A DNA stretch of 37,453 bases, taken from IMG/VR virus record IMGVR_UViG_3300023548_000271, positions 1 to 37,453 of that record, one strand, 5' to 3'. The position numbers and the translations under genes are program-made. The notes under the pieces were generated by a model, which made no database searches, had not been told where the DNA came from, and was given only the letters and a program-made list of their open reading frames with translations. This stretch comes from a virus. Shown here in pieces: positions 1-37,453 of this stretch. Numbering within the stretch: the stretch's first letter is position 1; each line of letters begins with the position of its first letter.

Positions 1-386
1 TTAATCCATCAGGGACTGAACCGCTGCCAGGAGGGCGGGGGCCGCAGTTTCCGTTCGCAGGATGCGTGGCCCAAACGAGATACGTTGGAACCCCAGATTG
101 GCAAGGATATCAAGGTCGTGTCCGCTCCAGCCCCCCTCCGGACCAATGGCAAAACTTGCCAGTTCCGACCTGCAAATCTGTTCCTTGACTGTTTTCCAAG
201 GTGTATCAGCTTCCGGGTGGAGGCAGAACAATGAGCCCGGGCGTTCGATCTTATCCAGGTGCGGGCGCCACTGAACATCTGGGATGGCGGTTCGACCACT
301 TTGTTCGGCAGCCTCCGTAACAATCCTGCGCCAGCGAGTCAGGCGGGAGACCAGTTTCTCTCCGGCAAGTTTGAGGCTTGAGCGAT
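1..386 (-). pseudogene. rsmE: rsmE 3' fragment, disrupted by prophage insertion
   Basis: This is the C-terminal part of RsmE, the SPOUT-family enzyme that methylates N3 of U1498 in 16S rRNA. The fragment holds RWRRIVTEAAEQSGR, the knot motif GPEGGW and GPRILRTETA near the C-terminus, which form the SAM-binding trefoil knot. The stop is the TAA at 1-3. About 130 codons remain out of roughly 240 in the family, and the N-terminal PUA-like RNA-binding domain is absent. The reading frame stays open to a GTG at 399, but that codon lies inside the phage end, so it is not the natural start. The gene is judged inactivated by the transposition at 387. Confidence 0.88.
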
Positions 387-427
387 TGTAACGCGACACT
401 TGGTTTTAAAGCTCGCGACACTTGGTT
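387..427. repeat. Prophage right end with two transposase-site-like direct repeats
   Basis: The end reads TGTAACGCGACACTTGG from 387, and the 14-mer CGCGACACTTGGTT occurs at 392-405 and again at 414-427. The 22-bp spacing is about two helical turns. Terminal TG and iterated binding sites are the known layout of Mu-family ends, where the transposase N-terminal domain binds. That these repeats are the binding sites is an inference. Bases 428-479 hold no gene; they separate the end from the last tail gene. Confidence 0.72.
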
Positions 428-479
428 CTAACCACCCATAGGTATTTAATCGCCCCTTAATTATGCATTTTACGGTGCA

Positions 480-830
480 TTAAACCGCATAAAAAAGTGG
501 TAAATTGAGGGTGATTCTGCGCCCGTCAGGAACGTATTCCGCCCACATCTGAAGGGTGATATGGCCGGCACTAATCTCCTCTGCGCGCACCCGAATCAGC
601 CTGATCCTGGGCTCCCATTTCAGGATTGCCTGGACCGTTTCAGCGTACAAATCGATGAGCAATGACCGGTTCACAGGCCGGTCAATCAGCTCATATAAAC
701 GGGACCCATAGTCCGGCCTCATAACCCGTGAGCCAACCGGCGTCATCAGGATATCGGTAATGCTTTGGCGCAGATGATCCAACCCGTCCAGCAGTTTTCC
801 GCTTCCCTTATCGACACCCGTCATGCTCAT
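480..830 (-). CDS. Baseplate wedge protein, gpW/gp25 family
   Basis: This 116-aa protein matches the gp25-like baseplate wedge family (P2 gpW). The N-terminal half carries the signature pattern, including ILMTPVGSRVMRPDYGS, then LIDRP, then WEPRI. It forms part of the wedge joining the sheath-proximal baseplate around the tail tube. It is the last late gene before the phage end and its start overlaps the stop of gpD by 4 bases. In P2 the equivalent gene lies between V and J, so its position after D is a rearranged order. Family assignment is firm from these motifs. Confidence 0.9.
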   Translation of the reverse strand: MSMTGVDKGSGKLLDGLDHLRQSITDILMTPVGSRVMRPDYGSRLYELIDRPVNRSLLIDLYAETVQAILKWEPRIRLIRVRAEEISAGHITLQMWAEYVPDGRRITLNLPLFYAV

Positions 831-1825
831 GTTTTCACCTTCGGTGTCTCGGCTTCAACCTTCAGCCTGTAGCCAGACTCGGCGTAAATATGCTCGATGC
901 GAGTGCATAACCACTCACCATCCACCCCGTCGCGAATGCCGTCCAGCACAATAATATCGTTGGCCTTCAGGTCCGGAATGCCGGGCATCGAGAGTCTCAG
1001 CTTGCCCTCGCCACGCTGTAATCGCTCCAGTTCTGCCGTTGCCGCAGCCGTCGCCTGGTCGAGATCAGGGAACGGATGACGCATGGTCTTGACCGGAAAA
1101 CCTGTCTTTTGGCCCACACGCACAGGCACCAGCTCAGCCTTGTCCAGATCCCTGTAATGCGCGATGACGGCAACGTATTTGTTGCGTGAGTTGTAGTCGG
1201 CACGCCAGTTTGTAATCCATTTCGCCTGGATGGGATATTTCACTTCCGCCGTTGTCCCGTCATTACGCATGACGAAACGGAATTCTCCATAGGCAGGCTT
1301 GGCCACGGCGCCATACTGCTCCGCCAGGCGCGTGACAAAGTTCAGATCCGACTCCTCTGTCTGGTCACGGTGCGGAACGACAACATCAGCCAGGGCCTTG
1401 TCCGTTATAGCCTCCAGGCTATATTTTTTAGCCACCTCATCCATGATCCGGCCGATGGTTGTGTCATGATACGTGGCTGTCTTTGGCGCTTTCATTTCGG
1501 TCAGCATCTTGGCCGCAGTGGCCTGCACAATCATCCGGAACGGCGGGCCGGTTAGCACGTACTCGTCTGCAGCATATGTCCCGACCTTGAGCATTGTATC
1601 CTCCGGCTCGATGTAACCAAGCCATAGCTCCAGCTTTTTACCGAGGGGAGGAATCGGCGTCTTGCCGCCCTTGTCATTAACCGTGAACGTCAGCGTGTCC
1701 GGTCTGCCAGTGGATTCATCGACCGCACGCAGCGTTACCAGGCGATCCATGAGCGCCCCGGTGATGTCCACATCATCAGCGACGATGACGAAGCCAGGGC
1801 GGTAACCCGGAACGCTCAGAGCCAC
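827..1825 (-). CDS. Tail hub protein, phage late control gene D family
   Basis: This 332-aa protein resembles P2 gpD, the hub/spike-base protein equivalent to T4 gp27. Recognisable features are the N-terminal FVIVADDVDITG strand, LELWLGYIEP, and the central HRDQTEESDLNFVTRLAEQYG segment typical of the family. It should form the central hub carrying the spike (V and PAAR) at the tube tip. It overlaps tail protein X by 10 bases and gpW by 4, consistent with one late tail operon. Length is close to the usual 330-390 aa. Confidence 0.92.
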   Translation of the reverse strand: MALSVPGYRPGFVIVADDVDITGALMDRLVTLRAVDESTGRPDTLTFTVNDKGGKTPIPPLGKKLELWLGYIEPEDTMLKVGTYAADEYVLTGPPFRMIVQATAAKMLTEMKAPKTATYHDTTIGRIMDEVAKKYSLEAITDKALADVVVPHRDQTEESDLNFVTRLAEQYGAVAKPAYGEFRFVMRNDGTTAEVKYPIQAKWITNWRADYNSRNKYVAVIAHYRDLDKAELVPVRVGQKTGFPVKTMRHPFPDLDQATAAATAELERLQRGEGKLRLSMPGIPDLKANDIIVLDGIRDGVDGEWLCTRIEHIYAESGYRLKVEAETPKVKT

Positions 1826-2028
1826 AGCGGCCTGCCTTGCCCGGCCGTACGCCTGGCGATCTCCGGCAGTTTGATCTCAACGCCCATTGGTAGGTCGGGA
1901 CCGAGGTCCGCAAGTCCCGGATTATGCGCCAGCACGGTTTCGACCGTCTTGTCCAGATGACCGTAGACGCGCCAGCAGATCAGGTCCAGGCGGTCGGTAT
2001 CATTGGTGCGATAGAGCGTGTCAGGCAT
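1816..2028 (-). CDS. Tail protein X (P2 gpX family, LysM-like)
   Basis: This 70-aa protein has the gpX pattern: YRTNDTDRLDLICWRVYG, then VLAHNPGLADLGPDLPMG and an IKLPE end. The fold is LysM-like. In P2-type tails gpX is a small essential tail protein encoded between U and D, exactly as here. The start is at 2028; it overlaps the end of gpU by 8 bases and its own end overlaps gpD by 10. Confidence 0.92.
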   Translation of the reverse strand: MPDTLYRTNDTDRLDLICWRVYGHLDKTVETVLAHNPGLADLGPDLPMGVEIKLPEIARRTAGQGRPLWL

Positions 2029-2416
2029 GCTCGTCTCCGAACCGTTTCAGCTCCAGCCTGAACTCCTGCTTTCTGGGAATGCCGCCTTCGAGGAACACGG
2101 TCTGGGTCTCCTCAATGCGCGTGATGCTGAACTGCCCGTAATGGTTTCCATGCCCGTCAACCAGGACCAGGGGCTTGCCATCTCCGGCCTGTTTACGCAT
2201 CTTTTCGACCTGCTCCAAACCGCCTTTATAGGTAGGGTAAACAGATCCCTCCAGGACAATTACGTCGTTACCCAGGCCGGTGAATTGCAGCGCCGGATTG
2301 TTCCATAACCGCTTCTGGTCAGGCCACTGGAATTCGGTGGTGCGTCGCAGCTGCTGATATGCAGCCGAGTCGATGGAGAATCTGTAATCTCCCAACGCCA
2401 TCATCATTTCAGCCAT
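2021..2416 (-). CDS. Tail protein U (P2 gpU family)
   Basis: This 131-aa protein fits the P2 gpU family. The family pattern is seen in MMALGDYRFSIDSAAYQQL, the stretch ending WPDQKRLWNNPALQF and the YKGGLEQVEKMR helix, followed by the IEETQTVFLEGGIPRKQEF strand. gpU is a tail completion protein acting at the end of the tube. It sits between an unassigned gene and gpX, with overlaps on both sides, in the P2 order U-X-D. Confidence 0.92.
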   Translation of the reverse strand: MAEMMMALGDYRFSIDSAAYQQLRRTTEFQWPDQKRLWNNPALQFTGLGNDVIVLEGSVYPTYKGGLEQVEKMRKQAGDGKPLVLVDGHGNHYGQFSITRIEETQTVFLEGGIPRKQEFRLELKRFGDEHA

Positions 2417-2828
2417 CGAGGCCGCTCCGGATCAATGCGGTGACAGCTTCTTTCGCAAGATCAACCGACCCCTCCCTGACCAGCCGCGCCAGTCGCCCGC
2501 CCCAGGTCTCTCCGGACCTGACGCCATCCGGGACGGCGTTCAGAATATCGAGGCCGGAGGAGGTCAGCACACAATCGGTAAACCCCAACGGCGGCCGTTT
2601 ACCTCCAGCGCGTATATAGCCGCTCTCAATCAGCCACTCGATCGTCGCAAAGGCTATCTCCGCCTCTTTCGACCGATGGCCGTCCGGAGTAATGACAGCG
2701 CCGTAATCATCGATTTCCTGGTGCCCGCTCAACACCCTTACATCGAGCGACACCTTCACCGGAAACGCGGCGTACAGGCGGCTTAGAACATCGGCCGTAT
2801 AGCTGTTGAAAAGGTCTATGTTAGTCAT
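2409..2828 (-). CDS. Conserved phage protein of unknown function between tape measure and gpU
   Basis: This is a 139-aa protein starting MTNIDLFNSYTADVLSRLY. The ATG at 2828 is chosen because a GAGAGGA ribosome site lies just upstream and the start overlaps the tape-measure stop by 8 bases; the frame extends upstream but only as a shadow of the tape measure gene. The middle (EAEIAFATIEWLIESGYIRA, then a short glycine-rich turn and VLTSSGLDILNAVP) looks like a winged-helix layout. The C-terminal third is helical. P2 has no gene here. I recognise the general type from other prophages but cannot name a function. Confidence 0.8.
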   Translation of the reverse strand: MTNIDLFNSYTADVLSRLYAAFPVKVSLDVRVLSGHQEIDDYGAVITPDGHRSKEAEIAFATIEWLIESGYIRAGGKRPPLGFTDCVLTSSGLDILNAVPDGVRSGETWGGRLARLVREGSVDLAKEAVTALIRSGLDG

Positions 2829-5076
2829 AGAGCCGTCCTCTCCGCTCGGCCTCATAGCGATACAGGCTGTCGGCCATCGCCTGCTCAACCTGATCGCGTA
2901 CCTGGCTGGCAAGGGACCGCTCGTCCATGCCGGGGGCTGCATGGATAATAATATCCCCAATACTGATATTAAGTGGCGGTAGAGGTGCAGCGGCCGCCGG
3001 CGAAACGGCCGCCGAGGCCGCAATGGTTGCTGCGGCAGCGGCAGTCTTGAGCGGTTGCATGACGGGCTGCATCTTGACAGTGATGCCTTCTTCCCCGCCA
3101 AAGAAGCTTGAGATCGATCCCCCGATCTTTTTGCCGAACTCGGCCACCAGCTTGAAGGGGTCGCTGATCTTCTCCCAGATTGCACCAATCCATGCGACAA
3201 ACTTCTCCCAATACGGCTTGATCGGCTCCCATATTGTCAGGAAAAAACCCTTTACCTTTTCCCAGTTGGCGATCACCAGACCCGCAACCAGTGCAATGCC
3301 GCCAACAATCAGTCCAACAGGACTGCTCATGAAGGCGATCGACATGGCACGCACGCCGCCTATCACCATCGGTATAACTTTCGTTGCCAGGCCCATAAGC
3401 ATGGGGCCTGCGCTTTTCAGGGCGCCTCCCAGGGCGAAGGCTCGCGTCGCGATGGCCGCACCGATGACGCGGGCCTTGTAGAGAAGCAGAGCCGCATTGG
3501 TCCGGAGCGTTGAAATCCTGAAGAAATCAAGGACACCCTTTCCCGTTAGCCATACATCCGAAAGCAACGTGCCGGCGTATTTGGCAGCTACGGTCCATGT
3601 CGTCAATCCAATAAAGCCAACAGTCGCGCCTCCGATCACCTTGCCGAGGGCTGGATACTCTTCAACGAGCCTGCCGACCCATGCAGCCCCGGAAGACAGC
3701 GGCTCCAGCACCATGTTCAGGCCAGGCAGCAACGTGTTTGCAATGGCATCTCCGACGAGGCGGATGTTTTTGGTCGTCTTGCTCCATTGCCCTGCCGGGT
3801 CTTGCAGAAACAGCTCATAGTTTTTATCGATAATGTTCCTGGATCCCTGAGCAACGTCATCCTGGGCGCGTCTGAGAGCCTTGAGCTTCTGGCCAAGCAG
3901 GACTACGCCCCTGATGCCCTCTTCGCCAAAGGCTTTCTGCAGGCGGTCGATCGTTTCCTGATCCAGATTATCGAATCCGCCGATAACATCGGAGAGGTTC
4001 TGCAGGGTGGCGATGAAGTCCAGACCTCCGCTGGCGTCCCTTTCAATCCCGAAGCCAAACTCTTCCGCCCCCTTGGAGAGCTGCCGGAAAGTGGCTGCCA
4101 GGGCCATGCCGGCCCTTGAACCCTGAAGCCCGGATGTGTTGAGCATACCCAGCAGGGTTAGCCCCTGCTCAAGGTTCATGTTGTACTGGGCGAGTGCCGG
4201 AGCGGCAAGCTTCATCGATTCGCCGAGCTGTCCGAAATCGCGGATCTGGAACTTGAACTGCGTCTTGGTCAACAGTTCGCCAATGCGTGTCAGCCGCTCC
4301 TGCACGCCGCCTTCCAGGCTGCCGCCCAGGTTGTTGAAAACAGTCGCCACGACTTCGCCCACTGTTTCCGGCACGCCGCTCGTGATCGTGGCCACCCTGT
4401 GCACGACTTCCGAGCCGACCCTGGAGGCGCTGGCCTCCAGGCCGGCAGAATTCAGGGCATACTCGATATCGATGAGTTCAGTTTCTGTAGCCAGGCTCTT
4501 GCGGGCAAAATTCAATGCATGGCGGCTGGATTCCTTGAGGGCCTTGGCGGTGTCCTCGGCATTGATCACCGTGCGAAGACGCACCTTCGCTGTTGCAAAC
4601 TCCATCGCCCCCCGGACCGGCTTGCTTAAGGCATAGGCCGCGCCCATCATCCCCAGGGCCTTGCCGCGCAGCTCTCCCCGAAGGGCTCTGTTTCGCTGAC
4701 GTTGTTCGATCCTTTTCAGCGTCCGGTCCGCTCTTTCGGCGGCATCCTTGAGGCGTCTTTGTTCGCGGACTACGTCTCCGATTTGGATGCCGTAACTTCG
4801 CGCGGCTCGCTTGGCCTCCCTGTATCGGCGGCTGACTTCAGCAATGCCACGATTCAGGCGCTCGCTGGAATAGCCGAGAGCAGCCTGCCGGGCTTTAAGT
4901 TGATCGAGAGTTGTCTTATACTTGATGACATCGGAGGCAAGCGACTCGCCCAGCCTGGCTTTCTTGAGCGCCCTGCCAAGCCTGGCGCTCTTTTCCTCGA
5001 TCGTCTTAAAGGACCCGCCGACGCTGCTGGCAACGGACGCCCCGATAACGATACCGAGAGCGAGGGATTTAGGCAT
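2821..5076 (-). CDS. Tail tape measure protein
   Basis: At 751 aa this is the largest tail gene. Residues ~20-150 are charged, Arg/Lys-rich and coiled-coil-like. Residues ~165-430 match the TP901-type tape measure core (FATAKVRLRTVINAED, LNTSGLQGSRAGMALAATFR, FGEEGIRGVVLL). Several hydrophobic Gly/Ala-rich segments follow at ~475-610, and the end is a basic tail. The protein sets tail length and is thought to pass down the tube during DNA delivery. It follows the E/E' chaperone pair, as in P2 and lambda. The upstream 220 bases carry an antisense gene whose ATG overlaps this start codon. Confidence 0.93.
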   Translation of the reverse strand: MPKSLALGIVIGASVASSVGGSFKTIEEKSARLGRALKKARLGESLASDVIKYKTTLDQLKARQAALGYSSERLNRGIAEVSRRYREAKRAARSYGIQIGDVVREQRRLKDAAERADRTLKRIEQRQRNRALRGELRGKALGMMGAAYALSKPVRGAMEFATAKVRLRTVINAEDTAKALKESSRHALNFARKSLATETELIDIEYALNSAGLEASASRVGSEVVHRVATITSGVPETVGEVVATVFNNLGGSLEGGVQERLTRIGELLTKTQFKFQIRDFGQLGESMKLAAPALAQYNMNLEQGLTLLGMLNTSGLQGSRAGMALAATFRQLSKGAEEFGFGIERDASGGLDFIATLQNLSDVIGGFDNLDQETIDRLQKAFGEEGIRGVVLLGQKLKALRRAQDDVAQGSRNIIDKNYELFLQDPAGQWSKTTKNIRLVGDAIANTLLPGLNMVLEPLSSGAAWVGRLVEEYPALGKVIGGATVGFIGLTTWTVAAKYAGTLLSDVWLTGKGVLDFFRISTLRTNAALLLYKARVIGAAIATRAFALGGALKSAGPMLMGLATKVIPMVIGGVRAMSIAFMSSPVGLIVGGIALVAGLVIANWEKVKGFFLTIWEPIKPYWEKFVAWIGAIWEKISDPFKLVAEFGKKIGGSISSFFGGEEGITVKMQPVMQPLKTAAAAATIAASAAVSPAAAAPLPPLNISIGDIIIHAAPGMDERSLASQVRDQVEQAMADSLYRYEAERRGRLYD

Positions 5077-5380
5077 GGTTTCCTACGCCATCCACAAAGA
5101 GATCACCGAGATCGAACATGGCGACATGGCAATCGCTTTCTGGCGCCTTGCCCTCGGCATCACATTCGGTTTGTGGTTTGCAGTCACGCAACTCATCACC
5201 TCCGGGATCGATTCAATCACAACCATGCTCGTCGGCTTTTTTTTCGGCTGGCTGTTCTGGTGGCTGGCCTGGCTCCCGGCCGCGGTGCTGGTGACTACAT
5301 TCCGCGCCCTGGCGCGTCTTTCGGGATGGTTTGAAGCCAGTCCACCAGCTCATCCGTCTCAAGCTCCAAAATCTCTTTAA
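5075..5380 (+). CDS. Small two-TM membrane protein, antisense in the tail operon
   Basis: This 101-aa reading frame is on the strand opposite to all surrounding tail genes. After a charged N-terminus (KEITEIEHGD) there are two strong hydrophobic segments, residues ~22-42 and ~50-72, the second rich in Phe and Trp, then a basic-to-Pro-rich tail. The codons are GC-rich at third positions, which favours real coding. The ATG shares two bases with the tape measure start, and the 3' end overlaps E' antisense. I do not recognise the family. A lysogen-expressed membrane protein, such as a superinfection-exclusion type, is possible but unproven. Confidence 0.6.
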   Translation: MVSYAIHKEITEIEHGDMAIAFWRLALGITFGLWFAVTQLITSGIDSITTMLVGFFFGWLFWWLAWLPAAVLVTTFRALARLSGWFEASPPAHPSQAPKSL

Positions 5381-5411
5381 GTCCCCAGCCCGTATAACGG
5401 GCCAAAACCAT
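5295..5411 (-). CDS. Tail assembly chaperone E' (GpE family, frameshift extension)
   Basis: This short frame (38 codons from ATG 5411) encodes YTGWGLKEILELETDELVDW, the compact pattern of the P2 GpE-prime family. It lies in the -1 frame relative to E, and the frame is open back through the T TTT TTG site at 5450-5444. It is therefore most likely made as the C-terminal part of a 129-residue E+E' fusion by -1 slippage. The TAATG overlap with the E stop would also allow separate initiation. In P2-like tails E and E+E' chaperone the tape measure protein, whose gene follows. Confidence 0.85.
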   Translation of the reverse strand: MVLARYTGWGLKEILELETDELVDWLQTIPKDAPGRGM

Positions 5412-5683
5412 TACCGCCCGCCGGCAGTCGGCCGGCGTTCCTCCAAAAAACCCTGGTAGACCTCCTGGAGCGCCTGGTAATCAGCAAGATCCATCGTCTC
5501 CAGCGCCTCCGGCGGTAATTCAGTCAGATTACTGAACAGGCGTAGCTCCTTCCGGGCATCCGAGCCGGCGCCATCCGTGGCCAGGATGTCCCGCACCTTG
5601 GGCCGGCGCATCCTCAGCGATGAGACCTTCGTTCCATCCACTTCGATAGGGTACTTCAGATCGACCCTGGCAGCCTTATCCAT
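5411..5683 (-). CDS. Tail assembly chaperone E (Mu gp41/P2 gpE-like)
   Basis: This 90-aa protein lies between tube protein FII and the tape measure gene, the normal position of the tail assembly chaperone. It has the family features YPIEVDGTKVSSLRMRRPKV, and the LTELPPEALETMDLADYQ helix. A good AAGGA ribosome site precedes the ATG at 5683. Near its 3' end is the slippery heptamer at 5450-5444 that leads to the longer E+E' product. The unshifted product would be the major form. Confidence 0.9.
   Translation of the reverse strand: MDKAARVDLKYPIEVDGTKVSSLRMRRPKVRDILATDGAGSDARKELRLFSNLTELPPEALETMDLADYQALQEVYQGFLEERRPTAGGR
5444..5450 (-). promoter_or_regulatory. Programmed -1 ribosomal frameshift site T TTT TTG
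   Basis: Read on the minus strand, E ends ...GGT TTT TTG GAG GAA, so T TTT TTG sits in the phase needed for -1 slippage. This is the same heptamer known for P2 E+E'. After the shift the frame continues without a stop for 49 codons into E' and ends at 5295. The E stop itself lies 31 bases downstream of the slip site. Site, phase and downstream product all agree. Confidence 0.85.
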
Positions 5684-5686
5684 TCC

Positions 5687-6193
5687 TTACACCCCCAGGG
5701 CGGCGCGCATGGCGGCGAGTTGGTCCTGGCCGTTGACGATGCGTTTCATGTTGCGCACATCAATCTCATGGATAACCTGGCCGCCGTGGGTGAGCTTGTA
5801 ATAGACGCATGCCACGGCGCACTTCAGCGTGGACGGTTCGCCCGCCTTCCAGGCGCCGTAATCCGCCTCCTTGACCTTGCCCTCGATGTTGGCGATGACG
5901 CCGGTTTCCACCCCGTCCTCGGACCGCAGGGAGCCCCGGAAAGTCAGTCGGGTCTGGGTGTTGCCCGGCACAATGCCCCACAGCTTCAGGACATCGGCAT
6001 CAACGGCGCGGAGCGAGAAATCACACTCCAGCTTTTCCATGCCCATATCGATCTCGACCGGGCAATCCATGCCGCCGGCCCGGAACTCATCCGTTTTTAC
6101 CGTGAGCTTGGGCAGCGTTATTTCCTCGACCTTGCCAGCGTAACCGCGGCCGTCCACAAACAGATTTATATTTCTGAGTACGTCTCCAATCAT
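5687..6193 (-). CDS. Major tail tube protein FII
   Basis: This 168-aa protein matches the P2 FII tube family. It begins MIGDVLRNINLFVDGRGYAG and continues with KLTVKTDEFRAGGMDCPVEI and the strands of the tube fold. It polymerises as stacked rings inside the sheath and forms the DNA channel. The start at 6193 overlaps the sheath stop (ATGA), so tube and sheath are translationally coupled in the usual FI-FII order. Length is typical. Confidence 0.94.
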   Translation of the reverse strand: MIGDVLRNINLFVDGRGYAGKVEEITLPKLTVKTDEFRAGGMDCPVEIDMGMEKLECDFSLRAVDADVLKLWGIVPGNTQTRLTFRGSLRSEDGVETGVIANIEGKVKEADYGAWKAGEPSTLKCAVACVYYKLTHGGQVIHEIDVRNMKRIVNGQDQLAAMRAALGV

Positions 6194-7581
6194 GATGCAA
6201 CAACCTCCGTGAGATAATCACCGACCAGGTGCGAGCGGAATGTGATGTGCTCGGCCGGGTACGGCGGGGTAAATTCGAAGTCGAAGTAGACCTTGCCGTC
6301 GGCAATCTGATCCGGCGTGTTCAGGTCAGGGTCGGCATAGCACCTGCCGCCCAGGATGGCTCCGACCTCCTGAAGATGGCGCAAGTAGGCGTTCACGCCC
6401 TCGACCACATCCTCGATATAGGTGCGCGTGATGTTGCGGTCCACGGCCCACAGGTGCACCAGCATCAGGCTCTCGTTGATCATGTCGGCAGTTCGCCGTA
6501 CGGACAGGAAAGCCCACTTGGGATCCGAACTGCAGTTGCGGTTGCCCCAGAGCCTGTAGCCTTCCTGGTTGATGACCGTTGCCACCTCGTTCTCGTTGAG
6601 GTAGTTGGCACGTGTGTTGGCGTCGCCGAAGGCGAAGTCGATCGGCCGGTCGACGCCGGAGATGCCGTTGATTTCCAGATTCGACGGGCTCCACCAGAAG
6701 CCGCGGTCGTTATCGCTCCTGGCGATCAGTCCGGCCACCCGCGGGGACATCGGCTGGCTCACATAATCGTTGATGTTCGGATCGAACACCTGGACGTGCG
6801 GATCCACGATGTACACACGCGCCGAACCAAAGAGGTTCCGGTATGCGATGGCATCCGCATCCGTGGTGTTCGGGCCATCGGCGATAATGACGGCCTTGAG
6901 CCGGTCGGCGATGCCTTGCATCTCGCTCACCAGGGCCTGCTGATGTGACCAGCCTGGCGCGATGAGCAGGCGTGGTGTCAGGCCAAGGGCGGTGTTGCTG
7001 GCCTCCAGTCCGTGCACGCCGGTATAGGCGCCCGTGGCCGCATCGACGCCGCCGACCATGTCGGCCAGCACGACAGCCGTATCGTCGGGTTTGTCGTAGC
7101 CGATATTGACCGTGGCGCCGGCGGCGATGCCGCCCGTGGCAAGCCTGGTCACGACGCCCGTATCGGTGTCAATCGTGTAATCCGTGCCCTCGACGTAGGT
7201 GGTGGCCAGGTCCTGGCTCTTTACCACCACATTCAGGTTGTAGGCATCGGGAAGCGTCAGCGTGTCGAGCGTGGCGTCAAACACGTAGTCCGCCGGCGCC
7301 ACCGCGACCTTGTGAACGGCCGGATCCAGCACATTGATCACCACCACCATCGCCCCTGCCTGGTCAAAGATGGCCTCCAGGGCGTCCGGGATGGTGCCGA
7401 TTCCCTTGCCGAACTGCTTCACCGCCTCGCGGCGCGATCCGGCGATCAGCGTGGGCGTATTGACCGGGCCCTTGGGGGCCGTGCCCACCAGGCCGATGAC
7501 GCTGGTTTTAACGGTGCGGATCGATCGGATACCATCATCGATCTCGACAACTTCGATTCCATGTAAAAATTGTTCAGGCAT
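6190..7581 (-). CDS. Contractile tail sheath protein FI
   Basis: This 463-aa protein is a P2 FI/Mu L type sheath subunit. The N-terminus (FLHGIEVVEIDDGIRSIRTV, then VIGLVGTAPKGP) and the C-terminal domain (RRTADMINESLMLVHLWAVD, PPYPAEHITF) are classic. The middle insert (~90-190) with the TGVVTRLATGGI region is the variable outer domain. It contracts around the tube during injection. Preceded by the small DUF2635 gene and followed by FII. Confidence 0.95.
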   Translation of the reverse strand: MPEQFLHGIEVVEIDDGIRSIRTVKTSVIGLVGTAPKGPVNTPTLIAGSRREAVKQFGKGIGTIPDALEAIFDQAGAMVVVINVLDPAVHKVAVAPADYVFDATLDTLTLPDAYNLNVVVKSQDLATTYVEGTDYTIDTDTGVVTRLATGGIAAGATVNIGYDKPDDTAVVLADMVGGVDAATGAYTGVHGLEASNTALGLTPRLLIAPGWSHQQALVSEMQGIADRLKAVIIADGPNTTDADAIAYRNLFGSARVYIVDPHVQVFDPNINDYVSQPMSPRVAGLIARSDNDRGFWWSPSNLEINGISGVDRPIDFAFGDANTRANYLNENEVATVINQEGYRLWGNRNCSSDPKWAFLSVRRTADMINESLMLVHLWAVDRNITRTYIEDVVEGVNAYLRHLQEVGAILGGRCYADPDLNTPDQIADGKVYFDFEFTPPYPAEHITFRSHLVGDYLTEVVAS

Positions 7582-7584
7582 GGC

Positions 7585-7746
7585 TTACTCCTTGTTGCCG
7601 GCTGTCTTTGAGCCGGCCTTTTTCTTTTCGGGTTTCTGGACAAGATGACCGGAGAGCAGCCGCCACTTGGCCTGGCGTTCGGGCATCTCCACCAAGGCTT
7701 TCCTGGCGTGGTTGTCAAAAGGTTTCTTCACAACGTATTCGGGCAT
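7585..7746 (-). CDS. DUF2635-type small phage protein
   Basis: This 53-aa frame starts MPEYVVKKPFDNHARKALVE and ends in a lysine-rich tail (KPEKKKAGSKTAGNKE). A small protein of this kind immediately before the sheath gene is common in Mu-like phages (DUF2635). It probably has a tail-assembly role, though none is established. The TAA stop falls inside the sheath gene's ribosome site region, implying coupling. The basic tail fits electrostatic binding to the sheath or baseplate, which is inference. Confidence 0.8.
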   Translation of the reverse strand: MPEYVVKKPFDNHARKALVEMPERQAKWRLLSGHLVQKPEKKKAGSKTAGNKE

Positions 7747-7756
7747 GGCGCACTCC

Positions 7757-8209
7757 TTATGTGACGATCACTTCCGGACTCTCGGATAACGCGGCCGAGG
7801 GTTTGGGCCGGATCTTCGTCATGTCCAGCGTGTAGATTCCTGCCTGGCCAAAGGTGACAGGCACAGTGGCCTGGCCGCCGGCGAAGTTCACGGTCAGCAT
7901 CTGGTCCATGCGTCCGTCGATACCGATCACCGGCACGTAATAGGTGCCATCCAGCGGAACAAGATTGCCCCCCTGCCGCACCTCGGCCGTTGCCGTTACC
8001 GTGCCGCCCACGGTCGTGACTGACGCGTCCAGCGTGATGGCAAGGACCGGATCCGGGGGCGCGGCAACGAAGCTTGTGCCGTCCCACATCTGGCCGACCA
8101 GCGAATCGTCGCAGGCCGGGATCTCGATCATGTCCGGCCGCGTCACCTTATCCGTAAGCTGCGATACGCCGATCACGATATTGTTCGGGTCAAGGTGCGC
8201 GTAAAACAT
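7757..8209 (-). CDS. Tail-fibre-locus protein, beta-rich, unknown
   Basis: This is a 150-aa protein. The N-terminal ~55 residues (FYAHLDPNNIVIGVSQLTD ... MWDGTSFVAA) resemble the short modules found at the ends of fibre or fibre-assembly proteins. The rest (~55-150) is Thr/Val-rich beta sequence with the look of an Ig-like domain (ITLDASVTTVGGTVTATAEV). It is the last gene of a five-gene fibre-like block between gpI and the sheath. It is most likely a virion surface or fibre-accessory protein; the specific family was not identified. Confidence 0.7.
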   Translation of the reverse strand: MFYAHLDPNNIVIGVSQLTDKVTRPDMIEIPACDDSLVGQMWDGTSFVAAPPDPVLAITLDASVTTVGGTVTATAEVRQGGNLVPLDGTYYVPVIGIDGRMDQMLTVNFAGGQATVPVTFGQAGIYTLDMTKIRPKPSAALSESPEVIVT

Positions 8210-8694
8210 CAGTTGAACTCCACCACCTGCCAGGCGCCGCCGGCGCTGTACCCGCTCGACGATCCTGTGATTCGAAGGGTTGTGCTGTTCAGCAATTCAG
8301 CCCGTGTCGTGGGAGACCCGGTGCTGCTGGCGCCTGGTGTTGGCGAAAACAGGACAAACGCCTTGCTCATATTCACCGCCGCAATCGTGATGTCCGTTCG
8401 GTACACACCAGGACTGACATACAACGGCGCCCCTATGGTTCCGCGCTGGACGGATTTAATCCCGGCGGCGCTGACCGGCGCATCCAGGTTGTCCAGCTTG
8501 GCCGCCCTGGCGTTCGTCCACTGGGCCGTGGAGGGCACGGTGTCCAGCTTCGCGGCCCTGGCGTTCGTCCACTGGGCCGTGGAGGGCACGGTGTCCAGCT
8601 TCGCGGCCCTGGCCGCGGTTAGCCGCGTCAGCAGCGTGCCGACATCGGTCTTGATCTTGTTCGCAAGATTCGTGATCACGGCCTGCAGGCTCAT
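8209..8694 (-). CDS. Fibre-like protein with exact 17-residue tandem repeats
   Basis: This is a 161-aa protein. An N-terminal helix (LQAVITNLANKIKTDVGTLL) is followed by two exact copies of ARAAKLDTVPSTAQWTN and a third partial copy, at residues ~28-68. A Gly/Ser/Thr-rich beta domain ends the protein. Short helical repeats with LD spacing are common in trimeric fibre shafts. The start overlaps the stop of the upstream gene. I infer a fibre shaft/tip component of the receptor-binding apparatus; no specific receptor can be named. Confidence 0.7.
   Translation of the reverse strand: MSLQAVITNLANKIKTDVGTLLTRLTAARAAKLDTVPSTAQWTNARAAKLDTVPSTAQWTNARAAKLDNLDAPVSAAGIKSVQRGTIGAPLYVSPGVYRTDITIAAVNMSKAFVLFSPTPGASSTGSPTTRAELLNSTTLRITGSSSGYSAGGAWQVVEFN
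8511..8612. repeat. Two exact 51-bp tandem repeats in fibre-like gene
   Basis: The 51-bp unit starting CGTTCGTCCACTGGGCCGTG occurs at 8511 and 8562 with no mismatch seen. A partial third copy lies at ~8491-8510. Perfect identity at DNA level means recent expansion, and the unit number may change by slippage, adjusting fibre length. Confidence 0.85.
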
Positions 8695-9188
8695 TACACC
8701 TCCACCGCGGTCATGCCGGTCAGCACGCCGTTCGCGTCATAGGTGTATGTCTCGGTCCGGAGCACGGTCCCGTCATTAATGGTCACGGTGTCCACGTTGC
8801 CGTTCGCGTCATAGGTGATGTCCGTGGTGCGGGCAACGCCGTTCACGGTGGCTACCACCTGGATCACGTTGCCGTTCGCATCGTACGTGATTGACTCGGC
8901 CGTCGGCTTGGCGATATCGGCCTGCGTTGCCACGGACGGCAAGGCGTCCAGCAGGGCCTGGGCCGCGGCCACGTCCGCGTTCAGCGTGTCCAGTGTCGGC
9001 TGGATCGTCTCGTTGATCCGGAGCAGCCCCTGGGTGGTCAGCAGTTCGACCGCCGCTTCCCACGATGCCTGCACCTGTTCCAGCGCGGCAATCCGCAGAT
9101 CGATATCCCGGAAGATCGGATTGAACGTGCGTTCGTTCAGAAGCGTCCGCCCATCTCTGAAGCGGTAGCGTTCAAACTGCGTGGACAT
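8694..9188 (-). CDS. Fibre-locus protein with YDANGN repeats
   Basis: This is a 164-aa protein from ATG 9188; an alternative ATG lies two codons upstream. Residues ~1-95 are helical and coiled-coil-like (FRDIDLRIAALEQVQASW, ADVAAAQALLDALP). Residues ~100-160 hold three copies of a beta repeat with the core TYDANGNV, resembling YD/RHS-type repeats. Coiled coil plus beta repeats suggests a trimeric appendage. It overlaps the small upstream gene by 17 bases. Exact role unknown. Confidence 0.72.
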   Translation of the reverse strand: MSTQFERYRFRDGRTLLNERTFNPIFRDIDLRIAALEQVQASWEAAVELLTTQGLLRINETIQPTLDTLNADVAAAQALLDALPSVATQADIAKPTAESITYDANGNVIQVVATVNGVARTTDITYDANGNVDTVTINDGTVLRTETYTYDANGVLTGMTAVEV

Positions 9189-9342
9189 CCTCAACCTTGT
9201 CCTTGATCGTCTTCAGCAGATCGCCGCGAATGATCAGATCCCGTCCGGGATAAAGCGTGCGGCCCAGGACCTCGACCGGCTCCCTGAGCTTGACGCGGTA
9301 GTTCTTGCCGTCGCTGATCCGGATCGCCTTACTGCGCGACAT
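9172..9342 (-). CDS. Small phage protein in fibre locus, unknown
   Basis: This 56-aa frame starts MSRSKAIRISDGKNYRVKLR and ends with the helix DLLKTIKDKVEDV. It begins 14 bases inside the end of the large fibre gene and ends 17 bases inside the next gene, so it is embedded in the coupled operon. This overlap pattern is the main support that it is translated. The beta-then-helix composition offers no firm family. Confidence 0.65.
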   Translation of the reverse strand: MSRSKAIRISDGKNYRVKLREPVEVLGRTLYPGRDLIIRGDLLKTIKDKVEDVHAV

Positions 9343-11500
9343 CGATCCGCTCCGTTACGGTAAACGGCGCCGTTCCGGCGTTCTTCGAACCGGTAAGCTT
9401 CACCTGGTACGTGGTCAGGCCGGGACTGGGCGCGAAGGTGAACCTGAACCTTGTCGCGCCTCCTTCCTCCGCAAACGTCTCTGTCAGCGATGCCGGCGTG
9501 CTTGCACCGGCATCCTCCAGAGAGGCCACCAGGGAGTGATTCGCCGCATTGTAGTTGTGCGCGACAACCTCGACCGTGATATTCGTGGACGCCGCTGCCA
9601 GCGTGCGCTGCGCCGAGTAGTGAATAAACGCATCGGCGGACTTGCTGGCCGTCAGCCTGTCGATGCCGGCAGTGAATGCCGGCGCCAGATCGCTCGTGCC
9701 GAGGAAGACGGCGCGCAGCGGGATGATGGCCGGCGCGCCGGCCAGATGATCCACGCCGTCATCCAGCCTGTACCATTTGCCGTCAACCTGGATCTCGTAG
9801 TGCAGTTCCGTGCCTTCGGGGACAACCTGCTCCGTGACGATATCCAGATCCGAGATGCCGCCGGCAAGTGATACGGACTGCAGATCCACCTCGGTCCTGG
9901 CCTGCGAGAACTCCGCGCCGTAGAACGTGAACATCAGGTCCTTGGTCAGGTCCGCCACGAAGTAGTCGCCGTCCGTGCCGTTGAACAGCGTGCCCTGGGT
10001 GTAGTTGTTGCCGGAGACCACGGCTACCCGGTGATCGCCCTGGGTGATCAGGACAAGCGCATACCGTTTGCCGGCATCCAGCAGCGCCGGCGGAATGGCT
10101 ACGGTCGTCTCTGCCGGATAGGCTTGCAGATTTGCCTGCGGAATAGTCACGTCTGTCACCGCGCGGTTCAGGTCCGGCTTGCCGCCTACCGTTTCGCAGA
10201 CGATTGCGTGCACATCTCCGGTGGCGCCGATCTGGGTAAACTGGAGGCCGATCTGCGTCAGCCACATGGCATTCGGCACCAGAATGGTCTGGGCCAGGAG
10301 AGAGCCGTTGACGGAGGTCGGCGTGACATCGGGGCGGTAGGGATCAACGTCGCGGTCATCCCAGTAGTTGTCGCCAAGGTTGAAACGACGAGTGGGATGG
10401 TAGGTCCAGTACCAGCGCGAATACCACTGCTGGTACATGTTCCAGGTCAGTCCGTAATGGTGATTCCACCGGTTGGTCAGAAACTTGTAGTAATTCAGTG
10501 CCTGGGACTGGTACTGCGACAGCGAAATATCGCCGGCATAGCCGACAGTCCGGAGACGGACCTTGCTGGTATATTTCGGCAGGACCAGTCCGGAGGCGGA
10601 CCGGATCACATTCGGATCATTGGGATTGAAAAGCTCAAGAGGCGCCAGCAGTTCGCTGGCATGCGGGAAGAGCAGGCCGTTATTGACCAGGGCGGAATAA
10701 CCCGCAGCGGCCGGGTCCGTGTCCGTCAGGTCGCCAAAGTAGTCCGCGTCATAGCTGGCGTAGGCACTGGGCAGACCCAGCTTTTCCTTCAGCCGGGCTA
10801 CATCGCCGGAGATCTCGATGATTGATTTGCGCTCGGCCAGGTTGGCCGTCTTGTTGGCCAGGGCGGCAAGGTCCGTAGCGATGGACCCGATCCTGGGTTC
10901 CGCCTGCTCCTTCCATGTCTCCTGCGCCTGGAGGCGCTGTTCCTGGTCGTTCGAGTTCGGCAGCTTGTCCGCCGTCTGCATCTCGATCAGGGTGATGCCG
11001 GTGGGATCCAGCGTGATCATGGCGACCGCCAGGGATCCGGCCTGCACCGTCGGCGGCTGCGGATCGGCGGACTCGGTGCCGGGCAGGACGTTGACGACTG
11101 CCTGCCGCAACCGCTGCATGGCGACGGCTTGCGGCTCGGTCGTGCCGGCGGCGAGATCGACCAGGAAATCACGGGGTTCGACGTTGGTGTCCGTTTCCTG
11201 ACCCCAGACGACCACCGCGACCTTTTTCTTGGTCGTGACCGGCAGGTGATTGAACAGGTCCAGTGTTGACACCTGCTCGCTGACATACACCTTGCCGCCG
11301 TCAAAGAGCCGACCGGCGGCCACATCGACCTTCGTGCTGCTTCCCGCGCTCTTGGATGTGTCGAACCCGGTATAGTGCAGGCCGTTCGAAATCGCGTCCG
11401 AGACGATATGCTGGATGCTGTCCGCTACATACGTCTGCAGATTGTTCGGATCCGCCGCCTGAAACTCCTGCTGATCACGGAAAATAACCTGTTTCTCCAT
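9329..11500 (-). CDS. Large tail fibre/appendage protein (putative)
   Basis: This is a 723-aa protein from ATG 11500, chosen because it overlaps the gpI stop (TAATG). The N-terminus (EKQVIFRDQQEFQAADPNN) resembles virion-attachment ends of phage appendage proteins. Residues ~60-180 contain a conserved-looking beta module (VDVAAGRLFDGGKVYV). A helical linker lies at ~200-245, and a Tyr/Trp-rich central region (NHHYGLTWNMYQQWYSRWYW) follows. Two beta domains form the C-terminal half. The location after gpI is that of P2 gpH. Receptor binding is inferred from position and architecture. Confidence 0.75.
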   Translation of the reverse strand: MEKQVIFRDQQEFQAADPNNLQTYVADSIQHIVSDAISNGLHYTGFDTSKSAGSSTKVDVAAGRLFDGGKVYVSEQVSTLDLFNHLPVTTKKKVAVVVWGQETDTNVEPRDFLVDLAAGTTEPQAVAMQRLRQAVVNVLPGTESADPQPPTVQAGSLAVAMITLDPTGITLIEMQTADKLPNSNDQEQRLQAQETWKEQAEPRIGSIATDLAALANKTANLAERKSIIEISGDVARLKEKLGLPSAYASYDADYFGDLTDTDPAAAGYSALVNNGLLFPHASELLAPLELFNPNDPNVIRSASGLVLPKYTSKVRLRTVGYAGDISLSQYQSQALNYYKFLTNRWNHHYGLTWNMYQQWYSRWYWTYHPTRRFNLGDNYWDDRDVDPYRPDVTPTSVNGSLLAQTILVPNAMWLTQIGLQFTQIGATGDVHAIVCETVGGKPDLNRAVTDVTIPQANLQAYPAETTVAIPPALLDAGKRYALVLITQGDHRVAVVSGNNYTQGTLFNGTDGDYFVADLTKDLMFTFYGAEFSQARTEVDLQSVSLAGGISDLDIVTEQVVPEGTELHYEIQVDGKWYRLDDGVDHLAGAPAIIPLRAVFLGTSDLAPAFTAGIDRLTASKSADAFIHYSAQRTLAAASTNITVEVVAHNYNAANHSLVASLEDAGASTPASLTETFAEEGGATRFRFTFAPSPGLTTYQVKLTGSKNAGTAPFTVTERIDVAQ

Positions 11501-12723
11501 TACTGGACTCCTATCCACTGGCCGCTGACGATCTGGCCTGATTTGATGGTGCGCCGGGCTGCCGCGACCGCCTTGGTGCGCGTCCGGATCATGATTTTGT
11601 CCGCCTCCCGCCTGGCAAACTTCAAGGCGTCAAGCACGGCGTGATAATGCTTCTTGTCCGCTTTCGGCAGATAGCCGCGGATATACCGGCCCACAAGCGC
11701 CGCAGAGGCTCGCCGGGATATCCGGACGGCCACCTCGGCGTGATACGGCGGCATGCCGAGTCTTACGCCCCCAAGATGCGTGCTCATGCCTCGCGGCTCC
11801 AGGGTCCTGGCCGGATCGAACAGGTAGAGACGTTTGTAGAGCCTGTCCGGCGCGGTTGATCGGGAGGCGATCTCACCGATGTAGCTGCCGTCCAGCAGTA
11901 TCGATCTGCGGGAGCCCCGCTCCGCCACCATATCGTAGCGGATGGAGACCGGATCCAGGCCGGGTGTGACGGCATGCTTGTGCAATGTTTCGATGCGATC
12001 GATGTAGGGCGTATCCAGTTGCAGGGTGAAAATTCTCTGCCCCGCCGTGCCGGTAACGATGAAGTCCGGGATACCGCCACACCATGTCGCGTGACCCTTG
12101 TTTCCGGGCTCACGCACCTCTGAAATGGTCACAGCGTCTTTTTCCTCGAGTGATGTTTTACGCTCGACCGTTTTCAGAGGCGTCTCGGATCCCCGGTCCC
12201 AACGAAATGCGCGAATGCCGAACCTGGCAGCCGCATCGCTCTGCATCGGGAACATGCCGCGGCCGGCCGCAGCAACCGGTATGTCTTCCCACAGCATCGC
12301 CTGGCCGGCGGACCTGCTTCCCTGGTCGCGATAGCTGAACAGCCTGAGCTGAGGCATACGATTGAGAAACCTGTTCCGCTCCGACTGCGTCATGGATGGC
12401 GCGCAGAAGGTCTTGGCCGGAGGCGTGATCGTCCGCACGACTTCGGCCCCCATCCAGCGGGCCATAGCCTTGTAACAGAACTCCGTGCCCTGGCGGCGGT
12501 GCAGGTTCCACGAGGCGGAGGTGATGCCGCGCCGCACCTTGTCGTCATCGGGCCAGGCAGGGACATTCAGGCCCCAGGCCAGCCACGGCAACAGGCGGGC
12601 AGGTATCGATGCGGGGCGATAGAGCTGCTTGATCGTGGCCGGATCGGTGGCGGCTCCGGCTGATACAGCCTGGCTTAACGCCGATTCAAACGGCGTTTTA
12701 TTCGGGGGTAACAGATCAGACAT
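11500..12723 (-). CDS. Tail/baseplate protein I (P2 gpI-like), extended
   Basis: This is a 407-aa protein. The first ~130 residues match the P2 gpI type: LLPPNKTPFESALSQAV, then LPWLAWGLNVPAWPDDD and HRRQGTEFCYKAMARWMG. The C-terminal ~270 residues are an extension beyond the ~180 aa usual for gpI. They carry Arg-rich beta sequence and an AARRTIKSGQIVSGQWIGVQ end of the type seen in fibre-connector regions. gpI tethers tail fibres to the baseplate, so the extension is probably a fibre-binding arm. Upstream, a 107-base gap with an inverted repeat separates it from gpJ. Confidence 0.82.
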   Translation of the reverse strand: MSDLLPPNKTPFESALSQAVSAGAATDPATIKQLYRPASIPARLLPWLAWGLNVPAWPDDDKVRRGITSASWNLHRRQGTEFCYKAMARWMGAEVVRTITPPAKTFCAPSMTQSERNRFLNRMPQLRLFSYRDQGSRSAGQAMLWEDIPVAAAGRGMFPMQSDAAARFGIRAFRWDRGSETPLKTVERKTSLEEKDAVTISEVREPGNKGHATWCGGIPDFIVTGTAGQRIFTLQLDTPYIDRIETLHKHAVTPGLDPVSIRYDMVAERGSRRSILLDGSYIGEIASRSTAPDRLYKRLYLFDPARTLEPRGMSTHLGGVRLGMPPYHAEVAVRISRRASAALVGRYIRGYLPKADKKHYHAVLDALKFARREADKIMIRTRTKAVAAARRTIKSGQIVSGQWIGVQ

Positions 12724-12757
12724 TTAAGCCATCCGCTCGGGAACGTCCGTGCCCGAC

Positions 12758-12831
12758 GAAAAGCGGGGACAGTTTACTTTCTTCCCCGGCATGGCCGGAA
12801 ACCGGAAAAAGTGAAACTGTCCCCGTTTTTC
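12758..12831. repeat. REP-like inverted repeat between J and I
   Basis: The left arm (12758-12781) reads GAAAAGCGGGGACAGTTTAC and the right arm (12804-12831) is its near complement, GTGAAACTGTCCCCGTTTTT. Between them is a smaller palindrome, CCGGCATGGCCGG. The arrangement looks like a short mobile or REP-type element dropped into the only gap in the otherwise overlapping tail operon. It would form a strong RNA hairpin. The stop codon of gpJ lies exactly at its edge. GGGGACAG-type inverted repeats are frequent dispersed elements in proteobacterial genomes. Confidence 0.75.
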
Positions 12832-13766
12832 TAAACATCAACGCCGCCGATGGTTACGGATTGCGTCAGGCAGACGGCCAGATCCAGCGGACCGGTGACG
12901 ATGTCCGCCGCCGGAGAGGAGAGCTCCACGTTCTGGACGCCGGCAACGGTCAGGGCGGCGATGATGCCGGCACGCGTGGCGTCGTAATCCATGCGCCTGA
13001 TGGACGCCAGGTAGCCGTCCAGGGCAGCCTGCGCGTCATTCAATACCAGCGTCTGGTCCGGTCCGGGATAGACGGTCAGCACGGCGCTGATGTCGAACGT
13101 TTTGAGCGTCGGCTGACGTACGGACACCGAATCGGTCAACGGACGAACATCCTCGGCATTGAGCGCCTGCCGTACGCTGTCCATGATCGGCGCGTCGTTG
13201 CGGGCTATAATTGTAACGCTGTCGGTGGGAGGAAGGAGAGAGGAAAAAAGAGCCCCTCCGGCAGCGATCTCATCGGCCGTGGCCTCGGCTGGTGCAATAA
13301 ATTGCGGCGCCAGGACGGTCACGGTCACCTGGCCCGGCGCCAGGGATGTGACGGAGGCGTCCACGATCGAGGCGTCCACGCCCATAGCGTGCGCCCGGTA
13401 GGCGTTGGCCGGGCCGGCAGCCGCCAGCAGGCTGTATCCCTGTTGCACGCGTGCCCGGTATGCCTCGTCAGTCTCTCCAGCCAGTCGCGTCACGTTGAAC
13501 ATGGCGCCGATCTGGTCCAGGTCGGAACCGACCGCGTAGGCGATCATGACGCTCGATGCCGCGTCGTTCACACGTTGCCGGAGCAGCAGCTCCCGGTAGG
13601 CGGCCACCTCGATGATTTTCACCGCCGGATCCGACTCCAGGTCCGCCGTCCATTCGGGCAGCCGCACCTTGAGATCGTCCAGCATCGCCGCACGGATCGC
13701 CTCGTAGTCCAGCGACTCGATAACCCGCGGCGCCGGCAGCGTGGAGAAATCGATCAGGGCGGTCAT
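12831..13766 (-). CDS. Baseplate protein J
   Basis: This 311-aa protein matches the P2 gpJ/Mu gp47 family. It includes the N-terminal FSTLPAPRVIESLDYEAIRA and PEWTADLESDPAVKIIEVAA motifs, then NVTRLAGETDEAYRARVQQG and a beta-rich middle. It forms the inner wedge of the contractile baseplate, partnering gp25/W and I. The start overlaps the PAAR stop as ATGA. The stop TAG abuts the inverted repeat at 12758-12831. Confidence 0.94.
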   Translation of the reverse strand: MTALIDFSTLPAPRVIESLDYEAIRAAMLDDLKVRLPEWTADLESDPAVKIIEVAAYRELLLRQRVNDAASSVMIAYAVGSDLDQIGAMFNVTRLAGETDEAYRARVQQGYSLLAAAGPANAYRAHAMGVDASIVDASVTSLAPGQVTVTVLAPQFIAPAEATADEIAAGGALFSSLLPPTDSVTIIARNDAPIMDSVRQALNAEDVRPLTDSVSVRQPTLKTFDISAVLTVYPGPDQTLVLNDAQAALDGYLASIRRMDYDATRAGIIAALTVAGVQNVELSSPAADIVTGPLDLAVCLTQSVTIGGVDV

Positions 13767-14026
13767 CCGGCCTCCACGTTCGGCGAGCCGGATACAATGG
13801 TTGCCGCGCAGGCTGCCTGGTCGCCAATGCGGGCCACACCGCGATCATTGGCGAAGACTTTTTCGCTGGAGGTGACGATCGGCGTGACGCCGTGTCCGGG
13901 GATCGGGCAGTCGTGCAGGTCGCCCAGGCGGGCCACGCCGATGCCGTTGGCGAACACGTCGTCGGAAGCGGAGATGATCACGCCGCCGTGATCCGACGTA
14001 TCTCCCAGGCGAGCAACCTGAGGCAT
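13763..14026 (-). CDS. PAAR-motif spike tip protein
   Basis: This 87-aa protein from ATG 14026 (ATGA overlap with the gpV stop) has three PAAR-like repeats: VARLGDTSDHGG, VARLGDLHDCPIPGHG and VARIGDQAAC. His and Cys residues suit metal binding at the sharpened tip. It should cap the gpV spike and help pierce the outer membrane. The frame extends upstream but that part is a shadow of gpV. Confidence 0.92.
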   Translation of the reverse strand: MPQVARLGDTSDHGGVIISASDDVFANGIGVARLGDLHDCPIPGHGVTPIVTSSEKVFANDRGVARIGDQAACAATIVSGSPNVEAG

Positions 14027-14457
14027 CAGTTCAGGAAGATGCCATCCGGCGCCGTGGCGCGGATGATCCCAACGGAATGAAGATTCATTTGCTTTGATCC
14101 CCGGTGGTAGGAGACCTGTGACCCGTCGTCCCATATCAGGATGTCCAGGTTCGGATCATCACTCGGCGCCGGGAACAGGTCGCGATAGATTGCTGGCATG
14201 ACGACGCCGCGGTTCAGATCGCCGGCAGGCGCCACGATCATGACCTGCTCGCCGATCGACGGCGGACTCCAGACGCGCAGCGCGCCGGCCCGGATCGCGG
14301 CGAACGGCAGCCATCCGGTCAGGGCATCGGCCGCCATCCGCACGCGAACTCTCCGTGCAGGGTAATCCGCTTCCTCGATCACGCCGACGCGGAACGACGA
14401 ACCGTGACGGCGATCGGTCTCGCCCAGAGAAAGGAGATCCTGAAAATCCGTGCTCAA
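14026..14457 (-). CDS. Baseplate assembly protein V (central spike)
   Basis: This 143-aa protein carries the family's OB-like start (SSFRVGVIEEADYPARRVRV), IGEQVMIVAPAGDLNRGVVM and a beta C-terminus. TTG 14457 is chosen as start because it overlaps the upstream TGA (TTGA) and has GGAAAG upstream; no ATG fits. The usual gpV is ~200 aa, so this one is slightly short. It forms the trimeric spike on which the PAAR protein sits. Confidence 0.85.
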   Translation of the reverse strand: MSTDFQDLLSLGETDRRHGSSFRVGVIEEADYPARRVRVRMAADALTGWLPFAAIRAGALRVWSPPSIGEQVMIVAPAGDLNRGVVMPAIYRDLFPAPSDDPNLDILIWDDGSQVSYHRGSKQMNLHSVGIIRATAPDGIFLN

Positions 14458-14987
14458 TTTACTTTCCAATAATCGGGGATGTGGCCGGGGCCGATGTTGG
14501 GCGTAACGCCCAGGTAAACCTCGGTGGGGATGACGCCGGCACCGTCCCAGACGGAGGCGCCCAGGCGAACCGTCTGCTGCCAGGGGATCCCCCACAGGGC
14601 GAAGCCCGCCTTGTCCGCGATATTGTTGCTGAGGCTGTCCAGACGCTCGACGACCGCCATCGACAGGCCGGAAAGACCCCACTGGTTCTGGTGGATTGTC
14701 AGCGCCACCCGCTCGGCCAGGTTGACGCAATCGGCGCCGCGGGCCGCATGGCCCCGCGCGTTCCTGGCCAGCACATAGGCTGCGAAGCGGCATTTCAGAT
14801 CCAGCTGGTCCGTTCCCGGATCCGCGTCCGGAACAGCGGAGAGGACCGCCACGAAGATGGCCGGCGCCTTGACCGCAACTTTCCTTGTCGTGCCACCACT
14901 GAACTGACCGTCATACGGTTTGCACTGGGCGACGCCGGGGATGGCCGCAAGCGCGGCGATGGCTGCCTCCTGTACGGTGGTGATCAC
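14454..14987 (-). CDS. Mu gp37-like protein (DUF1834)
   Basis: This 177-aa protein matches the Mu gp37/DUF1834 type: helix TTVQEAAIAALAAIPGV, AIFVAVLSA and the C-terminal WDGAGVIPTEVYLGVTP. In Mu the homologue lies between gp36 and the tail sheath and is a tail terminator/neck-type protein. Here it directly follows gp36 and precedes gpV. It overlaps both neighbours by 4 bases. Confidence 0.85.
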   Translation of the reverse strand: MITTVQEAAIAALAAIPGVAQCKPYDGQFSGGTTRKVAVKAPAIFVAVLSAVPDADPGTDQLDLKCRFAAYVLARNARGHAARGADCVNLAERVALTIHQNQWGLSGLSMAVVERLDSLSNNIADKAGFALWGIPWQQTVRLGASVWDGAGVIPTEVYLGVTPNIGPGHIPDYWKVN

Positions 14988-15409
14988 AGAACCTGAAGCC
15001 CTTCACGGGTAAAGGTTCTGCCCGGCCCCTGCGTTTTCGGTCCGTCCGTCTCCGGCGCGGTCGTACCGTCAGTGGCCGGCCCGAGGCTGAACACACCCTT
15101 GGCGATCCCTCTCAGCCAGGCGAGGACTTCCGCGTAGTCGTTCGCGATCTTTTCGGTCTCGGCATCGTCATAGAGGTTATGCCTGGCGATCTTGCAGGCA
15201 GCCAGCTTCAGCACCGCCGGCGGATTGGCCAGCGGCAACTGGTAGCGCGACTGCAAATACCCGTCGATCTCCGCGTCGGCATCGGCCAGCGCTTGGTTGG
15301 CAATGGCCACGTCGATAACTCCGGCGGGCGGATCCAATCGGTCGGTGCGCTCGATCAGCTCATCTTCACCGTAGCGGTCGATCAGATCCTGCAATGTGGC
15401 GTAGGGCAT
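14984..15409 (-). CDS. Mu gp36-like head completion protein (DUF1320)
   Basis: This 141-aa protein begins MPYATLQDLIDRYGEDELI and has LADADAEIDGYLQSRYQLPL and a helical AACKIARHNLYDD segment, all typical of DUF1320. Members occupy the head-tail connector region and are thought to be adaptor proteins. The ORF ends with a Pro/Thr-rich tail. It lies between the small FluMu-type protein and gp37. Confidence 0.9.
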   Translation of the reverse strand: MPYATLQDLIDRYGEDELIERTDRLDPPAGVIDVAIANQALADADAEIDGYLQSRYQLPLANPPAVLKLAACKIARHNLYDDAETEKIANDYAEVLAWLRGIAKGVFSLGPATDGTTAPETDGPKTQGPGRTFTREGLQVL

Positions 15410-15429
15410 TCTAATCCATCCGCCCGGGA

Positions 15430-15609
15430 TCAGGACTGCTTCGCGGCGGGCTTGCCCTGTGCCGGCCTGGCAGGTTTCACGATCGAGACGCCTTCGGCGC
15501 CTTTCAGGTCTTTGGCGTCCAGGTCAACCTCATGCTCGCCGCAGGGAAGATGCCCGACACCCGGGATATCCAGACCGTTCGATGGTTTTACCTTGATTTT
15601 AATTGCCAT
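15430..15609 (-). CDS. Small Mu-like head-region protein (FluMu N-domain type)
   Basis: This 59-aa protein from ATG 15609 has an excellent CAGGAGGAAAAC ribosome site. The N-terminal beta region (IKIKVKPSNGLDIPGVGHLP) resembles the FluMu/HI1506 N-terminal domain, and a Pro/Lys-rich tail (KPARPAQGKPAAKQS) follows. Proteins of this type lie between the capsid and gp36 genes in Mu-like prophages. Here only the N-terminal domain is present, shorter than many homologues. Confidence 0.68.
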   Translation of the reverse strand: MAIKIKVKPSNGLDIPGVGHLPCGEHEVDLDAKDLKGAEGVSIVKPARPAQGKPAAKQS

Positions 15610-15675
15610 GTTTTCCTCCTGGGATTGAATGGCGGAGCGTCCATGCTCCGCCATTTTTTATTGCCCGGTTGCCTG

Positions 15676-16716
15676 TCAGACGCCGGTCAGGTAGTCGACC
15701 TTCCTGACCTCGGCGCTTCCCAGCCACGGGTTGGTGGCGCCGGCGGCGTCGCGTTCGTTTTTGACCAGGATGTTGGCCGCCTTGAAGTTGCCTTCGCCGA
15801 CAATCAGCGTCCTCGGCCTGATGGCCAGCGGCGTACCGTCCACGCGTTTCAGGCTGGTCATGGCCAGGCGCGCGGCCTCGTATGCGGCCGCATCCAGCGG
15901 CTGTCGCGAGCCGTAGATCAGCTGCGGCAGGCCGTAGCCCGTGGCAACCCTGGCCTCGACGCCGTACAGGAACTCGGCACGATTGAACACGTTGTCCGAT
16001 TGCGGATCGGTCTGGGCCACAAAGCCGTAGTCCTTGCGGCGCTGGAAAATCATCGGCTTGACCGGTCGTGAATCATCCATCAGGAACCAGGGCTCGCCTG
16101 ATCCGAGGACGGCCGGCCGGTTGGCATACGTGCCGTCATCGGCGTTGATGCCGTTGACCGGATGCGCCGTGGAAAAGAACGGAACCTTGTCGAACCCCTG
16201 GCCGGCATTGAATCCCTCGACCAGTTGCGGCCACACCAGTTCGTCCGGATGTCGGGCGGCGGCGTCTCCCATGTTGGAAAAGAGAGGGTTGTAGACGCCA
16301 AGCTGGTCATCCTCGATATCGTTTCGCTTGACGCCGATTGTCAGTTCGAAATCCTCGTTCGGCAGAAAGTAGCCGTGTGCGATCAGGTTATGAACAACCT
16401 TGTCTCCCAGCCACTTGCGCAGGCCAGGCAACTGTCCCAGCCACTTGTAATCATTGGCGCTGGTGTTGCTCGGTACGGGCATGGCCACGATCTGCCAGAA
16501 GGCCTGAACCTTGTCGAAGGCGTTCTGGAACAGCGTGTTGAACGATGTCTGTGCCGCCTGCAACGTGGCCTGGTTAACCACCAGGCCACCAATCGCCAGG
16601 CCTGCCAGCGCATCCGTGTCCAGGTTGGCGGCAAAGGACTGGTCGCCGCCCGAAAACATGATCGCGGCAACGACGAGCACGGCGTAAATTGCGAATGATT
16701 TAAACATCTTCTTCAT
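15676..16716 (-). CDS. Major capsid protein T with N-terminal signal-like extension
   Basis: This 346-aa protein is a Mu gpT homologue (YKWLGQLPGLRKWLGDK, NEDFELTIGVKRNDIEDDQLG, HPVNGINADDGTYANRP), an HK97-fold shell protein. The homologous part starts near residue 45 (VVNQATLQAAQTSFNTLF). Ahead of it is a segment starting MKKMFKSF, then a hydrophobic run at ~8-21 and the small-residue SFA/A site at ~27-30, a typical signal-peptide layout. The ATG at 16716 has AAGGAG 8 bases upstream, so this start is well supported. No start suited to a plain gpT is evident. Confidence 0.93.
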   Translation of the reverse strand: MKKMFKSFAIYAVLVVAAIMFSGGDQSFAANLDTDALAGLAIGGLVVNQATLQAAQTSFNTLFQNAFDKVQAFWQIVAMPVPSNTSANDYKWLGQLPGLRKWLGDKVVHNLIAHGYFLPNEDFELTIGVKRNDIEDDQLGVYNPLFSNMGDAAARHPDELVWPQLVEGFNAGQGFDKVPFFSTAHPVNGINADDGTYANRPAVLGSGEPWFLMDDSRPVKPMIFQRRKDYGFVAQTDPQSDNVFNRAEFLYGVEARVATGYGLPQLIYGSRQPLDAAAYEAARLAMTSLKRVDGTPLAIRPRTLIVGEGNFKAANILVKNERDAAGATNPWLGSAEVRKVDYLTGV

Positions 16717-16737
16717 CTCATTGTCTCCTTGATTTTG

Positions 16738-17139
16738 CTACTGAATTTCGACCCAGACGCCGGTGGCGTCCACCTCGATGACCTTGCCGGCCACAATGCC
16801 GTTGGTGCTCACCTTGGCAACGATGTCATCCGCTTCGACGAGGGCGTCCCCGCCGACATCGGCCGCCGTGAGAGCATTTGCTGCGCTGTTGGCGAACTTG
16901 AAGGTCCGTCTGCGGCGAACGGATACCCGCCTGTCTCCCGCGGCGCCGGCGCTGTTGTCGACCTGGCCCTCTGCCATGCCGAGAACCGTCAGGCCGGCCG
17001 CGTCGGCTGCCGGAACCGCGTTGCCGGCCGCGTTCACGGCCACCAGACTCCCCGCGTAAATCTTCGTTGCCGCCTCAACCGGGACGGAAAGCTGGTTGCC
17101 GTCACGGGCCGGAGTGTTTCTGTCTGCTGTCAATGCCAT
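16738..17139 (-). CDS. Capsid cement/decoration protein
   Basis: This 133-aa protein begins MALTADRNTPARDGNQLSVP, followed by IYAGSLVAVNAAGNAVPA and a beta-rich core ending in VIEVDATGVWVEIQ. This layout is that of small capsid cement proteins encoded between scaffold and major capsid in Mu-like phages. An AAGGAGA site precedes the ATG. It would bind the outer shell and stabilise the expanded capsid. Confidence 0.82.
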   Translation of the reverse strand: MALTADRNTPARDGNQLSVPVEAATKIYAGSLVAVNAAGNAVPAADAAGLTVLGMAEGQVDNSAGAAGDRRVSVRRRRTFKFANSAANALTAADVGGDALVEADDIVAKVSTNGIVAGKVIEVDATGVWVEIQ

Positions 17140-17156
17140 GATTCAATCTCCTTGGT

Positions 17157-17729
17157 TCAGGCGCTCTGGGCCTGCTTGGTTTTCTTGTACTCCTCCGGAT
17201 CCAGGCCAAGCTGGCTGCAAACCGCCTGCTCCTCCTCGCTCAGGGCCATGCCGCCGCGATCCCCTCCCGAGGAGGATTCGCCCAACGGAAGGATCTGGGC
17301 CGTATTGGCCACGAACTGCTCAAAGCCCTCCGGATCCTTGCGGCAGTAATCCCTGGCCCAGTCCAGCGATGCCGGCGTGATCTTTCCCGCCTCCAGGGCG
17401 GAATTGACCGCCTGCTCCACGCGCGCGTTCTCCGCTGCGTCGGTCAGCGCTTTCAGCTGGGCCGACACGTTGTCGAACTCGGCGCGCGGCACGAATGCGT
17501 TCGGATCCGGGGTGTTGCTGTTGGCCGCAACCTGCTCGTTCAACCTGGCCACATGCGCCTCGATCGCCTCCACGGCGTCAATCAATGTCGCCTTGTCATC
17601 CAGGTTCGCATTGACGGCCACGCTGCCGATCCGTGCGATAACCTTGTGCAGCTCGTTGACGATATCCTGCTCGTTTGATGCGGTCGGCAGGTTCAGAAAA
17701 TGGCGCAAGTGCTCAATCAGTTTTTTCAT
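17157..17729 (-). CDS. Scaffold protein Z, nested in-frame start
   Basis: An ATG at 17729, in frame inside gene I, is preceded by an AAGGAGAACAAC ribosome site, far stronger than that of gene I. It gives a 190-aa helical product (KKLIEHLRHFLNLP..., coiled-coil middle, acidic and Gly-rich tail) equal to the scaffold half of I. The I/Z nested arrangement is established for Mu, where Z is the major scaffold. The excess of Z over I would follow from the ribosome-site strengths. Confidence 0.82.
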   Translation of the reverse strand: MKKLIEHLRHFLNLPTASNEQDIVNELHKVIARIGSVAVNANLDDKATLIDAVEAIEAHVARLNEQVAANSNTPDPNAFVPRAEFDNVSAQLKALTDAAENARVEQAVNSALEAGKITPASLDWARDYCRKDPEGFEQFVANTAQILPLGESSSGGDRGGMALSEEEQAVCSQLGLDPEEYKKTKQAQSA

Positions 17730-18269
17730 GTTGTTCTCCTTTGGATCCCGGGCGTTCACCACAGGTTTGAGTTCTCCCAGGTTGGGATAATGGGTCAGGC
17801 CGCTGCCCCTGTAGGCCAGCGTTTTCCGCGTCCTGGGGTCGAAAGTGAAGACGGGGGACGTGTACCGGAACTCCCTCTCGGTCAGGTGCTTGATGGCCGG
17901 CGTGTTCCAGCGGACGAGGCCGTAGATTCCGTCCGGCCGCGCCTCCAGCGTGGTGCGGTCCACCCAGCCGGCGGCCGGGGCCCTGGCGCCGGTCTTGCGC
18001 GCGTCCAGCGATGCGTGGTTGTAGTCGATCGGGAAATCGGTCTTGCTTGCCCTGGCATTGGCGATGATGGCCTCGGCGTCCATGACCCATGAGCGGCCGT
18101 CAACGCCTGAGATGATGCCATCCGGTCCGGCCGGAATGAGCTGAATCAGCTGTTCCCGTGAATCCGCGTTGATGCCGGAGGGATCGAGAGAGCAAACCAC
18201 CGTATCCGCATCGATCTGACACGTCGGATCATTGGCGTTTATCGCGATCAGCGCTGTCCGCTTCTCCAT
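17157..18269 (-). CDS. Head maturation protease/scaffold I (Mu gpI family)
   Basis: This 370-aa protein matches Mu protein I. The protease part spans residues ~1-180 (LIPAGPDGIISGVDGRSWVM, FPIDYNHASLDAR, FRYTSPVFTFDPRT). The rest is helical scaffold (~181-370). The internal methionine at 17729 marks the nested scaffold gene. Autocleavage releases the scaffold during head maturation. Upstream is a 215-base gap matching the location of the Mu late promoter PI. Confidence 0.92.
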   Translation of the reverse strand: MEKRTALIAINANDPTCQIDADTVVCSLDPSGINADSREQLIQLIPAGPDGIISGVDGRSWVMDAEAIIANARASKTDFPIDYNHASLDARKTGARAPAAGWVDRTTLEARPDGIYGLVRWNTPAIKHLTEREFRYTSPVFTFDPRTRKTLAYRGSGLTHYPNLGELKPVVNARDPKENNMKKLIEHLRHFLNLPTASNEQDIVNELHKVIARIGSVAVNANLDDKATLIDAVEAIEAHVARLNEQVAANSNTPDPNAFVPRAEFDNVSAQLKALTDAAENARVEQAVNSALEAGKITPASLDWARDYCRKDPEGFEQFVANTAQILPLGESSSGGDRGGMALSEEEQAVCSQLGLDPEEYKKTKQAQSA

Positions 18270-18484
18270 ACGCCGGTGAGATTATGCCTGCCCGTCACGG
18301 CATCAACCTGAAACGTTTCCACCTGTCGCCCGGAAATCTTTCGATACGGGAGAGATGCGCCTGACCCTGCCTGTAAACTTCAGTCAGAACCCGTTTAAAC
18401 CACGTTTAAAAATCGAGTTTCGCTTTTCCGGGTGTCCTTGTAGCCGGGACGGGGAGCGAGGCCCCTAGAATCGATCTGAGCGCC
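18270..18484 (-). promoter_or_regulatory. 215-base gene-free gap upstream of I; candidate late promoter
   Basis: No convincing gene lies here. Within it, GTTTAAA occurs at 18393-18399 and again at 18404-18410, exactly 11 bases apart, i.e. on one face of the helix, and the first is the palindrome GTTTAAAC. Mu has a late promoter (PI) just upstream of I that is turned on by activator C. This element is a candidate activator site for an equivalent promoter. Activator identity (the Mor-family protein at 28410) is inference. Confidence 0.45.
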
Positions 18485-18967
18485 TCATTCAACGGATTTC
18501 ATAATATGATCGCCGATAATAGCCAAGATCTCCTGTTCGTCCGCGTCGCTGATGCCCAGGAACGGCCGGGCCGGAATATCTCCCCAGGGGATGGGTGCCC
18601 CGCGTGATGTGTAGCCGAATTCTCCCTTGTCGGCACCGAACTGTTGAACTGCGGCGTATTCAAGTGAAGAACCAATCTCCACCTCGTCGCCGGCAAGTGC
18701 GTAGCTGATCTCGCTGGACAGCCGCTTCGACTCGCCGATCAGCGGTTTGTCGCCTTTCTTTCTCGACAGCGTGGACGGCATGTTTGGCTCCCAGGACGTT
18801 CCGTCCGGGGCTTCACTGCGCGCAAAACGCTCCTTTGTGGCGTTGATCATGTACTCGCCGATATCCCGCAGGGCCGGCTCGAGATCCTTTCCCGCGTCTG
18901 CCAGGCGTTTCAATGCAGCCTTGATTCTCCGATTATCGACCTCAATCTTGATAAAGCCATCGGGCAT
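18485..18967 (-). CDS. Virion morphogenesis protein G
   Basis: This 160-aa protein matches the Mu gpG/P2 gpS virion morphogenesis family. Motifs include LKRLADAGKDLEPALRDIGE, FARSEAPDGTSWEPN and FGADKGEFGYTSRGAPIPWG followed by IPARPFLG. It has a role in tail completion and head-tail joining. The start ATG 18967 has AAGGAG. It sits after MuF with an 88-base gap containing a long inverted repeat. Confidence 0.93.
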   Translation of the reverse strand: MPDGFIKIEVDNRRIKAALKRLADAGKDLEPALRDIGEYMINATKERFARSEAPDGTSWEPNMPSTLSRKKGDKPLIGESKRLSSEISYALAGDEVEIGSSLEYAAVQQFGADKGEFGYTSRGAPIPWGDIPARPFLGISDADEQEILAIIGDHIMKSVE

Positions 18968-18983
18968 GGTCTATATTCTCCTT

Positions 18984-19064
18984 GGCCGTTGATTCGGGCA
19001 CGCGACCGTCATGCTCATACCATGATCGTTACGGACGTTCAGGTTTCGGGACGGATCAACGGCC
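18984..19064. repeat. Inverted repeat between MuF and G genes
   Basis: The arms GGCCGTTGAT (18984-18993) and ATCAACGGCC (19055-19064) are perfect complements about 61 bases apart. In the minus-strand RNA the 3' arm abuts the AAGGAG ribosome site of G, and the 5' arm covers the MuF stop codon. A hairpin could link MuF termination with G expression. The function is not known. Confidence 0.5.
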
Positions 19065-20309
19065 TTTCTTTATCCATAAACTCTGCAATGCCAGCATTCT
19101 TCGCTTCTTCCTCACCTCGAACGTCACGGTATAAAGGTCATCATGAATCCGTTTGCGGTATCTGATTACCGGATGCCCCACATCCGATTTTCCGCTATAG
19201 CCTATTTCGTCAGGATCATTCAGGACGACCGTGATCAAGCTGAAGTCATGAGCAGTGACAGATCTCTGGCCGCGCCCTGCTTCCACCTTGGTGTTGCCAT
19301 GCTTTTTAAGCACATGACGTGGAGCGAACCTGTCCAGGGCGAAGTCATATAGCGACACATCGAGTCCTTTCACAAGTTGAGCGACCTGCGCCACGTCTTT
19401 CGATGTAAGCAGCCCCATCGTTCTGTATTCCGGCACCTTACGGCCCGCAAGCACGGCCTGGGCATATCGGCGCACATCATCCGCAACGGACGGAAGTTCA
19501 CGGTATGATCGCGCGAGATCATCACGCACGGATTCCGGCACTCCTTGCATGTAGGCTTTGGCAAGCACGTATTCCCACTGCTGTGTTTTACGCGCCATAG
19601 CCCTTACCGTATCACTAACAGTATCTCCCGGCTGATAGTCCCAGCCCTTGTCGATGCCCACCGGCGCGCCCGTCTTGGGATCAAGCTTGTTCCAGGACGG
19701 ATTCAGCTTCCTGCCCGGGTCACCTCCAAGCCTTCTGGCCCCGGCGGCGGATCTGGCGCCAAGCAGGTAGCAGCGACAGCCCCAGCCGTTCGGAGCCGAA
19801 TGTGTGTTCCAGAATGGATGGTCGCCTGGCAACGTGATGCCGTCCCATGACAGATGCAGGGGCCTGGGATGGGCGACGGAATCGTTGTGCTTGTATATCC
19901 AGAACCTGAAGCCGCCTTCTCGCAGCTGGGCAACCCGGCCTGCGGCGTAGGATGTGGATGCGTTGGTCTGGTAGATGACGCGTGTGCGCCAGTTCCGACC
20001 GGCCTTCGTGGTCTCGCCGGTCCAGTTGTGCCAGCCGCGGCGCTCGACAATGGAGTGAAAATCCTTGCGGAACGCCTGGAGGCTCTTCCCCTCCGAAATC
20101 GTTCGATCCACGGCGGCGGCCAGGTCGGTCAACAGATCCGCCTTTTGCGCTCCGGCCACCATGAACGCCGTATCGTGCCCGGCACGCTTGATATCATCCC
20201 ATCGCCGGGTCGGCACGAGCTTGCCGAGCTTGCCGCGAAAAAACGCCACCTGTTCGGCAAACGGCTTCCTTAACACCCCTGAGACCACGGAAGGTTGAGC
20301 CTGCCTCAC
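19056..20309 (-). CDS. MuF minor head protein with C-terminal BECR nuclease-like domain
   Basis: This is a 417-aa protein (GTG start, overlapping the upstream TGA). Residues ~1-185 form the MuF domain, with ISEGKSLQAFRKDF, RVIYQTNASTSYAAGR and the hallmark NGWGCRC at 174-180. Residues ~290-417 look like a phage BECR-type (barnase/EndoU/colicin E5-D/RelE-like) nuclease tail: RHVLKKHG with H332 and H337, RGQRSVTAHDF and the terminal basic strands. MuF proteins are packaged in the head with DNA, and such fused nucleases could be delivered on infection. No dedicated immunity gene is evident next to it. Confidence 0.85.
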   Translation of the reverse strand: MRQAQPSVVSGVLRKPFAEQVAFFRGKLGKLVPTRRWDDIKRAGHDTAFMVAGAQKADLLTDLAAAVDRTISEGKSLQAFRKDFHSIVERRGWHNWTGETTKAGRNWRTRVIYQTNASTSYAAGRVAQLREGGFRFWIYKHNDSVAHPRPLHLSWDGITLPGDHPFWNTHSAPNGWGCRCYLLGARSAAGARRLGGDPGRKLNPSWNKLDPKTGAPVGIDKGWDYQPGDTVSDTVRAMARKTQQWEYVLAKAYMQGVPESVRDDLARSYRELPSVADDVRRYAQAVLAGRKVPEYRTMGLLTSKDVAQVAQLVKGLDVSLYDFALDRFAPRHVLKKHGNTKVEAGRGQRSVTAHDFSLITVVLNDPDEIGYSGKSDVGHPVIRYRKRIHDDLYTVTFEVRKKRRMLALQSLWIKKGR

Positions 20310-20608
20310 GAAACGTCGGCCCTCACGTCCATCCAGGCGTAGCCGACAACGCCGGTATCGCCTTCAGCCGTATCCACCACCACCTTGATCTTGTAACGCA
20401 CGCCATCCGCGCCGCCTGAAAAGTTGGCCCGCACCAGCTGCCTGTTATCCGTTGACGGCGGGCCGATCGTCAGCCCTGCCGGCGTCGCCGTAACCGATTG
20501 CACCGTCTGGATATTGTGCGGCGTTTTCCGGCCGCCTGCGAGGACATCGTGCATGTCGATGTCATACAGCCGGCTTTCTCCAACCTCTTTCTCAAGCGCC
20601 TTGCTCAT
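20306..20608 (-). CDS. Possible fibre-tail adaptor-like protein
   Basis: This is a 100-aa protein with a short helical/charged start (SKALEKEVGESRLYDIDM) and a beta sandwich-like C-terminal half (VRANFSGGADGVRYKIKVVV, then a DTAEGDTGVVGYAWM strand). The C-terminal pattern resembles adaptor proteins that bridge fibres and phage heads or necks. It is the last of five genes lying between terminase and MuF, where Mu-like phages normally have only the portal gene. Confidence 0.55.
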   Translation of the reverse strand: MSKALEKEVGESRLYDIDMHDVLAGGRKTPHNIQTVQSVTATPAGLTIGPPSTDNRQLVRANFSGGADGVRYKIKVVVDTAEGDTGVVGYAWMDVRADVS

Positions 20609-21676
20609 CTACGCCCCCTCTGCCCTTATCACCGTCCATCTCTCGCCGGGTCTTGCAATGAGGTTTCTTCCCCTGGCCCTGAATACCAGGCATCGGCCCT
20701 CGGCGCGGTATGCGGAGACGGCGCCGCTATCGCCTGCCTGCGCTGATGCCATGCTTGCGGAGATGGTTGATGCGCCATCCGTTACACCTGCGTTACCAGC
20801 CTGCGTAATGTCCGAATCCGCGGTGCGGACCTGACCAATGATTGCCGTGATATGACCCAAATCACCGGCCTGGGTCGAGTCCATGCCGGCAGCGATCACT
20901 CCCGAAGCGGCGCTTGTCCCCGTATCACCCGCCTGCGCTGATGCCATGCTTGCGGAGATGGTTGATACGCCATCCGTTACGCCGATGTTGCCAGCCTGCG
21001 TAATGTCCGAATCCGCGGTGCGGACCTGACCAATGATTGCCGTGATATGGCCCGAATCACCGGCCTGGACGGCTGCCAGGATGGCCTGGCTTTCCGCGAC
21101 AGCCTCTGTTTGCCCGGAGTTAGCGCCCTGGGAGACGTTTGAGCCAATACCGGCAGTTACGGCCGCGCCTGTTTGCCCGCCATCCCCGGCCTGGGTCGAG
21201 TCCATGCCGGCAGCGATCACTCCCGAAGCGGCGCTTATTCCCGTATCGCCGGCCTGGGTTGCGGGCCAGGAGAGGCGCGCCCTGAGAGTTGCCGCCGCCT
21301 GGCCGGCGTCCGGTTCCTGCGGCCCGGACATGCCGGCGGACACAGACGCGGCAATGAATCCGCTGCCGACCTGATTCTCCTGGACAACAACGGAGGATCC
21401 GTCGATTTGCGCGTGAACCGCCGCCGCGCCTGTTTGATCCGCCTGCGATACCGATGACCGGATGCCAACCTGTGACGCCGCCCGGGCCGTGGAAACGTCC
21501 CCGGCCTGCACGCTGAGCATCGTTGCGGCAATCATGACGCCGGCTGCCGTCAGGGACGCCTGACTGGTCTGGATTAAACTGGAATCGATTGACCTGGCTG
21601 CGGCGCCGCCCTGCGCGCCGGCATCGTGGGTGCGCCAGTTTGTGCCCTGTTTCGGATCTCTGGTGAACCAGACCAT
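20609..21676 (-). CDS. Ala/Gly-rich repeat protein (QAGD repeats)
   Basis: This is a 355-aa protein. A short N-terminal cap (VWFTRDPKQGTNWRTHDAGA) precedes about 11 imperfect repeats of ~23-25 residues, each ending near SxxQAGDxG and carrying a small-residue strand such as SGVIAAGMD or STISASMA. A 65-residue block is nearly duplicated. The C-terminal ~30 residues (GRCLVFRARGRNLIARPGER) are distinct. The pattern suggests a beta-helix or stalk-like fibre. No named family was recognised. Confidence 0.7.
   Translation of the reverse strand: MVWFTRDPKQGTNWRTHDAGAQGGAAARSIDSSLIQTSQASLTAAGVMIAATMLSVQAGDVSTARAASQVGIRSSVSQADQTGAAAVHAQIDGSSVVVQENQVGSGFIAASVSAGMSGPQEPDAGQAAATLRARLSWPATQAGDTGISAASGVIAAGMDSTQAGDGGQTGAAVTAGIGSNVSQGANSGQTEAVAESQAILAAVQAGDSGHITAIIGQVRTADSDITQAGNIGVTDGVSTISASMASAQAGDTGTSAASGVIAAGMDSTQAGDLGHITAIIGQVRTADSDITQAGNAGVTDGASTISASMASAQAGDSGAVSAYRAEGRCLVFRARGRNLIARPGERWTVIRAEGA
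20737..21065. repeat. 195-bp period tandem near-repeats in QAGD-repeat gene
   Basis: The block beginning CCTGCGCTGATGCCATGC at 20737 recurs at 20932 with few differences, giving a 195-bp (65-codon) period. The sub-block GGTCGAGTCCATGCCGGC also recurs near 21190. The high DNA identity between copies indicates recent expansion by recombination or slippage within a surface-type protein. Confidence 0.8.
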
Positions 21677-22582
21677 TTATACCACCGTCGGCGTGATCGG
21701 TCCGGCGATCACGGTCTCTTTCAGGGCGACACTGCCGGGCGGCATGGACGCGTTCACCGGATCGGGAATGAGCATCACGTCGTTACCTGTCGTCACGGTT
21801 ATGGTTACGGATCCGGCACCTCCGGCGATGGCCGCGCTCCCAACAACATTGAGCTGCCCGGACGCAAACGTACTGGCCTCCACAGCGACGACATTGATGC
21901 CGTCCGCGAGGGCGACGCCGGCAGAATCCTGTAGCGTTTCGGTGACCTGGTACGACACCTCCTGAAGATCCACGTCCCAGATCTCAAAGCCCCATTCGCG
22001 GCCGGTCGAACCCTTGTTTTCATTCGACATTGCATAGAAATACTGATACGTGGCCGGTTCCCCGGCATCATGGGCCACCGTGTCCGTGGCGATTTGCTGC
22101 GTTCTGGCGGCATCCGAATAGAAAAACACGGTGACGTTGTTGGCATCCACCACGATCTTGCCGTAGACAACCGTATTCTCGTTAAACGCGCCGGTAACGC
22201 CGTTGCCCTTCATATTGGCGCCGGCTGTAAACACGTTGATGTCCACCTTGCCGGCCCCGTCGGACTGGAACTGGATGCCGCAACCCGGCCAGCCGTTGTT
22301 CTTGTGTGTCCGGAAGTCGCCGATATTGTTGCTATAGCACATCCCGAAGCACTTGCCATTGCCGGTCGTGTCCGTGTATCTGAACGTAAACAGGTGAGTC
22401 CAGCCGGTATTCCGCACGAAATGCCCGGCCGTGGCATCCTTGTACAGGATGGCCTCGGCATCCGAATCCGCAGGCGCATTGATGTCCGCGGAGGCCATCG
22501 ATCCGGCCGGCGTTGCGGCGGGAAAAAGGATGTACCCGTTCGGATCGGATTTCGTGTATCCGGAGAGGATTTCAAACGGCAT
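21677..22582 (-). CDS. LamG-like beta-sandwich protein (putative fibre)
   Basis: This is a 301-aa protein. Residues ~25-215 show alternating beta strands with aromatic positions (GHFVRNTGWTHLFTFRYTDT, KVDINVFTAGANMKGNG, VVYGKIVVDANNVTVFFYSD, REWGFEIWDVDL), like a concanavalin/LamG-like sandwich. A Thr/Val-rich Ig-like tail (~215-300) follows. Sandwiches of this kind often bind sugars in phage fibres. It overlaps the next upstream gene by 11 bases. Confidence 0.65.
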   Translation of the reverse strand: MPFEILSGYTKSDPNGYILFPAATPAGSMASADINAPADSDAEAILYKDATAGHFVRNTGWTHLFTFRYTDTTGNGKCFGMCYSNNIGDFRTHKNNGWPGCGIQFQSDGAGKVDINVFTAGANMKGNGVTGAFNENTVVYGKIVVDANNVTVFFYSDAARTQQIATDTVAHDAGEPATYQYFYAMSNENKGSTGREWGFEIWDVDLQEVSYQVTETLQDSAGVALADGINVVAVEASTFASGQLNVVGSAAIAGGAGSVTITVTTGNDVMLIPDPVNASMPPGSVALKETVIAGPITPTVV

Positions 22583-22802
22583 TGATCAAGGTCCTTTTCA
22601 CCCTTATGGCCTTCAATATGGCGTCATGCGTGTCTTCATAATCAGACCATTCCTGCCTTGTGACGGCGCCGGCCATGAACATGGATCCGTAATAATTGTG
22701 TTCGGCGATTGCCGCCGCATGCAGTTTTTCCAGAATGTCCAGCTGTCTCGATTTTGAAACAGCCGGGATTCGCAGCGGCAGCGTGATCGCTGATCCAATC
22801 AA
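22572..22802 (-). CDS. Small helical protein, unknown
   Basis: This is a 76-aa protein. Apart from a short beta start (GSAITLPLRIPAV), it is mostly helical (SRQLDILEKLHAAAIAEHNY, TRQEWSDYEDTHDAILKAIR). It overlaps both neighbours by 4 and 11 bases, so it is expressed with the fibre-like block. It could be a chaperone or adaptor for the neighbouring fibres. No family recognised. Confidence 0.62.
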   Translation of the reverse strand: MIGSAITLPLRIPAVSKSRQLDILEKLHAAAIAEHNYYGSMFMAGAVTRQEWSDYEDTHDAILKAIRVKRTLINAV

Positions 22803-23410
22803 GCAGGATGCTCCAGCACAATCTTCGGTATGGTCACCTGACCACCCAACTGGATGCTCAGATTGTCCATTCCCAGATAGCCGGCCAGGACAGCCTTGCC
22901 GCCACTCACGTAGACCCCATAGGCCGTTGAATCAACACCGTCCAGTGTGAACGTATCAACGCCTGTTACGGTGATCGTATGAATCATGTCATTTATCTCG
23001 ACCATGCCGACCACACCCGTTATCAGGATATTGTCTCCCGTGGTGAACCCATGACCCACGCATGTGATCTGGCACGGGTTGGCTTGAGATGCGCCACTGA
23101 TTGACTTGTTCTGCATGACAGGCCAATCCATTCGTTCGCCCGATGAGGCGAAAAGGCGCGCCCATCCGGCAGTCCCCGTGGCATCCGCCGCGGTATCCTG
23201 GATCTGTGAACTAATGACTGAACGGCCGTTTGCAGCAGCACCAAACGCGGGATTCCCCATGACGAAAGACGCCAGGACATTACCTGTCGGGGGATCGTCG
23301 GCCGAGGCCGGCATGGCGCCGTCCCTGATTTCAAATGATTGACCGTTGAATTTGGACAAGAGCCCGTCCAGCAGGGCGTTTCGTGCATTTGTGTTGATGT
23401 TGAATGGCAT
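22799..23410 (-). CDS. Phage structural protein of the fibre-like block
   Basis: This is a 203-aa protein. The N-terminal ~105 residues (NINTNARNALLDGLLSKFNG, FEIRDGAMPAS, GNVLASFVMGNPAF, then DATGTAGWARLFASSGERMD) resemble a short structural protein common beside fibre genes in tailed phages. Residues ~110-185 form a beta domain (GHGFTTGDNILITGV, VTGVDTFTLDGVDST) resembling a known ubiquitin-activating-like repeat of fibres. It directly follows the terminase gene, replacing the expected portal gene. Confidence 0.66.
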   Translation of the reverse strand: MPFNINTNARNALLDGLLSKFNGQSFEIRDGAMPASADDPPTGNVLASFVMGNPAFGAAANGRSVISSQIQDTAADATGTAGWARLFASSGERMDWPVMQNKSISGASQANPCQITCVGHGFTTGDNILITGVVGMVEINDMIHTITVTGVDTFTLDGVDSTAYGVYVSGGKAVLAGYLGMDNLSIQLGGQVTIPKIVLEHPA

Positions 23411-23422
23411 GTTTCTCTCCTT

Positions 23423-24958
23423 TTAATATCCGGCAGTATCCAGGGCGCCACCGACCGTGCCCCAGCCGGTATGGCCGCGCGGCAACCGGCCGGAAACGCC
23501 GGCATCGTTGAGCAGCGATGCCGAGGCCCTGCGGCCGGTGGATTCAAAGTCGATATGCACGGCATCCATGAGGCTGGCCGCATAGGCCAGGGCGATGGCG
23601 ATGGCGGAATCGCCATGCCTTTTCCCTTTCTTGTCCGTCTTGCCTTCCGGTACACGCGGCACGCCACGCACCAGGCGGATGGCGCGATGATCCTCCAGCA
23701 CGTCATCGTGCCGCGGGACGGTGATCAGCCGATCCTCATAGGCGGCCTTGTACTTCGGCATGTTTTCCCGATACCAGGCTTCGGTGAAGTGCACCTGCTC
23801 GATGCAGGATCCATATCTGTCGTGGGCGGACTCTGCGATATAGGAGCCGTTGCCGGTGGCGTCGATCGCGCCGGCATGCAGCCTGGGGAGGGCGTCCACC
23901 ACTGCAAACAGCACCTGTTCCTGCTGCTTGTGCGGCACGTTGCGCATCTCGACCAGGAAGGGCACCCGACGGTGCAGGGTTTCGCCGATCTCCATCGGGG
24001 CGATATCGCTCATGTCGCCGACTCTGGCGAAGTCCATGCCAAAGGCGTGGCGCCGATCCGGATCCAGCCGGGCGAATAGGGGGCGCAGGACATCGTTGAT
24101 CCAATCCTGGGTCTCGGCGCGGCGCACTGGCTCGGGGGCCATATTGAAGCTGCGCGATCCCTCGAAGCGGACCACGGGCGCATCCACCATGCATGCCTCG
24201 ACCAACGCCCTTGGCAGGTATGCGCCGCCACCGAAACTGGGAATGCAGAACAGCTCCTCGTCCTCGTTGGGGCGGTAGCGCCGAATCAGTGACTCGCGCC
24301 ATTCAGCCTCGGCCTCGGGAGACCACTGCCGCTTTGTCACCTCGCAGATGCGGCGAAAGAGGCCGTCCTCCAGCGCATCGTCGAGGGTGACGCGATGCAG
24401 GCTGTAATCGTAGCGGCCGGCGCGAACATCGTTTATGAGCATGTTAAACGGGTTTTCATCGCCATTGTGGGTGCTGATGATGCGCACCGACCCGCCCCAC
24501 ATGGTCATCGCCATCGCGGCTTTAAGCAGCTCCTCGATATCATCCACGAATGCGGCCTCGTCCACGATCAGACGCTCACCAGGCCGCCCCTTTGAACGCA
24601 GGTTGCGGGGGTTGGAACTGAATGTCTGGATGGAATGTCCGGAGGCAAAGTTGATGCGATAAATCAGGATATCGCGATCCGGATTCTTTGGGTCCGGCAT
24701 CAGGCTCTCGCCGATTTCACTTGCGCCGGCATTGAAGGCCTTGGCCCACGACGCGCAATCCTCGATGAAGCCCGCGGTCATCTCCTTGTCATAGGAGATG
24801 TAGTAGACATTGGCACCGGCCGCAGCGGATGCATGAAGAACGGAATCGGCCGCCTCGGCATATGAAAGGCCGATGCGTCGGCTTTTCTCGATGATCCTTA
24901 CCGGGGCCTTGTCCTCGATCCAACGCCTCTGATATGGCAGCAGAATGGACCCGTTCAA
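23423..24958 (-). CDS. Large terminase subunit (Mu gp28 type)
   Basis: This is a 511-aa protein. TTG 24958 is taken as the start (GAAGGAG upstream, TTGA overlap with gp27). The ATPase has the degenerate Walker A IEKSRRIGLS at 23-32 and Walker B LIVDEAAF at 130-137. The RNase H-like nuclease has acidic residues in FGMDFARVGD (D309), AIDATGNG (D366) and KRHGDSAIA (D450). It packages phage DNA by headful cutting of host-flanked transposition products. The C-terminus (GWGTVGGALDTAGY) is complete, so the missing portal is not due to a broken gp28. Confidence 0.94.
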   Translation of the reverse strand: MNGSILLPYQRRWIEDKAPVRIIEKSRRIGLSYAEAADSVLHASAAAGANVYYISYDKEMTAGFIEDCASWAKAFNAGASEIGESLMPDPKNPDRDILIYRINFASGHSIQTFSSNPRNLRSKGRPGERLIVDEAAFVDDIEELLKAAMAMTMWGGSVRIISTHNGDENPFNMLINDVRAGRYDYSLHRVTLDDALEDGLFRRICEVTKRQWSPEAEAEWRESLIRRYRPNEDEELFCIPSFGGGAYLPRALVEACMVDAPVVRFEGSRSFNMAPEPVRRAETQDWINDVLRPLFARLDPDRRHAFGMDFARVGDMSDIAPMEIGETLHRRVPFLVEMRNVPHKQQEQVLFAVVDALPRLHAGAIDATGNGSYIAESAHDRYGSCIEQVHFTEAWYRENMPKYKAAYEDRLITVPRHDDVLEDHRAIRLVRGVPRVPEGKTDKKGKRHGDSAIAIALAYAASLMDAVHIDFESTGRRASASLLNDAGVSGRLPRGHTGWGTVGGALDTAGY

Positions 24959-25509
24959 CCGATCATCTCCTTCATGATGGCAGCACGCATGGCCTCCACC
25001 GCGTCCGTAGACAAGCCTGCGCGCTTGGCTTCCGCCGCAGCCGTATCGGCGGCTTCGTCCGCCATGCGCCTGCGCTCCTCTTCTCTCCACTTCTTGTGGC
25101 TGATGGTCAGCCGTCCGAGTTCGGCGATGGCCCTGGAGACCTGGGCCATGTAGCGGGCGGCCTTTCCCGGCTCGTCCTCGGCCTTGCGCAAGCCGATGAG
25201 GATGCGCAAGAGCTGCTCCTGGGCGATGCGCGCCGAGGCCTCGGTGAGCGCGGCGCGTTCATCCTCGTCCGACTGGGCGTAGGCGCGAGCCAGCTCCGTG
25301 GCTTTTTTCACATCCGCCATCGCGTGCTCGAAGTCCTGCTGCAGGCCCTGGCCGTAGCGGTGTAGCGCCGATTTGCTGATCTCGTAGCCCTGCCCATCCA
25401 GCCAGGCAGCAAGATCCTCGTAGCCGGAAAAGCCGCCAGCCACCAGGCGGGCGTTCAGCTCTTCGCGCACCTCCAGCGGCAGCCTGAGCACGGTGGACCT
25501 GGCAGGCAT
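24955..25509 (-). CDS. Small terminase-like protein, DUF3486 (Mu gp27)
   Basis: This 184-aa protein from ATG 25509 begins right after the stop of the gp26-like gene. It has the DUF3486 features: RSTVLRLPLEVREELNARL, then AAWLDGQGYEISKSALHRYG, and long helices to the end (AEAKRAGLSTDAVEAMRAAI). It is the presumed small terminase, binding DNA via the N-terminal HTH-like region. The 20 residues upstream of this methionine in the same frame are less conserved in style and overlap the previous gene. Confidence 0.88.
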   Translation of the reverse strand: MPARSTVLRLPLEVREELNARLVAGGFSGYEDLAAWLDGQGYEISKSALHRYGQGLQQDFEHAMADVKKATELARAYAQSDEDERAALTEASARIAQEQLLRILIGLRKAEDEPGKAARYMAQVSRAIAELGRLTISHKKWREEERRRMADEAADTAAAEAKRAGLSTDAVEAMRAAIMKEMIG

Positions 25510-25510
25510 A

Positions 25511-25807
25511 TCAAACACCTGGCCTTGGCCTGGCGACGCCTGGGATGCGGACACGTCCGGCTGCGGCATCCTCTCCCCTGACTGTGAGCGTGGCGATCCA
25601 TACGCCGGCCTGCTGGGCGATAATCAGTCCCTGTTCGTCCAGCCAGGCGAGTTGAATCCGCAACTCATCCCTGCCGACGCCCAGGCCGAGAGATTTCAAC
25701 CCATCGGATATCAATGATTCATGCAGCGTGTAGTCCGGTGCGGACTGCAACAGTTGCAGGATTGTCAGACGTATATGTTCACGTCGAAGTGATGCAAAGT
25801 CGCTCAT
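25511..25807 (-). CDS. Mu gp26-like protein (VpaChn25_0724-type)
   Basis: This is a 98-aa winged-helix-like protein: LRREHIRLTILQLLQSAPDY, ESLISDGLKSLGLGVGRDEL, IQLAWLDEQGLI, then the wing and the typical end GRVRIPGVARPRPG. Proteins with this ending lie between DUF2730 and DUF3486 in many Mu-like prophages. A DNA-binding role in packaging is likely by fold but unproven. Confidence 0.85.
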   Translation of the reverse strand: MSDFASLRREHIRLTILQLLQSAPDYTLHESLISDGLKSLGLGVGRDELRIQLAWLDEQGLIIAQQAGVWIATLTVRGEDAAAGRVRIPGVARPRPGV

Positions 25808-26148
25808 GACCTCACCTTCTGATTCAGGAGATGTTCCTGGATTAACTCAACAGTTCGCCGCAATGCCTGCTGGCCTCCGATCACCTGCTGCAGGTCACCA
25901 TGAACCTCGTCCACCCGGTCGTATATTTTCCCGATATCCGAATGACTGGGCATGTTTCCTATGCCCGATTCAACGCGCGTTATACGGGAATCAAGATTGC
26001 TGATCCGTGAGTCAATCCCGGCCTCCAGCGATTCAATGCGTGATCGCGTGATTCTGTGGCGATTCGATATCCATACGTAAAACCCGATCAGGCCTGTGGC
26101 GGCAAGCTGGAATGTATCCAGCCAGAATTTCGCGGCTGTATAATCCAT
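25804..26148 (-). CDS. DUF2730 membrane-anchored protein
   Basis: This 114-aa protein from ATG 26148 (AGGAAGG upstream, ATGA overlap with holin) has one N-terminal TM (FWLDTFQLAATGLIGFYVWI). A long coiled-coil region follows, with SRIESLEAGIDSRISNLDSR repeats. This fits DUF2730, found next to lysis genes of Mu-like phages. It may be a spanin-like or lysis-accessory membrane protein; no biochemical role is established. Confidence 0.85.
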   Translation of the reverse strand: MDYTAAKFWLDTFQLAATGLIGFYVWISNRHRITRSRIESLEAGIDSRISNLDSRITRVESGIGNMPSHSDIGKIYDRVDEVHGDLQQVIGGQQALRRTVELIQEHLLNQKVRS

Positions 26149-26558
26149 CAATCCTTCCTCATTATTTCGGTGATCTTTGGCACGATTTTTTCCGCTGAAC
26201 GCCCGACCACGTAACCTCCCAGACCGATCTGGAGTAACGTCCAGGCCTGATCGGCCAGGCGAAACGCCAGCAAACCGAATGCGTCGCATACCACCAGCGC
26301 CAGGAATGTCAGCATGGTGATAGGGCGCCATGATCTCTGCAGCCAGCTCTGACCCTGAGCCTCGGCTGTAATGACCCTCGTTCGTGCCTCCATCAGGGTT
26401 TTCTCATAATCCAGCGCCCTGGCTGACAATTCAGCCTGCATGGCAAACAAGGCCTGCTTGATGTTCAGCCGCTCTTCTTCCGAAGTGTGAAGATCGTCAA
26501 TCAGCCTGGTGATCGGACCGATCGCCTGGCCAATCATGGACAATAGACCAGCTATCAC
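26148..26558 (-). CDS. 3-TM holin-type protein
   Basis: This is a 136-aa protein (GTG start overlapping the previous TGA). It has an N-terminal amphipathic region, a charged helical linker (SEEERLNIKQALFAMQAELS) and WLQRSWRPITMLTFLALVV, then two further hydrophobic segments (~98-125). The RSWRPITM motif is typical of the GTA/phage 3-TM holin family. It should form the membrane lesion that lets the amidase reach the peptidoglycan. Confidence 0.82.
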   Translation of the reverse strand: MIAGLLSMIGQAIGPITRLIDDLHTSEEERLNIKQALFAMQAELSARALDYEKTLMEARTRVITAEAQGQSWLQRSWRPITMLTFLALVVCDAFGLLAFRLADQAWTLLQIGLGGYVVGRSAEKIVPKITEIMRKD

Positions 26559-26665
26559 GCGACAGGCCCGGGATGCGGGGCGTTACATCTGTCGCATCGC
26601 CATACTCGCTTGCCTGCAACAACCCTTTGGCTGATGCTCAGTGATTTACACTTCGGACATGGCAT
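26555..26665 (-). CDS. 36-aa zinc-ribbon peptide (Com-like)
   Basis: This very short frame starts MPCPKCKSLSISQRVVAGKR and ends CDRCNAPHPGPVA. Two CxxC pairs (residues 3-6 and 24-27) form a zinc ribbon. It starts one base after the upstream TAA and its TGA overlaps the holin GTG, so it is translated in the coupled lysis cluster. Mu encodes a small zinc-finger RNA-binding protein, Com, that activates mom translation. This peptide is Com-like only in design; similarity in sequence is not claimed. Confidence 0.65.
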   Translation of the reverse strand: MPCPKCKSLSISQRVVAGKRVWRCDRCNAPHPGPVA

Positions 26666-26666
26666 T

Positions 26667-26855
26667 TTATCCGCCCCACTTTTTCCGCATATGAAAAATT
26701 GCACCCATGAAAATCAAAACGCTGAGTAGTGCTGAAATGAGACCCCAAAACTCAGACCCTGCAAGCCACGCAACAACGATACCAACGACTATTCCGACCA
26801 GAAGAGGTGCGCTCATCATCGCAATGGCGACCAGGAGTTCATTCCACCATCTCAT
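26667..26855 (-). CDS. Small two-TM lysis-region protein
   Basis: This is a 62-aa protein from ATG 26855, one base after the upstream TGA. TM1 (ELLVAIAMMSAPLLVGIVVG) and TM2 (FWGLISALLSVLIFMGAIFH) are joined by a short loop. The end is basic (MRKKWGG). Size and position between DUF7338-like and zinc-ribbon genes suggest a second holin or antiholin. Not assigned to a family. Confidence 0.65.
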   Translation of the reverse strand: MRWWNELLVAIAMMSAPLLVGIVVGIVVAWLAGSEFWGLISALLSVLIFMGAIFHMRKKWGG

Positions 26856-26856
26856 T

Positions 26857-27459
26857 TCATGTCTCCAGAAGGCTGATTGACGTTGTATCCCAGTCCATAT
26901 GCACAAAAGGCCTGACACGCAACGCCAATGCGGCCTCTTCTATGTAGTCGCCAGGCTTTCGTTGGCGCCATGCAATGATGTTGCCGTCAGAGTCTTTGAC
27001 AGGATGTTCAGGCCATATCTTTGGTCCAAACATGAGTTCGAAGTAGCGATCAATGAATGGCCATTTGTATACCATCCAGATAAATCTATGATCTTTACCG
27101 CTTACTCTGGCGCGCACAATGGCGGTGCCACGGCCCCAATCTCCCTTGACCTCAAAGGTTTCGATCTCGCCTTGTACACCAACGCGCAAATGCAGGGCCT
27201 TGGCTGGATTTCTCCAAGCGCTCCATAGCCATATCGATCTAAAGGAATCAATCCCACCAAGGTCCGGCGCCTGGTTCTTTCTCCAGAGATTGTCTCCTCT
27301 GATTGTATCAATTGGATTCCCCCAGATCCGGTCGAACCATTTCCAGCGCCAGTGATCGCGCCCACGATTAAACGGAATGGCAATCGCAACAAGAGGCCAT
27401 CCGGCGATGATCGCCAGCCATACTGGCAGCAATTTTCCCATATATTTCAAATAGATCAT
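26857..27459 (-). CDS. DUF7338-like phage protein with N-terminal TM
   Basis: This 200-aa protein from ATG 27459 has a TGGAGGTATC ribosome site and ATGA overlap with the amidase stop. An N-terminal TM (MGKLLPVWLAIIAGWPLVAI) is followed by a Trp-rich cytosolic or periplasmic domain: HWRWKWFDRIWGNPIDTIRG, WLWSAWRNPAKALHLRVG, then beta strands. The W-x-W-GN and RNPA pattern is that of a widespread phage family next to lysis genes. No function is known. Confidence 0.75.
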   Translation of the reverse strand: MIYLKYMGKLLPVWLAIIAGWPLVAIAIPFNRGRDHWRWKWFDRIWGNPIDTIRGDNLWRKNQAPDLGGIDSFRSIWLWSAWRNPAKALHLRVGVQGEIETFEVKGDWGRGTAIVRARVSGKDHRFIWMVYKWPFIDRYFELMFGPKIWPEHPVKDSDGNIIAWRQRKPGDYIEEAALALRVRPFVHMDWDTTSISLLET

Positions 27460-27878
27460 GATACCTCCAATACATGGCCCAGCCTCATGTGAGACGGATC
27501 TGACACCCATTCGGATACATCGAATCCGGGGCAAGATTTGTGTGGATTGAATTCGCGGTGACCATGCCATGTAGCATCCGGATACTGGACATGCAGACGT
27601 CCGTATAACCGGTTCAGAGACGACCATTGCTGGCGCGTGAATCGGTCTGTACCTATGAGGCATATCCCTATGGAATCGCGGTTGAAACCCTTACAGTGCG
27701 CGCCAACCTCATCCACATGCCTACCGCTCTCAATGGAGCCGTCCAGGGCGATCACATAGTGATAACCGATGCTCTTGAAGCCGCGCTTTCTGTGCCATTG
27801 ATCAATATCCGAAGCGTGGAATTCGCGGCCGTTGGGTGTTGCAGCGCAATGGATGATGATTTTCCGTATCGTCCGCAT
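27456..27878 (-). CDS. N-acetylmuramoyl-L-alanine amidase (T7-lysozyme type endolysin)
   Basis: This 140-aa protein from ATG 27878 has the T7-lysozyme layout: IIIHCAATPNG (zinc H10), GYHYVIALDGSIESGR (Y41), HGHREFNPHKSCPGFD (zinc H107 and C116, K114). It cleaves the amide between MurNAc and L-Ala. No signal peptide is seen, so the holin must release it. The frame extends ~23 codons upstream, but those residues do not fit the family. Confidence 0.93.
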   Translation of the reverse strand: MRTIRKIIIHCAATPNGREFHASDIDQWHRKRGFKSIGYHYVIALDGSIESGRHVDEVGAHCKGFNRDSIGICLIGTDRFTRQQWSSLNRLYGRLHVQYPDATWHGHREFNPHKSCPGFDVSEWVSDPSHMRLGHVLEVS

Positions 27879-27977
27879 GTGGTGATGCTTGTACAAAGAT
27901 CGTTGTGGCGTCTTGCGGAAAGATTTCCACGGGAAAGGCGGTTGCAACGAATCCTTAATATCAGGACCATTGCAACC

Positions 27978-28409
27978 ATGCTTCGCATCCTTATGTTTCT
28001 GATAATCATACAGCCCTCAGCAGCCATCGCTGGCAAGGCTTACGGGCCATACACTGCTGAATTGATCTCGGTTTATGACGGAGACACCTTCACCGCCCTG
28101 GCCGATATCTGGCCAAGGGACCCAAAATGGACAGAGGTCCGGATTATCGGCATTGACGCTCCTGAAATCCGAACCAGAAACGTCTGTGAAAAACAACTTG
28201 GTAAGAAAGCAAAGGCCAGACTGAAATCAATCCTGGAAAATGCCAATGAGATCAAACTGGATGAAATCAGGCGTGATAAATATTATGGCAGGGTGGATGC
28301 GCGCGTTTTTGTTGATGGGAATGATGTGGCAAGGCTCATGATCCGTTCGGGCCTTGCCAGACCTTATCATGGCGGCAAGCGGAAGCCCTGGTGTCAGGAC
28401 GGGTTATGA
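27978..28409 (+). CDS. Secreted thermonuclease (SNase family) moron
   Basis: This 143-aa protein lies on the opposite strand to the lysis and Mor genes. A signal-like start (LRILMFLIIIQPSAAIAG) is followed by the SNase domain with the full catalytic set: YDGDTF (D36), R55, GIDAPE (D60, E63) and YYGRVDA (R105). It should be exported and cut DNA or RNA outside the cytoplasm. Divergent from the amidase and convergent with Mor, it has its own unit and can be expressed in the lysogen. The upstream in-frame extension is a shadow of the amidase gene. Confidence 0.85.
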   Translation: MLRILMFLIIIQPSAAIAGKAYGPYTAELISVYDGDTFTALADIWPRDPKWTEVRIIGIDAPEIRTRNVCEKQLGKKAKARLKSILENANEIKLDEIRRDKYYGRVDARVFVDGNDVARLMIRSGLARPYHGGKRKPWCQDGL

Positions 28410-28733
28410 TCAGCGCCTCAGGATATTTCTGATCTGGCGCTCGGAGAGGTTATAGCGCCGAGCCAGCGAGTTTACTGTCTCTGAGCCGGCCATACGCCGT
28501 ATTTCCTCATTCCGTTCGTTGTTTCTGGATAGGGGAATGTATAAAACCTCGCCGCCAAAATAGCGCACAAATTTGTCCGCGGCCTCACGCCCAAGCTCAA
28601 CTGCTAACGGGTGCGTATCATCTACACGCTTGGGTATTGTCAGGTTGGTCCCGCCAAAGCGGCGAACCAGACGAGAGACCCCTGATTCGCCGATCACCTC
28701 CCGTATTTCCCGCAAGATTCTTGATCTCATCAT
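28410..28733 (-). CDS. Mor-family transcription activator
   Basis: This 107-aa protein matches the Mu Mor/C family: a helical N-terminus (RILREIREVIGESGVSRLVR), the LAVELGREAADKFVRYFGGE region and a C-terminal HTH (GSETVNSLARRYNLSERQIR). Mor switches on middle transcription in Mu, and the related C protein switches on late operons. Only one such gene is seen here, so it may serve as the sole late activator. It follows GemA with overlap. Confidence 0.93.
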   Translation of the reverse strand: MMRSRILREIREVIGESGVSRLVRRFGGTNLTIPKRVDDTHPLAVELGREAADKFVRYFGGEVLYIPLSRNNERNEEIRRMAGSETVNSLARRYNLSERQIRNILRR

Positions 28734-29137
28734 GATCGTCTCTTTCTGTCATATTCCAGGGCCGCGATAATCTTTCGAAGATCGTCAGGCTTGCACCATT
28801 CCAGACGCTCCACCTTGCATATTCTCCTGGCTATTGCATGCCCGTAGGACCACGGTCTGCCGGTATCGGCCAGCAGGGCCTCGATCTTGCGGAGCTGCGG
28901 CGTGTCCTTGCGCGGAGTCCCTTTCCTTGGATTCCTGCCGCGCTTGCCTTTGAAGCCGCAGGCCTTCAAATGATGCAGCACAGCCTTTCGACCTGCGGCG
29001 TCCAGGTCCGCCGACGACCGGACTCTTGCGATGGTCCAGAGCATATCCTCGTAGGTTGCCCGGTCCATGCCGAGTTCCTTCTGTGCGATGTGGATCCGCG
29101 CCAGCTCCCGCCGACGGCTGTCATTTACCTTGTTCAT
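28730..29137 (-). CDS. GemA-type regulatory protein (Mu gp16, DUF1018)
   Basis: This 135-aa protein carries the DUF1018 signature: RELARIHIAQKELGMDRATY, YEDMLWTIARV, GRPWSYGHAIARRICKVERL and WCKPDDLRKIIAALEYD. In Mu, GemA and Mor are encoded in one early/middle transcript, and GemA modulates host gene expression. The overlap with Mor here keeps that coupling. Assigned with confidence. Confidence 0.93.
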   Translation of the reverse strand: MNKVNDSRRRELARIHIAQKELGMDRATYEDMLWTIARVRSSADLDAAGRKAVLHHLKACGFKGKRGRNPRKGTPRKDTPQLRKIEALLADTGRPWSYGHAIARRICKVERLEWCKPDDLRKIIAALEYDRKRRS

Positions 29138-29351
29138 GCCGCTTCTCTTGTATCATTTCTGTCGCGCCGGCGATGTCTTCGCGCAGCTTTTTTTTGGCCA
29201 GTATCACATCTGCCGCCGGACTCCTGATATGTCGCGGCGCAAAGTAGGCCCTGGCCAGGCGGTCGGTTGCAAGGATGAAGGCAAGCGCTTCCCTGGGCGC
29301 TGTGCTCAGCTCCGCCACCATCTCATCAAGGTGCGCCTTGAAATCCATCAT
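29121..29351 (-). CDS. Small unknown protein upstream of GemA
   Basis: This 76-aa helical protein begins MMDFKAHLDEMVAELS and has PREALAFILATDRLARAYF, followed by a basic helix (VILAKKKLREDIAGAT). Its end overlaps the GemA start by 17 bases. It is likely a real gene of the coupled early operon. No family recognised. Confidence 0.6.
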   Translation of the reverse strand: MMDFKAHLDEMVAELSTAPREALAFILATDRLARAYFAPRHIRSPAADVILAKKKLREDIAGATEMIQEKRHEQGK

Positions 29352-29352
29352 G

Positions 29353-29574
29353 TCAGCCTTCTATGGCCTTGCAATCCACAGAGACGGCCCTCTTCTCGAT
29401 AACCAGTCTCCTGAGGTGCTCGCATGTATGGCAATGAACGACGGAAATCCATGCCGGACTGGACCCATCGTCTGTATTGATGGCGATCGGGCATGGAACA
29501 ACCGGGGCAGGCACCGGTGAGCATCTCTTGTTTCTCCTGATATCCCCCTGGATTATGCCCATATCCATATCCAT
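29353..29574 (-). CDS. Small Cys/Pro-containing early protein, unknown
   Basis: This frame of ~73 codons is counted from an ATG at 29574, with other ATGs at 29562 and further upstream (29595). It contains RRNKRCSPVPAPVVPCPIAI and VVHCHTCEHLRRLVIEKRAV. The Cys/His pattern (CHTCEH) suggests a metal site. No clear ribosome site fixes the start. Supported mainly by its tight fit between neighbours in the operon. Confidence 0.45.
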   Translation of the reverse strand: MDMDMGIIQGDIRRNKRCSPVPAPVVPCPIAINTDDGSSPAWISVVHCHTCEHLRRLVIEKRAVSVDCKAIEG

Positions 29575-29633
29575 GTGAGTACCGCCGTGTACCACATCGT
29601 TGCGATACAGATGTTGTGCCAGTGGATCATCAT
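29553..29633 (-). CDS. 26-aa hydrophobic small ORF
   Basis: The frame begins at ATG 29633, overlapping the upstream stop (ATGA), and encodes about one hydrophobic Trp-rich segment (CIATMWYTAVLTWIWIWA). The overlap supports coupled translation. The peptide could be a membrane micropeptide, or only a chance frame. No ribosome site or family supports it further. Confidence 0.32.
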   Translation of the reverse strand: MMIHWHNICIATMWYTAVLTWIWIWA

Positions 29634-29971
29634 GTCGGCAGCTTCAACTGGCCGCGGATATCCGGCATGGAGATGCGCTTCATGCGGCAGATTTGCTTGA
29701 GCGAGGTCATCGCCCTGCTGTAGAGAAATTCACAGGTCGCCGCGACATCCCTGTCGTCCGCCGCCATGTAATACCCGCTGCCTGGGTGGCCACAAATATG
29801 CATCCCTTTCTCTCGCAGAGACTCAATCACTCGACGCAATCGACGGGTGGCGCCAGGCGTGTCGGCCTTTCCGGTAATCTCCACCACCAGGTCGCGGGCG
29901 GTGACGCCGTTGGCCGATCCGATGTGCCTTGATAACGCGTCAAGAACGCTTGATTCATTGATTGCCTTCAT
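29630..29971 (-). CDS. Winged-helix-like early protein
   Basis: This is a 113-aa protein from ATG 29971 with GGAGGCCAGGA upstream. The first ~75 residues (VLDALSRHIGSANGVTARDL, ATRRLRRVIESLREKGMHI, GHPGSGYYMA) form a winged-helix pattern of the replication-restart or Dnt-type, followed by a helical tail. It is likely DNA-binding. The 16-base overlap with the upstream gene keeps it in the early operon. Confidence 0.72.
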   Translation of the reverse strand: MKAINESSVLDALSRHIGSANGVTARDLVVEITGKADTPGATRRLRRVIESLREKGMHICGHPGSGYYMAADDRDVAATCEFLYSRAMTSLKQICRMKRISMPDIRGQLKLPT

Positions 29972-30623
29972 TCCTGGCCTCCTCTTCGCAGAGCATGTCT
30001 GCCATGCGGGCTTCAATCAGGTATTTGCTCATGAACTCCTTGCGGACACCTTCTTTCTCCAGGTCCTCGCGCGCGCGCGCGTATAACTCTTGATAGGCCT
30101 CGCCCTCCGGCAGTTTGACATCAGGATCCAGCGTCCGGTCATCGACCGGTCCGCCCCTTCCCCGCGTCACATGCCCGAGGCCTTTCAGCTTGTCGGCGTT
30201 GATCCGCGTCCGGCTCCGGTAGCGCTCCGCGCGTGCGGACTGTTCCTCATCGGCCCGCCTGGCCAGCAGCCCCTGGACGACGCGTATCAGATAATGGTGA
30301 TTGCGCAACGGACGCCGGATATTCGGCGCATCCAGCACCTGCAGCAGTGCCTGGCGCCAGATGTGGCTGGGTGCCTCGATGCGCTGGCGGTCGAAATCTA
30401 CGCCCTTGGTGATCATGTCGTTTAGCTCGCGGAACAGGCGGGCGGCGCGATCCGGGGTGAGGCCGCGCTTGAGGGGCCGGAACATGCCGACGTAATGCAC
30501 GGCCGGCACGCCACAATCGCCGGGAAAAGCGGCGGAGGCGATTACCGCCTCGCGCCATTCGGCGTCGGCGATGTACGCCTCCAGGCCGGCGGCGAACCCG
30601 CACGCAGGGCAGGTGAGCTTCAC
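29955..30623 (-). CDS. Conserved early phage protein with N-terminal zinc-ribbon half
   Basis: This is a 222-aa protein. GTG 30623 is the start, with a perfect GGGAGG six bases ahead. The N-terminus begins VKLTCPACGFAAGLEAYIAD with a CxxC. The AVHYVGMFRPLKRGLTPDRA region and SHIWRQALLQVLD follow, then Arg-rich helices. The pattern is of a common Mu-like prophage early family. Function is unknown; C-terminal charged helices suggest nucleic-acid contact. Confidence 0.75.
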   Translation of the reverse strand: MKLTCPACGFAAGLEAYIADAEWREAVIASAAFPGDCGVPAVHYVGMFRPLKRGLTPDRAARLFRELNDMITKGVDFDRQRIEAPSHIWRQALLQVLDAPNIRRPLRNHHYLIRVVQGLLARRADEEQSARAERYRSRTRINADKLKGLGHVTRGRGGPVDDRTLDPDVKLPEGEAYQELYARAREDLEKEGVRKEFMSKYLIEARMADMLCEEEARNEGNQ

Positions 30624-30670
30624 CAGCCACCTCCCACGATGTCGATGAACCAGTATTTGTCGGTGATCAT
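30620..30670 (-). CDS. Possible 16-aa leader peptide
   Basis: An ATG at 30670, six bases after GAGG, opens MITDKYWFIDIVGGGW, whose TGA overlaps the GTG of the next gene (GTGA). The peptide's last codons form that gene's GGGAGG ribosome site. It could couple translation of the next gene. Weakly supported. Confidence 0.28.
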   Translation of the reverse strand: MITDKYWFIDIVGGGW

Positions 30671-30707
30671 GCGCATCCTCGTCATCGGTCCAGTAGCGCG
30701 GATGCAT

Positions 30708-30923
30708 CTACGCCAGCCCATCCGGCAAGGGCGGCAATGGCATCCACTGAGTAATGTGAACATTCTGGCGTTGATTACCATCCGGGAATGGCTCGATCCA
30801 TTGTCCATCATCATGCATGTATGCCAGCGTTATGTACGCGAAAGCCGGTTCATCCCCAACCACGGCAAGCACTTCCGTCATGGGATCCGGAAGCCGTTCG
30901 GAGATATGAATCCATTCAGCCAT
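30708..30923 (-). CDS. DUF551 protein
   Basis: This 71-aa protein begins MAEWIHISERLPDPMTEVLA and has ITQWMPLPPLPDG at its end, which is the DUF551 signature. A GGAGG site precedes the start, which overlaps the Gam stop (TGATG). DUF551 proteins are common in phage early regions; their function is not known. Confidence 0.88.
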   Translation of the reverse strand: MAEWIHISERLPDPMTEVLAVVGDEPAFAYITLAYMHDDGQWIEPFPDGNQRQNVHITQWMPLPPLPDGLA

Positions 30924-31444
30924 CAGGCTGCCTCCCCGAGGTCGTCCTCGGCCGGAGCGACAAAGAAATCCTCGTCCTGCTTTACCGTAATGCCCTTGAC
31001 CTGCTCGGCGATCTCCGGCTCGGCCAGAACCGCTTCCTTGTTCACCTCCAGCTTCTGCCGCAGAAAGCGGTCCAGCTTCAGCATCTGCAGCGATTCGATC
31101 ACGGCCTGGACGTTACGGAGCAGCACTCTGGGAGGCCGCATCCTCCAACCCAGTTCACCCGTGCCGAGATCCACGGTCTTCTTCTTGCCGTGATTCGTCA
31201 GCTCGTCGCGGTGCGCCTCGGCCCAGATGCGCAGCCCCTCCGTCAATTCGTCCGCATGCTTGTTATGCGGCGCAGCCATCGCAGCGTACTTCTCCCTGAG
31301 CTCCGATATCCGGTCATTCAGGTCCGCCTCGATGCGGGCGGCATCGCGCTGATGCTCACCGATCAGGCGCATAAACTGCCTGGCCTCGGCCAGGTCCTTC
31401 GGTATCGGCGCCACATTCGCCTGTTTTCTGATTCTCTTTCCCAT
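30923..31444 (-). CDS. Gam, host-nuclease inhibitor (Mu Gam family)
   Basis: This 173-aa protein, the same size as Mu Gam, has PIPKDLAEARQFMRLIGEHQ, then long helices (IEADLNDRISELREKYAAMA) and the core DLGTGELGWRMRPPRVLL. Gam is a Ku-like dimer that binds DNA ends and blocks exonucleases such as RecBCD. Start 31444 is chosen over 31447 for a better distance from GGGAG. It sits after a small unknown gene in the early operon. Confidence 0.93.
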   Translation of the reverse strand: MGKRIRKQANVAPIPKDLAEARQFMRLIGEHQRDAARIEADLNDRISELREKYAAMAAPHNKHADELTEGLRIWAEAHRDELTNHGKKKTVDLGTGELGWRMRPPRVLLRNVQAVIESLQMLKLDRFLRQKLEVNKEAVLAEPEIAEQVKGITVKQDEDFFVAPAEDDLGEAA

Positions 31445-31659
31445 CATATTCTCCCAGCGGCCACGATGTCGCCGGCAACGCGCCGGCAACCACCGCCACG
31501 CTTCATGTGTCTGACCAGTTTGTCATAGTCATCCGGCCTGGACAGATATCGTTCGAACGTGATTCCACACAGTTCACGGACACGGTTGGAAATGAATCTG
31601 TTCCCATACAGATCCAGCTTTTCATCGGATATTTGTGGCATGTGATTACGAATGCTCAT
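31444..31659 (-). CDS. Small early protein, unknown
   Basis: This is a 71-aa protein with an ideal AGGAGGTAATC ribosome site before ATG 31659. It contains LYGNRFISNRVRELCGITFE and ends in a basic helix (KLVRHMKRGGGCRRVAGDIV). The stop overlaps the Gam start (TGATG). The strong start supports it as a gene; no family recognised. Confidence 0.7.
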   Translation of the reverse strand: MSIRNHMPQISDEKLDLYGNRFISNRVRELCGITFERYLSRPDDYDKLVRHMKRGGGCRRVAGDIVAAGRI

Positions 31660-32011
31660 GATTACCTCCTGATCTGTTTTCAGGACACGTCTTGCATGCC
31701 CTGTAGAGCTGTACACGCAACGGATTCGTGGCCGCGAACGGCCGCGACTGATGTTCCATGCATCGTTGTTTAGGGATCTCGCCAATGATCGGGCAATCAA
31801 CCATAACGCCCTTGTAAACGCCCTCTATCAACCCCTTAAGGCGCTCGATATTCCCCTTGTATTTGCCCTTCAGGGCCTGATTGATCATGGCAGTTGACAC
31901 ACCAAGCCTGTCTGCCACCTGGGCCTGGCTGGTTCGTTGACACTCTCGTTTCAGATCATCAATCCAGGACAACGGTGACTTCCCCTGTGTTCTGGTCATA
32001 AACGGATCCAT
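31646..32011 (-). CDS. HTH regulator with C-terminal cysteine cluster
   Basis: This protein is 121 aa from ATG 32011; ATG 31999 is an alternative start. An XRE-type HTH lies at ~28-48 (SQAQVADRLGVSTAMINQAL), followed by a C-terminal cluster of four Cys (VDCPIIGE, QRC, ACKTCPEN). The latter may bind metal or an Fe-S cluster. Proteins of this design are frequent in Mu-like early operons. Likely a transcription regulator; the target is unknown. Confidence 0.75.
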   Translation of the reverse strand: MDPFMTRTQGKSPLSWIDDLKRECQRTSQAQVADRLGVSTAMINQALKGKYKGNIERLKGLIEGVYKGVMVDCPIIGEIPKQRCMEHQSRPFAATNPLRVQLYRACKTCPENRSGGNHEHS

Positions 32012-32285
32012 CTTTTCTGACTCTCGGAGGATATGGCCCGGTATTTCTCACAAGCTGATAGACTGTATGCCCTCCCTTGACCCCCTCGATCTTTGGCCTG
32101 GCTATACGTATATGGCCCGACATCAGCAGAGCCCGGACAAACTTATCTACATTTGATCGTGTGATTTCCGCCGTGGCCTCAAGATCCGGCAATGTGAATC
32201 GGCGCATGATTCTCATGGCTGTCCATGCCCTGTATCGAGCATTCACCTCGACCTTGCGAGTATGGGATCCGTGTTTGCGTGACAT
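31959..32285 (-). CDS. Winged-helix-like protein downstream of MuB
   Basis: This 108-aa protein from ATG 32285 overlaps the MuB stop (ATGA). It has an HTH-like segment (AMRIMRRFTLPDLEATAEIT, then SNVDKFVRALLMSGHI) and a wing (GGHTVYQLVRNTGP). The basic N-terminus (SRKHGSHTRKVE) suits DNA binding. It could be an auxiliary transposition or regulatory protein. Confidence 0.72.
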   Translation of the reverse strand: MSRKHGSHTRKVEVNARYRAWTAMRIMRRFTLPDLEATAEITRSNVDKFVRALLMSGHIRIARPKIEGVKGGHTVYQLVRNTGPYPPRVRKDGSVYDQNTGEVTVVLD

Positions 32286-32995
32286 CAACGGTGATCCGGG
32301 CCGACAAAGAACGCCTTTCCTGCCGGCCAGTCGGCCAATGTCATCCGTTTTTTGTTCTTTTTCTTGCCGAGCGTTTCGATCTGGGAGAGGCCAACACACA
32401 AGTTCCGCACGAGTCCTCTTGCTTTTTTGTGGAGCGCTGTGAGCAGATCGTCAGCAACCTCAACCTCACATAACCCATCCGCCAGCTTGCGGGCGTCATC
32501 AAAATCGCATGGCTCAAAGCGCACCCATTCCGCCAGGCGACCGGAGACCTGCTTGCGTGCCTGAATTTTCCTGTGGATTCCCTCCATGCCGATCAAAACG
32601 ACCGGAATGGAACTCATGTCATGGATATCACGCAACGTCTCCACCAGGCGTTTCTGGTCAAGAACGTAATCCGCCTCATCGACAAAAAGAGCCCTGCCTG
32701 TTTCAGACAATCGTGAGACAACTCTGTCCACCATGACGGCCAGATTCCTGGCCGGAGCTATATCGAGCTCGTCTGCAATCGCGCCAAGCATGGCTGATGG
32801 GGACCACAGGGCCATTGCTCTCACGTAGACGCCGTGACATTGATTCACGTACCAGGCGATCGCGGTTGTTTTCCCGGAGCCTGTTGGTCCATAAACCAGG
32901 CCCATTCCCGGCATGCCATATGCTCTGGTTGTCAACGCTTCGCCAGCGATGCTCATTCGCGCCACGTTTTTGATCTTCAGTATCCTTGATTTCAT
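32285..32995 (-). CDS. MuB-type AAA+ target-selection ATPase
   Basis: This is a 236-aa AAA+ protein with Walker A GPTGSGKT (36-43), Walker B LFVDEAD (103-109) and PVVLIGMEG as a sensor region. The C-terminal part is helical and basic (GKKKNKKRM). As in Mu B, it binds DNA non-specifically, activates the transposase and delivers target DNA away from the phage's own genome. It directly follows the transposase gene. It lacks Mu B's long N-terminal HTH, so it resembles BcepMu-type B. Confidence 0.92.
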   Translation of the reverse strand: MKSRILKIKNVARMSIAGEALTTRAYGMPGMGLVYGPTGSGKTTAIAWYVNQCHGVYVRAMALWSPSAMLGAIADELDIAPARNLAVMVDRVVSRLSETGRALFVDEADYVLDQKRLVETLRDIHDMSSIPVVLIGMEGIHRKIQARKQVSGRLAEWVRFEPCDFDDARKLADGLCEVEVADDLLTALHKKARGLVRNLCVGLSQIETLGKKKNKKRMTLADWPAGKAFFVGPDHR

Positions 32996-33004
32996 GATTC
33001 CTCC

Positions 33005-35113
33005 TCACTCGGCCTCGACGAATTTCCGCATCGCGGAAAACTCCACGGTTCGCTCGTAGGACTTCATCAGATCCAGCTCCCGCTCACTGAGCGTTTCTCC
33101 CCGCGTGTGTCTGGCCTTGAACGATTCATAGAGCTGCCAGTTCCGGATCGGATCATCACCGAATTCCAGAACTGTTCCTTCTTCCTTATTCGCCTGATCC
33201 GCTTCTTCCTTTTCCCACTTCTCAATGAGTGCCTGCGCCTCCTCATCCAGTGGCCGCGCAATCTGTGGCTCGTTTTTCGGTTTATGGATCCGCACGATCT
33301 TTGCGTCCGGAACGTCTGCCTGAGCGATATCGGGCAGCATTGCTGCGGCCTCTAACACGCTCATCCGACGTTGCGCCTCCAACTGGGCTTTTGTCGCTCG
33401 TATATATCGCTTGCGGTTCCTGGCGTGCTCTTTTGCCGCCTGAACATTGTTGAACCCCTCAGCCTCAAGGCATATCGCGGTGCCGATGAAGCGGTTGTCG
33501 AGGGTGAATGCATGCACTGGATAATGGAGCTTGTCTGGGTCAAATCGCAGAACGACCCTGTGGCCAGCATATTCTTCCAGCTCCTCACACCAATAGCGGT
33601 TCCTCCGATCGAATTTCAAATGAACGCTTCCATCCCCCCGGACCATCACACCCTCAGCTGCCAGCAACCAGAGCTTGAACTGGTTTGATGTTGCCTTTCT
33701 GATGACACTTTTCTCATATGATTCGGCGAATATCAGATCAAAGCTTCTTCCGTTTGCGATACCGCCGCGCCTTCCCATTCTTGCGTTATGGGCTGCTATT
33801 TCTTCAGACAGGACGGACAGAAACACTCTCAGGTCAATCGCCTTTGACCCGTAGTTTTCCGGTTTTGCGTCTGGTTTGTTTCCCGTGTAGGCACCCGAGA
33901 ATTTGGGGTGTTTGGCCACATATTCGCAGAGATCGCGGAAGGCGCGCTCGATTGGTTTGGCCTGGCCATGATAGGGTGTTGTCCAGTGGATCTGGACGCC
34001 CATCGTCACCATGATGCCTGTTGGATCCTCAGGCCGTATTTTGAATCGGAACCGGTTGGGCGCGCCGCCTGTGAGCCATTTCGCGGCAAAACCACGGCCA
34101 TTATCGAGATAGGCATGGTCGGGTATTCCGTATGTTTCGACCATGTCGCCAAATGACAGTCTGATGGAGTCCGCATTTTCCGTCTTCGCCACTCGATATG
34201 ACAGAATCTTGGATGAGTAGATATCCTGCCATGCGACCATGATCGGCCTGGTCACCTCCCCATCCGGCCACTTCACAAACACATCAAACCTGTGGCCATC
34301 AGCGTTGACCGCCTCCATCGCATGGAAGACTGTTTTGTCCCGTTCCTGGGCCGGATATGTCTTTTTGACGGCATCGACCCCTTTTCTGGCCAGGATCCGG
34401 ACCCCGCGGGGGATCTCTTTACGGATGCGGCGCTGGACGGTCCGTAGATCCGGCACCTTCCATCCTTTCTCGCTTGCCACGCGCATAAGACGCTCGTAGC
34501 AAGCGGCTGAGGCCGGTCCTTCCAGCCTCAGATAGTCGGCCTTGAACCAGTTCCATGCTTCCGGACTGAATTCCGCGGTCTTGACCCGGCCACAATAGGC
34601 TGGCGTCAAAATGGGCCACCAGTCCGATGGGTGGATGTGTTTTACTTTTCTGATCCAGCTACGAAGTGTCGGCACGGACACACCATATTGATCGGCCACC
34701 AGACCAATGAGCTTGGATTTCGGATCGCAGGGAAGTCCGGCCTCCCGGGACGCGTCCGACCGGGCACATAACTCACGATACAGGTGGATTGCCATGACAG
34801 CCTTTTTGCCGCGAGCCTTGAGTGATTCGGGCTTGCGAGCCCACGCATCCCACAGGCTCTCACGCTGGACGTCCGTAAGATCTCCAGGATGCCTGTGCGG
34901 AACGGGATTGCCGGCGTTTTCTTTCTCACGGCGATAGAGCGCCACCTGCGCCTGGATCGGCAGGCTGCCCAGGGCATACTCCCAGCCGCCGCCGCGGCCC
35001 TTGCGCCGGCGCTTTTCCCAGCTTTCGCGCTTGGCGCGAATCTGAATTGCGCGTTCACTCCCTGGCAGGCCCGGCAGGCCGGCCAGCTCGCGGGCGGAAA
35101 ACCAGGACTTCAT
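33005..35113 (-). CDS. DDE transposase, MuA type
   Basis: This is a 702-aa protein from ATG 35113, with CGGAG upstream. The first ~60 residues (SWFSARELAGLPGLPG, then WEYALGSLPIQAQ) are the Mu-type winged-helix domain that binds the internal activating sequence. Ibeta/Igamma helical domains follow to ~255. The catalytic RNase H-like core has NADG (D272), YLDNGRG (D337) and KPIERAF (E389), a complete DDE triad. The C-terminal barrel and a MuB-binding tail (~600-702) are present. It should be active. Confidence 0.95.
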   Translation of the reverse strand: MKSWFSARELAGLPGLPGSERAIQIRAKRESWEKRRRKGRGGGWEYALGSLPIQAQVALYRREKENAGNPVPHRHPGDLTDVQRESLWDAWARKPESLKARGKKAVMAIHLYRELCARSDASREAGLPCDPKSKLIGLVADQYGVSVPTLRSWIRKVKHIHPSDWWPILTPAYCGRVKTAEFSPEAWNWFKADYLRLEGPASAACYERLMRVASEKGWKVPDLRTVQRRIRKEIPRGVRILARKGVDAVKKTYPAQERDKTVFHAMEAVNADGHRFDVFVKWPDGEVTRPIMVAWQDIYSSKILSYRVAKTENADSIRLSFGDMVETYGIPDHAYLDNGRGFAAKWLTGGAPNRFRFKIRPEDPTGIMVTMGVQIHWTTPYHGQAKPIERAFRDLCEYVAKHPKFSGAYTGNKPDAKPENYGSKAIDLRVFLSVLSEEIAAHNARMGRRGGIANGRSFDLIFAESYEKSVIRKATSNQFKLWLLAAEGVMVRGDGSVHLKFDRRNRYWCEELEEYAGHRVVLRFDPDKLHYPVHAFTLDNRFIGTAICLEAEGFNNVQAAKEHARNRKRYIRATKAQLEAQRRMSVLEAAAMLPDIAQADVPDAKIVRIHKPKNEPQIARPLDEEAQALIEKWEKEEADQANKEEGTVLEFGDDPIRNWQLYESFKARHTRGETLSERELDLMKSYERTVEFSAMRKFVEAE

Positions 35114-35132
35114 GACCGGTCTCCGCGTGCTA
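35061..35132. repeat. 72-bp perfect direct repeat, copy 1 (transposase 5' end)
   Basis: The sequence starting CCTGGCAGGCCCGGCAGGCC at 35061 is identical, base for base, to 35962-36033. It contains the first 17 transposase codons, its ribosome site and the start of a divergent promoter element. Outside the 72 bases the two copies diverge. The rest of the homologous N-terminal region continues to about 34947, with ~65 % amino acid identity to the partner region ending at ~35849. Confidence 0.95.
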
Positions 35133-35143
35133 CTATCCACGGC
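35128..35143 (+). promoter_or_regulatory. Extended -10-like element directly before a plus-strand start
   Basis: TG-C-TACTAT (35128-35136) is an extended -10-like element, and seven bases (35137-35143) separate it from ATG 35144. This distance would place transcription start at the first base of the ATG, i.e. a leaderless mRNA, and no ribosome site is present. The same element and spacing recur at 36029-36044. The identification as a promoter is inference. Confidence 0.45.
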
Positions 35144-35605
35144 ATGCGCATATATCGCCTGGAAGCGCCGGCAGCCACGGGCCGTGATATCGAGCGGCTA
35201 CGCTCCAATGTTTTATTTCTCTTTACATTCGACGAGATCGAGAATGAGCTGCTAACCATCCGCAAGGCAATGGCCCTGCCCGCGAAGCCGACCGGCGTCA
35301 CGATGGATGACGAAGACTGGGAGCCGGTCATCATTGATCTGCTTGTTCGTCTTGGCGATCGGCTCGAAACCGATACCTTGGCTGAATGGGCTCGCAATTT
35401 GCCGGACGATTCTCGGATGATGGTCGCAGAACAAATTCGACGGGCATTGGCTGCGGCTCGTCGCGCAAGGCGTATCGTTGACAGTGTTGGCAGCGGATCA
35501 GGCCTGCTTCTTCCAGCTCTCTTTCAAAGAAGGATGCAAGCCATCTTAGGATTCGCCGAGCTGCCCATTGCCTGGGTCCGAAAGCTGGACGTTTTACGGT
35601 TTTAA
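35144..35605 (+). CDS. Plus-strand protein divergent from transposase, unknown
   Basis: This is a 153-aa protein. It starts 31 bases from the transposase start and runs the opposite way. The sequence shows RSNVLFLFTFDEIENELLTI, EDWEPVIIDLLVRLGDRLET and RMMVAEQIRRALAAARRARR, mostly helices, with no recognised domain. It has no ribosome site. The frame continues past the TAA at 35603 for another 69 codons. The location suggests a lysogen-expressed or immunity-type gene; homology is unknown. Confidence 0.58.
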   Translation: MRIYRLEAPAATGRDIERLRSNVLFLFTFDEIENELLTIRKAMALPAKPTGVTMDDEDWEPVIIDLLVRLGDRLETDTLAEWARNLPDDSRMMVAEQIRRALAAARRARRIVDSVGSGSGLLLPALFQRRMQAILGFAELPIAWVRKLDVLRF

Positions 35606-35815
35606 AAGCTCGCACCTCTTCGGGTTCCACAAATCGAGACCTTGAGGCAAAGCTTAGAATTGCTTGAGCGCAAGCTCGCGTGTCTGAAGCATGCCCGCGG
35701 CCACGATTATCCTCCTGCGGCGTTGTTTGCTGTGCCAAACGTCTGGCATCGCCGTTGGGAGATCCTGCTTCAAGGGATGTTGATTCCTGTTTGGACGGCT
35801 TATGTAACGTTTTAG
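35606..35815 (+). other. In-frame coding-like remainder after the TAA of the plus-strand gene
   Basis: The frame of the 35144 gene stays open from 35606 to a TAG at 35813-35815 and reads like protein: IETLRQSLELLERKLACLKH, AALFAVPNVWHRRW and LLQGMLIPVWTAYVTF. Either the gene has one premature TAA, or the two parts are separate relics joined by recombination. The stop itself lies in GGTTTTAAAAGCTCGC, a sequence that resembles the phage-end repeat at 402-416. Confidence 0.35.
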
Positions 35816-35848
35816 GAGCGGGAACGAGGATAAAGCCGCGGAGCGCAG

Positions 35849-36014
35849 CCTGCGCCTCGATCGGCAGGCTGCCCAGGGCATACTCCCAGCCTTTTCCTGC
35901 GAGCTTCTTGCGTGCTTCCCAGCCTTCGCGTTCCGCCATCTTGCGGATGCCTCGATCTGTTCCTGGCAGGCCCGGCAGGCCGGCCAGCTCGCGGGCGGAA
36001 AACCAGGACTTCAT
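35849..36014 (-). pseudogene. Truncated second transposase N-terminal domain
   Basis: From ATG 36014 the frame encodes SWFSARELAGLPGLPGTDRG and then KGWEYALGSLPIEAQAAL, clearly the transposase N-terminal DNA-binding domain, after which homology ends. It continues as an open frame to 35331, but the continuing part overlaps the plus-strand gene and shows no transposase domains. The first 17 codons are identical to the active gene, the rest only ~65 % identical. It may still make a short DNA-binding fragment. Confidence 0.75.
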
Positions 36015-36033
36015 GACCGGTCTCCGCGTGCTA
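35962..36033. repeat. 72-bp perfect direct repeat, copy 2
   Basis: This copy is identical to 35061-35132 over 72 bases and contains the start of the partial transposase copy. Flanking DNA diverges on both sides: the other side leads into a different plus-strand gene. The 901-base distance between copies equals the length of the apparent inserted unit. Confidence 0.95.
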
Positions 36034-36044
36034 TGGTTGCCGAT
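36029..36044 (+). promoter_or_regulatory. Second extended -10-like element before a plus-strand start
   Basis: TG-C-TATGGT (36029-36037) is followed by seven bases and then ATG 36045. The geometry is the same as at 35128-35143 although the bases downstream of GTGCTA differ. Two unrelated genes with the same spacing and no ribosome site support a shared leaderless start arrangement. Promoter activity is inferred. Confidence 0.45.
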
Positions 36045-36554
36045 ATGGACAAGGAAACCCGAGCAGCCATCAACGCCATCCGTCTGGAAATCGATGAGAT
36101 GCGTGAAAACGACCTCTCTTTTGCGCTTGCCAAAGAAGTGGACGCGCTCTGGCAGGCGCTGGACTTGCTGGGCCAGAAGTTGTTTCCGTTGATGGACGGA
36201 AAGACAGCCGCAAACATCATTCTTGCCCTTGAGAATCTTGAGGTGGAGTGGCGCCAGAAGCGCCTCCCCGTTGACTCATCGATTTTTCGTGCGATCCAAG
36301 GCTGGCGCGGCGTTCTAGAGACCGTTGCCGCCGTAGGCGATCTTCTGGATCCGGGAAAAGGCGCTCAAGAAAGCTTGGCCCGTGGTCGCCGATCTCGGCT
36401 CTACGACGCTCTATCTCATGAGCGGCGATTGCGCGGCGAATCTCCCGACGCTCCAGATTCTCAGCCTCAATCCGGGCCATCTCATCCCGAACAATCCGGC
36501 GAACCCACGCCTCCAGGCGAGCGCCAGGATGAAACCGATCAAGAATCCTCATAA
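36045..36554 (+). CDS. Plus-strand protein at the second repeat, unknown
   Basis: This is a frame of 169 aa, with ATG 36033 as a less likely start inside the -10-like element. The N-terminal ~95 residues look real and helical: ETRAAINAIRLEIDEMREND, EVDALWQALDLLGQKLFPLM, AANIILALENLEVEWRQKRL. The C-terminal ~65 residues (Pro/Ser/Gln-rich) lie antisense to the gene at 36217-36552 and may be only a shadow extension. No family recognised and no similarity to the plus-strand gene at 35144. Confidence 0.5.
   Translation: MDKETRAAINAIRLEIDEMRENDLSFALAKEVDALWQALDLLGQKLFPLMDGKTAANIILALENLEVEWRQKRLPVDSSIFRAIQGWRGVLETVAAVGDLLDPGKGAQESLARGRRSRLYDALSHERRLRGESPDAPDSQPQSGPSHPEQSGEPTPPGERQDETDQESS
36217..36552 (-). 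CDS. Small early protein, Arg-rich helical
   Basis: This is a 111-aa protein. ATG 36552 overlaps the upstream stop (ATGA) and has GGAGGAGG ahead. It shows RILDRFHPGARLEAWVRRIV, then EMARIEAENLERREIRRAIA and FLERLFPDPEDRLRRQ, and a low-complexity Ser/Gly/Gln tail. The strong start and coupling support it. It runs antisense to the 3' half of the plus-strand 36045 frame. Likely nucleic-acid-associated, but unassigned. Confidence 0.68.
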   Translation of the reverse strand: MRILDRFHPGARLEAWVRRIVRDEMARIEAENLERREIRRAIAAHEIERRRAEIGDHGPSFLERLFPDPEDRLRRQRSLERRASLGSHEKSMSQRGGASGATPPQDSQGQE

Positions 36555-36989
36555 TTCCTCCTCCATGCGCTTGAGCGCCTCGCGGATGCGTTTGTACTCC
36601 CGGTCCGCCTTCATCTTGAGCATCTCGAAGCGGCCAAGCTGCGCCTCCAGGACCTCGCGGCCGTAGAGCATGCGGCCGCCGCAGCGCTCGGCCATGAACT
36701 GGGAAACGATGTGCGTGCACGTGGCGGCCTCGAAGGCCGGCAGGAACTCCAGCGGGAAGCGCCAGGCGCGGCGGGCCGTGGACGTCCAGGCGTCCAGCAT
36801 GGCCTTCGTGACCTCGCAGCCTGCGGCGCGGCTCATGCGCGCGGCGATCTCGAAGCGGTCGTGGGGCGATTCCCTGATCGCCTCGGCCAGCAGGTTCGGG
36901 ATGATGTGGGAGAGATTGAGGCTCCCGGGCGGCTCCTCACGGCGCGGCATCGGCGCGAACATGTCCCGCGTTTTTTTATCCCTCCTCAC
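36549..36989 (-). CDS. Conserved Mu-like early protein
   Basis: This is a 146-aa protein starting at a GTG (36989). It has the pattern DMFAPMPRREEPPGSLNLSH, RFEIAARMSRAAGCEVTKAM, LDAWTSTARRAWRFPLEFLP and a Gly-rich AERCGGRMLYGREVL near the C-terminus. This family is familiar from early regions of Mu-like phages. The central HTH-like part suggests DNA binding. The function is not established. A second ATG (36962) is a possible start. Confidence 0.82.
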   Translation of the reverse strand: MRRDKKTRDMFAPMPRREEPPGSLNLSHIIPNLLAEAIRESPHDRFEIAARMSRAAGCEVTKAMLDAWTSTARRAWRFPLEFLPAFEAATCTHIVSQFMAERCGGRMLYGREVLEAQLGRFEMLKMKADREYKRIREALKRMEEEL

Positions 36990-37016
36990 CTGGAGAACCC
37001 TTCAGTGTTTTTGGGC

Positions 37017-37053
37017 GCACCCGCCCCGGAGGAGGGATGGAGAGGGCGGGTGC
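37017..37053. repeat. Strong stem-loop between ner and next early gene
   Basis: GCACCCGCCC (37017-37026) and GGGCGGGTGC (37044-37053) form a perfect 10-bp GC-rich stem with a 17-base purine/pyrimidine-biased loop. No T-run follows on the transcribed strand, so it is not a classical terminator. It could act as an attenuator, or slow the ribosome or RNA polymerase between ner and the early operon. ACTGAAGGG occurs once on each side. Confidence 0.55.
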
Positions 37054-37096
37054 ACCCGCGCGCCCTTCAGTTTTGGAGAGAGGGTGCGAACCATGT

Positions 37097-37453
37097 CTAT
37101 TCCACCGCACGCAATTCGACCTTGCGCTTACGGCCGCCCCAGCTACGCTTGAGAAGTTTGGTACCCGGAACGACAGGCCGGCCGTATTCGTCGTAGCGAT
37201 CCGGCCACAGCTCCCAGGGTTTGCGCTCCAGGAGTTCGGCGATGATGCGCTCGACCGCCGGCCAGGGGATATAAAGCGCGCGTTCGGCGGCGCGCGATGA
37301 ATAGCCGTGCTCGCGGGATACTCGGCTCATCGTCCAGCCGCGCTTGCGCAGCTCGCACTTGATATCCTCCGGGTGCCAGCCCTTGCGGGGCCGGCGCACG
37401 CGCTTGAGTCCCGCGGTGTTTTGCTTGTCTATTTTCGCTGCTCGATTGGACAT
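37097..37453 (-). CDS. Ner-like transcription regulator (Nlp/HTH family)
   Basis: This is a protein of 118 aa whose ATG is the last base triplet of the window, so an upstream extension cannot be excluded. It has the Ner core: GWHPEDIKCELRKRGWTMSR, SREHGYSSRAAERALYIPWP and ELLERKPWELWPDRYDEYGR. In Mu, Ner is the first early gene product and represses both the early and repressor promoters. The longer, basic C-terminus (KLLKRSWGGRKRKVEL) goes beyond Mu Ner. Confidence 0.9.
   Translation of the reverse strand: MSNRAAKIDKQNTAGLKRVRRPRKGWHPEDIKCELRKRGWTMSRVSREHGYSSRAAERALYIPWPAVERIIAELLERKPWELWPDRYDEYGRPVVPGTKLLKRSWGGRKRKVELRAVE

Follow-up and report, generated by a model that had tools for sequence, protein, structure and literature searches.

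A Mu-type prophage record with intact terminase and MuF genes, a fibre cassette between them and no portal gene

The closest described systems to the locus considered here are the Mu-type transposable phages, represented by Mu, RC1 and vB_ThpS-P1, with which it shares transposase A/B, Gam, Mor, gp27/gp28, MuF, gpG, the protease, the major capsid protein (MCP), gp36 and gp37. In RC1 and vB_ThpS-P1 the gp29 portal gene lies between gp28 and MuF, whereas here it is missing. PMC11915804 describes gp29 of Mu as a 12-fold portal that is bound by gp36. An earlier note on this DNA had remarked that the portal was missing between complete gp28 and MuF genes and that a five-gene, fibre-like block stood in its place, and it had offered three options: loss of an essential gene, a portal in the unseen part of the prophage, or an unknown gene that does the job. 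We examined the whole 37,453-nucleotide stretch of IMG/VR record IMGVR_UViG_3300023548_000271, referred to below as the window.

The gene content of the window is that of a Mu-type phage, with transposase A/B, Mor/C, gp28, MuF, the I protease, major capsid, gp36 and gp37 all present. The MuA-type DDE transposase (33005-35140; phrog_310, 2e-166), MuB (32285-32995; phrog_296, 2e-52) and the Mor/C late activator (28410-28733; phrog_836, 7e-27) are accompanied by a retained gp36-like head-tail adaptor (14984..15409, minus strand; phrog_195, 6e-50), a retained gp37-like tail terminator (14454..14987, minus strand; PF08873 Phage_Mu_Gp37, phrog_490), and a complete contractile tail module of sheath, tube, tape measure and baseplate. 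The scanned structural genes are open and each matches its own family; a second sign of degeneration is absent.

Both neighbours of the interval in which a portal would be expected are intact, as the earlier note had held. The gp28-like large terminase (23423..25090, minus strand, with its TAA stop at 23425-23423; phrog_2, 4e-37, and PF03237) is 86% identical over residues 43-520 to that of L198, a prophage in a Mariprofundaceae MAG, and its C-terminus is common to L004, L013 and L019, with alignments that extend to the final residue, 555; the best match among viral contigs is 76%. MuF (gp30; 19056..20309, minus strand; PF04233 and PF18812, with a C-terminal PBECR3 nuclease-like domain) is 67% identical to its counterpart in G055, a genome of the probable host class, with residues 1-415 of 417 aligned. 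The MCP is 72% identical to that of L198. These nearest relatives, L198 for gp28 and MCP and G055 for MuF, have a plain gp28-portal-MuF order and no fibre block.

The edges of the record place the prophage in a bacterial chromosome. The C-terminal part of host rsmE, encoding a 16S rRNA methyltransferase (1..386, minus strand; PF04452, 8e-29), adjoins the right end of the prophage, and matches to it at E<=1e-20 were found in 65 of 398 Pseudomonadota genomes, every one in the class of genome G001. The probable right end itself (387..430, minus strand) holds two copies of AACCAAGTGTCGCG (405-392 and 427-414) that, as read from the sequence, resemble transposase sites. At the opposite edge lies a Ner-like regulator (37097..37453, minus strand; PF13693, phrog_769), whose start codon forms the last bases of the record; the repressor-side end of the prophage falls outside it. 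Beyond ner, a Mu-type genome is expected to contain just the repressor. With host rsmE on the left edge and ner on the right, the unseen part should be the repressor end only. The record is thus an integrated prophage, inserted in the rsmE gene of a host that most likely belongs to the Mariprofundus class (Zetaproteobacteria) and is probably an iron oxidiser.

A gp29/DUF935 portal is absent from this record. A search with the PF06074 (Portal_Mu) profile gave no match in it, the genes at 20306-23410 included, and the identical search, run as a positive control, gave matches in 5/5 other records. An iterated profile built from the L198 portal found nothing in the six frames of the window even at E<=10. 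Pfam and PHROG scans of the window's open reading frames returned no match to a portal proper of any family, and neither did PHROG scans of all coding-strand frames of at least 300 aa.

Among relatives, the portal was present in all 122 related loci that have both gp28 and MuF, a set whose members cannot be treated as independent (L011/L012, among others, seem to be one phage entered more than once), and in 25/25 loci of a later, MCP-anchored set; L096 and L245 are a single contig counted in both sets. L198, related through gp28, and G055, related through MuF, have it as well. No portal match was found in 52 of 209 loci, one of which (L209) is part of the window, and none of the 52 has both gp28 and MuF: 40 of them (L158-L197) had been retrieved by b1, the first gene of the block, and the other 11 have gp28 only or MuF only. 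We opened seven of those 11 (L083, L097, L106, L154, L153, L019 and L005). In L083, MuF (55%) is accompanied by approximately 2.9 kb of upstream sequence that contains neither portal nor gp28, and the locus looks like a remnant. No close copy of the prophage was found, with or without a portal, that would date the loss.

Only two genes of the window carry a "portal" label, and neither is a portal proper. The phrog_490 label would make one of the gene at 14454-14987, which we reject because this is the Mu gp37 homologue (PF08873). In Rhodobacter phage RC1 two genes bear the product name "portal protein": one of 435 bases, placed where gp37 is expected, and one of 1644 bases that lies between gp28 and MuF. 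A match of MuF to phrog_2662 would suggest a portal-MuF fusion, which we reject: the match is confined to profile positions 611-705 of 717, in our view the MuF portion of a profile made from fused proteins. A 729 aa gene (9329-11518) was also rejected, as it follows gpI in the tail module and does likewise in L239.

The interval between gp28 and MuF is filled by five genes, b1 to b5, all on the minus strand. The first, b1 (22799-23410, minus strand, 203 aa), is a virion protein with the N-terminal part of phrog_3758 and an E1_FCCH-like domain. It is followed by b2 (22572-22802, minus strand, 76 aa), b3 (21677-22582, minus strand, 301 aa) and b4 (20609-21676, minus strand, 355 aa), a protein of Ala/Gly/Gln/Asp-rich repeats. 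The last, b5 (20306-20608, minus strand, 100 aa), resembles fibre-tail adaptors of the Gp77 family (PF23148, 5e-10, over the cut-off), and its stop overlaps the MuF start at GTGA. Neither b3 nor b4 has a Pfam match. Their single-sequence structure models (mean pLDDT 37 and 38) are too poor for a fold search, although the low-confidence b3 model has 11 strands and no listed helix of four or more residues; b3 is probably a beta-rich, fibre- or lectin-like protein. Viral contigs and phage records yielded no useful relatives of b3 or b5, a PDB search with b3 gave nothing useful, and the same search with b5 gave only weak glycosylase matches, which we take as chance, and 8jou_D at E=0.61. The gp28-MuF interval shows nothing out of the ordinary in its tandem repeats or base composition.

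Most of the block recurs in a lambda-type prophage of the host's class, on contig C8 of genome G046. There b1, b2 and b3 are followed by a repeat gene in identical order, but the cassette comes after the tail-tip genes, in the fibre position, and the prophage has a lambda GpA terminase and a PF05136 portal of its own. Identity reaches 49% over 274 aa for b3 and 36.7% over 60 residues for b2; the counterpart of b4, a 393 aa gene, is alike in position and repeat style, with a weak pairwise match (E=0.013). The Gp77 family of b5 comes from the fibre proteins of podophage GP4 (Gp77 and Gp80 families), a likeness of single domains only; a block gene of L037 matches Gp80. Judged by these relationships, b1-b5 is an ordinary mobile tail- or neck-fibre cassette, and the fibre-like character proposed in the earlier note is borne out.

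Other Mu-like phages carry fibre blocks alongside a DUF935 portal. In L111, L112, L124 and L126 a b1-like gene (phrog_3758; 35-37% identity to residues 1-91 of b1), then a mid-size and a repeat gene, stand just before MuF, with an intact portal directly ahead of the block; tblastn of b2-b5 against the other block genes of these four loci gave no match. Because most block-bearing relatives have the block between portal and MuF, it is there an addition and not a substitute. The earlier description of the block as standing in the portal's place needs this qualification.

At the portal gene's missing place (23408..23425, minus strand) the gp28 stop is followed by a 12-base spacer containing AAGGAG and then by the b1 start. 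The flanks are a native gp28 end and a native b1 start, and the ribosome site is well placed in the spacer. In L112 and L126, which have a similar block, the portal ends 6 bases ahead of the b1-like gene. The junction is cleaner than random decay would give.

We think it probable, though well short of certain, that this is a Mu-type prophage with a fibre cassette in its head operon that lost its portal cleanly and is defective in packaging; loss of an essential gene is the best supported of the three options originally put forward. The mobile cassette b1-b5 would have come to sit in a Mu-type head operon, and gp29, between gp28 and the cassette, would have been lost by a short-homology deletion that joined two translation-initiation regions; alternatively, recombination may have swapped the cassette for the portal. 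Without a portal dodecamer the terminase would have no docking site and gp36 no clip to bind, so DNA could not be packaged and the element alone would yield no infectious particles. It should nonetheless still transpose, and tail assembly may persist as well. Because the junction is clean and no second sign of degeneration is seen, either a very recent loss or selection on the remainder must be assumed.

A rather unlikely alternative is that the true prophage has a portal and that assembly, or mixture within the population, joined gp28 to b1 wrongly. The junction pattern has no second copy in the viral collection, and this record alone lacks a portal among comparators with both gp28 and MuF; both points speak for an artefact. 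Yet the record contains no N, and the native ends around a 12-base spacer mean that any shared word would be short at most, below the usual assembly k-mer. We consider it less likely again that the portal has moved, whether into the repressor end beyond the record or into a different prophage or locus of the host from which it would be supplied in trans. The remainder does look intact, as if still under selection, and 6 of 78 genomes of the host class have Mu-like prophages that include a portal; the first of these places is weakened by the expectation that only the repressor lies beyond ner. Head genes are reported to change place in transposable prophages of Leptospira, but in those cases the portals stayed with the terminases (PMC8705779), whereas here the terminases stayed and the portal is gone. 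A particular form of supply in trans, in which the portal is borrowed from a coresident prophage and terminase, capsid, gp36 and MuF are kept under selection, seems improbable; if true, the element would be a transposing satellite with its own capsid and tail that borrows only the gateway, perhaps packaging only when the helper is present.

We give very little credence to an unrecognised portal among the window's genes, the third of the original options. The lengths of b3 and b4 are close to the lower size limit of portals, and neither their Pfam results nor their models speak against it. Against it, b3 is 49% identical to a tail-fibre-position gene of a prophage whose portal is of lambda type, b4 consists of repeats, the gene of 729 aa belongs to the tail module, and the PHROG scans of the long frames found no portal proper. 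Because the cassette also occurs in a prophage with its own portal, we reject a portal inside b1-b5, and a new portal type there is unlikely. Equally implausible is a tailocin-like, tail-only weapon that no longer needs a portal. A full contractile tail module, an excess of fibres and the missing portal would suit it, but the element retains its genes for terminase, protease, major capsid, MuF and transposase, and domesticated tailocin clusters are not known to keep genes of the capsid and terminase type.

The element is most likely a dead prophage and so of moderate-to-low significance. Tailed phages are generally considered unable to do without a portal; as the one head or connector gene that is missing here is the portal gene, the locus would represent a clean natural deletion, usable to test which structures a head operon can still build when it has no portal. 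One fibre cassette is common to a Mu-like and a lambda-type prophage of the same bacterial class, which suggests that the gp28-MuF interval is a landing site for host-range modules.

The genes that flank the expected position of the portal are intact. The Mu-type large terminase gene gp28 (23423-25090) encodes a product that is 86% identical to that of L198, a Mariprofundaceae MAG prophage, over residues 43-520, and its C-terminus is common to three other compared loci (L004, L013 and L019) down to the last residue. MuF (19056-20309, minus strand), likewise of the Mu family, aligns over residues 1-415 with that of a Mu-like prophage relative (G055) at 67% identity. The MuF C-terminus (residues 308-416) matches a PBECR3 nuclease-like domain (4e-16), possibly an injected nuclease.

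A profile search with PF06074, the Mu portal family, gave no match in the window record; as a positive control, it matched 5 of 5 other records searched alongside. The family is present in 6 of the 78 genomes of the host class. An iterated profile seeded with the L198 portal, a protein with matches to the solved portals 8rka and 9khx, likewise gave no hit at E<=10 when run against the window in all six frames. The earlier note had called for a search of all frames with portal families, and the outcome upholds its two observations, that the portal is missing between complete gp28 and MuF genes and that no other frame is portal-like. One gene (14454-14987, minus strand) receives the phrog_490 label "portal protein", yet it matches Mu gp37, the tail terminator, and is ruled out as the portal; the same product name is found on a short gene of Rhodobacter phage RC1, and the phrog_490 label could mislead annotation.

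Comparison with relatives, also proposed in that note, gave a uniform result. Both gp28 and MuF are encoded in 122 of 209 loci, and the portal is present in each of the 122. Another 55 loci were collected later with the major capsid protein as anchor, one contig being common to both sets; 25 of them encode both genes, and the portal is again present in each (25/25). The loci of both sets were retrieved with genes of the window itself and do not represent independent samples. In 17 of the 122 loci the portal is separated from one of its neighbours by an unusually wide gap. The portal and MuF are separated by a block in L037, L075, L111, L126 and L151, as well as L112 and L124; in L023 and L078 a block separates gp28 from the portal, and other head genes intervene in the gap of L035. 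A search with PF06074 matched the record of each of these ten loci; the eleventh record in the same search, that of L239, is a fragment and had no match. Another locus, L083 (1-4233), encodes MuF (55%), and the roughly 2.9 kb upstream of it contain neither portal nor gp28; the locus is probably a prophage remnant. According to one study, the portal is among the core proteins shared by reference transposable phages, and in some Leptospira groups the terminases and portal stay together, apart from other structural genes (PMC8705779). Titles and abstract openings yielded no report of a transposable prophage in which the portal alone is missing, a weak negative that covers such parts only.

The gp28-MuF interval instead encodes five minus-strand genes: b1 (22799-23410, 203 aa), b2 (22572-22802, 76 aa), b3 (21677-22582, 301 aa), b4 (20609-21676, 355 aa) and b5 (20306-20608, 100 aa). 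Sequence comparison favours reading this block as a mobile cassette of fibre genes and not as a portal. Most telling is a prophage in a genome of the same bacterial class (G046), where relatives of b1 (44%), b2 (37%) and b3 (49% over 274 aa) occur in window order, followed in the b4 place by a repeat protein that b4 matches weakly; no b5 relative was seen at this cassette. The G046 prophage is of lambda type, with a GpA terminase and a PF05136 portal of its own, and its cassette follows the tape-measure and later tail genes, whereas that of the window lies between gp28 and MuF. The fibre-family matches argue for the same reading: b5 matches the GP4 fibre-tail adaptor family (PF23148), b1 matches phrog_3758 and an E1_FCCH domain, and block genes of L037 and L023 match the GP4 fibre family PF23140 and a laminin-G-like lectin domain, respectively. 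Residues 1-91 of b1 match, at 35-37%, the gene directly after the portal in L111, L112, L124 and L126, and the L112 gene itself matches phrog_3758 (3e-34). The match of b5 and the position of the G046 cassette after tail genes bear out the fibre-like character first proposed for the block; the suggestion that one of its genes serves as the portal is unlikely, because the cassette also occurs in the G046 prophage, which has its own PF05136 portal. Structure prediction, also suggested earlier, was performed for b3 and b4, and the models (mean pLDDT 37 and 38; that of b3 with strands only) were too poor for use. The b1 relative in G046 (L300, 7600-8140, on contig C8) contains one in-frame TGA and is either broken or misread.

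From the sequence of the junction, we read the portal as gone to within about a dozen bases of its former borders: 12 bases, AAGGAGAGAAAC, separate the gp28 stop (23425-23423) from the b1 start at 23410, as against 6 bases from the portal end to the b1-like gene in L112 and L126. At the far side of the block, b5 and MuF overlap by GTGA. One possible route is a deletion joining a pair of translation-start regions of similar sequence; another is replacement of the portal by the cassette. Either would yield the observed junction. gp28 looks mosaic, its body following L198 and its last 35 or so residues (23423-23530) following L013-like relatives (L013, L004 and L019), which fits recombination at the gp28-b1 junction. 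Among the viral contigs there was no match to the junction pattern and no near copy of the prophage, the nearest gp28 being 76% identical. An assembly fault is, in our view, a less likely account of the arrangement than a true loss.

That the portal lies elsewhere we regard as somewhat less likely again. The window, which is an entire IMG/VR virus record (37,453 bases), very probably represents an integrated prophage truncated at gene borders, since its left edge holds the C-terminal part of a bacterial 16S rRNA methyltransferase (PF04452, 8e-29), presumably RsmE, next to putative transposase sites, and at the other edge it stops on the first base of a gene for a Ner-like regulator. These sites are two 14-base direct copies of AACCAAGTGTCGCG that look like the phage end, resembling transposase sites at a prophage end. 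The prophage lies inside the host rsmE gene, which it cuts (window 1-430). In Mu the repressor end lies beyond ner, and if the layout here is Mu-like, only that end of the prophage is unseen. The RsmE piece matches 65 of 398 Pseudomonadota genomes (E<=1e-20; best identity 58%), and because all 65 belong to the class of G001, a Mariprofundaceae MAG, the host very probably belongs to that class as well. NCBI names it Mariprofundia, which we take to be the class known as Zetaproteobacteria, the marine iron oxidisers. A 227 aa protein (35331-36014, minus strand), encoded a short way upstream of the complete transposase gene, resembles only the N-terminal DNA-binding part of MuA transposase, and is a regulator or a remnant.

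The likely explanation is therefore one that the earlier note had listed, loss of an essential gene, and we interpret the element as likely a packaging-defective, portal-less Mu-like prophage with a mobile fibre cassette. According to a structural account, the portal of Mu is formed by twelve copies of gp29, its clip takes up the C-arm of gp36, and gp37 is the tail terminator (PMC11915804). Both gp36 (14984-15409) and gp37 are kept in the window. A report on interaction among defective prophages in E. coli O157 (PMC2669165) offers a precedent for a helper reading, in which a coresident prophage would supply the portal. Without gp29, proper head initiation or filling would not be expected; because transposase A and B, Gam, Mor and a contractile tail module are all found in the window, transposition and tail assembly may persist.

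Follow-up and report, generated by a model that had tools for sequence, protein, structure and literature searches.

Layered opposite-strand accessory genes beside a repeated transposase start in the early region of a Mu-like phage

The interval between the early regulatory genes (ner, orf3 and orf4) and the transposase gene A of a Mu-like phage is best explained as a slot into which short accessory genes of the opposite strand are inserted, and in which layers of such genes arose by recombination between related phages. We give this reading a probability of about two in three. The DNA analysed, referred to below as the window, is a stretch of 37,453 nucleotides (IMG/VR record IMGVR_UViG_3300023548_000271). 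It is part of a Mu-like phage genome, breaks off where the start codon of a ner-like gene lies, and does not contain the c-ner operator region.

The early operon of the window runs on the minus strand in the order ner, orf3, orf4, A and B. Gene A (33005-35113, minus strand) encodes a MuA transposase of 702 aa: all four domains are present (Pfam HTH_Tnp_Mu_1, HTH_Tnp_Mu_2, DDE_2 and Mu-transpos_C; PHROG 310) and the gene of the MuB-type transposition ATPase B adjoins it (32285-32995, minus strand; phrog_296, AAA_22). At the other end of the operon lie the ner-like regulator (37097-37453, minus strand; HTH_35), at whose start codon the record stops, and the early regulator orf3 (36549-36989, minus strand; phrog_2345), which is 37% identical to orf3 of phage D3112. 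The start of the small early gene orf4 (36217-36552, minus strand) overlaps the stop of orf3 (ATGA). Within the 5' part of orf4, a single short stretch is similar to D3112 orf4, and the 3' part of orf4 overlaps an open reading frame of the opposite strand, plus2. The D3112 operon has the order ner, orf3, orf4, orf5, A, B and thus the same beginning as that of the window. Far from this region, an ORF with a staphylococcal-nuclease (SNase) domain (27627-28409, plus strand) lies opposite to the genes that surround it.

The loci used for comparison are regions around related transposases, taken from genome and virus collections and designated by L and a number. An orf3 could be recognised before A in 104 of them. 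In 80 of these 104, the gap between the two genes is no larger than 150 bp, and the gap in the window, 1439 bp, is the largest. Another relative, L185, shows the plain order ner-orf3-A with overlapping ends, and neither SuMu nor a Mannheimia Mu-like phage has an annotated gene between ner and A. The slot before A shows one feature of phage morons, a gene inserted between two genes that adjoin each other in relatives. The divergent gene found there varies between relatives: plus1 of the window groups with genes of L089, L138 and L174, and further groups comprise L014, L126, L136 and L021, then L063 and L132, and L023 and L121, in addition to two genes of L100. A preliminary description of this DNA had named a layout that was fixed in all relatives, with no variation in the plus-strand gene, as the observation that would speak against exchange; the comparison of loci found no such layout.

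Divergent genes lie against A in L014, L126, L136, L138, L023, L121 and L100. For L014, L126 and L136 we rejected the co-directional overlapping ORFs, as conservation is much stronger for the divergent reading (L014 against the other two, E ~1e-30 versus 1e-6). The genes of L023 (5495-5998, minus strand) and L121 (2044-2556, minus strand) form another divergent-gene family against A, with an FMWDNRLLAPR and a CPFC motif in common. L100 has two small divergent genes and, just upstream of each, one of the two copies of an 81-bp repeat (1641-1721 and 1991-2071; 89% identical), with one copy adjoining A; this arrangement independently parallels that of the window. Repeats were also seen in two other loci. 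In L023, an inserted small early-region gene is flanked by a direct repeat of 75 bp and 97% identity (3994-4068 and 4414-4488) that lies at the end of ner. L013 carries a 37-bp, 95% identical repeat (513-549 and 781-817), with copies right where the transposase begins and one gene farther upstream.

In the window, the first divergent gene upstream of A is plus1 (35144-35605, plus strand, 153 aa). We conclude from its homologs and codon usage that plus1 is a real gene. Full-length homologs occur in L089 and L174 (36-44% aligned identity) and a more distant homolog in L138 (about 30% identity); all three lie opposite a Mu-like early operon, that of L138 directly against A. These full-length homologs overturned a dismissal of plus1 as an ORF that had arisen by chance in GC-rich DNA. 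In frame and immediately behind the plus1 stop codon follows Z (35606-35815, plus strand), a stretch of ~68 codons with a stop (35609-35815) that matches a gene of L063 from Sedimenticola (2029-1415, minus strand; phmmer E 2.5e-9). Judging from this match, Z is the 3' portion of a second gene, probably of the same family as plus1, and plus1 and Z were not seen as parts of one gene in any of the relatives compared. The direct joining of plus1 to the 3' end of another gene is a signature of replacement, and the scar suggests that divergent genes have been swapped in and out at the site before A.

The second divergent ORF, plus2 (36045-36554, plus strand), has a codon usage that favours coding only to ~36350. 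No homologs of plus2 were found, wider searches giving weak and scattered matches only, and its comparison with the plus1 family gave no support for membership. The lack of plus2 homologs counts against the layered slot, and so does base composition, since plus1 and Z (GC 0.554 and 0.533) differ only mildly from A (0.567; window, 0.593).

A model of the plus1 family (AlphaFold2 from ten aligned sequences, pLDDT 74) was compared with solved structures using Foldseek and VIA-align 2. One structure matched, that of H. influenzae HI1480 (PDB 1mw5; Foldseek E 1.6e-4), which we take to be a gene of the FluMu prophage near the FluMu transposase. The structural alignment covered 140 residues (VIA Z 12.1, rmsd 4.4, 11% identity; next row 3.8), and plus1 is predicted to have the HI1480 fold over most of its chain. 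The likeness was seen in the predicted fold; no match was obtained by sequence, where a profile of the ten family sequences failed to retrieve 1mw5 at E values up to 10. HI1480 itself has been described as a protein without significant sequence relatives (PMC1190158). Searches with the plus1 family in Pfam, PHROGs and PADLOC returned no convincing family, and a fold search of BFVD gave nothing below E 0.001. A superfamily uniting the divergent genes is indicated by chained matches (L063-L021, E 1e-4 to 1e-5), a shared position and a shared C-terminal motif; the direct profile comparison of the two main groups was not significant.

The start of A is present twice in the window. Positions 35061-35132 are identical to 35962-36033 over 72 bases without mismatch, at a spacing of 901 and both on the minus strand; a 70-base core with up to three mismatches was found at two places only in the window and in none of 100 dinucleotide shuffles. 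The identity reported in the preliminary description is thereby borne out, and the protein identity of ~65% that it gave for the sequence beyond the repeat is close to the ~62% measured here. Its account of the extent stands for the exact 72 bp; the similarity as a whole is longer, reaching ~81% over 202 columns (34937-35132 against 35841-36033). It left out that the homology stops at codon 59 and that, beyond this point, two coding stretches of the plus strand lie antisense to the upstream frame. The 72-mer comprises the ribosome-binding site of A (GGAG, within 19 bp of upstream sequence), its start codon and its first 17 codons, and is at the same time the region immediately upstream of a divergent gene. 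The upstream copy forms the start of A', a second copy of the N-terminal DNA-binding domain of the transposase (codons 1-59; 35838-36014, minus strand). A 31-base piece spanning the start codon had no exact match among 2.9 million IMG/VR contigs, a set that may leave out near relatives of the window.

The similarity between A and A' is patchy. Codons 1-17 are identical, codons 18-42 have diverged (6 identical, 6 synonymous, 13 replaced) and codons 43-59 are almost identical (14 identical, 0 synonymous, 3 replaced). These 59 codons of A' make up an intact HTH_Tnp_Mu_1 domain (residues 9-58; 51 bits in Pfam) without the catalytic domain, and they match the repressor family phrog_7148. Past codon 59, A' has no coding C-terminal tail and stop of its own. 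The frame remains open to 35331, antisense to Z and plus1, and codon usage favours coding only to ~35780. Over 35331-35837 the frame is open for 167 codons where synonymous shuffling predicts 3.2 stops (P 0.011), a length that a simple remnant does not predict and that counts against the layered slot. We dropped a 227-aa A' protein as first choice, since homologs exist for plus1 and Z, to which its tail would be antisense; in view of the long open frame, such a protein may nevertheless exist. The end of Z lies 22 bp from the last A'-homologous codon, a short distance similar to that in L014, L126, L136 and L121, where the divergent gene ends 6-16 bp past the stop of the preceding gene.

The Mu repressor and MuA have an N-terminal domain in common (Pfam family PF02316). 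A' resembles the Mu repressor c and domain I-alpha of MuA in being this N-terminal domain outside the transposase; it differs from c in sitting between orf4 and A instead of at the position of c, and in having no C-terminal part of its own. A' could accordingly be a working stand-alone copy of the enhancer- and operator-binding domain of the transposase that, like the Mu repressor, would compete with A for sites and damp transposition, with the identical start region matching the translation of A' to that of A. We take this possibility seriously without favouring it. It agrees with the preservation of the domain, its match to a repressor family and the unexpectedly long open frame. Stand-alone transposase start domains also occur elsewhere, just before A and in operon direction, in L157 (3444-3749, 101 aa), L026 (417-821, 134 aa) and L011 (5657-5992, an ORF of 111 aa), and L075, L078 and L079 each have more than one copy upstream of A. 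Unlike the genes of L157, L026 and L011, however, A' lacks a stop and tail of its own, and its continuation is antisense to Z and plus1 and has no coding signal beyond ~35780. The divergence between A and A' moreover falls in codons 18-42, so that their binding sites may differ.

Alternatively, the start of A and its flank may have been copied by internal tandem duplication within one phage and then have diverged, with no donor phage involved. The 72 identical bases common to A and A' would fit this, as would their identity of 71% over 59 aa, which is above that of either to the best relative checked (L089, 57-61%). Two near-identical stretches flanking a diverged middle are, however, unlike plain divergence after a single duplication: synonymous differences are absent from codons 1-17 and 43-59, and there are several between. 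Nor are the two plus-strand genes recognisable duplicates, and the gene of which Z is a fragment is a different one; we consider such a duplication improbable. That a metagenome assembly error joined two strains is very improbable: although the sequence comes from an IMG/VR virus contig that lacks end repeats and the repeat lies within the affected region, a false join through the 72-mer would place plus2 directly before A and would not create the A' fragment, Z, plus1 and a second copy, and no repeats lie at the junctions 35605/35606 and 35815-35838.

The start of a divergent gene and the start of the next early gene are 30-31 bp apart in the window and 5-61 bp apart in most relatives, where the distance is to the start of the transposase domain. 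At such proximity, the first codons of the early gene, or the sequence next to them, must contain the promoter of the divergent gene. Of 15 divergent genes, 7 have an extended -10-like element, GCTANNNT, at 15-53 bp upstream, against 1.1% of random 70-mers, the pattern having been picked after inspection. The 72-bp repeat ends within this GCTANNNT element, copy 1 terminating within that of plus1, and the divergent genes may be expressed from promoters inside the repeat. No promoter passed a scan for the strict sigma-70 consensus, which counts against the layered slot. Terminator-like matches were no commoner than expected by chance, and none lies behind plus1.

In the beetrevirus Fc02, the gene olg1 occupies the strand opposite to a ner-led early operon; lysogens transcribe it, and it excludes superinfecting phages (PMC9936078). 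By analogy, this shared placement opposite a ner-led operon suggests that the divergent genes may be expressed in the lysogen. Unlike plus1, olg1 encodes a 7.9-kDa protein, lies upstream of the repressor gene and overlaps gene 10 (PMC9936078).

Under the layered-slot reading, the slot would be doubled in the window: after orf4 comes plus2, divergent from A', and then Z/plus1, divergent from A. In the order of events that we infer, a unit consisting of a divergent gene and an A start would have come to adjoin another such unit by recombination between related phages, A' being what remains of a separate start-domain gene or having been one. Z would once have occupied the space between A' and A, and plus1 would later have replaced the 5' part of Z, leaving its 3' end at the plus1 stop. 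The start of A is at the edge of every divergent unit and hence a natural place for homologous exchange. The 72-mer is a plausible recombination anchor or crossover site, and the exact repeat would permit a 901-bp collapse to a simpler orf4-plus2-A layout. Among the relatives searched, none carried the same 72-bp repeat, or a swapped or collapsed state at it; because no sister phage with an alternative state was found, we can only infer that the 72-mer was used in this way.

Exchange at a divergent accessory-gene slot with cassette turnover is well supported. The repeat, the mosaic identity of A and A', the coding content of both strands, the Z remnant and the variability among relatives are direct observations. 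The exchange with another phage proposed in the preliminary description is upheld insofar as a mosaic locus took in foreign units, at a place where the plus-strand gene varies, where most relatives have no room and where plus1 abuts Z; its view of the 72-mer as a cassette anchor found no counterpart among the relatives searched. Its picture of a single unit entering a plain locus does not hold, as three divergent genes or remnants (plus2, Z and plus1) and a partial second transposase start are present instead. A more far-reaching version would have the divergent-gene promoter lie inside the first codons of the transposase, the gene and the start move as a unit, the conserved A start act as a general anchor for stacking, replacement and collapse, and A' still regulate A. 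We regard this version as unlikely.

Mu-like phages of P. aeruginosa contain accessory 'regions of genomic plasticity' with moron-like genes, whose mechanism of acquisition has been called mysterious and for which no common flanking sequences were recognised (PMC4378225). Like these regions, the window has short genes without an assigned function among its core early genes, and these short genes vary from one relative to the next. In contrast to them, its genes are on the opposite strand and begin beside the start of A, and the repeat and the gene remnant hint at a route of exchange. As an instance of phage mosaicism the locus is ordinary in kind; it is unusual in that its scar is readable and in that an unnamed gene family is linked to a solved structure. 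The way in which temperate phages acquire short accessory genes has long been a question, and the record kept at this locus consists of a unit with a transposase start at either side and of a complete gene that abuts the tail of a second one, probably a member of the same family. With HI1480 as a structural relative, the unnamed opposite-strand family of Mu-like phages becomes recognisable and testable, for example for superinfection exclusion.
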